From the NCBI RefSeq assembly GCF_026151205.1, contig NC_087074.1, positions 10,263,226-10,327,225 on the forward strand: a stretch of 64,000 bases of DNA, written 5' to 3'. Position numbers and translations under genes: made by a program. The notes beneath the pieces are model-generated. The model made no database searches, was not told the DNA's origin, and worked only from the letters and a program-made list of their open reading frames with translations. Position 1 is the first letter of the stretch; the number at the start of each line of letters is the position of its first letter. Origin of the DNA: Bolinopsis microptera (Eukaryota > Ctenophora > Tentaculata > Lobata > Bolinopsidae). Shown in pieces: positions 1-64,000 of the stretch.

Positions 1-290
1 ATTCCTTTAATCCTCAATTCATCTGGAACATAGTTTTTACAATCAGGATCAAGACCTGTGGTCTCCCAAGGACAGCAAGCATGTTTTTCAAAGTCTATGA
101 CAAGCCTGTCCCCAATTTTCTTAGCTTTGTCTAATCTTAATCCACCCGGTGTGATACTGGACACTACAACGCTACTTTCACCTTGCTCCGCATAGCCAAG
201 TGGCTGTTTGATCGTCACCTCAGGATTGAAATATTGGGTATTTTCGTTATGTGTTGCATCATTGTAAGATGGCGGAGCAGATGGATCCAT
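1..290 (-). CDS. 5' end of an unidentified host gene with PSAP/PPSY motif (partial)
   Basis: The minus strand is open from an ATG at 290 to the window edge (96 codons), and this is the first Met after an in-frame TGA 13 codons upstream. The protein begins MDPSAPPSYND, so a PSAP tetrapeptide overlaps a PPSY motif. Such motifs bind TSG101 and NEDD4-type WW domains in proteins such as LITAF, but the rest is not LITAF-like. The remainder is soluble and mixed in charge, with a CCPWETTGLDPDCK segment near residues 73-86. No signal peptide or membrane helix is visible. I do not recognise the family. The reading frame looks genuine because it uses ordinary codons and is not repetitive, but the gene continues off the window and a splice site inside it cannot be excluded. 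Confidence 0.6.
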   Translation of the reverse strand, partial: MDPSAPPSYNDATHNENTQYFNPEVTIKQPLGYAEQGESSVVVSSITPGGLRLDKAKKIGDRLVIDFEKHACCPWETTGLDPDCKNYVPDELRIKG

Positions 291-1048
291 CCTGATAGAA
301 ATGTAGTGATCAAGAAAACAATATCTTCAATCTTACTTATCTATCCTCAATTTCATATGTAAAAAGTAATAATTAGTTGTTGATTTAGCATTTTTATCAA
401 ATTTAGCATAACTTTTCGTGAAAACCATGAGAGATACGCACCATTGGAATGTTTTTGATGCGATGGATTGAATGATTTTTTAAAAGCCTTTTGAACAGTA
501 TGAAGAAATAATAAGAACTTAAGGTCCCAAAATTTGATCCCCCAAGTGGTGTCAAAATCAAAAAAGAATAAATATTGTTTTCTCTTGACAGTACTACCAA
601 TTTTTGGTAAGACGGGTTCCTAGCTGCTTGTACCTGTAATTGGAGCATCGGTATTTGTTTATATTTGACCATTCCACGAAATGATTATTATAGACGGCCC
701 CAACGTTAATGTGGCCCCCACGTTAATGTGGCTCTTGCTATGTGTTGGTTCAGCCGAATTAATTATTATGTAATCAAGTTTATTTTTCGTTTTAAGTTAG
801 TATATCAAAATAATATGTCATTGTAATTTTGCATGGCTGAAATGTAACGCTTGATTTATATATATCATAATTAATTGAATTTTCAAATAAAAATAAATAA
901 ATACAGGGTGGGCCAAAAGTCAGTACCCATACGTTGGCCTTTATAGCTCAGTCACATAGAATTAAGATTCTAACATGTTCAACATATATTAATCAGTGAG
1001 GAAGGTCTGAAGCATCACCAAAACAAAGTGAGTAAGATAGAGGAACAT
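291..1048. other. AT-rich intergenic stretch leading into a LINE
   Basis: I see no gene here. A 13-bp direct doublet ACGTTAATGTGGC occurs at 703-715 and 720-732. The sequence CAGGGTGGGCCAAAAGTCAG near 905 resembles transposon ends, but I found no partner. The last ~100 bases may be the 5' UTR of the following retrotransposon. Confidence 0.4.
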
Positions 1049-4000
1049 ATGAGTGAAATTGCTAAGCAAAAAGCATCAGAGGATGGTTCAATCACTGACA
1101 TGGTAAAACAGACACATCAGTTGGTTGAACAACTCCAGAAGATCAGTGATAAGCCGGAGGTAACATCTCACAAGAACGAGGAGCTAATGAAAAGGATCGA
1201 AGACAAGCTCCAGGCACTAACCGAAAGTGAGACAACTTTCCAGACCCAACTTAACAGTTTAGGTAGTCAAATACAGGATCTTAAAGCATCTCCTCAATCC
1301 AGAGCACCACCTGTGGCTGAGAAACACTCTCCTCCACCACATACTCTCTTACAACCTGACCAGCCTACCCCTCATATAGCACATGACCAGGTGCCTGTAA
1401 CGGAAATCAAGCCAGATTTCATTCTGACAACTGAATCTGATAAAATTACTGCCTTTCTTCAGTCATGTTCCTTCGAATCAGAGAACGGTCACTCTGTCAT
1501 TTCATTTGGCAATCCCTACCACTACACTGGTTCTAAATCTTCAAAAAATGTTCCACCGATTCCTGAGGAACTTAAACCATTATTTGATGAAATGAACAAA
1601 GTACAAACTGAGCTGTACAATAAGTGCTACCCGGAGCAGCCCCACCTGACGGCCCCAGTTATTAACTCATGTCTCATCAACAGATATGATGGCCCTGATA
1701 GTCACCTACCTAATCATTCAGACCGTGAAGTGACCATCCATCCGGAATCCTCAATTTTTACTTTGTCTCTCGGCCAGAGTTGTAACATCAAGTTCACTGA
1801 ATGTGACTCTGGAACTGAATCTTCTTATGAATGTTTAGACCGCTCCTTGTACATAATGAGCCGTAGATCACAAGAAGTTTACAGCCATATGATTGAGCGT
1901 GGCTCAATATCAGATGGCATTAGATACTCGCTGACCTTTCGTGCTGTTAGCTGGACTAATAAAAATTGCACAAGTTTACATGGTGATTCAAACACAGGCC
2001 TCTTGCGTTTTGGGTCTGACAAGAGGGGTACCTTTGGCGAGCTCATGCCAGGTCAAAAATTCTGGGCTCCCAGAATTGATGATATCAACCCTGTGTCCTG
2101 CATGGGTTACGCCAGTCGCCAATGTAGTGCTCCACTGTGGGATCAATGACATGAGACAGACTGATGTTAAATCTGAGAATGATATTGCTGATTGCTACAA
2201 TAAACTGAAGCTGAAAATAAAACAAATTAAGAAGCTTAGCCCTAGCACTAGAGCTGTATTTGTTTGTCAGCTGCTTCCCACTAGGGACTTACAGCTGAAT
2301 TTTAAAGTTGATTCATTTAATAGACTTATTCATTTTGACCTGCTCCCTACATGTAAGGATGTTGTGCGTGTTCAGGGTTTTATGAAGTTCGCCTGCAACC
2401 GTGTTCTTGCGGACGAACTTTCAAAACAATTTGACAGAAATGGTCGACCTGATACAGAGGCACTAAATGAACTTAGAAAAATGATTGAATCATGCTCAAA
2501 AAAGAATGTTTACATACTAGGAGACTTCAACATTAATCTCCATGATGAAAACAGTAAACTCGTTCAAGACTTTGAAAACCTTATTCTAGGCCTAGGTTTA
2601 TCACCACTTATTTCTACGTCTACGCATCATAAACCAGGATGTAACCAATCATGCATTGACAACATACTCACCACCAACATCGAAAACTCTATCTGCTCTG
2701 GAACGATTAGTACCTGCATCAGTCACCATCATGCTGTATTTAACATATTCAACTCACCCCTAGTCAGTGCTGAGGATCATGAACAAAAGCACTTCCAGTA
2801 CTATGACTACTGTGCAACTAATGTGAACAAATTTGTCGAAGTACTAGACAATGAATTAACAAGTGATCCACCAGAAGATTTCAGTACTTTTTTCACTCTA
2901 TTCAATCATCAACTAGACAACGCATGTAAACTAGACCAGCCTAAGTGTTCTAAACGTACTGCTAAAAACAACCCATGGATTACATCTGGCCTAATTGCCT
3001 CTATAAATAGAAAACATGAGCTTTATGACCTATGGAAAAAGGCAGTTAAGAAGAAATGCCTCAGCAACTCTTCACCTAGCCATGCAGACTGTCTTACTCT
3101 TTGTTATAATTGTACAAATAAGGTAACACGTCATGAAGAATTTAAGGCACACCGGAAGTTATTAAACCACCTTATCAATTCTGCAAAACGTAAGTATCAT
3201 GGTGTTAAGATTACAGAATGTGCTGGAGATAGTAAGAAAACCTGGCAGATAATCAACGAACTACGTGGTAAGAAAAGACGTGAGATCAAGCCGAACTTCG
3301 TGATAAATAATGAACGTGTGATTAGTCGTCGTATAATTGCAAATGAGTTCAATAAATACTTTGCCTCTATTGCAGCTAACCTGAACGAAGCATACTCTGG
3401 TGACTATTTGAGAATAAATTCGCTGCCTTCATTTACTGACTACCTGCCAACATCAATTACGTCCAGTATTTATCTTTGGGATTCTGACTGTACTGAGATT
3501 AAAGAGACCATAACTAAAAAACGGGAAATCCAGTGACATACCTATTCATGTGATCAAGAAGTCATGCCAAATTACTGCACCGTACTTAGCTAGATACTTT
3601 AACAAATGCATGCAAGAAGGCCACTTCCCCGATGAATTGAAGACTGGGAGAATCAGCCCCATTTACAAAAAAGAAGATGAACAGCTATTAGAAAACTATA
3701 GACCAGTATCAACTCTACCTGTATTCGGGAAAATTCTAGAAAAGTTAATTTATAAGAGGCTCTATAGTTTCCTTACTTCCAAGGGGATAATACATGAAAA
3801 CCAGTTCGGCTTTAGGAAAGGACACTCCACCAGCCATGCACTGAACTACTCTGTAGAACATATAGAATCGTTAATTAGTAAAAAGCAACATGTCCTAGGG
3901 GTCTTCATCGATCTCTCAAAAGCCTTTGACACTCTAGATCACTGTAAACTAACTACTAAATTAAAAAACTATGGTATAAGAGGGAACGCTCTGAATCTTA

Positions 4001-5109
4001 TCTCTAGTTACTTGTCTAATAGGAAACAATTTGTAAATGTTCTAGATACCAAATCTGATGAATTACCGGTAGAATTTGGAGTCCCTCAGGGTAGTGTATT
4101 AGGACCTCTACTTTTCCTACTGTATATCAATGATATTTGCAATATAACTAATAAGGGTAAATTTGTCTTATTTGCAGACGATACTAATATATTTGTCGCT
4201 GCCGATTCGAAAAATAAAGCATACGAATTGGCTAATGAAGTACTACAGGCCGTAAACAAGTATATGGGAGTTAACCTACTGCACATTAATGTAAAGAAGT
4301 GTTGTTATATGTACTTTTCTCCCTCTAAACGTGATAATAGCGAATTAAATGCAGATATAGATAGCCAAAACTTGTCCATAAATAACAAAATAATTAAACG
4401 TGTAAGTCAGACAAAATTTCTTGGAGTAATCATTGATGATAAACTGAGCTGGAAACCACACATATTATCTCTCAATAAGAAACTAAGTAGTGCTTGTGGA
4501 CGTATCTACCGTATTAAGAAATGCTTGCCAGAATCACTATATAAGCAAATATATCATTCTCTCTTTGAATCACACCTAGGTTATGCTATTTCTGTCTGGG
4601 GAGGTATTCCCAATAATCAGTTGAAACCGCTATTTATTACTCAAAAGAAGTGTATCAGGATTCTCTTTGGAGACTTTGAAGTCTATGTAGACAAGTTCAA
4701 GACATGTGCTAGAGCAAGACCAATTAATTCTCAACGTCTAGGATCTGAATTCTATGTTAAAGAGTCCACCAAACCTCTATTCACAAAACACGAACTACTT
4801 GCTATGGAGAACCTATACAGATACCGTTGTTTAATGGAATTGTTTAAGATCATTAAGTCACGAGTACCAATTTCGTTATACTACCTATACGGCTTATCAA
4901 ATAGGAAAGATAATTTGTTAATCACGCCCTCTCCAACTAATCAATTTATGTACAAATCTGCATGGCTGTGGAACGAATTTCGTAAAGTTGGGCCGATGAA
5001 TTTCACCTCCCCTAGCAGCTCTGTCAAGAATTTGCTTAAACAGTCACTTCTAAGAGCTCAAAACAGGTATGGAACTGATTGGTGTGACAAAAATTTCACT
5101 GAATTCTGA
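1049..5109 (+). mobile_element. Degraded AlkB/SGNH-type LINE, copy 1
   Basis: A non-LTR retrotransposon broken into three reading-frame segments. Segment 1 (ATG 1049 to about 2130) has a coiled-coil-like start, then an AlkB-type 2OG-Fe(II) oxygenase with HSD, a distal SHM histidine and the RYSLTFR (RxxxxxR) motif, then an SGNH block GDSN. A frameshift near 2105-2120 moves to segment 2, which carries the GIND block of the SGNH hydrolase. Just after DRNGRPD the frame jumps directly into the C-terminal half of an APE-type endonuclease (GDFN, about 2520). Compared with the intact copy at 15313-20123, roughly 285 codons are missing: the ORF1 end, the PHD-like finger and the first half of the endonuclease. 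A second frameshift lies in an A-rich run near 3515. Segment 3 (to 5109) contains a reverse transcriptase with FIDLSKAFD, GVPQGSVLGP and FADDTN, plus a C-terminal domain with the family motif CARARP. The copy cannot encode the full protein set. Confidence 0.9.
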
Positions 5110-5599
5110 GTGAGAAGTGATACTTGCCTGTTATTCCCACTTACTGACTGATAATCTTATCTATGGATACCATGCTTGAAACTAGGTAAACAACATAGCA
5201 CTTCCTAACCAGTCACGTTGAACGCGATCGCCGAATGACAAAACAATATGGGAGCGCGCACAGCATTGCGCGTGCTGATACTCTAAATACTGTGTGCGTT
5301 TCGTCCGGAACCTGGGGGAGTTCCCGCTCTAATATATCTGACGACAGTGATCACTCATTATGAGAACTAACCCCGACCACTTTCCCGGTCGAACCGTACC
5401 CAAATCAAACTAATTTATGAACCACGTGTATAGCCAACGTCCTTGTGGTGCTGAGCCGATGTAAAACTCTTCTGTCTCTTGTTAATATTTTAGTTGTACT
5501 GTGCATAAAAGTGTGTAGTGACAAGTGTGTAGTGGTAATGTATATTATTTATTATGACGACGCGATATTTATAATGCAGAATTAATAGCTGCTTTCGAT
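5110..5599. other. LINE 3' flank and spacer
   Basis: This probably includes the 3' UTR of the preceding LINE. I found no poly(A), terminal repeat or target duplication that would fix the element end. GC content rises locally around 5220-5340. No gene is visible. Confidence 0.35.
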
Positions 5600-6501
5600 A
5601 TGACTGGTGATGGGCTGTCTCCGGCGGGAGACAGCCCACCACCGTCCTCCCAGACTGACAATAATTCGTCCTCCCAGACTGACAATAATTCTGAATATAC
5701 TCTAACCATTGATAACTTTCCAATAAAACAAGTTGCATCTGCTAAGTTTCTGGGAGTCGTCATCGATGAAAAGCTAACCTGGGAAGAACATATAAAATCA
5801 CTTAGGCTAGGCGTTCTCTCAGCCATGCAACATCAACTCTCTGCCGCCTACGCTGCTCCCTCCCAGATTTCTTACACCGCCAGTTGTATTACACTCTATT
5901 TGAATCACACCTCTCCTATTGTATCACGGTTTGGGGTGGGGCAGCCAAAACTCGTATAAGTTCTGTATTCAAAGCACAAAAATATTGTCTCAGGGTACTG
6001 TTTGGCGACAGGGAGGCATACCTAGATAAATTTAAGACCTGTGCTCGTGCTCGACCGTTTGGCAACCAAAATCTGAACAAAAAATTTTTCTTGAAAGAGC
6101 ACACGAAACCTTTGTTCAAGGAACACGGAATACTTGCCGTCCAAAACCTGTACACTTACCATTGTTTCCTTGAGCTCTATAAAATCATGAAATTCCGTGC
6201 TCCGATTTCCCTCCATGAAAATTTCACCTGCTCAAGTAGGAAACCCACCCTTATACTAAGCCAAGCAGACCCCCCTGACAACTTCAATAGCAGATCGACT
6301 CGTATTTGGAACGTAATTGTGCCTAAGCTTGGTATACGTGACTACTGTCTAAGTGTGGCCTGCCTGAAGTCTAGGATGAAGCAATCACTGCTCGTCAACC
6401 AGCATAACCATGCTGATCTTGATTGGACAAACAAAGATTTCGAATGCTCTAATCTAAATTTTGACATTAAGTCTACCCTAGGGTCCACACATCCAAAATG
6501 A
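5600..6501 (+). mobile_element. 5'-truncated AlkB-family LINE fragment, copy 2
   Basis: Only the end of the reverse transcriptase and the C-terminal domain remain. The frame from 5600 reads into AKFLGVVIDEKLTWEEHI. It is lost near 5830-5890 and resumes in another frame with YYTLFESHLSYCITVWGG, KFKTCARARP, KEHTKPLF and ending at 6501. These blocks match the C-terminus of the other family copies. Just after the 5' break there is a perfect 11-bp hairpin (5612-5622 with 5627-5637, loop GGCG) and a 24-bp tandem doublet (about 5644-5691), so the breakpoint region has been rearranged. A possible poly(A) signal AATAAA lies near 6668. Confidence 0.85.
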
Positions 6502-7208
6502 TTATCTTGAAATTGAAAATTAGCTGGGTGTGCATTTTTCTTTGTCTTACTAACGTGTGTGAGCGCAGTGTAGTGAGAAAGTGTTTTTAACAGATTTATT
6601 ATTAGACTTAGGATTATGATTTTTAATATATTACATTGATATAAGATTTATTTTTGATAAGTACTTAATAAAGTTGATGAATTTCCCTCCCTATTAAAAT
6701 TTTAAACCCATTTAGTGAAAATTGATAAACGAAGATCTAGATATTGATACATATTATAACCAACATTGCTTATATTCTGCCTTGTAAACAAAGAGCAAAT
6801 CTTCTTAATGCCTTCTTCCTGTCCTAAAACTAAAACTTCATCCTATTAAAGTAAAGGCCAGTTGTTACCACAAGCTATTATACCGTCCCTCTCAAAAACA
6901 TGCCTCAGCCTCCATCAAAAACAATTTTAGTTTTCAGTCCTTCTAGTTTCCAAAAATCTACCGAGCTAGTGTTCTGGTGTGCACAAAAGCCCCTCAGCCC
7001 ATGCATTCCTTGCCCCCGCTAGCTGCCAGTCCTTGACAAACTTCCAATAGCAAAGATCAACTAGTCATTTACAAATTGAGCACTATACAATTTTAATTGT
7101 TTTAAATATTTGACTTTGTAAAATGAGCTAAAACATTGATTTATTAGTTTCATTGATTTATTAGTTTCATTGGGACATAGATCTATATAGGGGGTACCCG
7201 GGGTACGA
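6502..7208. other. AT-rich spacer
   Basis: It holds the probable 3' UTR of the preceding fragment and a 17-bp exact tandem doublet (7135-7151 and 7152-7168). No gene is visible. Confidence 0.4.
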
Positions 7209-8576
7209 GTTAAGGGGGGGGGCCAATGGGTATTTTTTTGTGAAACTTGATTTCGAGATAGCAGTTGACCAACAAACTAGGACCAGTGACCGAACTTTTG
7301 AGGGGGTCCCGGACCCCAACCGCCAAACGGTGCGCGCAGGGCAGCCACGCCCATATTTGGTCCAAATTAGGCCCAATTTAGCCAAATACCCTGTACATGC
7401 CCCAAACCCAGGTTTATGGTGCTCTACTTGTAGCTAGTGGTCTCCTGAACTCGTATATGAAATTTCATCAAGATTGGACAAAAAATGACTGAGTTATGAG
7501 CCAAAAACCATATGCCCATATTTGGGCATACGCACCAAATTTGGTAGATTTCGTCCCATAAATTGGTCAAATATCAATATTTTTGAATGAAACTTACTTT
7601 ATATGAAAGGTAAGCCTAAACTACATATTCTCTGTAATTTATAGCTTTATATCTGTTTAAATGTGGATACTAAGGCGAAAAAACCACAAAAAATGAACTA
7701 AATTGCCCATATCTCGGTTCGCGATATTCGCGGAATTGATCTCACCAAAATTGTAACAACTCAATCAGTTTTCAAAATTTTTGCATGAAATTTTTGGAAT
7801 CGACTCGAAATCGCATTTCGACCTTATTTTAAGAACGGATTTTTGATTTAGGCCTCAAAAAAAAATTTGGCGGCCAAATTCCAAAATTATATTACAGAAA
7901 TTCAGAATTTGGCCGCCAAATTTTTTTTGAGGCCTAAATCAAAAATCCGTTCTTAAAATAAGGTCGAAATGCGATTTCGAGTCGATTTCAAAAATTTCAT
8001 GCAAAAATTTTGAAAACTGATTGAGTTGTTACAATTTTGGTGAGATCAATTCCGCGAATATCGCGAACCGAGATATGGGCAATTTAGTTCATTTTTTGTG
8101 GTTTTTTCGCCTTAGTATCCACATTTAAACAGATATAAAGCTATAACTTACAGAGAATATGTAGTTTAGGCTTACCTTTCATATAAAGTAAGTCTCATCC
8201 AAAAATATTGATATTTGACCAATTTATGGGACGAAATCTACCAAATTTGGTGCGTATGCCCAAATATGGGCATATGGTTTTTGGCTCATAACTCAGTCAT
8301 TTTTTGTCCAATCTTGATGAAATTTCATATACGAGTTCAGGAGACCACTAGCTACAAGTAGAGCACCATAAACCTGGGTTTTGGGCATGTTCAGGGTATT
8401 TGGCTAAATTGGGCCTAATTTGGACCAAATATGGGCGTGGCTGCCCTGCGCGCACCGTTTGGCGGTTGGGGTCCGGGACTCCCTCAAAAGTTCGGTCACT
8501 GGTCCTAGTTTGTTGGTCAACTACTATCTCGAAATCAAGTTTCACAAAAAAATACCCATTGACCCCCCCCCTTAAC
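7209..8576. repeat. Long near-perfect inverted repeat (two ~673-bp arms)
   Basis: The left arm (7209-7881) and right arm (7905-8576) are reverse complements with only a few mismatches, separated by about 23 bases. The outer ends share GTTAAGGGGGGGG, and the inner ends are GGCGGCCAAATTC and its complement. Transcription through it would give a very long hairpin RNA. I see no transposase, target duplication or tandem structure. It could be a foldback element or a head-to-head duplication of a non-autonomous element. The short mirrored reading frames in the two arms are not genes. Confidence 0.9.
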
Positions 8577-8877
8577 GAACAGTGTTCGTGTCCTTACACA
8601 ACCCCCTGTTACCTGTGTTTCTGTCGGGGTAGCCTAATTCATCCGTTAGAATCGCAGAGTTAGCGGAGCTCATGATATCTCGCGACGTATGCTGCATGAA
8701 CGGTGCAAGACTTGCGCCGTTTGTTTCAGCATCCAGTTGCGAGTGCTTGCCCATCGAAAACATGATTAGTGATTGTGGATTTTATTGATATTACTGATTA
8801 TCCATCATATTCAGTATTAATGTTATCCATTTTAATACTTTCAACACTACTATATAACAAATAATTTGAGTTCAGGG

Positions 8878-9891
8878 ATGGCTAACAATGGCGGGCAAAC
8901 GGGGCACATCGATAGTGACCCAGCCAGTACAGAAACTAACGAGAGAAAGGAGATATGCTTCTATTGTCAGAAGTATGATGAACCACTTGCGAGAAAGAAG
9001 ATTGTTTGGCTAGGTTGTTCAACATGTGAGAATTGGTGGCATAGTAGTTGTGCCGGTTTGGCTGGTCTAACCGTTACAGATGTCAAGAAGCTGACAGTGT
9101 GGAACTGCCACTTTTGTTTCGTTTTACCTGAGAAACTCAAATTTGAAAAACTTACTGATGACGTTGCTAAAGAACTGACAAGTGTTATACAGACTGCTGT
9201 CAGCGCCAGTGTGGAACAATCTATCCAGAAGGTTCTTGTAAATGATGTTGTTTCAGAAGCCAATAAGAAGATACACAAGAGTTGGGCTGAGATAGCCAGT
9301 GGGCAGCAGAAGAAATTGATAGCTGAAGTGTGTCAGCACGCAGCAGGCCCTGCAATAACCACCATCTCACAACAGATTGATGCTAACATGCAGGAAAGGA
9401 AAAAGCGGGAGAATAACATTGTTCTGTCAAACTTACCTGATGAAGATAAGGAAAATGAGAGTCAGGAACAACTAAAGGCTATCATCTGTCGACATGCAAC
9501 AGATCTTAACCAGAGTGACATTGTATCAGCAAAGAGAATAGGTGTATTTGGCAACGTCAACCGTACAAAGTACAGGGGAAGAATGGTCATTGCGAAGCTA
9601 AAGAGTGAAGAGTTAGCTACTTACACACACAACCATGGACGCGGGTTTGCTTATCATGGAAAAAAGAAAAGTGATGATGTATGGATAAATCCTGACTTGA
9701 TCAAGGCGGATCGAGATATCCGGTGGAACACACGCAATGCTAAACTGGAAACTGATAAGAGGACCAAAGTAACTGCTGACAAACCACCCAAAGAGGAACT
9801 GCCAACTGATGTGGCTTCTGTAACAAATGTAGAGCATGCGGATAATAAAGAAGATGTTGTCCAGAATGCTGTGAAGTCAAAAAACGAGTAG
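8878..9891 (+). CDS. CR1-like LINE ORF1 protein: PHD finger plus RRM-like nucleic-acid-binding region
   Basis: 337 residues from the ATG at 8878. The reading frame extends slightly upstream, but without an earlier ATG. Residues about 27-80 form a complete PHD-type C4HC3 zinc finger: CFYC, then CSTC, WWHSSC, and WNCHFC at the end. A helical stretch follows, then about residues 175-290 with ENNIVLSNLPDEDKE, KRIGVFG, GRMVIAKLKS and DVWINPDL. This pattern matches the RRM-like plus C-terminal domain of L1/CR1 ORF1 proteins, which bind element RNA. The tail is rich in Asp, Glu and Val. The product should package the element RNA; the PHD finger may bind chromatin or protein partners. ORF2 follows 32 bp after the stop in another frame. 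Confidence 0.85.
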   Translation: MANNGGQTGHIDSDPASTETNERKEICFYCQKYDEPLARKKIVWLGCSTCENWWHSSCAGLAGLTVTDVKKLTVWNCHFCFVLPEKLKFEKLTDDVAKELTSVIQTAVSASVEQSIQKVLVNDVVSEANKKIHKSWAEIASGQQKKLIAEVCQHAAGPAITTISQQIDANMQERKKRENNIVLSNLPDEDKENESQEQLKAIICRHATDLNQSDIVSAKRIGVFGNVNRTKYRGRMVIAKLKSEELATYTHNHGRGFAYHGKKKSDDVWINPDLIKADRDIRWNTRNAKLETDKRTKVTADKPPKEELPTDVASVTNVEHADNKEDVVQNAVKSKNE

Positions 9892-9923
9892 CGAGTTGCG
9901 TAAAGGAATCACAGGGTATCAGG

Positions 9924-12887
9924 ATGCTGTACACTAATGCTAATTCCCTGTACAATAAGATGACGGAACTCATGGTTTTGTCAGAGACTCACGACGTTCA
10001 GATCATTTGTGTGACAGAGTCCTGGCTAAATTCAGATATTGTTGACGCTGAAGTGTCTATTCCTAATTTCAACCTCTTTCGTGCAGACAGACCTAATGAT
10101 ACACGTTTTGGGGGATCTGCTATCTTTGTCCACAAAGCACTGAGGGTAGAACGATTGGATTGGTTTACTGGTCTTGAATCACTTGCGGTAAATATTGTAA
10201 TCGACTCTGTTAGGTTCAATGTTGTTTGTCTGTATCGGTCTACTTCACTTGTTGATATGAAGGACAATGCTGGCCTGTTAGGTGCTCTTGAACGTTTACC
10301 AGTTAATGCGGATGAAGAGTTGGTGATAGTTGGCGATGTGAACCTACCTCATGTTAACTGGGACAAAGGTTTAGTCGAGCGCCCACCAAACTCATGTGAC
10401 AGAAGGTTGCTGATGGAATCAGAATTCTTGAATGTCTTTACCAGGAAAGGTTTGAAGTGGTATGTCACTGGGTCTTCGACACGTGTCAGGAAGGTTGGTG
10501 ATACAACTCAATGCTCCTTGCTTGATCAGGTCTTCTGCAATAATGATTGTTTTGTAAATAATGTTGATATCCTTGCTCCTCTGGGTAAAAGCGATCATGT
10601 ATCACTACTGGTTGAGCTGAAAGTCAAAAACAATGTCGAGTTCCTTACATCTAAGAAGAAAAGCTGGTATAAGGTGGATCAGGACTTTGTTAACACACAG
10701 TCATCAGACATCAGCTGGGGGTACTCTAGAGAAGATCTTCAGGTCGAAGAGATGTGGGAAGAATTACACCAAAAACTTAGTGTCATTTCAGATCGTGTTC
10801 CAACCACCCACCTTAAAACAACTAAAGGTGGGGAGATCTTACAGAGGTTACCCTGGGATTGCTCTAGTCTGGTTAGGAAAAGAAAGTGCAAGGACCGGGC
10901 ATGGAAGGATTTTGACGAGGATCCTACGATGGTGATGTTTAACGCAGCCGAGTACGAGCAGCGGATGTACCAGAACGCTGAGATTAAGGCAAAGATCAAA
11001 TATGAGAATAAAGTGACTAAATTGTTTAAGTTAAATTGTAAACCTCTTTTTAATTACCTTAAATCTAAAAGTGTTTTAAGAAAATCTGTAGAAAGACTTA
11101 AAACAGATGATGGTTCTGAGACCAAGTCTCCTTATGAAACGGCAGAAGTGTTAGCTGATTTTTTCCAGTCAGTTTTTAAACCTGAACCTTTTGGCCCTCT
11201 GCCTCAAAATTGTTATACAGAATGTAATAATGATTACTTCTGGAGTAAATTTATGGTGCACCCTGAAAGTGTTGCCAAGATTTTGGGATCACTAGAGATT
11301 AGTAAAGCTATGGGTCCTGATGGTGTTCATCCTAGACTCCTGAGGTATTTAAGTGAGAACAGTTCCTTTGTGGATGCGGTTGTGTTGCTGTTTAGTGCCT
11401 GTGCTTCTGAGCAGTATATTCCTGAGGTATGGAAAACTGCCACTGTTGTGGCCTTGCACAAAAAGGGGTCAGTACATAGTCCTAATAATTACAGGCCTGT
11501 GTCACTGACTTGTATACTATGCAAAGCCTATGAGAAGCTTCTTAGGGAGTATATTCTCGATGGTGTTGAACAGGTGCTTAGTAGCACGCAGCACGGCTTC
11601 ATGAAGGGTCGGTCATGCTTATCTAACCTACTGGAGTCTATTGACGCTGTCAATGACTTGCTGGCTGAAGGTGGCTGTGCTGATATATTATACTTTGATT
11701 TCTCTAAGGCCTTTGATAGCGTACCACACCACCGTTTATTAGTTAAATTAAGAAATGTTGGTGTTCCTGAGGAGATAATTGGTATTTTAGAAAACTTTTT
11801 AGTAGGGAGGTCTATGAAAGTTAAAGTAGGAGATGAATTTTCTGAGATTAAGTATATACTTTCAGGAGTGCCCCAAGGCAGTGTTTTGGGACCATTGCTC
11901 TTTCTTTTATTTGTAAATGATCTTCCAGAAGGAATCAAAGCTATCATCAAACTTTTTGCTGATGATGTTAAAATGATTGTTAATCCTTTTATTAATCTAA
12001 CAGCTGATTTGAAGTTGCTAGAACTTTGGGAGTCTCGTTGGTGTTTAAATTTTAATGTAGATAAGTGTATGGTCATGCAAATTGGTTCTTGTAATCCTAA
12101 GAATCAGTACTTGTTTGGTGGTGTGCCTTTGAGATGTGTTGAAAGCGAGAAGGACCTTGGAGTTGTCTTTAACACCAGCTTCAACTTTGAGGGTCATGTG
12201 AGAAAGTGCATTGCTAAAGCTAATAGTACCATTGCCTGGCTTACAAGAAATATTATATCGAGGGAGAAAAGCGTTATGCTGGGCTTGTATAAGTCTTTAG
12301 TAAAGCCTCATATAGAGTATTGTTCACAGGCATGGGCTCCAATGGCTAGGCATGGAAACTGGTCACTGATTCTTGAATTGGAAGGTGTTCAAAGATCGTT
12401 CACCCGTATGATTGATGGATTGGGACTCATGACGTACAGAGAGAGACTGGATAAGCTGAACCTCACAACCCTGCTTGAACGCAGGGTTCGTGGAGATCTC
12501 ATTGAGATGTTCAAGATCCAGGAAGGCTTTGTGGGTTATGGTTCCGATTTATTTGGTCGTTCTGGTAGGACCGTTGCTGCTAGATCAAAGACTCATAGAT
12601 TCACCACAAATGAGACTGATTTCTTTGCCCAAAGGGTCTTGCGCTATTGGAACAGTCTACCACCACTTGTGAAAGCTAGTGAGTCAGTTACTGGTTTCAA
12701 GAGGGGATTAGATGCCTTTCGGCTTCATGGATATCGAGCTAATAAGCTTGGTCATCACTGGGAACTTTCATATGACATCTTTGATAGGATAGATGTGTCT
12801 GTGTCTAATAGGAATAGTTATGTAAGTTATATGAAAGATAATCCATTGGTAGCTAAGAGGAAGAAGGTTAATATCAAAGGTATTTAG
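9924..12887 (+). CDS. CR1-like LINE ORF2: APE endonuclease and reverse transcriptase
   Basis: 987 residues with no internal stop. The endonuclease occupies about residues 1-230 and keeps the N-terminal NANSL block, the catalytic VTESW (about 30), GDVN (about 136) and SDH (about 222). The reverse transcriptase follows with FDFSKAFD (about 590), GVPQGSVLGP and FADDV (about 678), so the catalytic aspartates are present. The C-terminal region (ISREK...KPHIEYCSQAW, LERRVRGDLIEMFKI) is typical of CR1/L2/Jockey relatives and lacks RNase H. Target-primed reverse transcription is its expected job. The frame is also open upstream of the chosen ATG as far as two stops near 9842, so a start upstream of 9924 or a frameshifted entry is possible. 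Confidence 0.9.
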   Translation: MLYTNANSLYNKMTELMVLSETHDVQIICVTESWLNSDIVDAEVSIPNFNLFRADRPNDTRFGGSAIFVHKALRVERLDWFTGLESLAVNIVIDSVRFNVVCLYRSTSLVDMKDNAGLLGALERLPVNADEELVIVGDVNLPHVNWDKGLVERPPNSCDRRLLMESEFLNVFTRKGLKWYVTGSSTRVRKVGDTTQCSLLDQVFCNNDCFVNNVDILAPLGKSDHVSLLVELKVKNNVEFLTSKKKSWYKVDQDFVNTQSSDISWGYSREDLQVEEMWEELHQKLSVISDRVPTTHLKTTKGGEILQRLPWDCSSLVRKRKCKDRAWKDFDEDPTMVMFNAAEYEQRMYQNAEIKAKIKYENKVTKLFKLNCKPLFNYLKSKSVLRKSVERLKTDDGSETKSPYETAEVLADFFQSVFKPEPFGPLPQNCYTECNNDYFWSKFMVHPESVAKILGSLEISKAMGPDGVHPRLLRYLSENSSFVDAVVLLFSACASEQYIPEVWKTATVVALHKKGSVHSPNNYRPVSLTCILCKAYEKLLREYILDGVEQVLSSTQHGFMKGRSCLSNLLESIDAVNDLLAEGGCADILYFDFSKAFDSVPHHRLLVKLRNVGVPEEIIGILENFLVGRSMKVKVGDEFSEIKYILSGVPQGSVLGPLLFLLFVNDLPEGIKAIIKLFADDVKMIVNPFINLTADLKLLELWESRWCLNFNVDKCMVMQIGSCNPKNQYLFGGVPLRCVESEKDLGVVFNTSFNFEGHVRKCIAKANSTIAWLTRNIISREKSVMLGLYKSLVKPHIEYCSQAWAPMARHGNWSLILELEGVQRSFTRMIDGLGLMTYRERLDKLNLTTLLERRVRGDLIEMFKIQEGFVGYGSDLFGRSGRTVAARSKTHRFTTNETDFFAQRVLRYWNSLPPLVKASESVTGFKRGLDAFRLHGYRANKLGHHWELSYDIFDRIDVSVSNRNSYVSYMKDNPLVAKRKKVNIKGI

Positions 12888-13007
12888 TTAAATTTTTTAA
12901 AAGTTTGTAATTATATGGTTTCAAACGTAAAGTGTTCATTTTCTATGAATTTCTTTTTGAGATGCCCAGAGAGGCATTATTTATAATGTTATGTTATGTT
13001 ATGTTAT

Positions 13008-14678
13008 TATTTATTTATTGACATCCTTCAGTCTCCAAAACGAGGTGTGAAGGTAAATTAACTTTGAGCCTGTTTTGGCGACTGCTTAATCGATGGGCAA
13101 GTAGGTATTTGTTTTTTAGCAGTGTTGAACATTGAAACAATTATAAAATGTTTATTTTTATCTTATATAACCAATAACGTACAATATGAATGACATATGC
13201 TATAGTGACGTAACATATATAGTGCAAAGAATTAGTAACTTGCGAGATGTGATTTAATGATAATCGACATTAACATTTTGTAGTTTACAGTTGCACAATG
13301 TTGGCGTCGATTGTTACTAACATTTATCTGAATTTAATACAAGTACATGTCACATATAAATTGGGTAGCTGAATGAAACTCGTGCCTCAAAATTTTCCGT
13401 TATTAGCATTGCAGTGTCCACGCCCTATACTGCGTTAACGACCGAAATTTTCCCAATATGCAATTATTATTTTGCTTCTAAAATTCTCTGATAATTAATA
13501 ATATATCGTGACATGTAATTGTAAGATAACAAACCTCGCGCGCGCGGCGCTTACATCTGCACCTGAGAATCTCTCAGCAATGTGTGGCTGTCTGCGCGGC
13601 GGGCTCTGTATTGTGTATATAGCTGAATTTAAATTTAGATTTATTTGTAAATGTATAATAATGTTAAATATGTATTGATTGTTTTGTGGAAAATAAAAAT
13701 TTTGTTTTACTAAAATTTTGTTTTACTAATAGTAAGGTACATTCCATCATACGATCGCAATCACGTACTTGCTGTTTAATTGATGTTTTAAGTTTATTGA
13801 ATAGCAGATCGAGCTTTGGTGTATATTATATAGATTTTGATTCTAATTTTAGTCTAGTATTTGAACAATTTGACGGATGTTACTCGTCTAAATTTCTTCG
13901 AAGTAGCGCGCGCCGCTTTCTTCTCGAAATGTTGGCCCGACGGCACGAGCTACGAAGTAGCGCGCGCCGGGCCAGATCATTAATAAAACAAAAGTTAATA
14001 AAACAAAAGTTAAATTTATTACCAATTATTCAATCAATACATATCATAAATTCTAATAATGGAAACACAATGCAAAATGGATGTCTTAAACTATAATTTT
14101 GTTGTGACTAATAATCTATTGACTTTCAAAGTTGAATTTTAGTTAAGTATGAAATGCCACCACATCATAGTTAGGGTAAAATGTTATTTTTAAATTTAAA
14201 AATTGAGAAGATTGCTCTATGGCTTAAAATTTAAAATTCTAGCAAAAGATATCTTATTTTTAAATAGTTGGTTACAGTTTATGACAGTACTGGCATGACT
14301 AGTTTTATTGTGGCTGGTAAAAGGACCCAGTTGCCTGTAAGGGCTTTACCGAACCCCAGGGGACCACAATGTGATAAGATCAGGCCAGATGTTTCTATGT
14401 AGAGCAATTTATTTATTTTGGAGCTATGGTTATATGCTATTGATGGTGGTCATGTTTAAAGCTCAGTTTATCCTTGTGTGCTAATTATCCATCCAGATGC
14501 TTAGTGATGTGGGTAAATCATGCCCTTCTACGATATATAATGTTTGACCATAAATTTGTTTTTACCACATAAACTGTGGCACTAATGTCAATTAACAATA
14601 TTTACATTCATTGATATTTAAAGCGTGTTTTTTCCCCAGCACTACTACACAACAAAAACCTGTCGGCCCACCGAGGAA
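13008..14678. other. AT-rich spacer with local GC-rich palindromes
   Basis: No convincing gene. A GC island with CGCGCGCGCGG lies near 13540. The sequence CGAAGTAGCGCGCGCCG occurs twice (about 13899 and 13952). Exact short doublets occur at about 13697-13730 and 13980-14011. The 136-codon frame over 13686-14096 is built from these repeats and is not credible as a gene. Confidence 0.4.
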
Positions 14679-14731
14679 ACACGGTCGCAGAACAAAGAGC
14701 CCAATTGTGCTCCTCTATTCTGTGACCGTGT
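14679..14731. repeat. Hairpin-forming inverted repeat
   Basis: ACACGGTCGCAGAA (14679-14692) pairs with TTCTGTGACCGTGT (14718-14731), with one G-T-type mismatch across a 25-base loop that itself has GAGC/GCTC ends. It could be part of a MITE or a structured RNA. No wider context is recognised. Confidence 0.5.
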
Positions 14732-15312
14732 GTATCTACTATAAACTAGCTAAATGTACTAAGAAAATTTAATGGAATCATTACAGTCGTTTGATAAGTT
14801 CACGTGTCAAAGTAATGTTCATGGTGATCATATTTTTGGATCCCCGGTGGGCAAACACTCGTCCGAAAGGTCAAGGCAAACCTGTCGATGTTTCACCATA
14901 CGAAGTAAGGCGATTTGAACATATACTCAGCTTGCAACTCAACCCATGGGACGAGACGTCGTGAGCCTCAAAATTCTTCAAAATATATAGCACATACCTA
15001 GTTAGCAAACACTAAACACAACATACATACGATACCAAATAATGTATAATGCCATTACTACATTCGAAAGAAAATATATCTGCTATCTAATTTAAAAAAT
15101 TGTAGAATAAACCTGAAGAAGGAGAAGGAGAGAGGGGTTTGGGAGAGGCAGAGTAGGAAAACAACAGGATCCTGTGCCGCAGGATTTTAAAATTTGTTGT
15201 ATGATGATTCGTTTTGTTTCGTCTCTTAGATTAATATAGGTCTGATACCCTTGTCATGGTTCTTTGCAATAACACCGTGGTTTACTCATATGATTAAGTT
15301 TAGTTAATTAAC
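14732..15312. other. Spacer and probable 3' UTR of the minus-strand LINE
   Basis: The part next to 15312 should be the 3' UTR of the following minus-strand element. No poly(A), terminal repeat or target duplication could be fixed. A purine-rich patch lies at about 15115-15150. Confidence 0.4.
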
Positions 15313-18300
15313 CTATTTCAATGATAATTCATTTGCATCAAAGTTGTAACTGCACCATAGTTGTCTGTCATATTTAGATTGTAGTTCTAACAAAGCTTTC
15401 TTAAGATTATTCTTGAATATACTGATAGGAGTGGAGAAGTCTATTTCACTTGTTGACTTACGGCAGTGATTCCAAATACTGGTTGATTGGTAGATGAATA
15501 GTGAGGACGGAGTGGGTGGGATGAAGTAGTTGTCTCGTCTTGGTGACCTGTTGAATAAAGAGAACATTGAGACTGGTGATTGGAACTTATTAATTTTAAA
15601 CATTTCCAGTAAACAGTGCAACTTATGAAGATTGTGGACAGTCAGGAAGTTATACTCGTTACAGATTGGTTTACTGTGTTCTAGTTCAAAGAAATCTTTG
15701 CCTAACATCTGCTTGATAACTTTACCGGTCTTATCCCTAGTGATAGGCCTTACTCTGGCACATGTTTTGAACTTATTGAAGTACACATCATTATCACCAA
15801 AGAGAATTCTTATGCATTTCTTTTGTGTTTTAAATATGGCTTCTAGTTTATTATTTGATACACCTCCCCAAACAGATATTCCATAACATAGGTGTGATTC
15901 AAAAAGGGTGTGGTACAGGTCCTTATATAGTTTTTTAGGTACACAGCGTCTAATTCCACATAGTCTACCAATCTCACATTTCAATTTACTATTTAACGCT
16001 CTTAAGTGAGCATCCCAGTTCAGTTTTTGGTCAATAATGACTCCAAGAAACTTAGTTTCCTCTACCTTTTTAATTATTATATTATTCAGTGTCAGTTCTA
16101 ATTCATTGGTGTTTGAATCTGGTTCATTTCTACAGTTCGGCTTAAAGTGGATATAACAACATTTCTTTGTGTTGATATGCAGCAAGTTACTCTTCATATA
16201 CTGATGAACAAGTTTAAGAATTTTGTTAGCTTTGCAGTAAAGTGTTTTTATACATTTATCTACAACAAATATGTTGGTGTCATCGGCAAAAAGTATAAAC
16301 TTACCTAGATCTGATACTCTATATATTTCATTGATGTAGATAATGAAAAGCAAGGGACCTAATACTGACCCCTGAGGCACACCAAATATTACAGACAGTT
16401 TTTCGGATTCTTCTCCAAGTACTGAAACATATTGCTGTCTATTAGAGAGGTAACTGGCTATTAATTTATTTGCAGTCCCTCGAATTCCATAATCATTCAG
16501 TTTTTTAAGCAGTTTATCATGACAGATTGTATCAAAAGCTTTACTTAAATCAATGAAGATGCCTAGTACATGATTTTTATCTCTTAGTGATTTTTCAATG
16601 TAGTCGACAGAGAAGTTAAGTGCATGGCTTGTGGAATGATTTTTTCTGAAGCCATATTGATTTTCATATAATAATCCTTGCGACTGAAAGAAACTGTAAA
16701 GCCTGGAGAATATGATCTTCTCAAGTATTTTACCAAATATCGCTAAGGTTGAGATAGGCCTGTAATTTTCAAGAAGCTCAGCATTTTCTTTCTTATATAT
16801 TGGACTTATTTTACCTACTTTTAGGTCGTCTGGAAAAACTCCCTGTTGCATACATTCGTTATACAATACCGATAGTAGTGGACTAATTATACCTGATACT
16901 GCCTTTACTATATGTACTGGTATATCACTAGCCTTGCCATTCTTAAGTTCCGATATGATCTTAGCCACCTCTTCAGGTGAGCAGTCATGTAGATATATAT
17001 TAGCTGTATTCGTTTTAGGTAAGAGGTCACAGAAACTTGGAAGCTGATTAATTTGTATTTCTCCTAGTTCTGTGTAGGCTGCATTAAGGTTAGATGCTAG
17101 GGATACAAAATACTTATTGAATTCATTCGCTATAACTCTGCGATTAGTTATCTTTTCATTGTCTATGGTAAATATAGGTCTGATATCACGTTTCTGTTTG
17201 CCACGAATTTTATTTATAAGTTCCCAGGTTTTCTTGGAGTTTCCCTGAGTTTCAAGAAACTTGTCAGAATAATATTCAGATACAGCCTTTTTACGAACCT
17301 TTTTTAGAGCCTTTCTATATTCTTTGTAGTCATCATAACGGTTTCTTTTATTACAGCAGATAGAACACAGGCATGTGCCCCCTTTTGTGTCAGTTTCGCC
17401 ATGTTTACACTTAACTTTCCTGACTTTCGCCCAGGCATCATACAGTCCATGGCAGTGGTTTACTGAGGCTATAATCCCGCCAGTAATCCAGGGGTTGTTC
17501 TGCATAGTGCGCTTAGTGGTTTTGGGTACAGCTAGTTTGCAGGTTTCGTCAATGCTGTTTTTAAAGATATCATGAAAGTTGGTAAAATCTATAATTGGTT
17601 CATTATCTAGTTTATTACCCAAGACTTCAGCAAATTTATCAGTGTTTGACTTACAATAGTCATAATATTGAGTGTGCTTATGAATATTTTTGGTCTTGCT
17701 AATTTTCCAGTCAGATATATTAAATATAGGGAGGTGGTGAGATATGTGGTCAGTTATGACTCCAGAGGCAGTAACAGAGTCTAGGTCATTTGTAATGATG
17801 TTGTCGATGCACGAGGCATTACATCCAGGCTTTTCATGAGTTGCTAATGATATCAATGGGAAGAAGCCTCTACTGAATAGGACGTCTTCATACTGTGCAA
17901 TAATGTTACTGTGTTTACCATGGAGATTAATGTTAAAATCACCTGCAATGTGTGTATGTTTTGGTGCTTTATCAAGGATTGACGACAATTCTTGGAGAGC
18001 TTGCTCAGCATTGCCACTTGGAGGGCGGTATATTACTCCTATAGAAGTAGAATTTCCTATACTTCCTATGGTTACAAAGAGGGTTTCTAGATTTTCTGTT
18101 ACTTGTGACAGGTTGTTATTTTTAACAGCATTAAAGGAGTTAAGGACATATAGAGCTACTCCTGAGCCTTTTACTTTCGAGTCAAAGGTATCTTGATAGA
18201 AGCTCTCATAGCCTGTGAGTTCGTACAAGTTTTTCAATTCAGGGCCTACATTTGTTTCAGCAAGACCAATTACAGAGAATTTGTTAGTAAATCTAGCTAT

Positions 18301-18696
18301 TTCAATTGCCAGCGAGTCAAAGTTTGATTTGTTGCCATCAAGATTTTGAAATATTAGTGAATTTTGCACTTGTAATTCGTGAGCAAAGGTGTGGTTTATG
18401 CCTTTTACAGAATATGAGTCACAGCTTTCAAGTACCTCAGAGATTTTACGTGTAACATCATCTGCATCAGTGTTATCATCATTGTCATCATTCAGAAGCT
18501 TGAATGGGTTATAACGGATTACTGCTAGGTGGAGACAATTATTGCAGTACAAGTCAGCTTTTTGATTTTGTTTGTCACTGGTGTTATAGCATCTAGAGTG
18601 AATGGGACAGTTACAGTTGTAGCATTCAAATATAGATTGACCTAAATAGATACTTTTTAAACAGTGGGCACAGACCTCTTTTTTAAGAACATTCAT
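15313..18696 (-). CDS. AlkB-family LINE ORF2: PHD-like finger, APE endonuclease, reverse transcriptase
   Basis: 1127 residues, uninterrupted. Residues 9-54 form a PHD/RING-type zinc site: C9, C12, C25, C28, H33, C36, C51, C54. The endonuclease spans about 110-330 with FQNLDG (about 117), LAETN (about 145), RPPSG, GDFNIN (about 252), SCIDNI and SHHLP (about 323). The reverse transcriptase has FIDLSKAFD (about 717), GVPQGSVLGP (about 772) and FADDTN (about 800). The C-terminal domain carries KFKTCARVRP and a late IWNHC block shared by all family copies. Placing the zinc finger in ORF2 differs from the CR1-like element here, where the PHD finger is in ORF1. The start ATG overlaps the ORF1 stop as ATGA (18696-18693), so translation is probably coupled. 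Every catalytic block I can read is present, so the copy may be competent. Confidence 0.9.
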   Translation of the reverse strand: MNVLKKEVCAHCLKSIYLGQSIFECYNCNCPIHSRCYNTSDKQNQKADLYCNNCLHLAVIRYNPFKLLNDDNDDNTDADDVTRKISEVLESCDSYSVKGINHTFAHELQVQNSLIFQNLDGNKSNFDSLAIEIARFTNKFSVIGLAETNVGPELKNLYELTGYESFYQDTFDSKVKGSGVALYVLNSFNAVKNNNLSQVTENLETLFVTIGSIGNSTSIGVIYRPPSGNAEQALQELSSILDKAPKHTHIAGDFNINLHGKHSNIIAQYEDVLFSRGFFPLISLATHEKPGCNASCIDNIITNDLDSVTASGVITDHISHHLPIFNISDWKISKTKNIHKHTQYYDYCKSNTDKFAEVLGNKLDNEPIIDFTNFHDIFKNSIDETCKLAVPKTTKRTMQNNPWITGGIIASVNHCHGLYDAWAKVRKVKCKHGETDTKGGTCLCSICCNKRNRYDDYKEYRKALKKVRKKAVSEYYSDKFLETQGNSKKTWELINKIRGKQKRDIRPIFTIDNEKITNRRVIANEFNKYFVSLASNLNAAYTELGEIQINQLPSFCDLLPKTNTANIYLHDCSPEEVAKIISELKNGKASDIPVHIVKAVSGIISPLLSVLYNECMQQGVFPDDLKVGKISPIYKKENAELLENYRPISTLAIFGKILEKIIFSRLYSFFQSQGLLYENQYGFRKNHSTSHALNFSVDYIEKSLRDKNHVLGIFIDLSKAFDTICHDKLLKKLNDYGIRGTANKLIASYLSNRQQYVSVLGEESEKLSVIFGVPQGSVLGPLLFIIYINEIYRVSDLGKFILFADDTNIFVVDKCIKTLYCKANKILKLVHQYMKSNLLHINTKKCCYIHFKPNCRNEPDSNTNELELTLNNIIIKKVEETKFLGVIIDQKLNWDAHLRALNSKLKCEIGRLCGIRRCVPKKLYKDLYHTLFESHLCYGISVWGGVSNNKLEAIFKTQKKCIRILFGDNDVYFNKFKTCARVRPITRDKTGKVIKQMLGKDFFELEHSKPICNEYNFLTVHNLHKLHCLLEMFKINKFQSPVSMFSLFNRSPRRDNYFIPPTPSSLFIYQSTSIWNHCRKSTSEIDFSTPISIFKNNLKKALLELQSKYDRQLWCSYNFDANELSLK

Positions 18697-20123
18697 ACTG
18701 GAGGCTGATAGCCTTCAACATGAGGCTGTCCTCCGGCGGCATGAGAATAAAGTGTTGAACCAACCTTACCGTCCCTCCTCCCCCTCTTCCTCCTATCAGT
18801 CCCTCCATGCATCCTAACGAGGACAGTATTACGGATTAAAGTAGCAAGTTTGGCCACTCCCTTCCAATTAAGGTGCAGGTAATCCGTCCGGCCATATTTG
18901 TCAAACTCCCTGGACAAGGTTAGGCAAAGTAAGCCAGTGTTATTATCCAGGAAGTCATCAAAGCCATCAACGAACTGGACACCAAAGTTTTTGGGAAGTA
19001 GCTCACGACGAATAAGCTCTATAAAGTATAGAACTTTCCTATTTAAGTCAGTATTTCGAGTTGGTAAAAGTGGACAAAGAAATACTTGAGCAGTTGGATT
19101 GGCCTCTTGGATTTGCTCAATCTTGAATTCTAAAAGACTAAATATAGCAAAAATTTCACGTTGAGATTTAACAGATGGTCTTCTAACATCATTAATACCA
19201 CACATAATAACAACGTTCTTGTATCCACATGCAAGATATGGGTTAATGTCATCTATTGTCGGAGTCCAAACATTCCGACCAGGCAGCCATTTACCAAAGC
19301 TCCTCTTGTGATCCTCTCCAAATTTCATACCTGATCCGTTTGAATCAGAGAAGATACAAGTACTAGCACGATTCTTTCCGTCTATTGATCTGAAAGTGAA
19401 ACTATATCGTACTGCACCAGTGACTGACCCCTTCTGGATAGAGTGCTTGTAGTGAGCCTGACTCCTTCTGGTCATCCTGTAAACTGACCTGGGGGTACAC
19501 TTGTGTGTGTGAACTGAGTTGTTCATTTCAGTGAAGAGGACTTCGCATTCACCTCCAATGGAAAGAGTCAATATGCTAGATTCTGGATGTATCACTGGTT
19601 CGTTGTCAGAATGTTCTGGCAGGTAACCCTCGCCTTCTTCGTAGCGGTTGATCAACACGCTATTCATTACAGGATTTTCTTCTGCACAGAACTTCTCATT
19701 AATTTTCAGGACGAGCGCAGCCAGTTTCTCCGGTATTTCTGCATTTTTCTTGTTCTCATCCCTGGATCCACTGTATTTGTATTTCTCTCCAAAAGAACAC
19801 ACTGAGTGCCCATTCTCCTTGCTGAACTGAAGAGATTCGCAGTACTGGAGAAGATCTGATTCAGCATCAGTGTCTATGAATTCTTCCACTGTGTCTGCCA
19901 CAGGTTTTTCTTCATTTTTAAATATGGTCTTTGATAGAAGGTGCTTATCATTTAATGCAGAGCCAGATGATGGTGGTGGTGTTGGCTTATCGTGAGGAAT
20001 TGTAGTCTGTTGGGTAGACAGTTGGTCTAGAGACTGCTTGATTTCCTTCAGTTCAAGAGAAATGTGCGGTTCCTGCCGAGCATGTTCATCAAGCTGGTCA
20101 ATGATATCATGTACAATGGTCAA
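18693..20123 (-). CDS. AlkB-family LINE ORF1: AlkB-type dioxygenase fused to SGNH hydrolase
   Basis: 476 residues. Residues 1-60 are helical and then Pro/Ser-rich. Residues about 95-250 form an AlkB-type 2OG-Fe(II) dioxygenase: SVLINRY, then H171-S-D173, then SSILTLSIGGE, then H227, then R239-x5-R245. The spacing of the three iron ligands and the two arginines matches AlkB, and the block order is closest to the AlkB domains of RNA viruses. Residues about 255-430 form an SGNH (GDSL-like) hydrolase: SDS at 259-261, GIND at 309-312 and DYLH at 414-417. Glycine of the usual GDS block is serine here; the degraded copy 1 still has GDSN. The C-terminus is Arg/Lys- and Gly-rich. SGNH esterases occur in CR1 ORF1 proteins. 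The AlkB part suggests removal of alkyl or methyl marks from element RNA, which is inference. Confidence 0.85.
   Translation of the reverse strand: MTIVHDIIDQLDEHARQEPHISLELKEIKQSLDQLSTQQTTIPHDKPTPPPSSGSALNDKHLLSKTIFKNEEKPVADTVEEFIDTDAESDLLQYCESLQFSKENGHSVCSFGEKYKYSGSRDENKKNAEIPEKLAALVLKINEKFCAEENPVMNSVLINRYEEGEGYLPEHSDNEPVIHPESSILTLSIGGECEVLFTEMNNSVHTHKCTPRSVYRMTRRSQAHYKHSIQKGSVTGAVRYSFTFRSIDGKNRASTCIFSDSNGSGMKFGEDHKRSFGKWLPGRNVWTPTIDDINPYLACGYKNVVIMCGINDVRRPSVKSQREIFAIFSLLEFKIEQIQEANPTAQVFLCPLLPTRNTDLNRKVLYFIELIRRELLPKNFGVQFVDGFDDFLDNNTGLLCLTLSREFDKYGRTDYLHLNWKGVAKLATLIRNTVLVRMHGGTDRRKRGRRDGKVGSTLYSHAAGGQPHVEGYQPPV
18700..18734 (-). promoter_or_regulatory. Possible termination-reinitiation structure before the ATGA overlap
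   Basis: On the minus strand, GGAGG (18734-18730) pairs with CCTCC (18704-18700), enclosing AGCCT (18727-18723) pairing with AGGCT (18714-18710). The nested hairpin ends four bases before the ATG of ORF2 and just before the overlapping stop-start ATGA. Overlapping stop-start signals with nearby RNA structure couple ORF1 and ORF2 translation in some LINEs such as SART1. The role here is inferred from position. Confidence 0.4.
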
Positions 20124-20837
20124 TTGAACAATTTGTTGTCGTTTAGCTATTTTTGATTAATAAATTTTATGAAACAGTTTTCTCACATATTTACCAATTT
20201 TGTCAGCATGAATACGAAGTTGTTACTTTGAAACGTAGTTTATCCTAACAGTGCAGTATCATTTGTCAAGAAATCAGAATAATCAGAAACTATTTGGAAC
20301 TCCCAAAAACTGTCTTAATAGTAATAATATAATCCTAACTTAAATTATTTTGTTAATGGTGTAGAACATGCAGCATGAGTAACTGGTGGATAAGCCTTCG
20401 GTAAAAACGGATCCGGAAAAGTCAATGCGGCACTCGGGTCCTTGGTATTGTCGTTGGTATATTGTCCATTATCTACGTTCTGCTTTCGTAGTTTAAACAA
20501 TAGTGAGTTCTAAATATACAGCTTTAAACCGATTAAGTATGAATGAATGAAATACCTGACAATCCGCACTCTTATAATCCAAAAGCATGAGTAACTCGTA
20601 GTGATGTATGATTTTTAGAAACTTTAAATTAATTTTGGCGCTCACAGGTCCTCATGAATATGTGATTGCCGCATAAGGTTCTGTAAATGCGCAGGGCACC
20701 TTCAAGCTTAAATTATTCACCTTACTGAGGCAGTCAACCAACGCGTGGCTTTATTTTTATGATATGATATGTTTTGATTGTTATTAATAAATACCAAAAT
20801 TTAAATTTGTTTTCCTAAAAAATTTGTTTTCCTAGAA
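20124..20837. other. LINE 5' region and AT-rich spacer
   Basis: The part next to 20124 is the probable 5' UTR of the minus-strand LINE, whose upstream border is not defined. A 14-bp doublet AATTTGTTTTCCTA occurs at 20804-20817 and 20821-20834, just before the next LINE fragment. No gene. Confidence 0.4.
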
Positions 20838-22199
20838 CTTGAAGCATCTGCTCAGGAAAAAGACTTGGGGGTTATTACCCGGCCATAACTCCTTGCTTTT
20901 GGAATGAGCAGATAAAAGCATGCATTTCTAAAGCAAATCGTATGATATGTTGGAATATAAGAAATTTAGTAATAAGGGAAAAAGGAGTTATGATAACCAT
21001 CTATAAAGCTTTAATAAGACCTCATTTAGAGTATTGTGTCCAATTGTGGAATCCAGTTGCGGCTCATGGAAGTTGGGGGATTGTTTTGGAGCTGGAGAGC
21101 GTCCAGAGGCGGTTTACCCGTTTTATTAATGAGGTTCTTGAAGTGGAGAAAGGAAGCTTCACACCTATAGTGTTCTCGACTTCTGGTGGAATGGGTGGTG
21201 AAGCTGAGAGACTGGTCAAGAAGCTGGCCAGTAAGATGGAGTACCACACTGGCCAGAGGTACTCAGACGCTGTAGGATACATCAGAAAGCGCCTTCGCTT
21301 TGAAATCCTTAGAACAACAGTGATTTCTCTCCGTGGAGACAGGGGTGCAAGAAAAAACATTGTTGATATAAACAGTCTAGATCTTAACTTGGAGCCACAA
21401 GGCCAAGGGTAATTTTTGATTGTTAAGGGAATTTTTTGAATTCTTTAAGGGTTGATTTTATATAGGGTCATTGCTATACTATGTGTATATTGTTTTTTAT
21501 TAATGAGGTGGGTACTCTTCCTTACAGCCGTAGACTGGAAATTCTCAATTTGACAACGCTGGCAGAGCAGCGAATACGTGGGGACCTTATTGAAGCTTTT
21601 AAGGTTATTAATGGTTTGACCGAGTACAGCTCAGATTTGTTCAAAGTGAGCAGATCTGGTCTTAATCTTGTATCATCCAACAGATGTTGTAAGAGTATGG
21701 CAAAGATTAGGAATCTCCAAAGTTCATTTCTTCCAGAGCGAGTTATTCCTTACTGGAACAAACTTCCTCCAGATGTTAAGAACTCGGTGACTGTTTTAAG
21801 TTTGAAGATTAAATTAGAAGGGTTTAAAAAAGATATGATTGCTAAGGATATTACTAATGATTCACATTTTTGGAATGTTTCAAATGAAGTATTAGGGAGA
21901 ATTGAAGGACCTAGCTATGTTAGTGTTAAAGAGAAGCATAACGATTATCTTTATTTCCACCCTTTTGTGGCAAAAAAGCGATTTATAAATCTTTATTCCA
22001 CTGGGAAGTATGAATAGGGTTATCTTTTGGGGATGCTTTTTGAACTTATTTGAAATTTTTTAATAAAGTTGTAGTTAATAATTTATTAATTTTGGTGGTA
22101 AGATATTTATATTTTTCCATATAGTGATTTGATACTTTGTAGACATGTGTGATGATGTTATGTCATAATTTTTACTTTACTTTACTTTACTTTACTTTT
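20838..22199 (+). mobile_element. 5'-truncated CR1-like LINE, interrupted by a nested insertion
   Basis: The 3' part of a CR1-like ORF2. The first portion (SAQEKDLGVI, then REKGVMITIYKALIRPHLEYCVQLW and VQRRFTRFI) ends at 21135. The second portion resumes at 21495 (GTLPYSRRLEILNLTTLAEQRIRGDLIEAFK) and ends at 22017. The join matches the continuous sequence in the intact element at 9924-12887. Stops early in the fragment show decay. The 3' end is a run of TTTAC units (about 22171-22198), the counterpart of the ATGTT units of the intact element. Confidence 0.85.
21136..21494 (+). mobile_element. Nested 5'-truncated retroelement insertion with 15-bp target duplication
   Basis: The inserted 359 bp are flanked by an identical 15-mer TTTTATTAATGAGGT (21121-21135 and 21495-21509) and split a CR1-like reading frame exactly there. 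The insert encodes the end of another protein: GSFTPIVFSTSGGMGGEAERLVKKL, RYSDAVGYIRKRLRFEILRTTVISLRGDRG, with a stop near 21412. This SFTPLVFSTxGGMG-type C-terminus is familiar to me from reverse-transcriptase proteins of invertebrate retroelements; I cannot name the clade. Truncation at the 5' end with a target duplication is the signature of target-primed reverse transcription. No poly(A) is seen at its 3' end. Confidence 0.85.
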
Positions 22200-24081
22200 A
22201 ACCCAAAGTCCATTAATGATTAACAGCAGGACCGAGCTAATCTCAAAATACAGGCACTCAAGGAAATTCCTAAAATACACTGCCGTTAAGTTTATGAAGG
22301 AGCAACCTGTCTTAAGAGAATATTTTTAGATCTAATCTAAGTTCCTGACAATTGCTTTAGTTTAATTGCTATAGTATGAAACTTGAAGTAGAACTTGCCA
22401 TTTGAACTTTGTTTCATTTATTCTATAATATGTCTATCATGTGCCTAAACATATGTAATATGTCAAAAACTTGTTCGATTCTGCACTAAGTTGACGTGTT
22501 GTGACCAAAATTAAACAGAGAATCATTTAAGATCACTTTCGAGGCACCTCGACAAAAGCTACTCACGCTTTTGTTGTGTTTTTTACAGAGAAATTAGACC
22601 ATAATGTTTTTGAGCTTGTTATTCTCTTTCAAAAGTATTCCAAGTGATTTTTATAAGTGCATACATTGATTCTGAATACATTGCAATAGATTTGCCATCG
22701 ATTCATGAAGTTTGAAAGAAGTTACTGTAATGTGCACAATTTAGATTAAAGATATAAACTGTGCCTAATAATAATACAGATTTTACTGGTCTCTACTATT
22801 TAAAATATTTATTTGTAGGTTTGTACTGTGTAAATAATTGAAAAAGTATGTATCAGGTAATGATCTTTCCAAACTGAGCAGGTGGAGTAAAAAGTGTTGC
22901 GAAGTAGCCCACGCCGTATATTAGCTCATTAACAATGGACAAAGCACTCTGTGAAGTCGTTTGCATGTTTTTATAATTTAATACAATGATGACCCTGGTA
23001 CAATCTCTCAAAGCATATGACCTGGAAAAGGCTAAGGGAGACTTGTGATTTTGGTTGTTATTCGCACTACAAATTTAAAGTGAATTGATATTGTTTACTG
23101 TTAAGTATGCTTCAACATATATAATACTAAATGGTCCTTCTTTATTTGAACTTAAACCGATTGAGAAAGACAATTTTTGAGAAAAGACAATTAAACCTGT
23201 AAACAATCCTAATCATTCAGAGATTCAGCTGATTCGACCATGTATGGGGGCTGCATAGACACAATAATGCCCTTGGTTCACTTGGTGACTAAAGCCCTGG
23301 CTTTAGTTCTAAAAATGAAAAGTGGAGAGAAGATTTATCCGGCATGCCATTCTCTCTGCGCAACACTCCTTACAATTCTATCCATGACAAGCCATGATAA
23401 TCAAGCCATTGATTAGGAAGAGAAGATGAGGATGGGAAGTGAAAGCTGGGTAAGGGGGAAATCGGCTCTACACTACACATTTTTTGGCCGTGTAGATACA
23501 CAAGGCTTAATACAAACAAGAACAGCCCTACTGATAACAAGCAGTTCCGTCCGATCCTAGTTGGTAAGAAAATAACGAAGCTGAAAGAGGCCAGGAGAGA
23601 TTCTTGAATCTGGTTGTGCAGTTCAGGTTTGAGACTTGGCTGCAGCCATTTTATTTGACTGCTGAAGTTTTTGAGCAAAAATAGTGGAAACCTGGCCTGG
23701 CCTGGGAATCATAGAATTATTATTTCAACTATGATAAACAAACTTGGAAAACCTCTTCTTCTGGCATGGCAAATAAGGTTTACAGATATGTCTTATAGTT
23801 GAATGTACTGGACTTTTGATCTTGCTCTGAATCCTCCCCCAAGGCAATGAGTATGGGGTGCAGCAGGCTAAACCTAAACTGCACTATGTCATAATACAAT
23901 TCTTGATCTAACTCTTAGCTTCTTACTTTTAGTTAGCTATCATCTGACAGACGTTATCTACAAACATAGGTGCATAGTAGTTTAATGAAACATGAAATTT
24001 TATTGTATTTTTAATGCTCATCCCTACGATGGTGGCAAATGGTCATGGAATTAATTATGATTGAAATAACACATTTTCCAG
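22200..24081. other. Spacer without recognisable gene
   Basis: AT-rich. It contains a small hairpin ACAAAAGC/GCTTTTGT near 22552 and a GAAGTAGCCCACGCC sequence near 22901 related to motifs at about 13900 and 60115. The 102-codon minus-strand frame at 23370-23678 has no family features and I do not accept it. Confidence 0.4.
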
Positions 24082-24251
24082 TATGAGAGTTCTATAAAAT
24101 GGGTGAGGATGATTCGTTATAACCAGAGTTATGGATACTCAAAGAAGTATCAAGAAGCAGCTGTCCCAGAAGTGATACCTCACCAACATCAGAGACAACA
24201 AATCAACGATAAGACTAAAAAGTTGTGCATAGAGAACAAGAAAAGAAGAAG
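24082..24251 (+). CDS. Candidate upstream (alternative first) exon of the CEP126-like gene
   Basis: An exon with acceptor ACATTTTCCAG (AG at 24080-24081) and a good donor GTATGT after 24251. It is open throughout and ends with two bases of a codon. Joined to the exon at 28065 it reads ...ENKKRRRQFEERQRIHERNE, a smooth basic coiled-coil. It contains a candidate start ATG at 24109 (MIRYNQSYGYSKKYQ). Either translation starts there, or an unseen upstream exon precedes it. The exon at 27400-27581 ends in the same phase, so the two are alternatives for the same position. Resemblance of ENKKRRRQFEERQ to the segment before the coiled coil of human CEP126 favours this exon. Confidence 0.6.
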
Positions 24252-26329
<2,078 letters not shown>

Positions 26330-26955
26330 CACCTTGACCAAAGACACACTTTACTGCAGTTACATTAGTGGTTTAGTTAACTTATCACTTAACTAGATCA
26401 TTCCGGAGCTGTTAAATCATTATGATGATATGCATACTTAGTGATACAGATCCGTTGCATTATAATATAAAGATATTATTATAATATAATGTATGTTAAA
26501 CTATAGTATATTATCTCAAGGAGCAGCGAGGGCAATGCCACCTGCATGACTTTGTACAGGTCCTCACTATTTTCCCCTATCTTATTTCACCTACTACTCG
26601 CATCTTTTACCCGTTGCTAGGGACCGGGTTAATGCAAAGCTTTGTTAGTTCTAATTCGTGGATTGAGCATGATTTGGCACAATTTTGAGTTTTTAGGTAA
26701 TGATATGGCGATTGATTCGATTTCGTTTGAAAGGTACCGCACTTGTGCTACATCGTTATTGAAGATGCACGTACTATCTTCTTTGATATTTAAATTATCT
26801 TCGAGTCGGTGTTGATCAAACTCATCGTTTAAACTAGGTCACAGATAATACTAAAAATATCACGATTTTATACGATCTCCATATTCTAGTATTAAACATC
26901 CGTATATAACATCTAAATAAGAACATTTTTAAAGTTGTAACTAAATATTTACACA

Positions 26956-27214
26956 ACAAGATACAAGATACAAGGGCAGGTCTCTCCCGAACGTTGGGAT
27001 GGCCTGAGGTGCTTATCTCCTTTTTAGTAACCCTAGGCCACTCTGTGCCGAGGCACTATACTAGCTGTAGGGGGGTTAGTCCTACGAGCCAGAGAGTGTG
27101 TATCACCAGCCGAAGCTGTACCAAATCACAGCTTGGTAACTGGCCGACTTGCATCCAACCGGATTTGAACCCGGGTCTTCTGCTTGGGAGGCGATCGTGT
27201 TACCACTACACCAC
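26956..27214 (-). mobile_element. tRNA-Gly-derived SINE with 13-bp target duplication
   Basis: On the minus strand the element begins at 27214 with a tRNA-like head: GTGGTGTAGTGGTAACA (A box), GCCTCCCAAGC (anticodon arm reading CCC, glycine) and GGTTCAAATCC (B box). This matches animal tRNA-Gly, with CCCGGGTTC preceding the T loop. The aminoacyl stem is not preserved, so it is not a tRNA gene. A 190-bp body follows and ends in a CTTGTAT-type short repeat. Identical AAATATTTACACA flanks it at 26943-26955 and 27215-27227. It needs a partner LINE for mobilisation; I could not match its tail to a LINE in the window. Confidence 0.9.
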
Positions 27215-27399
27215 AAATATTTACACAGTTATTTTGTTGTAATGCTGCTTTAAGTCGTGCCAATGATTTTAAGTCTTTACATAACGTAATGTTCTCTAAC
27301 CAGTTGAAATATGTAAAATACCTGCCTGTAATGACTGTAAGTGTTTGGAACCCCTCTCTTGCGTACGCGCCCCAGCCTCCAGCTGCCCGCTTGAGCATC

Positions 27400-30300
27400 A
27401 TGTCAGATGAGGGACCCCCTGTGCCCCGACTTAGAGGCGTACGGAAACCGAGAGCCTGCAGTGCTGACCATGCTACACGGTCGCGGGGTCCCAGTGTAGA
27501 GAGTAGCTCCGGCGCACTGGAGGTTATCATGGCTACTGACGACGCGAAGAAGAAGAGAAGAAGGGGTCGCTCTCTTGTGAAGTGAGAATATCACTGATTC
27601 GTTGACATTTTGGATAACAAAGATATAACCTATCGTTTACGTCGTTTAAATGTTCCATCTTACTAGCTAGTAGATATATCACAAAGCTATAGCCGATTAT
27701 AGTTAATTTTGATGAACAGTCGGCTAGTGAACGTATTGTGTTTAGTCTTTATCCACGTGCTAAAGAGCATTGTCAATATTACTAGTTCATCTTACATTCC
27801 AACATCTTGGACAAGTTTATTCTACACAACACCTGCCAAATACACAGTCAATGGCTATTGTTGTGGTTACAATTGTTTCTTTTTATCGAAGAACAAATAA
27901 TCTGCCATCATCTCTCCTTGCCACATACACACCATCAAGATACTCAAAGTACACGCAAATTGCAAAATCCAAAGTTTATTCGGTGAAATAGTTGGCAAGT
28001 ATGCAGCAATTATTACAGCTTCAAGTCGTGGATCTTAAAAAAAGCTATTCACGGTGTATTCCAGGCAGTTTGAAGAGCGCCAGCGAATACATGAGCGCAA
28101 CGAACAGAAACGCCGAGAAGAGGCACTGAGCTCACGGCGCAGGCGACAACAGGAAGCCACCAACGCGTACAAAGCAGCACTTAGTAAGGAACTGAACAAG
28201 AGAAACAAAGCTCCTGTTAGTAGGATCTCCTCTGCTTCTTCCATTGGTTAGTCACGTGATCTAACAGAGATTTTAAGTTTTTTAATTTAAGTTTATTTGG
28301 CCTGATATGTAATTAGTAAAATTAATTTAATTTTAAATTTTTTGGGACAAGTTAACCAGTGATTGAAGGGTTAAAATGTATGTTAATCACAGTCTACCAC
28401 AGGTTCACAACGAGGACGTCATATCTACAGATCACCTACAGTGGACGAGGTTCTCTCTAATATACGGGGCCATGCTGTAGGCGGGTAGGTCTTTAGAGTA
28501 ATATCTGTCAGGAATAGTTCAATATCTTGGCAACTATAACCACCATGACTACAACTGGTCACTGGTGCAACTTCTTTGTAATCATTTGATCAAGATATTT
28601 ATATCTTAATCAAATGATCGACGGAATACGCCTAACCCTGATATTAAGCTGTCTAACTTATAATGTTGTATTCTATTTCCTATGATTTACCATTATCCGT
28701 CTCCCCCAGAAGTCTGAGAACATACGGTGAGAGCTCTAACAATACTCCTGTACGGGGTCCAACCCCCCAACCCCCCTCCTCCGGAAACTTCACCCCCATC
28801 AGTAGCTATACCTCCCCTACCTACGCTAAAAACGTAGTCTCCTTCAACTCCCGGGCTGACTCGTACCATGATAACCGGAGTGAGACACGGAGTGATACAC
28901 GGAGTGAGGCGGAGTATTATACCGCCATGAAGGCGGAGAAGAAGGTGACTCTAGCGTCTGATATCCGGAACACATTGGGTACCAGCGAGAAGAGTGAGGT
29001 TAAAGGAGCTGGAGCTGCAATTGAGGTCAAGTCACCTGTTGGAGTGGTGAAACAAAACAGGTTTATTTTCCTGCTTGTTTGTAGAATGTAGATCTAAGAA
29101 GGTTCTTCGGACATCTACTCAGAAAATTATTCAATCAGTGCCCTAACTTCTTCGAACGAAAATAATAATTTACATGATTAAAAATTACAATCTCAACTAA
29201 GGTATTGCGATCTAATGTTGTACGAATAGGTTTTTCAGCAAAGAAACTTTGGAGGAAGAGATTTTAAGAGACAGTTTGGAAACTGGTCTTCTAACCTCGC
29301 ACTACAACACAGGTTTTTGGGTTAATTTGGAATTTTTGAAACGGTCTTGACTCGTCAACAGTTTGACAATTTCTCTCAGTGTTTTTATTTTATAATAGAC
29401 CTTCAAGTTACCATTGATTAATCAGCTCCATAATTTCAGAGAAGGAAAGTGAGAGGGTAGTGGAGACAACAAGAGAAGCAAGAGAAAGTGACCCCGACAG
29501 GATCAGGGTTCAGATTGATCTCACTAAGTTTGATCAACTGGAGGTGTCTGATTGTGAAAGTCTGGACGATCCCCCCATAGGTAAAGCTTCTAAATAATGA
29601 CTTGAATTTATAGCTGTTATTATTTCTTTGGGGCAGGTGATAGTTGAGATCAATCCAAACGCATTATCATTTCGCGTTTTAATCTCCACCGTTCCTTCCC
29701 TCAATAACACAATAAAACCCAATGAGTTTTTGGAGCTCACATCTAAATTTATTGCATGCAGTTGATAGTTAGTACCCAACATGTTCGATATCACTCTATC
29801 TTAATGCCGTAGTAACATTTGCAGATCCGACGAGTGACGACTACAACCCTCCCCACAGACTCTCTGATAAACACACCGAGTCCTACTCCGACCTGTAAGA
29901 ATGTCTCCTCTAATCAATGATTAAGAAACGAATTTTCTAGTTTGAGTTTAAATTTCGGAATATTTTAATATTTTGAATTTGAGCATAGCGTTAGGAGGCT
30001 GAGTCATTGCATGTTGAAAGTTAAGTTTTAGGATCCTAAAGTATTGCAATGGTCTGGTGGTTCAACACGCTCGATCCTTCGATTGTCCGCCGATTTGTGC
30101 ATCGTTAGAGATTTTAAGAACAATTGTCTAAAAAGTTTAAAATGTTGCGTTAATCAATGATCATCCGCTTGAGATGCATCCAAAATTAGTTATATTTGAT
30201 ATTTCCATCACGCATCCTTCTTGAGTTCTTGCAGTTCTAGAAGATTCCTGGAAATTTCCCGAAATCTTCAAGTAACATCCTACTAATATCCAGGTCGAGG

Positions 30301-32657
30301 TTGGTGCCCCAAAAGACGTCCCCAGTCCAGTTGATCCAGGCGGAGAATGTTAGTAACCGTGCCCACAACTATTTTGGGCCCCCTGATAACAGTATCCCAA
30401 TATCCGCTCTCAGGGCTAGTGTCAGCGACCCTAACGTCTCCTCCACTTCATCCAAGGTTAGACTCCAGTGTCCAGTGTTTTGTTCCGCTTTGAGTGTAGA
30501 TTCTTCTTTATTTTTCTTTCACCAAATATCTTAAACTAACATTTTACCCCACACATGGGTATTGGGTATCACTATTGCCTTGCACACATTAACATTATTT
30601 TACTGCACCTTGTTAACATTTGAGCCAACACCACGCATTTGAACCCCGGATCACGTTAACATTTGACCCCACAGATGTTTCAGACTGAGACCATACCAAA
30701 GGTGTCCTCCCAGTCAGCACTGAGTAGTGACGTAAGCAGTGACGTAACTGTGGAGCGTCCTAACTACACTATCCAGACCTCAGAGGGGGAGAGCTTTATA
30801 TACGCTAATAGTCCAGTCAGTTTATAGAAATTTAGATAAATCTTTAACTACAATTAGATACGATTAGATACACCTTTCTGTGAACTTCATATTTTATATT
30901 AGCATAAAGTCGAAACGACGTTCACAGTCTAACTGTAGTCTGTTAGTTTAGAATTTAGATAAAAAATGGTCCGATAATCCTGGATACTGCGAATCAGTAT
31001 TACTCTGAGCTGACAATTCTAACTATGTCACATAATCCTATGTGTTCAGGTAGAAGCAGTGAAGGTAGCATCAGTAGCCAGCAGCAGCAGTAACCGCACC
31101 ACAGCCTGGTCTGTCTCCGACAAACCCCCCTCTGGTTCCTCACCGCTCAGTGACAAGAAGCACCTCAAGAGTCTCATCAAACGTACTCCTAGCGCTAGAC
31201 GCAAACAGGTAATTGTGTGCCTGATGTGCAACGGGAAAATGCGCTCCTAGTGCCCTAAGTCAAAGTGATATTTAAGTTAAAGGGAACAGTAAAGCCGCAT
31301 CGCTTTCTTTGACCTTGTGTTCTAAAATAACTTGAATCAAGTTCAAAACAGATGTTCTAGAACATTTAATTCGCTGTATCACTGATGTATCACTGATGTA
31401 TACTCTTGAAACACTACATGGTCGACATTTTGATTTGTGCTTGTCGCTGTTTATTTATTTGCACGTAGAACAATTATATTTGTCCTGTTCTTTTTAGACT
31501 GGGGTCAAATAATATACAGTGCAATTTGCTAAATATAAGATAGTCGGTTGGGCCAGGGCCAAGGTCCAGTACGATTACTCCAATCTGCTGGCTAACTTTC
31601 TAAAAGTTTAAAAAGAGCTAGTAAATACTGCCAGAGACAAGTCTGATCTTCTGATAAATGGGTGGTGGCCCAAATTGTTTTAAACACGTGACAACCAGCC
31701 AGTGCAACATGTGGCAGTCACCGTTTAAAGGTTCCAGTTCAAGAAAACTCCCACAAGTCAAATTCACCATTCATAAATCACTCTATCACTTGCTCAAATC
31801 CACTTATTTCCTACTTGAGCTCCTGCTGCTTCCTCCCCAGCCCCATCGGTCACTAAGTCCAGACGAAGAAGTTTGTTACAGAGAGTGTAGCTCACTACAA
31901 ACCCAATGTTACAGAGAGTGTAGCTCACTACAAACCCAATGTTACAGAGAGTGTAGCTCACTACAAACCCAATGTTACAGAGAGTGTAGCTCACTACAAA
32001 CCCAATGTTACAGAGAGTGTAGCTCACTACAAACCCAATGTTACAGAGAGTGTAGCTCACTACAAACCCAATGTTACAGAGAGTGTAGCTCACTACAAAC
32101 CCAATGTTACAGAGAGTGTAGCTCACTACAAACCCAATGTTACAGAGAGTGTAGCTCACTACAAACCCAATGTTACAGAGAGTGTAGCTCACTACAAACC
32201 CAATGTTACAGAGAGTGTAGCTCACTACCAACCCAATGTTACAGAGAGTGTAGCTCACTACAAACCCAATGTTACAGGTTCGGTGGGACAGTGTCAGTGC
32301 TTTGGATGATGAGACAATGGAAGTAGACCAGTTTGACATATCCTCTGAAGGTTAGTTGTTTATTTGTTCGTTTGATTGTATGTTTGTTTGTTTGTTTGTT
32401 TGGTCGTACGTTTGTTTATTTGTCTGGTTGTTCGTCAGTTTGCTTGTTTGGTTGTTCGTTTTTTCGTTTGTTTGTTCGATTATTAGGTCGTTTGTTCGTT
32501 TGTTCGTTTGTTCGTTTGTTCGTTTGTTCGTTTGTTCGTTTGTTCGTTTGTTCGTTTGTTCGTTTGTTCGTTTGTTCGTTTGTTCGTTTGTTTGTTCGTT
32601 TCAGCATCCATTAGTTTGGATGTCCGCTATCCTACTCTCTGTTTTCTGTTCTATTAG
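27400..32657 (+). CDS. Multi-exon coiled-coil gene, CEP126-like
   Basis: Exons joined by AG acceptors, GT donors and matching phase: 27400-27581, 28065-28246, 28403-28484, 28710-29060, 29239-29312, 29440-29580, 29825-29894, 30294-30456, 30675-30815, 31050-31208, 32278-32350, and a possible last exon 32605-32657 ending in TAG. Every junction keeps the frame. Exon 1 starts MSDEGPPVPRLRG and ends basic (KKKRRRGRSLVK). Exon 2 is a charged coiled coil (QFEERQRIHERNEQKRREEAL, about 60 residues). Exon 3 has SQRGRHIYRSPTVDEVLSNI. Coiled coil, SQR and a helix in that order resemble the N-terminus of CEP126, a centrosomal and ciliary protein. The rest is Ser/Thr/Asn-rich and disordered, with RSETRSDTRSE repeats in exon 4. 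Donors GTTTAT (29061) and GTCAGT (30816) are weak. The family name is tentative; the exon chain is firmer. An alternative route continues to 55807. Confidence 0.7.
28581..28618 (+). repeat. Intronic hairpin
   Basis: An 18-bp stem (28581-28598 with 28601-28618, one mismatch) with a two-base loop, inside the intron between exons 28403-28484 and 28710-29060. It would fold tightly in the pre-mRNA. Confidence 0.7.
31875..32270 (+). repeat. 33-bp minisatellite, 12 copies, carrying repeated 3' splice-site-like sequence
   Basis: Twelve tandem 33-bp units in perfect register; one unit differs by a single A to C change. Each unit contains CAAACCCAATGTTACAG, a plausible 3' splice site, and the exon at 32278 begins directly after a thirteenth copy of GTTACAG. 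Two plus-strand frames and one minus-strand frame are open across the array, but only because the unit is a multiple of three. In the frame set by the preceding exon the array would read VTESVAHYKPN repeats, but it does not join the downstream exon in frame. I take it as intronic. Confidence 0.85.
32355..32600 (+). repeat. TTTG/TTCG minisatellite
   Basis: Degenerate TTTG/TTCG units that become a regular 8-bp repeat (GTTTGTTC) from about 32488 to 32590. It ends in TTCGTTTCAG, a T-rich tract plus AG that could serve as the acceptor for an exon at 32605. Confidence 0.9.
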
Positions 32658-33257
32658 TCCATTTTAAGATGTACATTGTCTGTCATAAGTAACACGTAAA
32701 GCTATAATTAGACTACGTATTTGAGACACAAAAGAAATGGAAATGAAAGAAAGTTAGAATGATTTACAAGGATGGGTGGGGATCATAACCATTCGTCATT
32801 CATCCCGGAAATGTCCGGTTTTTTTGTTTGCCATTGACGTATTTCAAAAATGGCCGGAGTGATAGTGATAGTGATAGCGAAGAAATGTTTTGAAGTTTTC
32901 TTGGTATTTTCTACAGTTCAATGATGAAAATAACATCACTGGTGATTTTCACAATTTATCCCGGAAATCTCCAAAATGGTTGAGATATTCAAACGAATAA
33001 TGAGGATCACGTAAACACGACATTTAAAATGAATGAATAAATACAATCTGAATATAATAAGCAATATTCTAATGATAATTCTAGAGATAACTTAGTTTGG
33101 GTGGATATTTAAATTAATTTAACGAAAACATCCCAAATCCTCAACAACTAAAATTAAGGTAGGTATTTACTATTTAATCTCTCACTTCGGAAAATGAAGT
33201 ATATTTTAAAGCAAATAATGCGCTACAGAGAACACACAATCTTTGTCCTACAATTTA
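32658..33257. other. Spacer
   Basis: No gene. Three tandem AGTGAT units lie near 32859-32878. An AATAAA near 33035 could be the poly(A) signal if the plus-strand gene ends at 32657. Confidence 0.35.
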
Positions 33258-33265
33258 CAGAGATC

Positions 33266-33578
33266 GGTTCTTTACCGATGTGTAGTGACCTCTGCGCTGT
33301 GAAGCGCTAAATAACGCTATCTAGCGCTGTGAAGCGCTATCAAGCGCTAAATAACGCTATTTAGCGCCAGTCAACGACAATAGCGTTAACTGTCAGACAC
33401 CTTTTCGATATCGCTATCAGAAGGTAGTTAACGCTAGATAGTGCTTGATAGCGCACGATAGCAATGATTACGTTAGATAGCGCTGAATAGCGCACGATAG
33501 CAATGCTAACACTAGATAGTGCTTGATAGCAATGCTTACGCTAGATGTAGAGTTTCAACTACATATCCGTAAAGAACC
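33266..33578. mobile_element. MITE-like element built of AGCGCT palindromes, with TIRs and target duplication
   Basis: Left end GGTTCTTTACCGATGTGTAG (33266-33285) and right end CTACATATCCGTAAAGAACC (33559-33578) are inverted repeats matching at 18 of 20 positions. CAGAGAT flanks both sides (33258-33264 and 33579-33585; the next base differs), so the target duplication is 7 bp, or 8 bp with one mismatch as in hAT elements. The interior is made of AGCGC, TAGCGCT and GATAGC units that can pair with one another. It has no coding capacity. Confidence 0.75.
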
Positions 33579-33732
33579 CAGAGATTAGATTTCCTGTTAT
33601 ATAGTTGTTTGTTTGATTGTTTTATGTACAGTGTACATAAGCTAAGATTATAATTGCTTTCAGGCTGAATGGTTTGATATTGCTACAATGATTGTCTCGT
33701 CTCTGAGTTCGCTCTACCTTCAAAAAGTCTAC

Positions 33733-34752
33733 TTAAACTTTCGTTTCAACCATCGTCTGTGCACACTGACGCTGCATCACAAATAGTTCAAACCTCTTAG
33801 CTTGTCCAAAAATCCACTTTCTAAAATCAGCCATCCGCCAGAAATAAAGACATGGGTTGAGGGCTGAGCACACAGCAGTAAAGAAGAACTCCCCCAGCAG
33901 GTAATCGTACCAGTACAGGAACTGGTTGTCCGGATAGTCTAGTTTAAACCAGAACCTCACTGCACTCATTGCTGTGATAACGAACATGGGCAGGTGACAG
34001 ACCAGGTATATGGCCGTGAAAAGGGTGATGGTGACGGAGGCTTTCCAGAACTTTCTGTTGTTGTCCCCGCATTGTAGTTTCCTCTTCTTGATCAGTGGGA
34101 TGATGGAGAGGATGAAACTGATAAAGACAGAAAGGGGGAGAAGAAGGAGAATGAGGAGCTTAGTGACAATGTACGGGTACCACAACCAGTCGTTCGGGTC
34201 CATAAATATAGGATTACAGTAGACCACCACGGAGGAGTATATGATCCACGTAGACTTAAAAGCAAACAATGCCACGTAGAAGGAGACCATTAGAGCAACA
34301 TAAGCTGCGCATATTCTCTTGATGGGGAGCTGGGAAATGTTATAGTGGGGAGCGTATATTGCTATTGTCCGGGTCATGCTGATCACAAAGGCCATGAAGG
34401 CCAGGTAGCGCTCTATAAAATAGAAAGCAGTGGCCCAGGCTGCACAGGATGTGTAGTCACCAAATAACATGGGCTTCCTGTCATTTAGCAGGGAGGATAT
34501 GACGGGGAATGCTATGGCGCACGTGCAAATATCAATGGAGCTGACAGCAAAGTAGAGAACATCATAGATTGTCCTGGTTTTTCTCTTCCAGAAGTAGATA
34601 GCTGCAGGGATGTTGCCAGTTAGACCCACCATCATGCACAGAGCGAGACATCCTGCTATAATGTGATCTGCTCTCTTGCTGTAGCTGTTTCCTTCTTCTC
34701 CTTCTTCCATGTAGACGTGACCTGGTTCTGTCATCTCTACGCTGAATTTCAA
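33733..34752 (-). CDS. Class A (rhodopsin-like) G-protein-coupled receptor
   Basis: 339 residues in one exon, with seven hydrophobic segments. TM1 has G46-N47. TM2 has D74 and P83 (SSIDICTCAIAFP). C103 and C179 are placed for the TM3-ECL2 disulfide. TM5 has P206. TM6 has C252-H253-L254-P255, where His replaces the usual Trp of CWxP. TM7 has N299-P-C-L-Y303, an intact NPxxY. The DRY motif at the end of TM3 is T127-R128-T129, keeping only the arginine. The C-terminus ends ETKV, a class I PDZ-ligand pattern. The N-terminus is short and acidic, which fits a peptide or small-molecule ligand. Loss of Asp in DRY and of the toggle Trp suggests altered activation. No ligand class can be assigned. It is intronless and lies opposite to the coiled-coil gene. 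Confidence 0.9.
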   Translation of the reverse strand: MKFSVEMTEPGHVYMEEGEEGNSYSKRADHIIAGCLALCMMVGLTGNIPAAIYFWKRKTRTIYDVLYFAVSSIDICTCAIAFPVISSLLNDRKPMLFGDYTSCAAWATAFYFIERYLAFMAFVISMTRTIAIYAPHYNISQLPIKRICAAYVALMVSFYVALFAFKSTWIIYSSVVVYCNPIFMDPNDWLWYPYIVTKLLILLLLPLSVFISFILSIIPLIKKRKLQCGDNNRKFWKASVTITLFTAIYLVCHLPMFVITAMSAVRFWFKLDYPDNQFLYWYDYLLGEFFFTAVCSALNPCLYFWRMADFRKWIFGQAKRFELFVMQRQCAQTMVETKV

Positions 34753-35354
34753 ACGTTTTGTTAGTTATAGAAATTATAGAATTATAGGGTTTTCGTACAT
34801 TACTGAGTGCAAGAATCCAGTTACTTTAAATTGAGGGTCGAAACTGAATCTTGAAAACATTATAATAGCAAATTATTGCAACAGAGCAACGAATAATTGA
34901 AGAAATATGTAATGGCATGAATACCGACAAATTCGAAATTTACTCGTTAAAAATCGATTATATTTGAATTAATTCTCAATCTCGTTGAACTAACGGTAAA
35001 TTTCAAATTGTCAAAGATTAACAAAAGAATAAGAATTTGAGAGGAGAAAAATAGCAGCAGCAACAAAAGACGACGGGTGAACGTGACGAAGTTGTTCCAT
35101 TTGTCAGTAGCTATAATTGTAAGTCTAGGAGTTATAATAAACCCTCGGTTAACCGGGCTTCCATTAAGAGAGCAATTTTCTTTTCGCCAAGAGGCCTGAC
35201 AAATGTGTGATACCACTGAAACCCAGAAAAAGAGACCTTGGAAATTGGGGTTTACTCTACTCCAAAATAAGAAGCTCGGGTAATTAGTGTCTACTGCAGT
35301 CCCCAGAGCAAAGACATAGAAGAATAAACAGCAAACGAAACAGTCTAGAATATT
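34753..35354. other. Upstream region of the GPCR
   Basis: No gene recognised; the minus-strand 89-codon frame at 34947-35216 has no features. It should contain the GPCR promoter and 5' UTR, but I see no clear core promoter element. Confidence 0.35.
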
Positions 35355-35702
35355 CTACAAACTGTGCAACACTTTGCGAATGTCGACAGTGCTTATCAAT
35401 GACATAAATAAAATTGTCGGTATATAACCACAGTTAATGAGTTGGGGCAGGGCCCCTACGGCTACAATCATAAACACGATATAATAGAGACCACGATGAA
35501 CTGCCTCAGCAACAGAGCTTGTAATCATTATCAGGGCTGAGTCGCGCATTTGTTGAGTATTCACCACCAGACACATAATATGATTAATTGGTGTCAGGCG
35601 ACTCACAATCAGTGTAATGCTCCATAAAGTACGTACAAAGATGAGGATGGTGGCCGAACCCAGGGATTGACGAAACAACTTATCAGATACACTCGGTAAC
35701 AT
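35355..35702 (-). CDS. Small putative membrane protein or exon, unrecognised
   Basis: 115 residues from ATG to TAG with three hydrophobic stretches (ATILIFVRTLWSITLIV, RGLYYIVFMIVAVGAL and IPTILFMSLIS) separated by short polar loops. The amphipathic layout looks more like a real membrane protein than chance. No family motif is visible. It might instead be the last exon of a larger transporter or receptor gene. It lies upstream of the GPCR on the same strand, but the hydrophobic pattern is not a second copy of that GPCR. Confidence 0.35.
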   Translation of the reverse strand: MLPSVSDKLFRQSLGSATILIFVRTLWSITLIVSRLTPINHIMCLVVNTQQMRDSALIMITSSVAEAVHRGLYYIVFMIVAVGALPQLINCGYIPTILFMSLISTVDIRKVLHSL

Positions 35703-38700
35703 CCTCTCCTAGCTAGAGGAGAGAGCGCATGTCCCAGCTGCTGCCTTCTCACTGTCGGCACACACAAGTCACCGGTTTTTGTGGGGTTATATCACGACAC
35801 TGCCACTACTTCCTGTCGTGTAATATACCTACTATAGCAGAGTAATATGGCCTGACGTTAGGAGAAATATTACTGCTAATATTACTGCTAATGCACGATT
35901 CTCTGCGGGTTGACCCGCTCATACATTTCATATTAAAGGGAGAGTACCGCTCATATATTTCATATTTAAGGGAGGTTCACGCTCATATGTTTCATATTAA
36001 AGGGCACTGGGCAGTTCTTAATTTTATAGGAATATTATAAAACGCGGTATATGATTATGAACGCGGACGAGATTAAAATAAAGCTTATTTTACTTATCAG
36101 TAAAATATCAGATCAAAATGTAATGATAGATCACAGCATTGTAAGAGATATTTCAGGATTGTGACGATACAAATTCGTATTTCCGGCTGTCATTGATACT
36201 GACATAATATTAAAATCATCTAAAAAACATTGCACAAATCTCCCAATATCGAAATAACATGCGACAGCACTAGACAAAGTGAAGCAACGAAACTGAACCT
36301 TTTAGTTTTATGCACTAACGCGAAGGATTTGAGAAAAATAGGAAATGACAAATGAAAAAAATTATATACGAGCACTGAAGTCTTGGTAATGAGAGAAGAC
36401 CGAAAATAATGTCTGCGGTGAACCAGATATTCTAACTCTAAGATGGTAGAGTGGTATCATAAAGGTGTTATTATGAAATGATACCGATCAAAAGATCCCG
36501 CTTCGTAAGTTTAAAATAAAGTAAGTACCTACTACTGATTCTATAAAAGTGTAAAGATAATAACTGTCTAAAATGTAAATACACTGTCCTAACCTCTGTC
36601 TTATTTTTGATACGAGATAGACAATCTAGGTACCAAGGCAGCTCTTTTATTGACATCACGCCGCAGTATAAAAATATTGATCTGGCTTGATCGCAAAAAA
36701 CAGGTACATCACAAGCCGGCCTGGTTTACGTCTTTTACCTTTCTGTTAAGTATTAGATTTAAATTAGACTCAGATCGTACTATTGTTAGTTCGATTATCC
36801 GGAGATTAAATAACATTATCAAGATTCAGGAACATTAAGACTCTAATACGCATCTTCAGTTGTCTTCAAAAGTGAAATAAAATGATAATTTTGCCATCAT
36901 CCACACCAATTGCCCAAACTCAAAATAACAAACAATGTTTTAGACGCTTTATTCTTTAAGAAACAGTTATAAAGCAAGGAAACGGAACCTTTTATGCCGT
37001 GACGATGTGATAAAAAAATGTAAGTTGCACCGAACACAAGTTCTACAGATTCGTTAAAAGATCAAAGATGGTAACTAGTTAATATGACGTGATGATCATG
37101 CCCTAACTCGACAAAGCCGGTAGCTATTTCGAACTTTCCTGCATGTTCACAGTGACAACCAAACGATTGAAGTAATCTGTCTGGTAAATTGCATTATTTA
37201 ACAGTAATTTATTAATTTTGATTGTATTGGAAAATTGATCGGTATTCAATCATGCAAAGATGTTTCAATTCAACAAAAGAGCGACTATATTGGCTTCTCA
37301 GTACGATTTAATTAATACTCCATTGTGTCCGATCTATTTTATTTTTCGCCGCAAACGATTTTAGATTATTTACCAACTATAGGAATGTCCAGTAATTCAT
37401 AATAGGCAAGCAGGAAATCCTGGCTTAGGCGGGTCTCTAGTGTTGCAGTTAAAGCAGAGCAGTTTCCTGGGATTGTAGATCATAATAGTCAACAATTAGA
37501 GCAGAATGAAGTGGTACTAAAAGCTTACAAAGCTTACGTGGATACATAATATAATATCCAAACAACTCTATTAACTTGCGAGAGAACAAGTCGCTGGCTA
37601 TAAACTGGCGGATCCTTCATTTAAAGTTGAAAAGGCCATAAGAATGTAAAACTGAACTATTCATCAGTTGGGAAGGTGACAGAACGCCGCCGAACGCGTT
37701 ATCTAGACCAAAGATATTTAATGAGCTTATAAAATAGGAAGGCTCTGAGCGAAGGTTTAAAGGAGTTTCATTCAATCAAAGGTAAGATCCCCAGAAAGAC
37801 AATCGATATTTACCTATCTTGTGGGACCGCTGGCATTTAGCCAGGTATCTCAACCACGTGCCATTCCGGCACTATTTAACAAACTGTAAAGACTCGCACG
37901 TGAGGATCAACCAACCGACGAAAAATCATCCCTAAATACCAATCTTGTGTTATTAAAGTGTTATAATATTGCAAGTCAAAGCCGGTATTAATACCACTTT
38001 GCGCAAGTAGCTCCGACTGGCACTGAGCATTCCAGATCCACCTTATATGCACACTTTTTGGAATGGCACTCAGGATATTTGCTGCAGTGATATTGGATTT
38101 AAATGTTGGATAATGCATATTCTTAGAACTCGAGAAAAGGGTGTGACGTAGTATCCTTCCACCGATTGGGTTTTTGTCGAAATTTGACAGGTTGGTGACC
38201 GGCAGCTGGATTCCCGGTCGTATTTCTACTGGTTCCTGTCAGTAGGTATGAATATTCCGCGATCTGTACATATCTTCTAATTATCGTATTCAGTCAATAG
38301 AAACGGACAAAATTCTGGTTAAATACATGATGTCTTATATCTATGTGTCAAAGAGTCAAAACAGATATCCATGAAATAGAGTTTTGTATCTTTACTCTTA
38401 TCAGTCATTATACAAGTATACAACTCCTTAGTCTTGTAAAGTTGAACAGGTGTTTCCAACACTCAGATCTTCAGATAGTCTGTCATTAGTCTATTCACGA
38501 AAACGCAGAGTTTGAAAAACTATCGAGACACGTGATACTAGAGCTATTTATTTAAGGTTATTGTATGCACTGTATAATTTACAAACTTTCAGTCGAATTA
38601 TCAGGAATTGTTAGCACATGAATCGTCTCAAAAGTAATTTTGTTGAATTTCTTACGGAACACTCACCGAAATTTGTAGAGCAATCATGCTATGATTTTAT

Positions 38701-39498
38701 ATTGTGATCTCACACGCTCACAAGTACAAACACAGATAACAATTTTACTCAAACAGAATATCTGAACCTACTCAAAAATAAAAGCTTTGTTTTGTTTTGT
38801 TCAATAAATTGACCCTAACCCTGCTATCACCGAACATATAACACACAGAATGGTAAGAATGTGTCTCATGTTACTACTCAGTACTTAGGTACTCACTAGA
38901 CTTATTGTAAACGCTCTCCGCAAGTCATTGTAGTGGTGGTAGCCTACCATGTTGTCTTACAAAGTATTGCTAGTGTGGAATGTTGCTGTTTTCATCAAAA
39001 GATCTGAATTTTAGAATTTGAGAATGTAAACAAATTAAGTCTTAAAAGATCTAAGTAATGATTATTAACAAACAAATAAGCATTTAACAACGATTGTAAA
39101 AGTCATGCAGAAAATCCGTTTGGGATCAATAATTCATCAATGTTGACAATGTATAATATTTTAATTGTAGGAGGGATAATCAATGAACATTTAGCAAAAC
39201 AAAACCATCGCAAATAATCAATGCAATTTTATAAAAAGTATCTTAGAACAATGATGGTATGGTGAAATGATGATAAAAATAGAAATGTAAATTTTTCAAA
39301 TTGTATAGTCATGAAATTCCGATATCTAAAACACGTCGCAAAATTAATTATATAATTTGCACGCCATAATAAAAATTATCGTTAACAAAATTTAATCACT
39401 GAAAAACTTTTTTACTTTATACTTATTATACACGGTTATCAAAATAAAGTTAAAGCGATACCGTTAAAACGGTTGAGTCTAAAATTATTATGATCAGT
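35703..39498. other. 3.8-kb stretch without recognisable gene
   Basis: AT-rich, no repeats of note and no convincing coding region. The largest frames (for example 37876-38118, minus) have no recognisable features. Tandem TCATATATTTCATATTAAAGGG-like phrases occur near 35921-36002. It may hold regulatory sequence or introns. Confidence 0.35.
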
Positions 39499-42088
39499 TC
39501 AAAGCTGCTGCTCGATAATCTCACTAACAGTAGCATAGGTTACCTCCCTTCTGTTCTCCACGTTGTTTACTCTCTGGTTCCTGTATACTGCTGCTTCTTG
39601 TCCTCTCCTGTTTGTCACGAAGGTCACGTCAGCGTATGTATCTCCATCATCAGCACTTGTCCGTGATTGGAGATGTTGTGGTTCATTGGATCTGCCTGGT
39701 CGCTCCACTTGAGCATACATCTGAGAAGCCTTATCTTCTTTCTGTTTATCAACTGTTGAGTAAATCGGATCCTGATCAATTTCCCCCTGTCTTCTGTCAG
39801 ATCGGTTATCCTTCTTTTGCTTGTTGTGTGGTGTATCTTTGTTGTTCAGGCGACTGTAAACATCCTGGTCCTCTTCTGTCCGAAGCTCAATTTGTTGCTG
39901 GTTAATTCTGGAGTAGAGAGCTTCTTGTTCCTGGTTGTCTTGTGTTGGATCAATCCCTTCTTCTCCGCCTATCTCCTCTGTGATATCCTTGTTTCTTCCT
40001 CGTTTACATCTCACTATGATAACAATAATCAACACTATCAGCAGCAGTCCACCACCAGCTCCACCTATCACTATTATATCCGTTCTGGAGTCCACATGTC
40101 TACAGCTGTTTACCAGGCTAGCAGTGTTGTCAATGCAGATCATATCACCTTCAAGGGAGCAGCGATAGTGCTCTTGTGGCTTACAGAATATTTGGCATTC
40201 CTCTCCGAAGTAGTGCTGCTCGCATTTGTCACAGTCGTGTCCAAGCTTCCCATTCTCACACTGGTCACAGTTAACACCTGTCTTTCCTTCTTCACAGATC
40301 TTCTCTCCTGTTACTGTATTACATGTATAGTTTCCTTTTAGCCCCTCACAAAATGTACTGCAATCCTTGTCAGGATAATGGTTCTCCTAACAGACCTTGT
40401 TCCCTTCCTCATCACATGTGGAGTTACCTTTAACTTCTTCACAAAATGTGCTGCACACATTTTCAGGATAATAACCCTCTTCACAGACCCTGTCTCCAAC
40501 CGTATTACATGTGTATCCAGTAGCAGCCTCACAGTTCTTTGTACACTCTTCACCAAAGAAGTGTTGCTTACATTCTTCACAGTCCGGCTCTATCTTGTTA
40601 TAATTCTCACATTGCTCACAGTTGTCACCTGTCTTTCCTGGTTCACAGATCTGTTCACCTGTAGCTGGGTTACAAGTGTAGCTACCTTGTGTAGGGTCAC
40701 AGTATGTTTCACATTCTTCTTCAGGATTGAAGTAGTTGGTTCGGCAATTCTTGCTTCCTGCCTGATCGCAAGTATAAGTGGAAGAATTCTCACAGAATTT
40801 CTCACAGTCCCCTCCATAGTAGTTCAGCGTACATTCTTCACATTCATCACCAGTTCTGTGTCCTAGACACTCTTTAGTCCCTGAGTCCAGACACGTGTAT
40901 TTTTCTTCTTCTGGTTCACAGATAACAGTGCAGATTCCCTCTGGATAATAATTCTGGGCACATCTGTCACACTCTTCTCCTGTGAAACCAGTCTTACATT
41001 CTTCACATTCATCACCAGCTCTGTTTCCTAGACACTCTTTAGCCCCTGATTCTAGACACTTGTATTTCTTTCCCCCAGGTTCACAAACAACAGTGCATTT
41101 TCCCTCTGGATAGTAATTCTGGGCACATGTTTTACATTCATCTCCTATCTTTCCTGTCTCACAGTTCTTCAGTCCGGTGTCTTCGTCACAAGTGTAACTA
41201 CCTTCATCAGGTACACATTCTACGTCACATCTGTCCGTATGGTAGCTCTCCTCACATCGGTCACATTTATCTCCGGTAAAATGATCACTGCATCTAACTA
41301 ATCGATAGTTCAGGGTCAGTTGGGCTTTCCTACCTTGTGTAATTGTAATTGACTTTGTTTTCTGGGTCCACTCGTTTGACAGGGATATCTCTGTAAAAGG
41401 AACTCTTACATTCTGGAAGCCCCCCACAACGTTACCACCACCACCTTCTATAGTTGCAGATATATAAATATCCTTATCAGTTGGAACTGTTATTGTGATA
41501 GGAGATTTGAGCACTGCGCTTGTTGCACTGCTTTGATCTGCTATGGGTTTATTTGAGGATTCGAATTTGAGACTGAATAGACGTTTAAGGATGGTACCAT
41601 CTTCATCAATAATCGTCAGAGGTCTGAACCACCGATAACACTCACTACTGCACTTGGGCTCCACATACTTTGTAACTTGTATCTCACCTTGTCCGTCAGA
41701 CTCTACTTGTCCCTGGTGGTGAACAATCTTTTATATGTTTTGCACCGTTTAAGGTATCATGTAATTGAGGATTAGGCTAGATACTTATCAAATATGTTTT
41801 CTACAATAAAGCTTTAAGAATCATTTTTAATGAATAATTTTATTCAGTGTCTTACCACAAGCCAAGATGCCTTAATATTGCAGTATCTCCATTGTACTAG
41901 CATCATAGATAAGGACTTGAGGTTTTGAATGGGAAAGTCAATACAACTTCACCTATTAAATATCTGACATGTAATTAAACACATTGCTGAGTATAAGTAG
42001 TGAAAAAGTGTTTATCAAATATAGTAACGCAGCTTACCAATAACAGCAGTTGAAGGATCAGGTAGAGAATTACTGATGATTTGGCCAT
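39499..42088 (-). CDS. Receptor A: Notch-ligand-like N-terminus, tandem DSL-like repeats, tyrosine-motif tail; one in-frame TAG
   Basis: Exon 1 (42088-42038) encodes the signal peptide MAKSSVILYLILQLLLL and ends at donor GTAAGC. Exon 2 (41712-39499) follows a CACCACCAG acceptor in phase 0. Residues about 18-158 resemble the MNNL module of Delta/Jagged (ending LTLNYRLVRCSDHFTGDKC). About nine cysteine-rich repeats follow, with the DSL pattern YYG-x2-C-x3-C...Y-x-C-x3-G-x3-C. Notch ligands have a single DSL. A membrane helix lies at about 559-581. The 173-residue tail has YSRI, YSRL, YSTV, YAQV, YADV and a C-terminal VTYATV (ITIM pattern) plus YRNQ (Grb2-type). Codon 459 is TAG (40389-40387) where paralogue B has GAA; the frame stays open on both sides, giving 754 codons. 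This is either a recent pseudogene, a polymorphic null, readthrough or a base error. A MEGF10/Draper-type receptor is the alternative reading. Confidence 0.8.
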
Positions 42089-43250
42089 CACATTATCAGG
42101 GCAACAGCAGATACCGAAACCAGAAATTGATAATGAGTAACTGATTTTTCGTTGCTGGGACTTACTTACTCATAGCGTATTTATATTCGCAAAGGGCGTC
42201 CTCGGCACATTATGATAAAATTTACGTTTTTTTATTTCACCGAGAGAATACACTATCCATGCCCCTATGCTTCTATGCCAGGAGAGCTCCGGAAGGACAT
42301 GAGGTGCTACTCAGTAGACTTTTCAAGAGGGCACAATACTTTTATTCGGAAGTGATTAATGTTATATATTTTGAACTTGCTTTTTAGTATCTGTAAGCCG
42401 TAAGATATTGTGCAATTTTGGATTCTATAGATAACAAGAATAACGAAGCGAATTATAGTTAAGGTAAGAGATGCCATTACTATGACAACACCGATAAAAT
42501 CAATGGAGTATTATCAATCACCAATAATATACACGTAAATGCCACTAAGTAATCTATCGCAGCATAGGTGCTGGGCACTTTAAGGTACAGACTACAGAAT
42601 CGGGAAGATCTGGGCTACATTTGGAGAAAGCACATTTGCGGGGAATCGGGTTATAATTGGAACCAGAGCAATCTAAAAATCCAGTGATCGAAATAGTACA
42701 TTGATAATAAGGCAAACAAGCTGTGTGCCTAAATGTTTCAAATTGTAGCACATATTCTTCATGACTTGTGCTTCGACAGATTACCATGTTACCCAATAAA
42801 CAAAAACGCATGAAATATAATCCGGAAAATATGTATCAAGTTATTAAATTAACATAAACAAAAACTCATAAAATATAAACTGGAAATATGCATTCTGTTA
42901 CAGAAGTTAAAGCATTAATATGAAAGTCTTTTCTTAAACTCCAGAAAAGCCAATTAAAAAATGAACATCAAGATTTGACATTCTCCTGTTCTGATGTGAC
43001 CATGGCCTGCTGTATACTGTATAAGTGTCTGCAAAGTATTAAAATATAAATAATATCGTATATTATTATCACTCATGTTTCAAACTTCTCTGAGTGTCTC
43101 TACTCAATTCGATCTTCTGGTCTCCATCCAATATTATTCTTCTTATTGTGAATTACAGATTAGTTTCTCAGTTTTAATCGGTATTTCGGAAACGTACAAC
43201 CGCATAATCTCGCAGTTGCCGTTGGTATTATTGTCACATGATAAGAGTTT
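42089..43250. other. Spacer between the two receptor paralogues
   Basis: It should include the promoter of receptor A (right of 42088) and the 3' region of receptor B. A small cysteine-rich frame is listed separately. No other coding sequence. Confidence 0.4.
42554..42811 (-). CDS. Small cysteine-rich ORF, doubtful
   Basis: 85 codons with nine cysteines (CLPYYQC, FLDCSG, RKCAFSKC, VVCTLKC) and a weakly hydrophobic start. It could be a secreted peptide or a relic exon of a receptor-type gene between the two paralogues. The spacing does not match the DSL-like repeats. No splice context or family match supports it. Confidence 0.2.
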   Translation of the reverse strand: MRFCLLGNMVICRSTSHEEYVLQFETFRHTACLPYYQCTISITGFLDCSGSNYNPIPRKCAFSKCSPDLPDSVVCTLKCPAPMLR

Positions 43251-45910
43251 CTAGCTTTTTCCAAATTTGTCTAGACGATCATAAACATGTGAATGAACCT
43301 CTTCGTAAACCTGCTTAATTTCAATCATGGAGTAGGCGTTATCTTGTTGATCTTGAAGAACTTGAACTTTCGAAGTTTGCTTTCTTCCTGTGTTAAGCTT
43401 GGTGTAGATCTCTTCTTTACACTTTGATGGGTAAGATTGCCTCTTCATTTCCTCCGTAGTTGCGTACGCATGTTCGTTGCTTATCTCCGAACAATGAGCA
43501 TGTTCGTTACTTATCTCCGAACAATGATCATGTTCGTTGTTTATCTCCGAACAATGAGCATGTTCGTTGCTTATCTCCGAACAATGAGCATGTTCGTTGC
43601 TTATCTCCGAACAATGAGCATGTTTGTTGCTTATCTCCGAACAATGAGCATGTTCGTTGCTTATCTCCGAACAACCAGCATGTTTCTCACTCTTCAAATT
43701 AATATCACACATCTGGTACCCACCCTCAATATTCTGCATTGCTATCCCCTCTTCTGCCTTCACTCCCCCGGTGTTCTCCTTCTGCCTCCTTTTTCCCAGA
43801 ACAATGACTGTCACAAGTAAGATCATCAAGACGCCGCCTCCAACGCCTCCCATACCTGCCACCATGACCACGTCTACCTTCTCAGCCTCTAGCGTCCTAC
43901 AGTTGTGTGCCACGCTGGTTGTGTTATCAAAGCAAACTTTATAACCTTCATAGGAACAGCTGTACAGCTCATTTGGCTTGCAGAATGTCTGGCATTGACC
44001 TCCAAAGTAATGCTCTTCGCAGAGTTTTTCACCTTCAAGGGAGCAGCGATAGTGCTCTTGTGACTTACAGAATATTTGGCATTCCTCTCCGAAGTAGTGC
44101 TGCTCGCATTTGTCACAGTTGTGTCCAAGTTTCCCATTGTCACACTGGTCACAGTTAAAACCTGTCTTTCCTTCTTCACAGACCTTCTCTCCTGTTACTG
44201 TATTACATGTATAGTTTCCTTCTAGCCCCTCACAAAATGTACTGCAATCCTTGTCAGGATAATAACCCTCTTCACAGACCTTGTTCCCTTCCTCATCACA
44301 TTTGTAGTATTCAGTATGTTCACAAAGAGTCTTGCAATCATTTCCATAGTACTCAGGTTTACAACTACCACATTTTTCACCAATTCTGTTTTCTACACAC
44401 TTTTTGTCTCCATATTCTGTACAAGTGTATTTTCCTCCCTCAGGTTCACAATGTTTGGTGCATGTTCCCTCTGGATAGTAATTCCTTACACATCTATCAC
44501 ACTCTTCTCCCGTGTAACCAGTCTTACAAGTGTCACAGTCTCTTCCTATTTTATTGTTATTCTCACATTGCTCACAGTTGTCACCTGTCTTTCCTGGTTC
44601 ACAGATCTGTTCACCTGTGGCTGGGTTACAAGTGTAGCTACCTTGTGTAGGGTCACAGTGTGTTTCACACTCTTCTTCAGGGTTGAAGTAGTTGGTTCGG
44701 CAGTTCTTACTTCCTGTCTGATCACATGTGAAGCTGGTAGAATTCTTACAGAAGTTCTCACAGTCCCCTCCATAGTAGTTCAACGTACATTCTTCACATT
44801 CATCACCAGTTCTGTGTCCTAGACACTCTTTAGTCCCTGAGTCCAGACACTTGTATTTATTTTCTTCTGGTTTGCAGATAACAGTGCAGATTCCCTTTGG
44901 ATAATGATTTGAGGCACATCTGTCACACTCTTCTCCTGTGAAACCAGCCTTGCAGGTGTCACATTCTTCGCCAACTTTATTTCCATCCTCACACTGGTCA
45001 CAGTTTACTCCTATCTTCCCCGGTTTGCAGATCTTCTCTCCTGTAACTGGGTTACAAGTGTAATTACCTTCAACAGGAGCACACTCTGCTTTACAGCTCT
45101 CTGTTTCACATCTGTCACATTTCACTCCGGTAAAATGATCGCTACACTTAACAATTTGATAATTAAAAGTCAACTGTTGGGTACTTCCGTAGGAGAGGCT
45201 TTGTTGCCTCCAATTATCAGAGTCATACTCTTCGTCTTTCAGAAAAGGGGCACTCTTCCCCGACACACTATCTACGTAACCATCAGTCTTGTGATTAACA
45301 GTTGCCGATATGAAGATATCACTTCCTGTCGGAACTGTTATCTGTATGGTTTCTTTGATGCTATCACTTGTGCTGCTTGACGTGGAAATGGGAACATCTG
45401 TTTTGACTTGTGCTTTTGTTATTTTGTGGAGGGTGTTGCCGTTATTGTCTACAATTGTCAAAAGTTCAAACGTTAATTCGCATTTACTTGATCCATGTTG
45501 GTCATTGCAGTGTTTGTTCAAATATCTTACAAACTGCACTTTTGCTACTGCATCACAGTCAACCTGTTCCTGGCGGAGGATTATATTGTTTAGGGAAAAT
45601 ATTTTTATTTTCTTGTAGATATTGGAACACAATGTATACGAAGAAACTGCTGTGTAGTAAAGTCGTTTTTTCATAGCGTATTTTGAGTTGATTCGCATGT
45701 TTTATAATCTAACTAGGCAGCAGAAGTTAAGTGCACAAAAAGTCAACTTTTTTAACCCTCAAAAGTTTAATCTGGTATAAGAAACCTGTAGCTATAGGTA
45801 ATAAAAACGAACCACAGTACAATTTATTGTAATTTAAGATTAAGATAGCTCACCAGTAGCTGAGTCTGTAGAACCAGGAGTATTATAAGCAAGTGGCACA
45901 CATCACACAT
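43251..45910 (-). CDS. Receptor B: intact paralogue with tandem DSL-like repeats and His/Cys repeat tail
   Basis: Exon 1 (45910-45854) encodes the signal peptide MCDVCHLLIILLVLQTQLL and ends at donor GTGAGC. Exon 2 (45569-43251) follows an ATCCTCCGCCAG acceptor in phase 0, giving 791 residues. Residues about 20-158 are MNNL-like (ELTFELLTIVDNNGN, ending LTFNYQIVKCSDHFTG). About nine DSL-like repeats span 160-565 (for example NYYGGDCENFCKNSTSFTCDQTGSKNC). A glycine-rich membrane helix lies at about 588-611. The tail carries seven copies of a 10-residue unit HCSEISNEHA (about 649-718), then YTKL, YSMI, YEEV and YDRL. Segments such as CETHCDPTQGSYTCNP are nearly identical to receptor A, indicating recent duplication or gene conversion. 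The large intron-poor exon and tandem layout suit an expanding receptor family. Ligand or recognition roles are inferred. Confidence 0.85.
43471..43680 (-). repeat. 30-bp coding minisatellite, 7 copies
   Basis: Seven tandem 30-bp units inside the receptor B tail, each encoding a variant of HCSEISNEHA. Changes include N to D and E to K, and all copies keep the frame. Confidence 0.95.
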
Positions 45911-46274
45911 CCTCACCGTCTGCATCGAGGAAAATCACAAGAAAATACAATTAAACGTGTATCAAATAAGCTTGTATTTGTAATAGCTGTCAGTTCTGAC
46001 TTATGAATTATCAGTATAAACAGTAACGAACAGAGATCATACATGATAAGATATGAGCACATTAATATCACATGTAAAGGTACCAGTGATACCACACCTG
46101 GTACGCTATTACCTCTGTTATACTGCTACTCAACAAACTGTTCTCCTGATCAGCTGATCTGCGAACTCCTTGTAGAATAACGGAATGTAGGTCAGGACTC
46201 AGAACTCAGGCACTTTCTAATGCATGATATGTATGAGATAGGAAGATGAGTAGTGCAGTGACACTTATGTGACA

Positions 46275-46460
46275 CTGCTGAGGTACCGTGACGTCACCAC
46301 TGTGACAATGCTGAGGTACCGTGACGTCACAACTGTTACACTGCTGAGGTACCGTGACGTCACCACTGTTACACTGCTGAGGTACTGTGACGTCACCACT
46401 GTTACACTGCTGAGGTACCGTGACGTCACCACTGTTACACTGCTGAGGTACCGTGACGTC
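46275..46460. repeat. 33-bp minisatellite with CRE palindrome, about 6 copies
   Basis: Units of the type CTGCTGAGGTACCGTGACG followed by TCACCACTGTTACA. Each complete unit holds TGACGTCA, the CREB/ATF site, and usually GGTACC. A second array of the same unit lies at 47090-47247. Confidence 0.95.
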
Positions 46461-46469
46461 CCTTACAAT

Positions 46470-46709
46470 AATTCAGTATTCTACAAAGGTCCACTATTAG
46501 CAATAAACAGATATAGTGTCGCAGCAACTTCCTTGCCAAGTCTATTCAACCTTAACATCTACAAAAGGTGCATAAAAAACATGCTCATTGATCAACAAAA
46601 CGAGGGCATTGCAGACGAATGGCCTAACTTTATGTTATACAATATAACGAGACTAAGGAAATCAGAGCGCAACATCAACCGTAATACTAATAATAACTCT
46701 GTCTCATAA
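46470..46709 (+). mobile_element. Probable C-terminal relic of a LINE or other element protein
   Basis: The frame NNSVFYKGPLLAINRYSVA...SLPSLFNLNIYKRCIKNMLIDQQNEG resembles the end of reverse-transcriptase proteins, where a FYKGPLLFN-type block is followed by a KxxLK..LL helix. It begins right after the first CRE minisatellite and ends at a stop at 46709. No catalytic domain is left and the clade cannot be named. Confidence 0.4.
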
Positions 46710-47089
46710 GCACGCCATCACAGAATCAATTTCACTGCATACCATCTCAGTTACACTGCCATCAATTCGCCAGCAAAAACGGCATGACGCTATGCGACTG
46801 ATAACAGTCGTTAAATTTTAAAAATTTTGGAATAGCTAGCTAGCCGTAGCTATGCGCCTGTTTCCACTCTAACAACTCTAAAAGCGCATTAATATGATAA
46901 TTTCAACTAAAGGCAACTTTATATGTGCTCAGCTATTTTTTGTTCGACAAGCTCCATTATATACATTCTAATCGTTTTAATGAGATCTAATCTTGTGTGA
47001 GTTTTGAGTTTGAATTGATAACACTTATTATATATATATTATTTTTTGAGTAAACATTGGCTGGTACTTCGGGCCGGTCCCCAAAAAAA

Positions 47090-47247
47090 AACCACTGTTA
47101 CACTGCTGAGGTACTGTGACGTCACCACTGTTACACTGCTGAGGTACCGTGACGTCACCACTGTTACACTGCTGAGGTACTGTGACGTCACCACTGTTAC
47201 ACTGCTGAGGTACCATGACGTCACCACTGTTACACTGCTGAGGTACT
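47090..47247. repeat. 33-bp CRE-containing minisatellite, second array, about 5 copies
   Basis: The same unit and orientation as 46275-46460, separated from it by about 630 bp of unrelated sequence. Four units contain TGACGTCA. Confidence 0.95.
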
Positions 47248-50200
47248 ATCACGGTAGTGCCATAACAGTATCTAAGACTTGAGGTTCTAGTTGTAAATGG
47301 AACGAGGTTCAAAGTTGTAAATAAATCTTTTTAATAACCAGCAAACTTATTATTGAATTCTTACGATGTTGATATAGAATTCAAACCTGAATTTATACCC
47401 GAAAAATCTATACGCAGACAGCGACCAATTGAACGGTTTAAGTAAGCAAATTAGATTGAAATCCGTCACCAATTCCAAAAATAAATTATAATAGTGTAAT
47501 GACTAGAGGTTCTGTTTGATTATGAAACGTTATTGAAAGTACGTTAAGAATGAATGGTTTCGATCATTAATAATCAGCGTAACTATACCCCTGAATTCTT
47601 ATATGATCTTAATAATGTGATATCTAGAAATAAATATCTGAAAAATGAAAAGTATCTATCATTTCCAAACTGCTATTAAATTGTTTAGTTGTTCAAATCT
47701 TGGTTGAAATCAAACTAACGGTATTGCAAACAATAAACTAAAAGTGTACCATAAAATAAGTGTCTGTTAGTACTTACAGAATTAGGATTTCGTCAGTTCA
47801 AACTGAAAATTCTTAACTGTGGGAAGGTAAAACCACACCTCTCACAAACGGTAAACCCATTATCCAATTCTGGCCTGACACTGAATCAGACAAACGTTTG
47901 CGAGCGTGGATATAAACATTAAATAATTGTGCGAAAAAAATCGTTTGGTGTCGACGTCGGCATTTGAAAGACAATGAAACAGGACATAATTTATTCTGAA
48001 ATAAGTAGCTATTATTAAACATAAGGCATAAATAATTAATAATGCTTGCACTCTTTTCCGTAACATGAAGCCATCCAGCTAGAAATTCGAAATTATCGAT
48101 TAAATTCTAATTTTCTTTAAAAATTCTTTCGAGAACACAACATGTCTCGCAAAGTTTTCGGAAAAGGATGTCGTCTCAGTAAATCAAGTTGCACGATATC
48201 CGTATACAGCGACTCGGTATTGATGACTTGAGTATTGAATAGAAATACTCAAATAATAGTGATGTATATTGTATAATGCATATTATGATTATCCTTACTC
48301 AGCTCAATTTGCTTTAAAAACAGAGCTTTATCGCAGAAAAAAGGGAATGCAACTGAAAATATGTCAAATTATAAAATCGTCCGTTTTATCAAATTATACG
48401 TCAGTAAGGACGCAATAAAAATCATTTTTTCTGAATGAGGCACCAACGTTTAATTGTTTACACTAACGAAAAGCATACATTTGAACTTTTGAACACGTCA
48501 ATCGAGCTGAAATAATTAGCAGATATTTAAGTTTATATGCAGCTGAACGAATAGGGTTTCTTGGAATTCTAGAAAAGCAGAATACCTAAATAAAAGTTCG
48601 CCAAGTCTACCTGACATAGCAATAGCAGGGAATATCACTGTCACAGAGCACAAGAGGTGATCATATGAAAATCATTTGAATTAAATGGTTAAATTTGGAG
48701 TAAATGATGGAGACGTTCCTCCAAATAGCACTGCCTATATTAAGAGTGGACGTTGAGGATATTGGAGAAAGAGAGGTGGAGGGCTGCTACTTTTAGGTAA
48801 CCGCAAATTCATAGTGATCTGGTTACTGTGTAGTGTGTATCCGAAACAGATCTGGACTTAGAAGTTTTTTCAATGATTAAACCAAATAAAATGCCATTTT
48901 ATTACGATCCATAATCAGTTCTGAGAATGATACGAATTTCAAGGTATCAAAGATCTTGCGAGACTCAAGAAAACAAAAAATTTCAAGAAAACAATACAAG
49001 ACTAATATTTTATATGGATTTTTAATAAGAAATAAGATGAAATTTAAACTCATCACATTTAAAATCAGATAAAACGGGGTCAGTCTTGTAACCCATTGGA
49101 TATTTAAAGGGCAGTCACGACTCACAACTTTCAATGAGGACGGAGATTTTAGAAGGAGTGACGCGTACGAAATTTCGAATTTCATACACCAATCATGCAT
49201 GTTTAAAACAGAATTGATGCAATCAAATTTTGACAAGATGAATGAGAAGCACTATTTGACGGTAGCAAAAATTTCGAATTGAGGCAACCCTCAACTTCTC
49301 TTTTTTATGGCAAAATTGCATATAAAAATGCAGAAATTATTCGGCAAATTAAGCGATACCACAACCGCCGCAACTAAATGGTGCCTTCTCGCATAGTGTC
49401 GTATTCGTAAATACTTGGAAAAGTTTGGTATTCATGAATACCGATTAGCAATTGCTTAGCAGCGATTAAAAGGATAACACAAGGTGCTCTGGTGCCTGGT
49501 ACATTAAAGCACGGTCTATGGTGGTTTGGTTCTAAACTTCAGTGCCGTATTGTTGCAATAGAAAATATTAAAACAGCTATATTGTTGCATTTTTGTGATT
49601 TTTATAATTTGCATTCCAAATAATAGGGACGGGTCTGAAAATACAGTGAAAATTTGGTGTTAAATAACTGTCTAAACTCTTGGTGTTACTATAATACTGA
49701 CATAGTTTAATGATAAATATGATAAAAAAGAAAGTATTGAGTTCATACAAATTAATGGATTTATCGCAGAATAAGACATTTCATCACTCTAATATAATAT
49801 TTCTGGTTATCTTAATGCTTTAACAAGACCGGTGGTCTAAGGAAGAGAACTATTCTGAAAACGGCTTAATTTAGGTTTGCACCTTCCCTGCCTCACTCAT
49901 TAGCACATTAAATAATTGAGAGTATGAGAGAGACGTAGAATTAGTGAGACACTTTAGTATCACATTTGGGGTACAAAACCATCAATTAAGCCACTTACCA
50001 CCGGCCGATAAAAAGAAAACTTTAATCATTTGGCTTCGTCAGAGTTTGCCGGCACTATACCGAAAAAACCTGTCCCATATCTCTTGATTAAACCGTTCGT
50101 AAATTACAAACAGACACACACACACGTCTTGTAAAACCCTGCACTTTTTGGGATTATTAATATAGATTGTGCGAAGTTGGCACTCTTACTCCCAATAAAC

Positions 50201-51120
50201 TACTGGGATCTCTGTGTCAAGTTCACTTTGAGAGGGTGTCAAGAAGAATGTATTGTTACATTCGAAAACTATTAGTTTGATTTCAACAGCAATATGCATG
50301 TTTCACAGTTGTAACAATCATAGTAACACTAACAGTGGAAACAATGTTTCAAGTTAAACAGAAATGGTCGCAAAGCACAGCAAAAACAAAACGTTGATGC
50401 TAAGCCTCAAAAACAAAATGTTGCTGCTACACCTAATAAAAGGCGTGAACATATTTAAAAACTGTGGTTTCTGCTTAATAACCAATTGTTTCGCTTTTTT
50501 AGACAGTAAACGGGCACCAGTGCGATACTATTCTCTTTTCATTGGGTGACGAGAGATTTTAGTGGCGAACTGAGCTTCTCATTTCATTTCATTTTCACCT
50601 CTCTTTATCTTTATATCACCCGATTGCTTGAACCAATGGGCATCCGGTATTACAAAACCGACCAATCAGAAGAACGCTTTTAAAAGAGATGAGTAGTGCT
50701 ACAGAGTGAGCAGTCATGAGTAATTACTAAATGAAAGATAGCATAGAAATAAAACCGGGTCGTAGTGCCTTACAGTTACGACCCCTATGTTGTAGTTGTA
50801 GTACGAGGCATTTTGAGATCATCTGTGATAACCTGATTAACCACAAGGTGTCCTAAGGAAAGCAAATAAAGCTTCCATTTTCGGGTAAATCAAAAATCAC
50901 GATATATCGAGATTTTGATTTATACTTAAAACACATGTAAATTTAATTGGCGTAGTAAAATCTTCCGATAAATCGAGGAAATCGGGACAGGGTATATCGG
51001 AGTTTTACTGTTTATTATATAGAGGGCAAGTTTAGCAACTCAAACAACAAAAACTCCCTATACGTGTAGACTGACCTAGATCACAACGTGCGTGATACTG
51101 ATTATAATACCTTGAATATA
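47248..51120. other. 3.9-kb stretch without recognisable gene
   Basis: AT-rich; short frames such as 47813-48066 and 48877-49236 look like chance. No repeats or RNA genes were recognised. Confidence 0.35.
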
Positions 51121-51228
51121 GTACCGTAATCACGTGACGGTACACCGACGGTACCATGACCACGTGACGGTACACCGACGGTACCATGACCACGTGACGG
51201 TACACCGACGGTACCATGACCACGTGAC
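51121..51228. repeat. 30-bp minisatellite with CACGTG palindrome, 3.6 copies
   Basis: Units GTACCATGACCACGTGACGG plus TACACCGACG. Each holds CACGTG (an E-box) within CACGTGAC, and GGTACC at the unit junction. Confidence 0.95.
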
Positions 51229-53182
51229 ACACAATTGCGCCGCAGTAACAAGCAGGTCCTAGTGGAGAGTGACACTTGTAGTCGTTGTGGCAATGTGGAT
51301 GTTTTGTAATCTTAGTTAGAGACCCCACACTTAGCTGAGTGTTGGGAATCCCTGATTCCACCCAGTTGGAATCTGAAAGTCTCGTCATGGACTAACTGAG
51401 CAATCAACGTTTTTTACTCTTTTCAAAGTCGAGTACTTGCCAAAATCTACAGGGGTCTCTCGGTGAGTTACTGTGCAATAAGTGCATGTGGTTCGGTATT
51501 TAGAAATTAAGAAATCCAAAAAGCAGTCTAGGGGATGAAGCAAATTATAAATTTGATAGGCCTGGTTGCTTGGTTGAGCAAATAGTGGGTACCAAAACAA
51601 ACGAAGGAATGAGAAACTACTTGAGCGTGATTCGTTGTTACGTTGAGAGTTCACGTATGATAAGATCTCTTTAACACTATTAATAAAACAACAAGGTTTA
51701 TCAAGTAACTGTCTCTTCAGTTACTGTCAAGCCTTACAAAAATGTCACGTCCATACCATCATTGGCAAATTCCTTGGATAATACTATTCTTGCTTGCATT
51801 GTGATTATTCATCTTGAAAAAGCGGAGTTTACCGACCCTGTTGACTCAACATGATAGACAAAAAACAATTTGCACCATATAAGTTATTGGACAGGAATAG
51901 GATTAGGCTGCTGTTTTTAGACAATGTTGCTAGAATGTCTCTCTGAAGAGACCATCTGTAAAAAACCAAAATATCACTATGTCTACTGCAATAACATTTA
52001 AGGACATCAAGGTTTAATTACTATTCAATAATATCACGCGATAAAAACATTCAGACAAAACTCAATATATTATTCTGAGATCAAATCACACAATATTCCA
52101 AGAGTCATTAAATATTTATTGCGTTAAAACATATCAACTAAAGACCACATATTAGCCAAATTCAATAATAGATAAACCAAAGTCTATTTATAAAATGTGA
52201 CGAACAAAGCCAAACATCTCCGAACTCAGCACGTTCATTGCGTTTAACGGTGCGAAATAGCGCCTCCGGAATGTGGCCGTTGCATGAGAGGTATTCAATC
52301 AATTACCTCAGTTTTTATCACAAAAGACCACACATATTCACAACAACTTGTTGACAACTTTCGTCTCGGATCAACAACGTATATCATGAAACGTTAAATA
52401 GTTGCCTAATAATTAGGTCGCTGGTCCTGTATGATATATGTTGTACGTCTCCTGAGCTCGTTATAATAGAGTTAGGGGTGTTATAAAGCAACATGTTACT
52501 GTTAGTTACTGTTAGTAGTACTCTAATTTAAAGTAGAAAGGTAACTGATGATATTTATTGTAGTGTGCGTGCCCTCTCCCTCTCTCCCTCTCTTTCTCTT
52601 GACAATGTAATGTTAGGCGTATCTTCACATTCTACCCTCGTACCTACTCAGAATTTTGTCAGATCTCTACTTTACTTCTAGAATCCTTATTAATTATTAT
52701 CTTCTTTGATTAATAATTGTCGTGACTCCTGGTTAAATAATTGTTAATTAAGGAGGATTGTAAGTAAAAATAATCGATTGTTGCGGGAAACAAAATCAAA
52801 TTCCTCATCTGTCAACCAATTTTAAATAACTCTTTTGAGTCCACTTTATCTATACGATGGAGTGCTAACTATTTCCTCAAAATTAATGTTCCTCGTCACC
52901 AGAATTAATGCATTAACTCTCAGTTACTGATGAGTCTACGAGCTTAGCTAAGAGATGATAAGTTAGCTTTATTCATCACGTACCCATGACTTTAAGAAAG
53001 CATTGACTGTTTCCTTAACAGCCTAGAAAGATAATGATTATAGCTCTGAAGACTGCCCTACCAACAGTAGACGTGTCATTTGTCTGGACAAATTTTCAAC
53101 TTATACCGTCTCAACTCTTCAAGTTGTAACTTATAGACTGTAAAACATTAATAGTAGTCTGGCTCAGTTAGCTTTAAACTAG
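51229..53182. other. Spacer without recognisable gene
   Basis: AT-rich. The 118- and 89-codon minus-strand frames around 51032-51654 overlap the minisatellite or lack features. A CTCTCCCT-rich pyrimidine patch lies near 52572-52600. Confidence 0.35.

Positions 53183-53217
<35 letters not shown>
53183..53217. repeat. (AG)n microsatellite
   Basis: About 17 AG dinucleotides. Confidence 0.95.
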
Positions 53218-53221
<4 letters not shown>

Positions 53222-53523
53222 ACATATTTTGTAACGCATTGGCTATTGTAATGAGTGGTACGGATTGGTTGGAAAAAGTGTTGTTTTTAAAAGATGTTGT
53301 TCACGAGACATAATTGTTTTATATAGCACAGGATATATTGATCACACGTGCGTTTCTGCAGCCAATCCAGACGCGTAGATCTGCCACGTGACTTAATAAG
53401 CAGCTTGCTTAAACCGTAATAGTAAAACGCATTCCGTTGGACACACTAACTGACCGCACGTGAGATCTCATACCCATATATGGAGATATGACTTTAAAAT
53501 CACCACATTGTGCTCGTGCCGCT

Positions 53524-54295
53524 GATTCTCCAGCCTAAATCCTAACACCACTGTCCTTCTTCTGAACTTCTACTCTACAAGTATTTTAAAGTGTCCAATT
53601 CCACAATCCTACATCAAGCGTCAAATCGACAACAAAGTCAACAGACTGAATCAGGAAACTTGGTTAACTGACGGTCCCAGACACACCAAACTGACACTCG
53701 GCCACAAGCATGCCAAAATCATCAAAAACCTCAACACTACACTCAGCAAAAACAGACAAGATTACAGAACTGCAGTTCACCTCATCACGGGTCACTGCGG
53801 CTTAAACAAACACCTTCACACCATTTGCAAATCAAACACCAGTGCTTGTCCTATGTGCGGCGACGGAGAGGAAACTGTCTCACACTTCCTTGGACAGTGT
53901 CCAGCTATTGCCCAAATTAGAGGTCAATATTTCCAGGACTACTACCTCTCTGTCAATGACATATTCGACAACCAACACATCACCACAATTGTCAATTTCG
54001 CAAACCGCACCAAACGCTTAATTGTGCCGGAAGAGCTGGATCAGACCGGGGTGACTTAAAGTATTATCTCATATAATGCTGTCTCGTCTCGTTTTACTTT
54101 TCCAAACCCAGCTGGCATTTAAGCGTATCATTTTGACTCATATATCATCTTACACCATCCTCCACCAATCACTCTGATTTCACCGGCAACCTTCCCCAAG
54201 GTTGCCACACCCCAGAGGTAGGCAGAGCATCTCAATGCTATCCTCTCGTGGGCTATCTTGGCCCAGCCTCTCTTAAAAAAAAAAAAAAAAAAAAA
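53524..54295 (+). mobile_element. 5'-truncated poly(A) LINE, C-terminal zinc-knuckle end
   Basis: An open frame from about 53524 to TAA at 54058 reads WLTDGPRHTKLTLGH, RTAVHLITGHCGLNKHL and CPMCGDGEETVSHFLGQCP. The CxxC...H...C block after an HLITGHxGLN-type segment is the C-terminus of I/Jockey/R1-type LINE ORF2 proteins, in some of which it follows an RNase H domain. A 3' UTR and a 21-A poly(A) tail (about 54275-54295) follow. It is unrelated to the two families at 1-22 kb. The target duplication was not identified. Confidence 0.8.
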
Positions 54296-54449
54296 GTAAA
54301 AGTGGATGAAAGAGAAGTTTGATTATTTTTGTAGACAAGCAGAGCTATGTAGTCACGACAAGCATGTACGGTGCCTATAATGTGATGTTTAAAGAGAGCG
54401 AGTATAAGTTAACGTGCGTGTTGAGACTCTCAGTGAGAAGCAATAACTA

Positions 54450-54816
<367 letters not shown>

Positions 54817-55806
54817 TGGGGGCTGGTTTTAAGATTCTGTCAGGCAAGCTATTGTAGTGTTTACAAATGATTTGTGATTTTAATGTACAGGATAATATGT
54901 AGTTCTTGGATAACGTCCCGGATAAGCTGATGATAGCTAGGGTAACCACTATAGTTTGAAATTCTAATACTTCAAGTCTGGGATCTATTATCAAAAGCGA
55001 TAGAATTCATGATATTGTACCTGATACCAGAATGTATGCGAGTCCTTTAACAATTTTATTAAAAAATCTGAAGTAAGACATCATTACCTCAGTTATTTGA
55101 ATTCAATGAAAGTATGGAAATAAATATGGTCAAAACTAAGAACTATTTATGTTATTGATGGTTAGATATTATCACTCGGTTAGGAACTAAGGGCGTTTTT
55201 AAGTTTCAATAATGAACATTCATTCTATATTACTCTAACAATATATTCATATTATTATAATCAATTTTATGGATGCAATTGTCGCGATTAAATTTGCCCT
55301 AACGCTAAGATCAACATTAGATCCGAATTAAAAACACACTATACTGCAGCTTTTCTATGAAGCACTACCAGGTTCTGACCCATTCCTATTTGTAAACATG
55401 AAATAACTTGTTTACATTTTACAATCATTACTTCCACATTAACACCTTCGTTCATTGTCTACAATAATGTGACAATATGATAATTTATTTCTACTTTTAT
55501 ATAATCATTATAGTAGCCTGGTACTCCGTATAGTATTACTCAAGTTCTCTGTTCAATATCTCCCATTAGTTTTTATCTAGTAAGATAGATTATAAACCTG
55601 TCTAGTAGATCAATTCGCAGACATTTCTAAGATTGTAAGGTATTGTTAATCTGTCTCTAATATGTCTCTATAACCTTTCTCTAACGTGTCTCTACAATGT
55701 GTCCCTATCCTGTCCCTATCCTGTCTCTATAACATGTCTCTATAACATGTCTATAACCTGTCTCTATCTTGTCTCTACAACATGTCTCTAACCCTGTACT
55801 CCCCAG
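54817..55806. other. AT-rich stretch before the distal exon
   Basis: It ends in a degenerate tandem array of GTCTCTATAACATGT-like units (about 55635-55795), pyrimidine-rich and leading straight into the splice acceptor of the exon at 55807. No other features. Confidence 0.5.
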
Positions 55807-55964
55807 GAGAAGCAGTGTTCACAAGACAGTACTCCCACCCAACACGCTCCAACACCAGCTCTCCCAGTAACTACACGTCGCGTGACACGTCCTACGACGA
55901 CTCTGACATGATCAACCTGCAGCGTACCCCTACTGACGCCGAGATAAACGCTCTGTGGAACAAG
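55807..55964 (+). CDS. Distal internal exon, possibly of the CEP126-like gene
   Basis: Acceptor TACTCCCCAG and donor GTATGA flank an open exon that starts in phase 1. With one preceding G it reads GEAVFTRQYSHPTRSN...DDSDMINLQRTPTDAEINALWNK. The last exon of the upstream gene (32278-32350) ends in exactly that phase with a G, and codon choice and the Ser/Thr/Asn-rich disorder are alike. If linked, the intron is 23.5 kb and contains the minus-strand GPCR and both receptors. It could equally be part of an independent gene whose first exons I did not find. Confidence 0.6.
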
Positions 55965-56842
55965 GTATGAAGTGAGCAGGACTACTACTCCCCCGCATAT
56001 TATACTGGGGTGCTGTGTTACCTGGACTTTAATTCATCAAATCTTAATTCATTGTTCCTATTCACACGACACTGAACACGTTAAAAAACATTTGCTCTAA
56101 AATCTGATATTTGATATCAGAATCGGCAAAAAAATCAGAAACATAACAGTTAGTCTGCGAAACTGATTACTGAAAATAACGTCAGGTACGAACAACCCTA
56201 CACAGAAACCAGGCCTGGGATACACCCCAGAGCAAAGCTGCTTTACCACAGCGGGCAACAACTAACAGGTTAACAAATTGTGATTTTTAGTACTTCCGAG
56301 AGTAAAGAATCGCAAAAGCAGAGCTGTTATAATATTATAATATATAAGTTAATGTAAACTAGGGAAAAGTATTTGGCTCAGACCGAATATTTATCAATAT
56401 CAGGGGTGGAAAAAATTTAAACACCCATATAAAGGCACTTTCATTAAGCTGTTTAAATGACAGGCGCGCTGTCTTTTCTTATTTAAGAATCAAATTCTTT
56501 CAACACGTCTAATTGCTAATGATGACTAATGACGCGGAGTTTAAGTTAATACTGTTTATAGTTGCTCTAACAGGAACATTTCTCAACTTTATCCCTGATT
56601 TTAAAGTTATGCGCGGCTCTGCATGACACCATCTTCCTGTGAAGACTAATGCGAGAGTGAAAATATAATCCAGCTTGAGTGAAATAAATTGCTGTAAAAT
56701 ACCAGGGGAAATGAGGTGCCATAAAGTAAGCTTGTAGTGTAATAAACCTGTCATTGCAGTAATGAATAACGCGATAAGATTGGCGCGATACACAGGCACG
56801 TGACATGTTTAACAAATATTTAACCCTATTAAACGACTTCAG

Positions 56843-56918
56843 GCGAGACGCATCACCCAAGATGCAGGATTCTCTGAGGATATATTCCAACGTTGTGATG
56901 GACAATGACCGTTACAAG
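56843..56918 (+). CDS. Candidate exon following the distal exon
   Basis: Acceptor ACGACTTCAG and donor GTATTT. In phase 0 after 55964 it reads ARRITQDAGFSEDIFQRCDG and ends at TGA, so it could be terminal. In another phase it is fully open (RDASPKMQDSLRIYSNVV) and would need a two-base carry-over. An 11-base microexon at 56291-56301 (acceptor GATTTTTAG, donor GTAAAG) would supply it. I cannot decide between the two readings. Confidence 0.35.
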
Positions 56919-57185
56919 GTATTTATTAGAGATTTCACCTTCGTTATTGATTTGGTATTATTGAAGAATTGAGTGTTCATTAATGGGTGATATTGGGAAT
57001 ATTGATGGCAATATCGAACAATATTGGTAGCATGTTGAATAATGTTTTGGGAAACTGGAGACGGAAATTGTATGCCTTTACGCAGATATTAGTAACACAA
57101 TTCCTGGAACCGACCTTATTACAAATATTTTCAAACCGGACTTAACCGGATGTAGACTGTTCCAAACCTATACATACTAGATCCG

Positions 57186-59300
<2,115 letters not shown>

Positions 59301-60469
59301 TTTTGCGACAGTCCATGCAGTACGCGTAGACACATGGCTATCATGTCATATGTGAATCCAAACCCTCACCCTAAAGCTATCAAAGTTATCTAACCTGAGC
59401 CTTAATTTACAATGTCAATTCATCGCAGCTCGGCGAGGCATAGAAGTGCATCTCGCAGATCTAGCGAGAAGCGCCATTGGATGCGCGGCGCGGCACAGTA
59501 ACGCTTATAGCTTCAAGAAATAGCGAGCAGTAAACTGTAGACTCGTGGCTATGAGAAAATGAAAAGTATAATATAAATACGACTACATCGTGTTTCCATT
59601 TTTGGCAAGCAGAATAACTTGCAATTTAGTAACGTATAATATGCGCTCCTACTAAATCGCTCGCCCAAATTTGAAGAAAATTCTTGTGAAAAGGCCCTTT
59701 GGCTTTAGGCATGAAAGTTATCTTGATCGGTGTATTTTTGGACGCTGATTCCGAATCACCCCCCATGACGTAGGGTTAAAATGCTTCCCTGGAGAGTTAT
59801 GGGCAAAAATCCGTTTTGGTCACGTGACAGGCTAGTAAAACGTGAATTCGATTATTTAGGGCTCGGGTTAGGGTTAGGGTTAGTAGTATAGGTTTGTGGT
59901 TAAGAATATCGATAGCTTCGGGATTATGGTTAGGGTTAGGGTTGGGATTAGGGTTTATGTAAAACCGTTTTGTACGGCTGCAAAACCAAAAAAACCAAAG
60001 TCACGTGAAATTTTTGGGCAAGCGATTTAGTAAAAGCCTATAATATGTGCTAATTTTTTTATGAACAAGTAAATGATTTGATCATTGTTAATGGACTAGG
60101 TCATAGGTAGCCCGACGCGCGCTACTTCGTACTTCTTGGCTTGGACTAATATTTTGAGAAAAAACGGCGCGTGATAAAAAATTAACGATTTGATCGTTTA
60201 GCGAATATTGACGATGTCATACCTTTCGTCTTTCCAGTTGGAGGTGCACGATAAAAATAAAGTTGCTCGGATTTTCAATTTTAAAAATTGTTGTTCACAT
60301 TTTTTTGGAGAGTGTGAGCCTTTTTACAATATAAATTTTGTTGCAACAATCGTTGCTCGATTCGATGCGAAGCAAGATTACCTGAGGACCCCAGGCTATT
60401 ATGTTAAATATCTTTATTCCGCCGAATAAAGATTTGGCGGAATGACAGGCTGAGCGCGGCCCAGTAAGA
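59301..60469. other. Spacer with telomere-like tracts
   Basis: It contains TTAGGG tracts (listed separately) and a GCGCGCTACTTCGTAC motif near 60116 related to sites at about 13900 and 22900. No gene. Confidence 0.45.
59865..59955. repeat. Interstitial telomeric repeat tracts (TTAGGG)
   Basis: GGGTTAGGGTTAGGGTTA at 59865-59882 and a degenerate second tract at 59928-59955, about 45 bp apart. TTAGGG is the telomere repeat of most non-arthropod, non-nematode animals. Confidence 0.8.
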
Positions 60470-61941
60470 AGCAAGATGCTAATGACATTCTCAGTAATGA
60501 ACAATTTGGTTTTCGAAAAGGCCACTCAACCTCACATGCACTCCACAAATCAGTTCATTCAATCACAACATCAACATCCAGTGGTAATCATGTTCTAGGA
60601 ATCTTTATTGACCTAAGCAAAGCTTTTGATACTCTTGACCATGGCATTCTCCTGAGGAAACTGGAAAATTATGGGGTTAGAGGTCTAGCTCTAGGACTTC
60701 TAAAAAGCTATTTATCCGATAGATCACAGTATGTTTCATTTCTCAACACTACATCAGAGACTATGAATGTAAAATATGGAGTTCCCCAAGGTTCCATACT
60801 AGGCCCTCTACTTTTCTTATTATATATGAACGACATAATAAACTGTTACAAAGGCGATGAATGCAAATTTGTGCTCTATGCTGATGACACAAATATATTT
60901 ATCACTGGACCGTCCAAAGAAGCAACATACTTGAAGGCCAATAAAGTTCTTGATTTCGTATGCAAATTCATGAGAAGTAATCTCTTACATATAAATATGT
61001 CTAAATGCTGCTACATACATTTTCTACCTGCATACGAATCTGATGAAACCTGCGCCAGGGTTAGGCCGTATGCCAATGAACATGACAAATCACAAGGAAT
61101 ATTTATAAATGGACACAAAATTGTCAAGGTTAGCAACACCAAATTTCTTGGTGTAGTAATTGATGAACAACTTAGCTGGGGCCCACATATAGAATATCTA
61201 AGAAAAAAAATTAGATCCACTACAGGAGCACTTATCAGGATTAAACATTCAGTTCCAGGGGAACACTACCAAAAAATATACTCTGCATTATTGGAATCAC
61301 ATCTTGCTTACGGAATAAGTGTTTGGGGCTCAGCTCTCAAAGACCAACCAAACGATAAGCTGTTCATAACTCAGAAACGTTGTATAAGAATCCTTTTTGG
61401 AGACCTAAATGCATACCTCGACAAACATGCCACTTGTGCACGAGCCAGACCTTATACAAAACAGAGGTTAGGAGCTGCTTTTTTCGAAAAAGAGCACACC
61501 AAGCCCATTTTTAATCGACTAAAATTGCTTACTGTTCAAAACTTGTACAAATACCACTGTATATCTGAGATATTTCGAATTATGAAATTTCGCACTCCAT
61601 ACTCGTTGTATTGTACTATAGACTCATCAAAACGTGATACAAGCAATGTCATAATCCTCCCAAGAAAAACCGACACTTTTCTTTATATAGCCTCCAAATT
61701 GTGGAATAGCATACATAAACGGATTCTAAATGAGAATGGGGAAATCCTCACTACTTCTGTATCTTTGGTTAAATTACGCTGTAAAAGTATCATCCTGGGA
61801 TCTCAATCCATCAACAATAATAACACCTGGACTTACCACAACCTTCACATCGCCCCTCACTCAATCACAGACCAAACCATCTCATCACTCACTCACCAAA
61901 TTGCCGACCCAATATCTATTGAAGTGGCGAAAATTTTCTAG
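60470..61941 (+). mobile_element. 5'-truncated AlkB-family LINE, RT to C-terminus open, copy 4
   Basis: The frame is open from about 60475 (SNEQFGFRKGHSTSHAL) through FIDLSKAFD (about 60604), GVPQGSILGP and YADDTN (about 60880) to TAG at 61941. The C-terminal blocks KHATCARARP, KEHTKPIF and VQNLYKYHC mark it as the family of copies 1-3. The palm start, the endonuclease and ORF1 are missing, so it is a dead-on-arrival 5' truncation, although what remains is intact. An extra CARVRPY sits inside the palm-to-thumb region and is absent from the other copies. A perfect 8-bp hairpin (62031-62038 with 62047-62054) lies in the 3' UTR. Confidence 0.9.
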
Positions 61942-63990
<2,049 letters not shown>

Positions 63991-64000
63991 TAGATCCGTG

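Follow-up and report, generated by a model that had tools for sequence, protein, structure and literature searches.

LINEs of several diverged families in Bolinopsis microptera, some of them very young, pair an AlkB-type dioxygenase domain with the esterase part of their first open reading frame (ORF1), and the pair reaches a DNA transposon; not all esterase-bearing LINEs have it. As judged from sequence comparison, purifying selection acts on the AlkB domain, and its cofactor ligands are retained. The analysis centers on a 64,000-nt stretch of contig NC_087074.1 (the window), with coordinates counted from its first letter. An initial annotation had proposed a LINE with an AlkB-SGNH fusion, conserved and recently active. 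These propositions are borne out by Pfam and profile matches, invariant ligands, dN/dS ratios and copies that are 99.95% identical, while the extent of the element, the completeness of its ORF1 and the nature of its supposed copies are corrected below.

Structure and age of the window element

The window LINE consists of the following parts:

13980..20115, minus strand: AlkB-SGNH LINE copy of group A (the window family), 5'-truncated, about 6.1 kb (blastn against other copies)
13980..15312, minus strand: 3' untranslated region, about 1.3 kb (match to locus L067)
15313..18696, minus strand: ORF2, 1127 aa, with a Cys-rich N-terminal part, an APE-type endonuclease and a reverse transcriptase (Pfam)
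18693..18696, minus strand: overlap of the ORF1 stop and the ORF2 start as ATGA (direct reading)
18693..20115, minus strand: ORF1 fragment within a 476-aa open frame (reading and comparison with full-length relatives)

In blastn searches, the homology of other copies to this element starts at 20113-20117 and ends at 13979-13981, and the extent of 15313-20123 given previously is revised to these limits. L067 matches the element at 98.4% over 15767-13981, and ACTTTTGTTTTATTA is present twice at its 3' end. No word longer than 5 bp was common to the stretches compared for a target-site duplication. The copy is young, being 99.95% identical to another copy (L002) across 1963 bp; two further loci (L004 and L005) share 99.94% identity across 3240 bp. 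Near-identical copies of this kind support recent activity.

The element has two ORFs, with a reverse transcriptase and an APE-like endonuclease in ORF2, and thus conforms to an APE-type LINE. The reverse transcriptase of ORF2 matches PF00078 (RVT_1) above its cut-off (8.7e-37), and the matches to PF14529, PF03372 and PF00130 lie below theirs (for the endonuclease models, 21.4 against 27.4 bits and 16.8 against 24.5 bits); a weak C1 match is seen at the ORF2 start. At other loci ORF2 was read by eye. The ATGA overlap recurs in six of the eight other loci read (L003, L011, L030, L031, L032 and L056); the junction is CTGA in L033, and L034 has no ATGA at the place read.

The statement that both ORFs are open holds for the ORF1 frame, but that frame is a fragment and not a complete gene: its first in-frame ATG does not come before residue 153, and the gene's start, the PHD-like finger and some of the sequence preceding AlkB are missing from it. 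In full-length relatives the ORF1 frame is open over 709-751 aa; the roughly 240 extra N-terminal residues show a PHD-like Cys pattern, with the finger and a probable coiled coil (called by eye) ahead of AlkB; weak PHD matches were obtained in L032 and L039. This architecture departs from a type IV (esterase) ORF1, which, in the RepBase entries described in 2013, combines a coiled coil with an esterase and has no other structural nucleic-acid-binding domain, and we file it as a variant of that type because AlkB precedes the esterase part.

Other elements of the window are:

1028..5109, plus strand: second AlkB LINE, group A, frame-broken (ORF1 piece at 1028-2149; further pieces in 1941-3536 and 3550-5109)
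1511..1942, plus strand: AlkB domain of the second element (PF13532, 2.1e-16)
8866..12887, plus strand: contrast LINE without AlkB (ORF1 of 341 aa, ORF2 of 987 aa)

The supposed other copies of the LINE within the window belong to separate families of such LINEs; where the DNA matches, it is 73-74% alike. The AlkB stretch of the second element is complete despite its broken frames. The 341-aa ORF1 of the contrast LINE gave no AlkB or SGNH match, only a weak PHD match. A GPCR-like frame and EGF-like receptor frames were also recognized by eye.

The AlkB and SGNH domains of ORF1

Pfam and profile-to-PDB matches corroborate the fusion of the two domains in ORF1 (all features on the minus strand):

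19383..19829: AlkB (2OG-Fe(II) dioxygenase) domain, about residues 99-247 by our limits and 111-245 by Pfam (PF13532; PDB profile)
19605..19613: iron ligands H171-S-D173 (invariant in 12 ORF1s)
19443..19445: third iron ligand H227 (invariant in 12 ORF1s)
19389..19409: 2OG-binding R239-x5-R245, RYSFTFR (invariant in 12 ORF1s; row alignment)
18816..19361: SGNH hydrolase (esterase) domain, about residues 255-436 by our limits and 295-422 by Pfam, with SDS, GIND and DYLH (PF13472; profile)

The window ORF1 matches PF13532 over residues 111-245 with an E-value of 5.1e-15, scoring 56.6 bits where the cut-off is 31.2. When the window protein was searched against the PDB with phmmer, it found ALKBH2 (6.5e-5) and, weakly, ALKBH6, and did not find ALKBH3; ALKBH3 was the top match of three other loci searched singly (L038, L035 and L050). 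A profile of 12 ORF1s reached ALKBH3 at 5.7e-29 and ALKBH2 at 5.9e-24, so that, at the level of sequence, the suggested comparison with solved AlkB proteins is positive; neither ALKBH5 nor FTO was among the 42 sequences listed up to E 0.01. ALKBH3 and ALKBH2 are DNA/RNA dealkylases. An AlphaFold2 model built from a two-row alignment of the two AlkB copies in the window had a pLDDT of 40, too low to judge the double-stranded beta-helix fold.

The residue numbers first assigned to the ligands (H171, D173, H227, R239 and R245) are correct, and the loss of these residues in family copies, named beforehand as evidence against an AlkB, did not occur. The 12 ORF1s, which represent several families only 20-48% identical to the window ORF1, have 17 invariant columns, and these include all five ligands. 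Were 17 of 476 positions drawn randomly, all five ligands would be included with a probability of about 3e-8, an estimate for families that were themselves found through AlkB or ORF1 similarity. The same ligands are common to 28 AlkBs (20 from LINEs, four Helitron-like, three from host genes, and E. coli AlkB), in rows extracted with a motif that fixes HxD and the Arg pair and leaves the second His free. Conservation of the domain is upheld by dN/dS ratios well below 1 (0.055-0.350) in nine of 14 pairs, synonymous change being absent or saturated in the other five.

Two positions may bear on the substrate. The Asn of RxNxTxR is typical of AlkB, ALKBH2 and ALKBH3 without being defining, and FTO has Ser; it is kept by the three host genes and E. 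coli AlkB and replaced by Ser in all 24 mobile-element rows and in five frames of LINE group E. The position beside the iron Asp, which sets base preference in AlkB (D135; D174 in ALKBH2, D194 in ALKBH3), is D, N, S, R or G in the alignments, and since it is not fixed the substrate may differ.

For the SGNH domain, all three catalytic blocks (S, (G)xND and DxxH) are present in the window protein, in agreement with the motifs listed initially, and N311 and H417 are invariant and D414 nearly so across the 12 ORF1s. The PF13472 match is below cut-off (5.6e-6, 27.4 bits against 32.9). Six of eight proteins searched likewise match below cut-off, L038 and L039 giving no match, and five loci (L068, L069, L071, L072 and L073) exceed it. 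The 12-ORF1 profile reaches solved SGNH hydrolases, including the ORF1-encoded esterase 4c1b (E 0.0043). On these sequence matches, SGNH is assigned less securely than AlkB.

Distribution among LINEs and Helitrons

Reading of 30 AlkB places, picked and fetched, assigned 27 to mobile elements, 21 to LINEs and six to Helitron-like elements, the Helitron domain being shown for one of these six. In that locus (L036), PF14214 (Helitron_like_N, 2.6e-22) lies in the same open frame as SGNH and AlkB. L035, whose stretch ends earlier, has SGNH, AlkB and DUF6570 in common with it, and L045, L046, L049 and L058 are called Helitron-like by likeness alone. The SGNH search added a fifth LINE group with AlkB (E) and also a LINE with SGNH and no AlkB (L072). 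As LINEs without AlkB exist (L072 and the contrast LINE), retrotransposition as such does not depend on the domain.

In the AlkB tree, mobile-element sequences other than group D form one group beside host ALKBH2/3. Helitron AlkB is nested inside LINE group A with support of 97/96 in one tree, and this nesting is unstarred in the tree that includes group E. AU tests rejected neither a placement of Helitrons outside LINE groups A-C (p 0.133) nor one of group E outside A, B, C and Helitrons (p 0.236). A single origin of all mobile-element AlkBs, group D included, has support of no more than 76/31 and is neither rejected nor shown. The backbone of the SGNH tree lacks resolution and therefore cannot tell whether AlkB and SGNH moved as a unit. 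In viral and prokaryotic contig collections, which say little on other animals, no relatives from outside this genome were confirmed.

It is conceivable, if somewhat doubtful, that AlkB-SGNH serves mobile elements of both classes as a portable accessory module. Within one animal lineage it would have been acquired on one or two occasions and handed on among several LINE lineages and rolling-circle Helitrons; its benefit would be a dealkylating enzyme of the element's own, coupled to a lipid esterase, for single-stranded RNA or DNA intermediates.

Possible functions and comparison with known systems

The reading that we favor, with a likelihood a little short of even, is that AlkB dealkylates the single-stranded intermediate of the element that encodes it. 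Polymerases stall at N1-methyl-A and N3-methyl-C lesions, which are formed mainly on single strands, so a travelling ALKBH2/3-like enzyme would keep the intermediate copyable. ORF1p would multimerize on element RNA via its coiled coil, its esterase part would deal with lipids or membranes (the role proposed for ZfL2-1), and AlkB, accompanying the LINE RNA template or the Helitron single-stranded DNA, would oxidatively dealkylate the single-stranded nucleic acid bound by ORF1p. AlkB would also provide a nucleic-acid-binding domain, which ORF1 proteins of the esterase type lacked as far as they were known in 2013. The pair is carried by elements with different life cycles; Helitrons move as DNA and are not known to have an RNA genome. 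Against this reading the sequence comparisons set a window protein that alone does not match ALKBH3, the variable base-preference site, the AlkB-less LINEs and the weaker SGNH call, and the Ser shared with FTO would fit m6A better.

A role in counter-defence, which we regard as unlikely, would have AlkB strip m6A or a similar host mark from element RNA or host transcripts, escaping recognition, decay or sequestration. The FTO-like Ser of RxSxTxR and the purifying selection on AlkB agree with such a role. So does the m6A demethylase activity in vitro of an orchid Ty3/Gypsy AlkB (PMC9289625). Against it, ALKBH5 and FTO are missing among the 42 sequences listed for the family profile, the Helitron frame would leave only mRNA or DNA as target, and in human cells the m6A writer is reported to favor L1 and ALKBH5 to suppress it (PMC7873242). 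The profile, nearest ALKBH3 and ALKBH2, and the Helitron frame together fit dealkylation of single-stranded intermediates somewhat better than an m6A role.

Schneider 2013 (PMC3905857) asked how esterase-type ORF1 proteins bind RNA, and reports that RepBase contained no such protein with an RRM or another structural domain for RNA binding. AlkB could accordingly have been captured to give ORF1 RNA or DNA binding, with catalysis secondary; this we hold to be quite unlikely, as pure binding needs none of the iron and 2OG ligands that stay invariant at 20-48% ORF1 identity. Less probable still is a role at the insertion site, with AlkB acting as DNA demethylase or in alkylation repair on target DNA (6mA, damaged chromatin) and not on the intermediate: the ALKBH2/3-like type suits it and the weak PHD (ORF1 of L032 and L039) and C1 (ORF2 start) matches suggest chromatin contact, but a weak PHD match is also found in the AlkB-less contrast LINE. 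That the resemblance arose by chance, or that the domain is a decayed passenger, is rejected as extremely improbable on the significant Pfam and PDB matches, the invariant ligands, dN/dS and near-identical copies with open ORF1 frames, though the truncated window copy and its frame-broken relative might point that way.

The AlkB-SGNH families make it possible to test whether mobile elements carry out repair or demethylation of the intermediates through which they move, and may be a source of new ALKBH3-like enzymes. An AlkB in a retrotransposon is already known from the orchid Gypsy element (PMC9289625); our literature search found no AlkB in LINEs or Helitrons. The Phalaenopsis AlkB likewise keeps its cofactor ligands, but is a separate ORF of an LTR element, called ALKBH5-like by its authors (PMC9289625), whereas the Bolinopsis AlkBs reside in LINEs and a Helitron, share their frame with SGNH and are nearest ALKBH3/2 by profile. 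The same source names AlkB in plant RNA viruses (Alphaflexi-, Betaflexi- and Closteroviridae), in which a single-stranded genome also has its own AlkB, there as a viral protein. CR1/L2-type LINEs with a type IV ORF1, such as that of ZfL2-1, resemble the window family in their two ORFs and in a coiled coil followed by an SGNH esterase, sometimes with a zinc finger (PMC4120745 and PMC3905857); the window family adds AlkB, some 150 residues, ahead of the esterase, and a text search of PMC4120745 did not find 'oxygenase'. In TRAS and Jockey LINEs an enzyme domain has likewise been captured into LINE proteins, there a viral RNA helicase (PMC5563155). Lastly, Texim genes beside fish Helitrons encode an SGNH hydrolase related to CR1 esterases and carried with the Helitron (PMC4021074; neither 'AlkB' nor 'oxygenase' was found in its text), but Texim is a separate, intron-containing gene, whereas L036 joins SGNH, AlkB and a Helitron domain in one frame.

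Structure and age of the element

The initial annotation placed a LINE at window positions 15313 to 20123, and two open frames are found there:

15313-18696, minus strand: ORF2, 1127 aa, with a reverse transcriptase match (8.7e-37)
18693-20123, minus strand: ORF1 frame, 476 aa, with PF13532 (AlkB) and PF13472 (SGNH hydrolase) matches

The annotated extent did not hold, however, as matches to other copies run from 20113-20117 down to 13979-13981; because they end at these bounds, the window copy is about 6.1 kb long and 5'-truncated, missing the ORF1 start together with a PHD-like finger. The proposed union of AlkB and SGNH in a LINE ORF1 is upheld by PF13532 at 5.1e-15, over cut-off, and PF13472 at 5.6e-6, under cut-off, and phmmer matches the window ORF1 among PDB sequences to ALKBH2 (6.5e-5) and, weakly, to ALKBH6. 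The endonuclease and Cys-rich matches of ORF2 each fall under their own cut-off in the Pfam scan. Stop-to-stop ORF1 frames measure 709-716 aa in the window family, where a PHD-like finger and a coiled coil were both judged by eye, and 742-751 aa in its relatives L030-L034, among which the first Met of the L031 frame comes late; PF00628 (PHD) is under cut-off in L032 and L039, a weak call, and is not listed for L031 in the Pfam scan.

The ORF1 stop overlaps the ORF2 start as ATGA in the window element and in six of the eight other loci read (L003, L011, L030, L031, L032 and L056), a layout that would suit termination-reinitiation; L033 has CTGA at the junction and L034 no ATGA at the place read. 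The window copy is 99.95% identical to locus L002 over 1963 bp and is therefore recent, in agreement with the activity earlier claimed for the family. Loci L004 and L005 share 99.94% identity across 3240 bp, in a match that starts near the element 5' end and does not include the flanks, suggesting separate insertions.

Elsewhere in the window, a 934-bp inverted repeat pair (57369-58302 and 62873-63806; 99% complementary, about 4.6 kb apart) adjoins a long CA/TG tract, and a 659-bp inverted repeat (7209-7867 and 7918-8576) is 98% complementary across a 50-bp gap. Arrays of a 33-bp tandem repeat occupy 31775-32368 (near-perfect), 46197-46524 and 47025-47319, and frames recognized by eye are GPCR-like (33733-34752) and, on the minus strand, EGF/laminin-type receptor-like with duplicated blocks (39499-45698).

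AlkB carriers in the genome

The same genome comprises 264.65 Mb in 232 contigs. A protein search of it found 940 candidates at first look, of which 89 were scored, with matches at 42-100% identity, and a PF13532 search gave at least 151 matches (150 of 587 candidates scored), every listed row over cut-off. By reading, 30 PF13532 places, picked non-randomly to span frame lengths, comprise eight loci of LINE group A (that of the window element), six of B, three of C, four of D, six Helitron-like loci and three host genes, ALKBH2-like in L042 and ALKBH3-like in L043 and L059; L061 is a short fragment and L064 is frame-broken, the stretches fetched for L047, L048, L051, L061 and L063 contain no ORF2 and were placed by likeness, and the group D ORF2 (L038) was recognized by eye. 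PF13472 matches six of eight proteins scanned, all under cut-off, with no match in L038 and L039, where SGNH was read by eye.

A PF13472 genome search (424 candidates, 150 scored) yielded six further loci. Five of them (L068-L071 and L073) form LINE group E, the fifth, in which the AlkB is divergent and precedes SGNH; among the four run, L070 not being one of them, only L073 passes the PF13532 cut-off, and AlkB in the remaining loci was called from motif and alignment. L072 has SGNH and lacks AlkB, and the Pfam scan found no AlkB or SGNH match in ORF1 of the window LINE at 8866-12887, so AlkB is common, not universal, among the LINEs of this genome. Group E ORF2s carry NPGP after hydrophobic stretches, with the usual DxE absent. 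In L019:1-2730, a continuous 909-aa frame joins an ORF2 endonuclease-like part, as in L044, to the AlkB-SGNH part of a window-family ORF1.

The Helitron-like carriers have the order SGNH-AlkB, opposite to that of the LINEs. Within its fetched stretch, L036 is a single 1899-aa frame combining SGNH, AlkB, DUF6570 and Helitron_like_N:

L036, residues 9-177: SGNH, 29.9 bits, under cut-off
L036, residues 428-560: AlkB, 4.8e-22
L036, same frame: Helitron_like_N, 2.6e-22

SGNH, AlkB and DUF6570 are also present in L035, whose fetched stretch stops before the remainder. The other four, Helitron-like by resemblance to L035 and L036, all have an SGNH match upstream of AlkB by the coordinates of the PF13472 and PF13532 searches, the two matches having the same open-frame length in L045 and L046 and the upstream SGNH lying in another or interrupted frame in L049 and L058. 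In L035 (1835-2338), a short frame that precedes the Helitron frame contains a 2A-type motif, DVETNPGP.

Conservation and ancestry of the AlkB domain

Across 12 ORF1s with 20-94% identity to the window ORF1, an alignment that also contains close pairs, 17 columns are invariant, including the iron ligands H171, D173 and H227, the 2OG-binding pair R239 and R245, N311 and H417; all five ligands that the initial annotation had read in AlkB spacing are thus kept in family copies. Among 30 loci from the protein search, HSD is kept in 26 of 26 whose match range covers the HxD site, and the second His and Arg pair in 28 of 29, the exception (L027) being full of stops; since these copies are close kin, the 12-row alignment carries the weight. 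Of 14 pairs tried for AlkB dN/dS (NG86), nine gave values (0.055, 0.069, 0.127, 0.132, 0.138, 0.148, 0.154, 0.200 and 0.350), with 0.350 reflecting seven differences, dS above 1 in two other pairs, and L035 and the window copy each entering two pairs; saturation or zero synonymous change left five without a value. Synonymous divergence between L030 and L033 is 0.035 in the N-terminal, 0.34 in the AlkB and 2.3 in the C-terminal part of ORF1, and likewise shifts several-fold between these parts in L032 and L034. Because of such jumps the ORF1s look mosaic, as recombination or template switching would make them.

In trees with ALKBH2/3 as host rows (ALKBH1 and 4-8 left out), the AlkBs of LINE groups A, B and C and the Helitron-like rows fall together, apart from the host (99/95), and do so again with group E added (99/95). 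Group D, whose domain order differs, lies outside and may represent a second capture; one origin for every mobile-element AlkB, D included, is not established (support 76/31), nor is it rejected. Helitron AlkBs are nested within LINE A in one tree (97/96), but holding the LINEs together without them is not rejected for A-C (AU test, p 0.133); for A-D the p value is 0.037 and for A-E 0.066. The groups reappear in the SGNH trees, with weak support for A (73/88) and E (86/76), but the deeper branches do not. The endonuclease tree clusters ten group A rows (99/98) and does not recover B as a single group; C and D are represented by a single row apiece, and the branches of D and of the AlkB-less LINE are long. 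AlkB would appear to be distributed over distinct LINE lineages.

Proposed function and known systems

Against PDB sequences, a profile built from the 12 ORF1s has 42 matches with an E value of 0.01 or lower. Among them are ALKBH3 (5.7e-29), ALKBH2 (5.9e-24), ALKBH8 (3.8e-11) and E. coli AlkB (7e-9), with weaker matches to ALKBH6 (0.0063) and a 2OG-Fe oxygenase family protein (0.003); SGNH hydrolases are matched as well, one of them the esterase 4c1b encoded by an ORF1 (0.0043); ALKBH3 is also the top PDB match of the single proteins L038, L035 and L050. ALKBH2/3 and AlkB remove m1A and m3C, lesions that block polymerases, and act on single strands by preference or tolerance; the RNA templates of LINEs and the DNA intermediates of Helitrons are single-stranded. 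Plant RNA virus genomes are single-stranded too. A role in RNA repair has been proposed for the AlkB that they encode (PMC9289625).

Given the ALKBH2/3-type matches, the block to polymerases and the single-strandedness that the intermediates share with plant virus genomes, we prefer, at slightly under even chances, a role in which the AlkB would dealkylate, and so repair, the single-stranded intermediate of its element, whether LINE RNA template or Helitron DNA. Against this, the base-selecting Asp is not fixed in mobile-element AlkBs, and Ser replaces Asn in 29 of 29 examined, an FTO-like feature. The counter-defence proposed in the initial annotation, with m6A as the mark, seems rather unlikely, and neither ALKBH5 nor FTO is among the 42 PDB matches at E 0.01 or better. 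A binding module is less probable again, and action on target DNA less probable still. These likelihoods already allow for Helitron_like_N being matched in a single locus and for SGNH being called partly by eye.

Among the papers listed, titles and abstract starts gave no report of AlkB in a LINE or Helitron; RepBase, preprints and most subscription journals lay outside reach and may record such cases. LINE ORF1 types with CCHC, RRM, PHD and esterase are described in PMC4120745, the text of which lacks the word 'oxygenase'. According to PMC3905857, none of the esterase ORF1ps in RepBase contained an RRM, nor any other domain known to bind RNA by structure. Rotifer LTR elements captured an esterase (PMC5408684, without 'AlkB' in its text), and fish Helitrons have SGNH genes beside them (PMC4021074).
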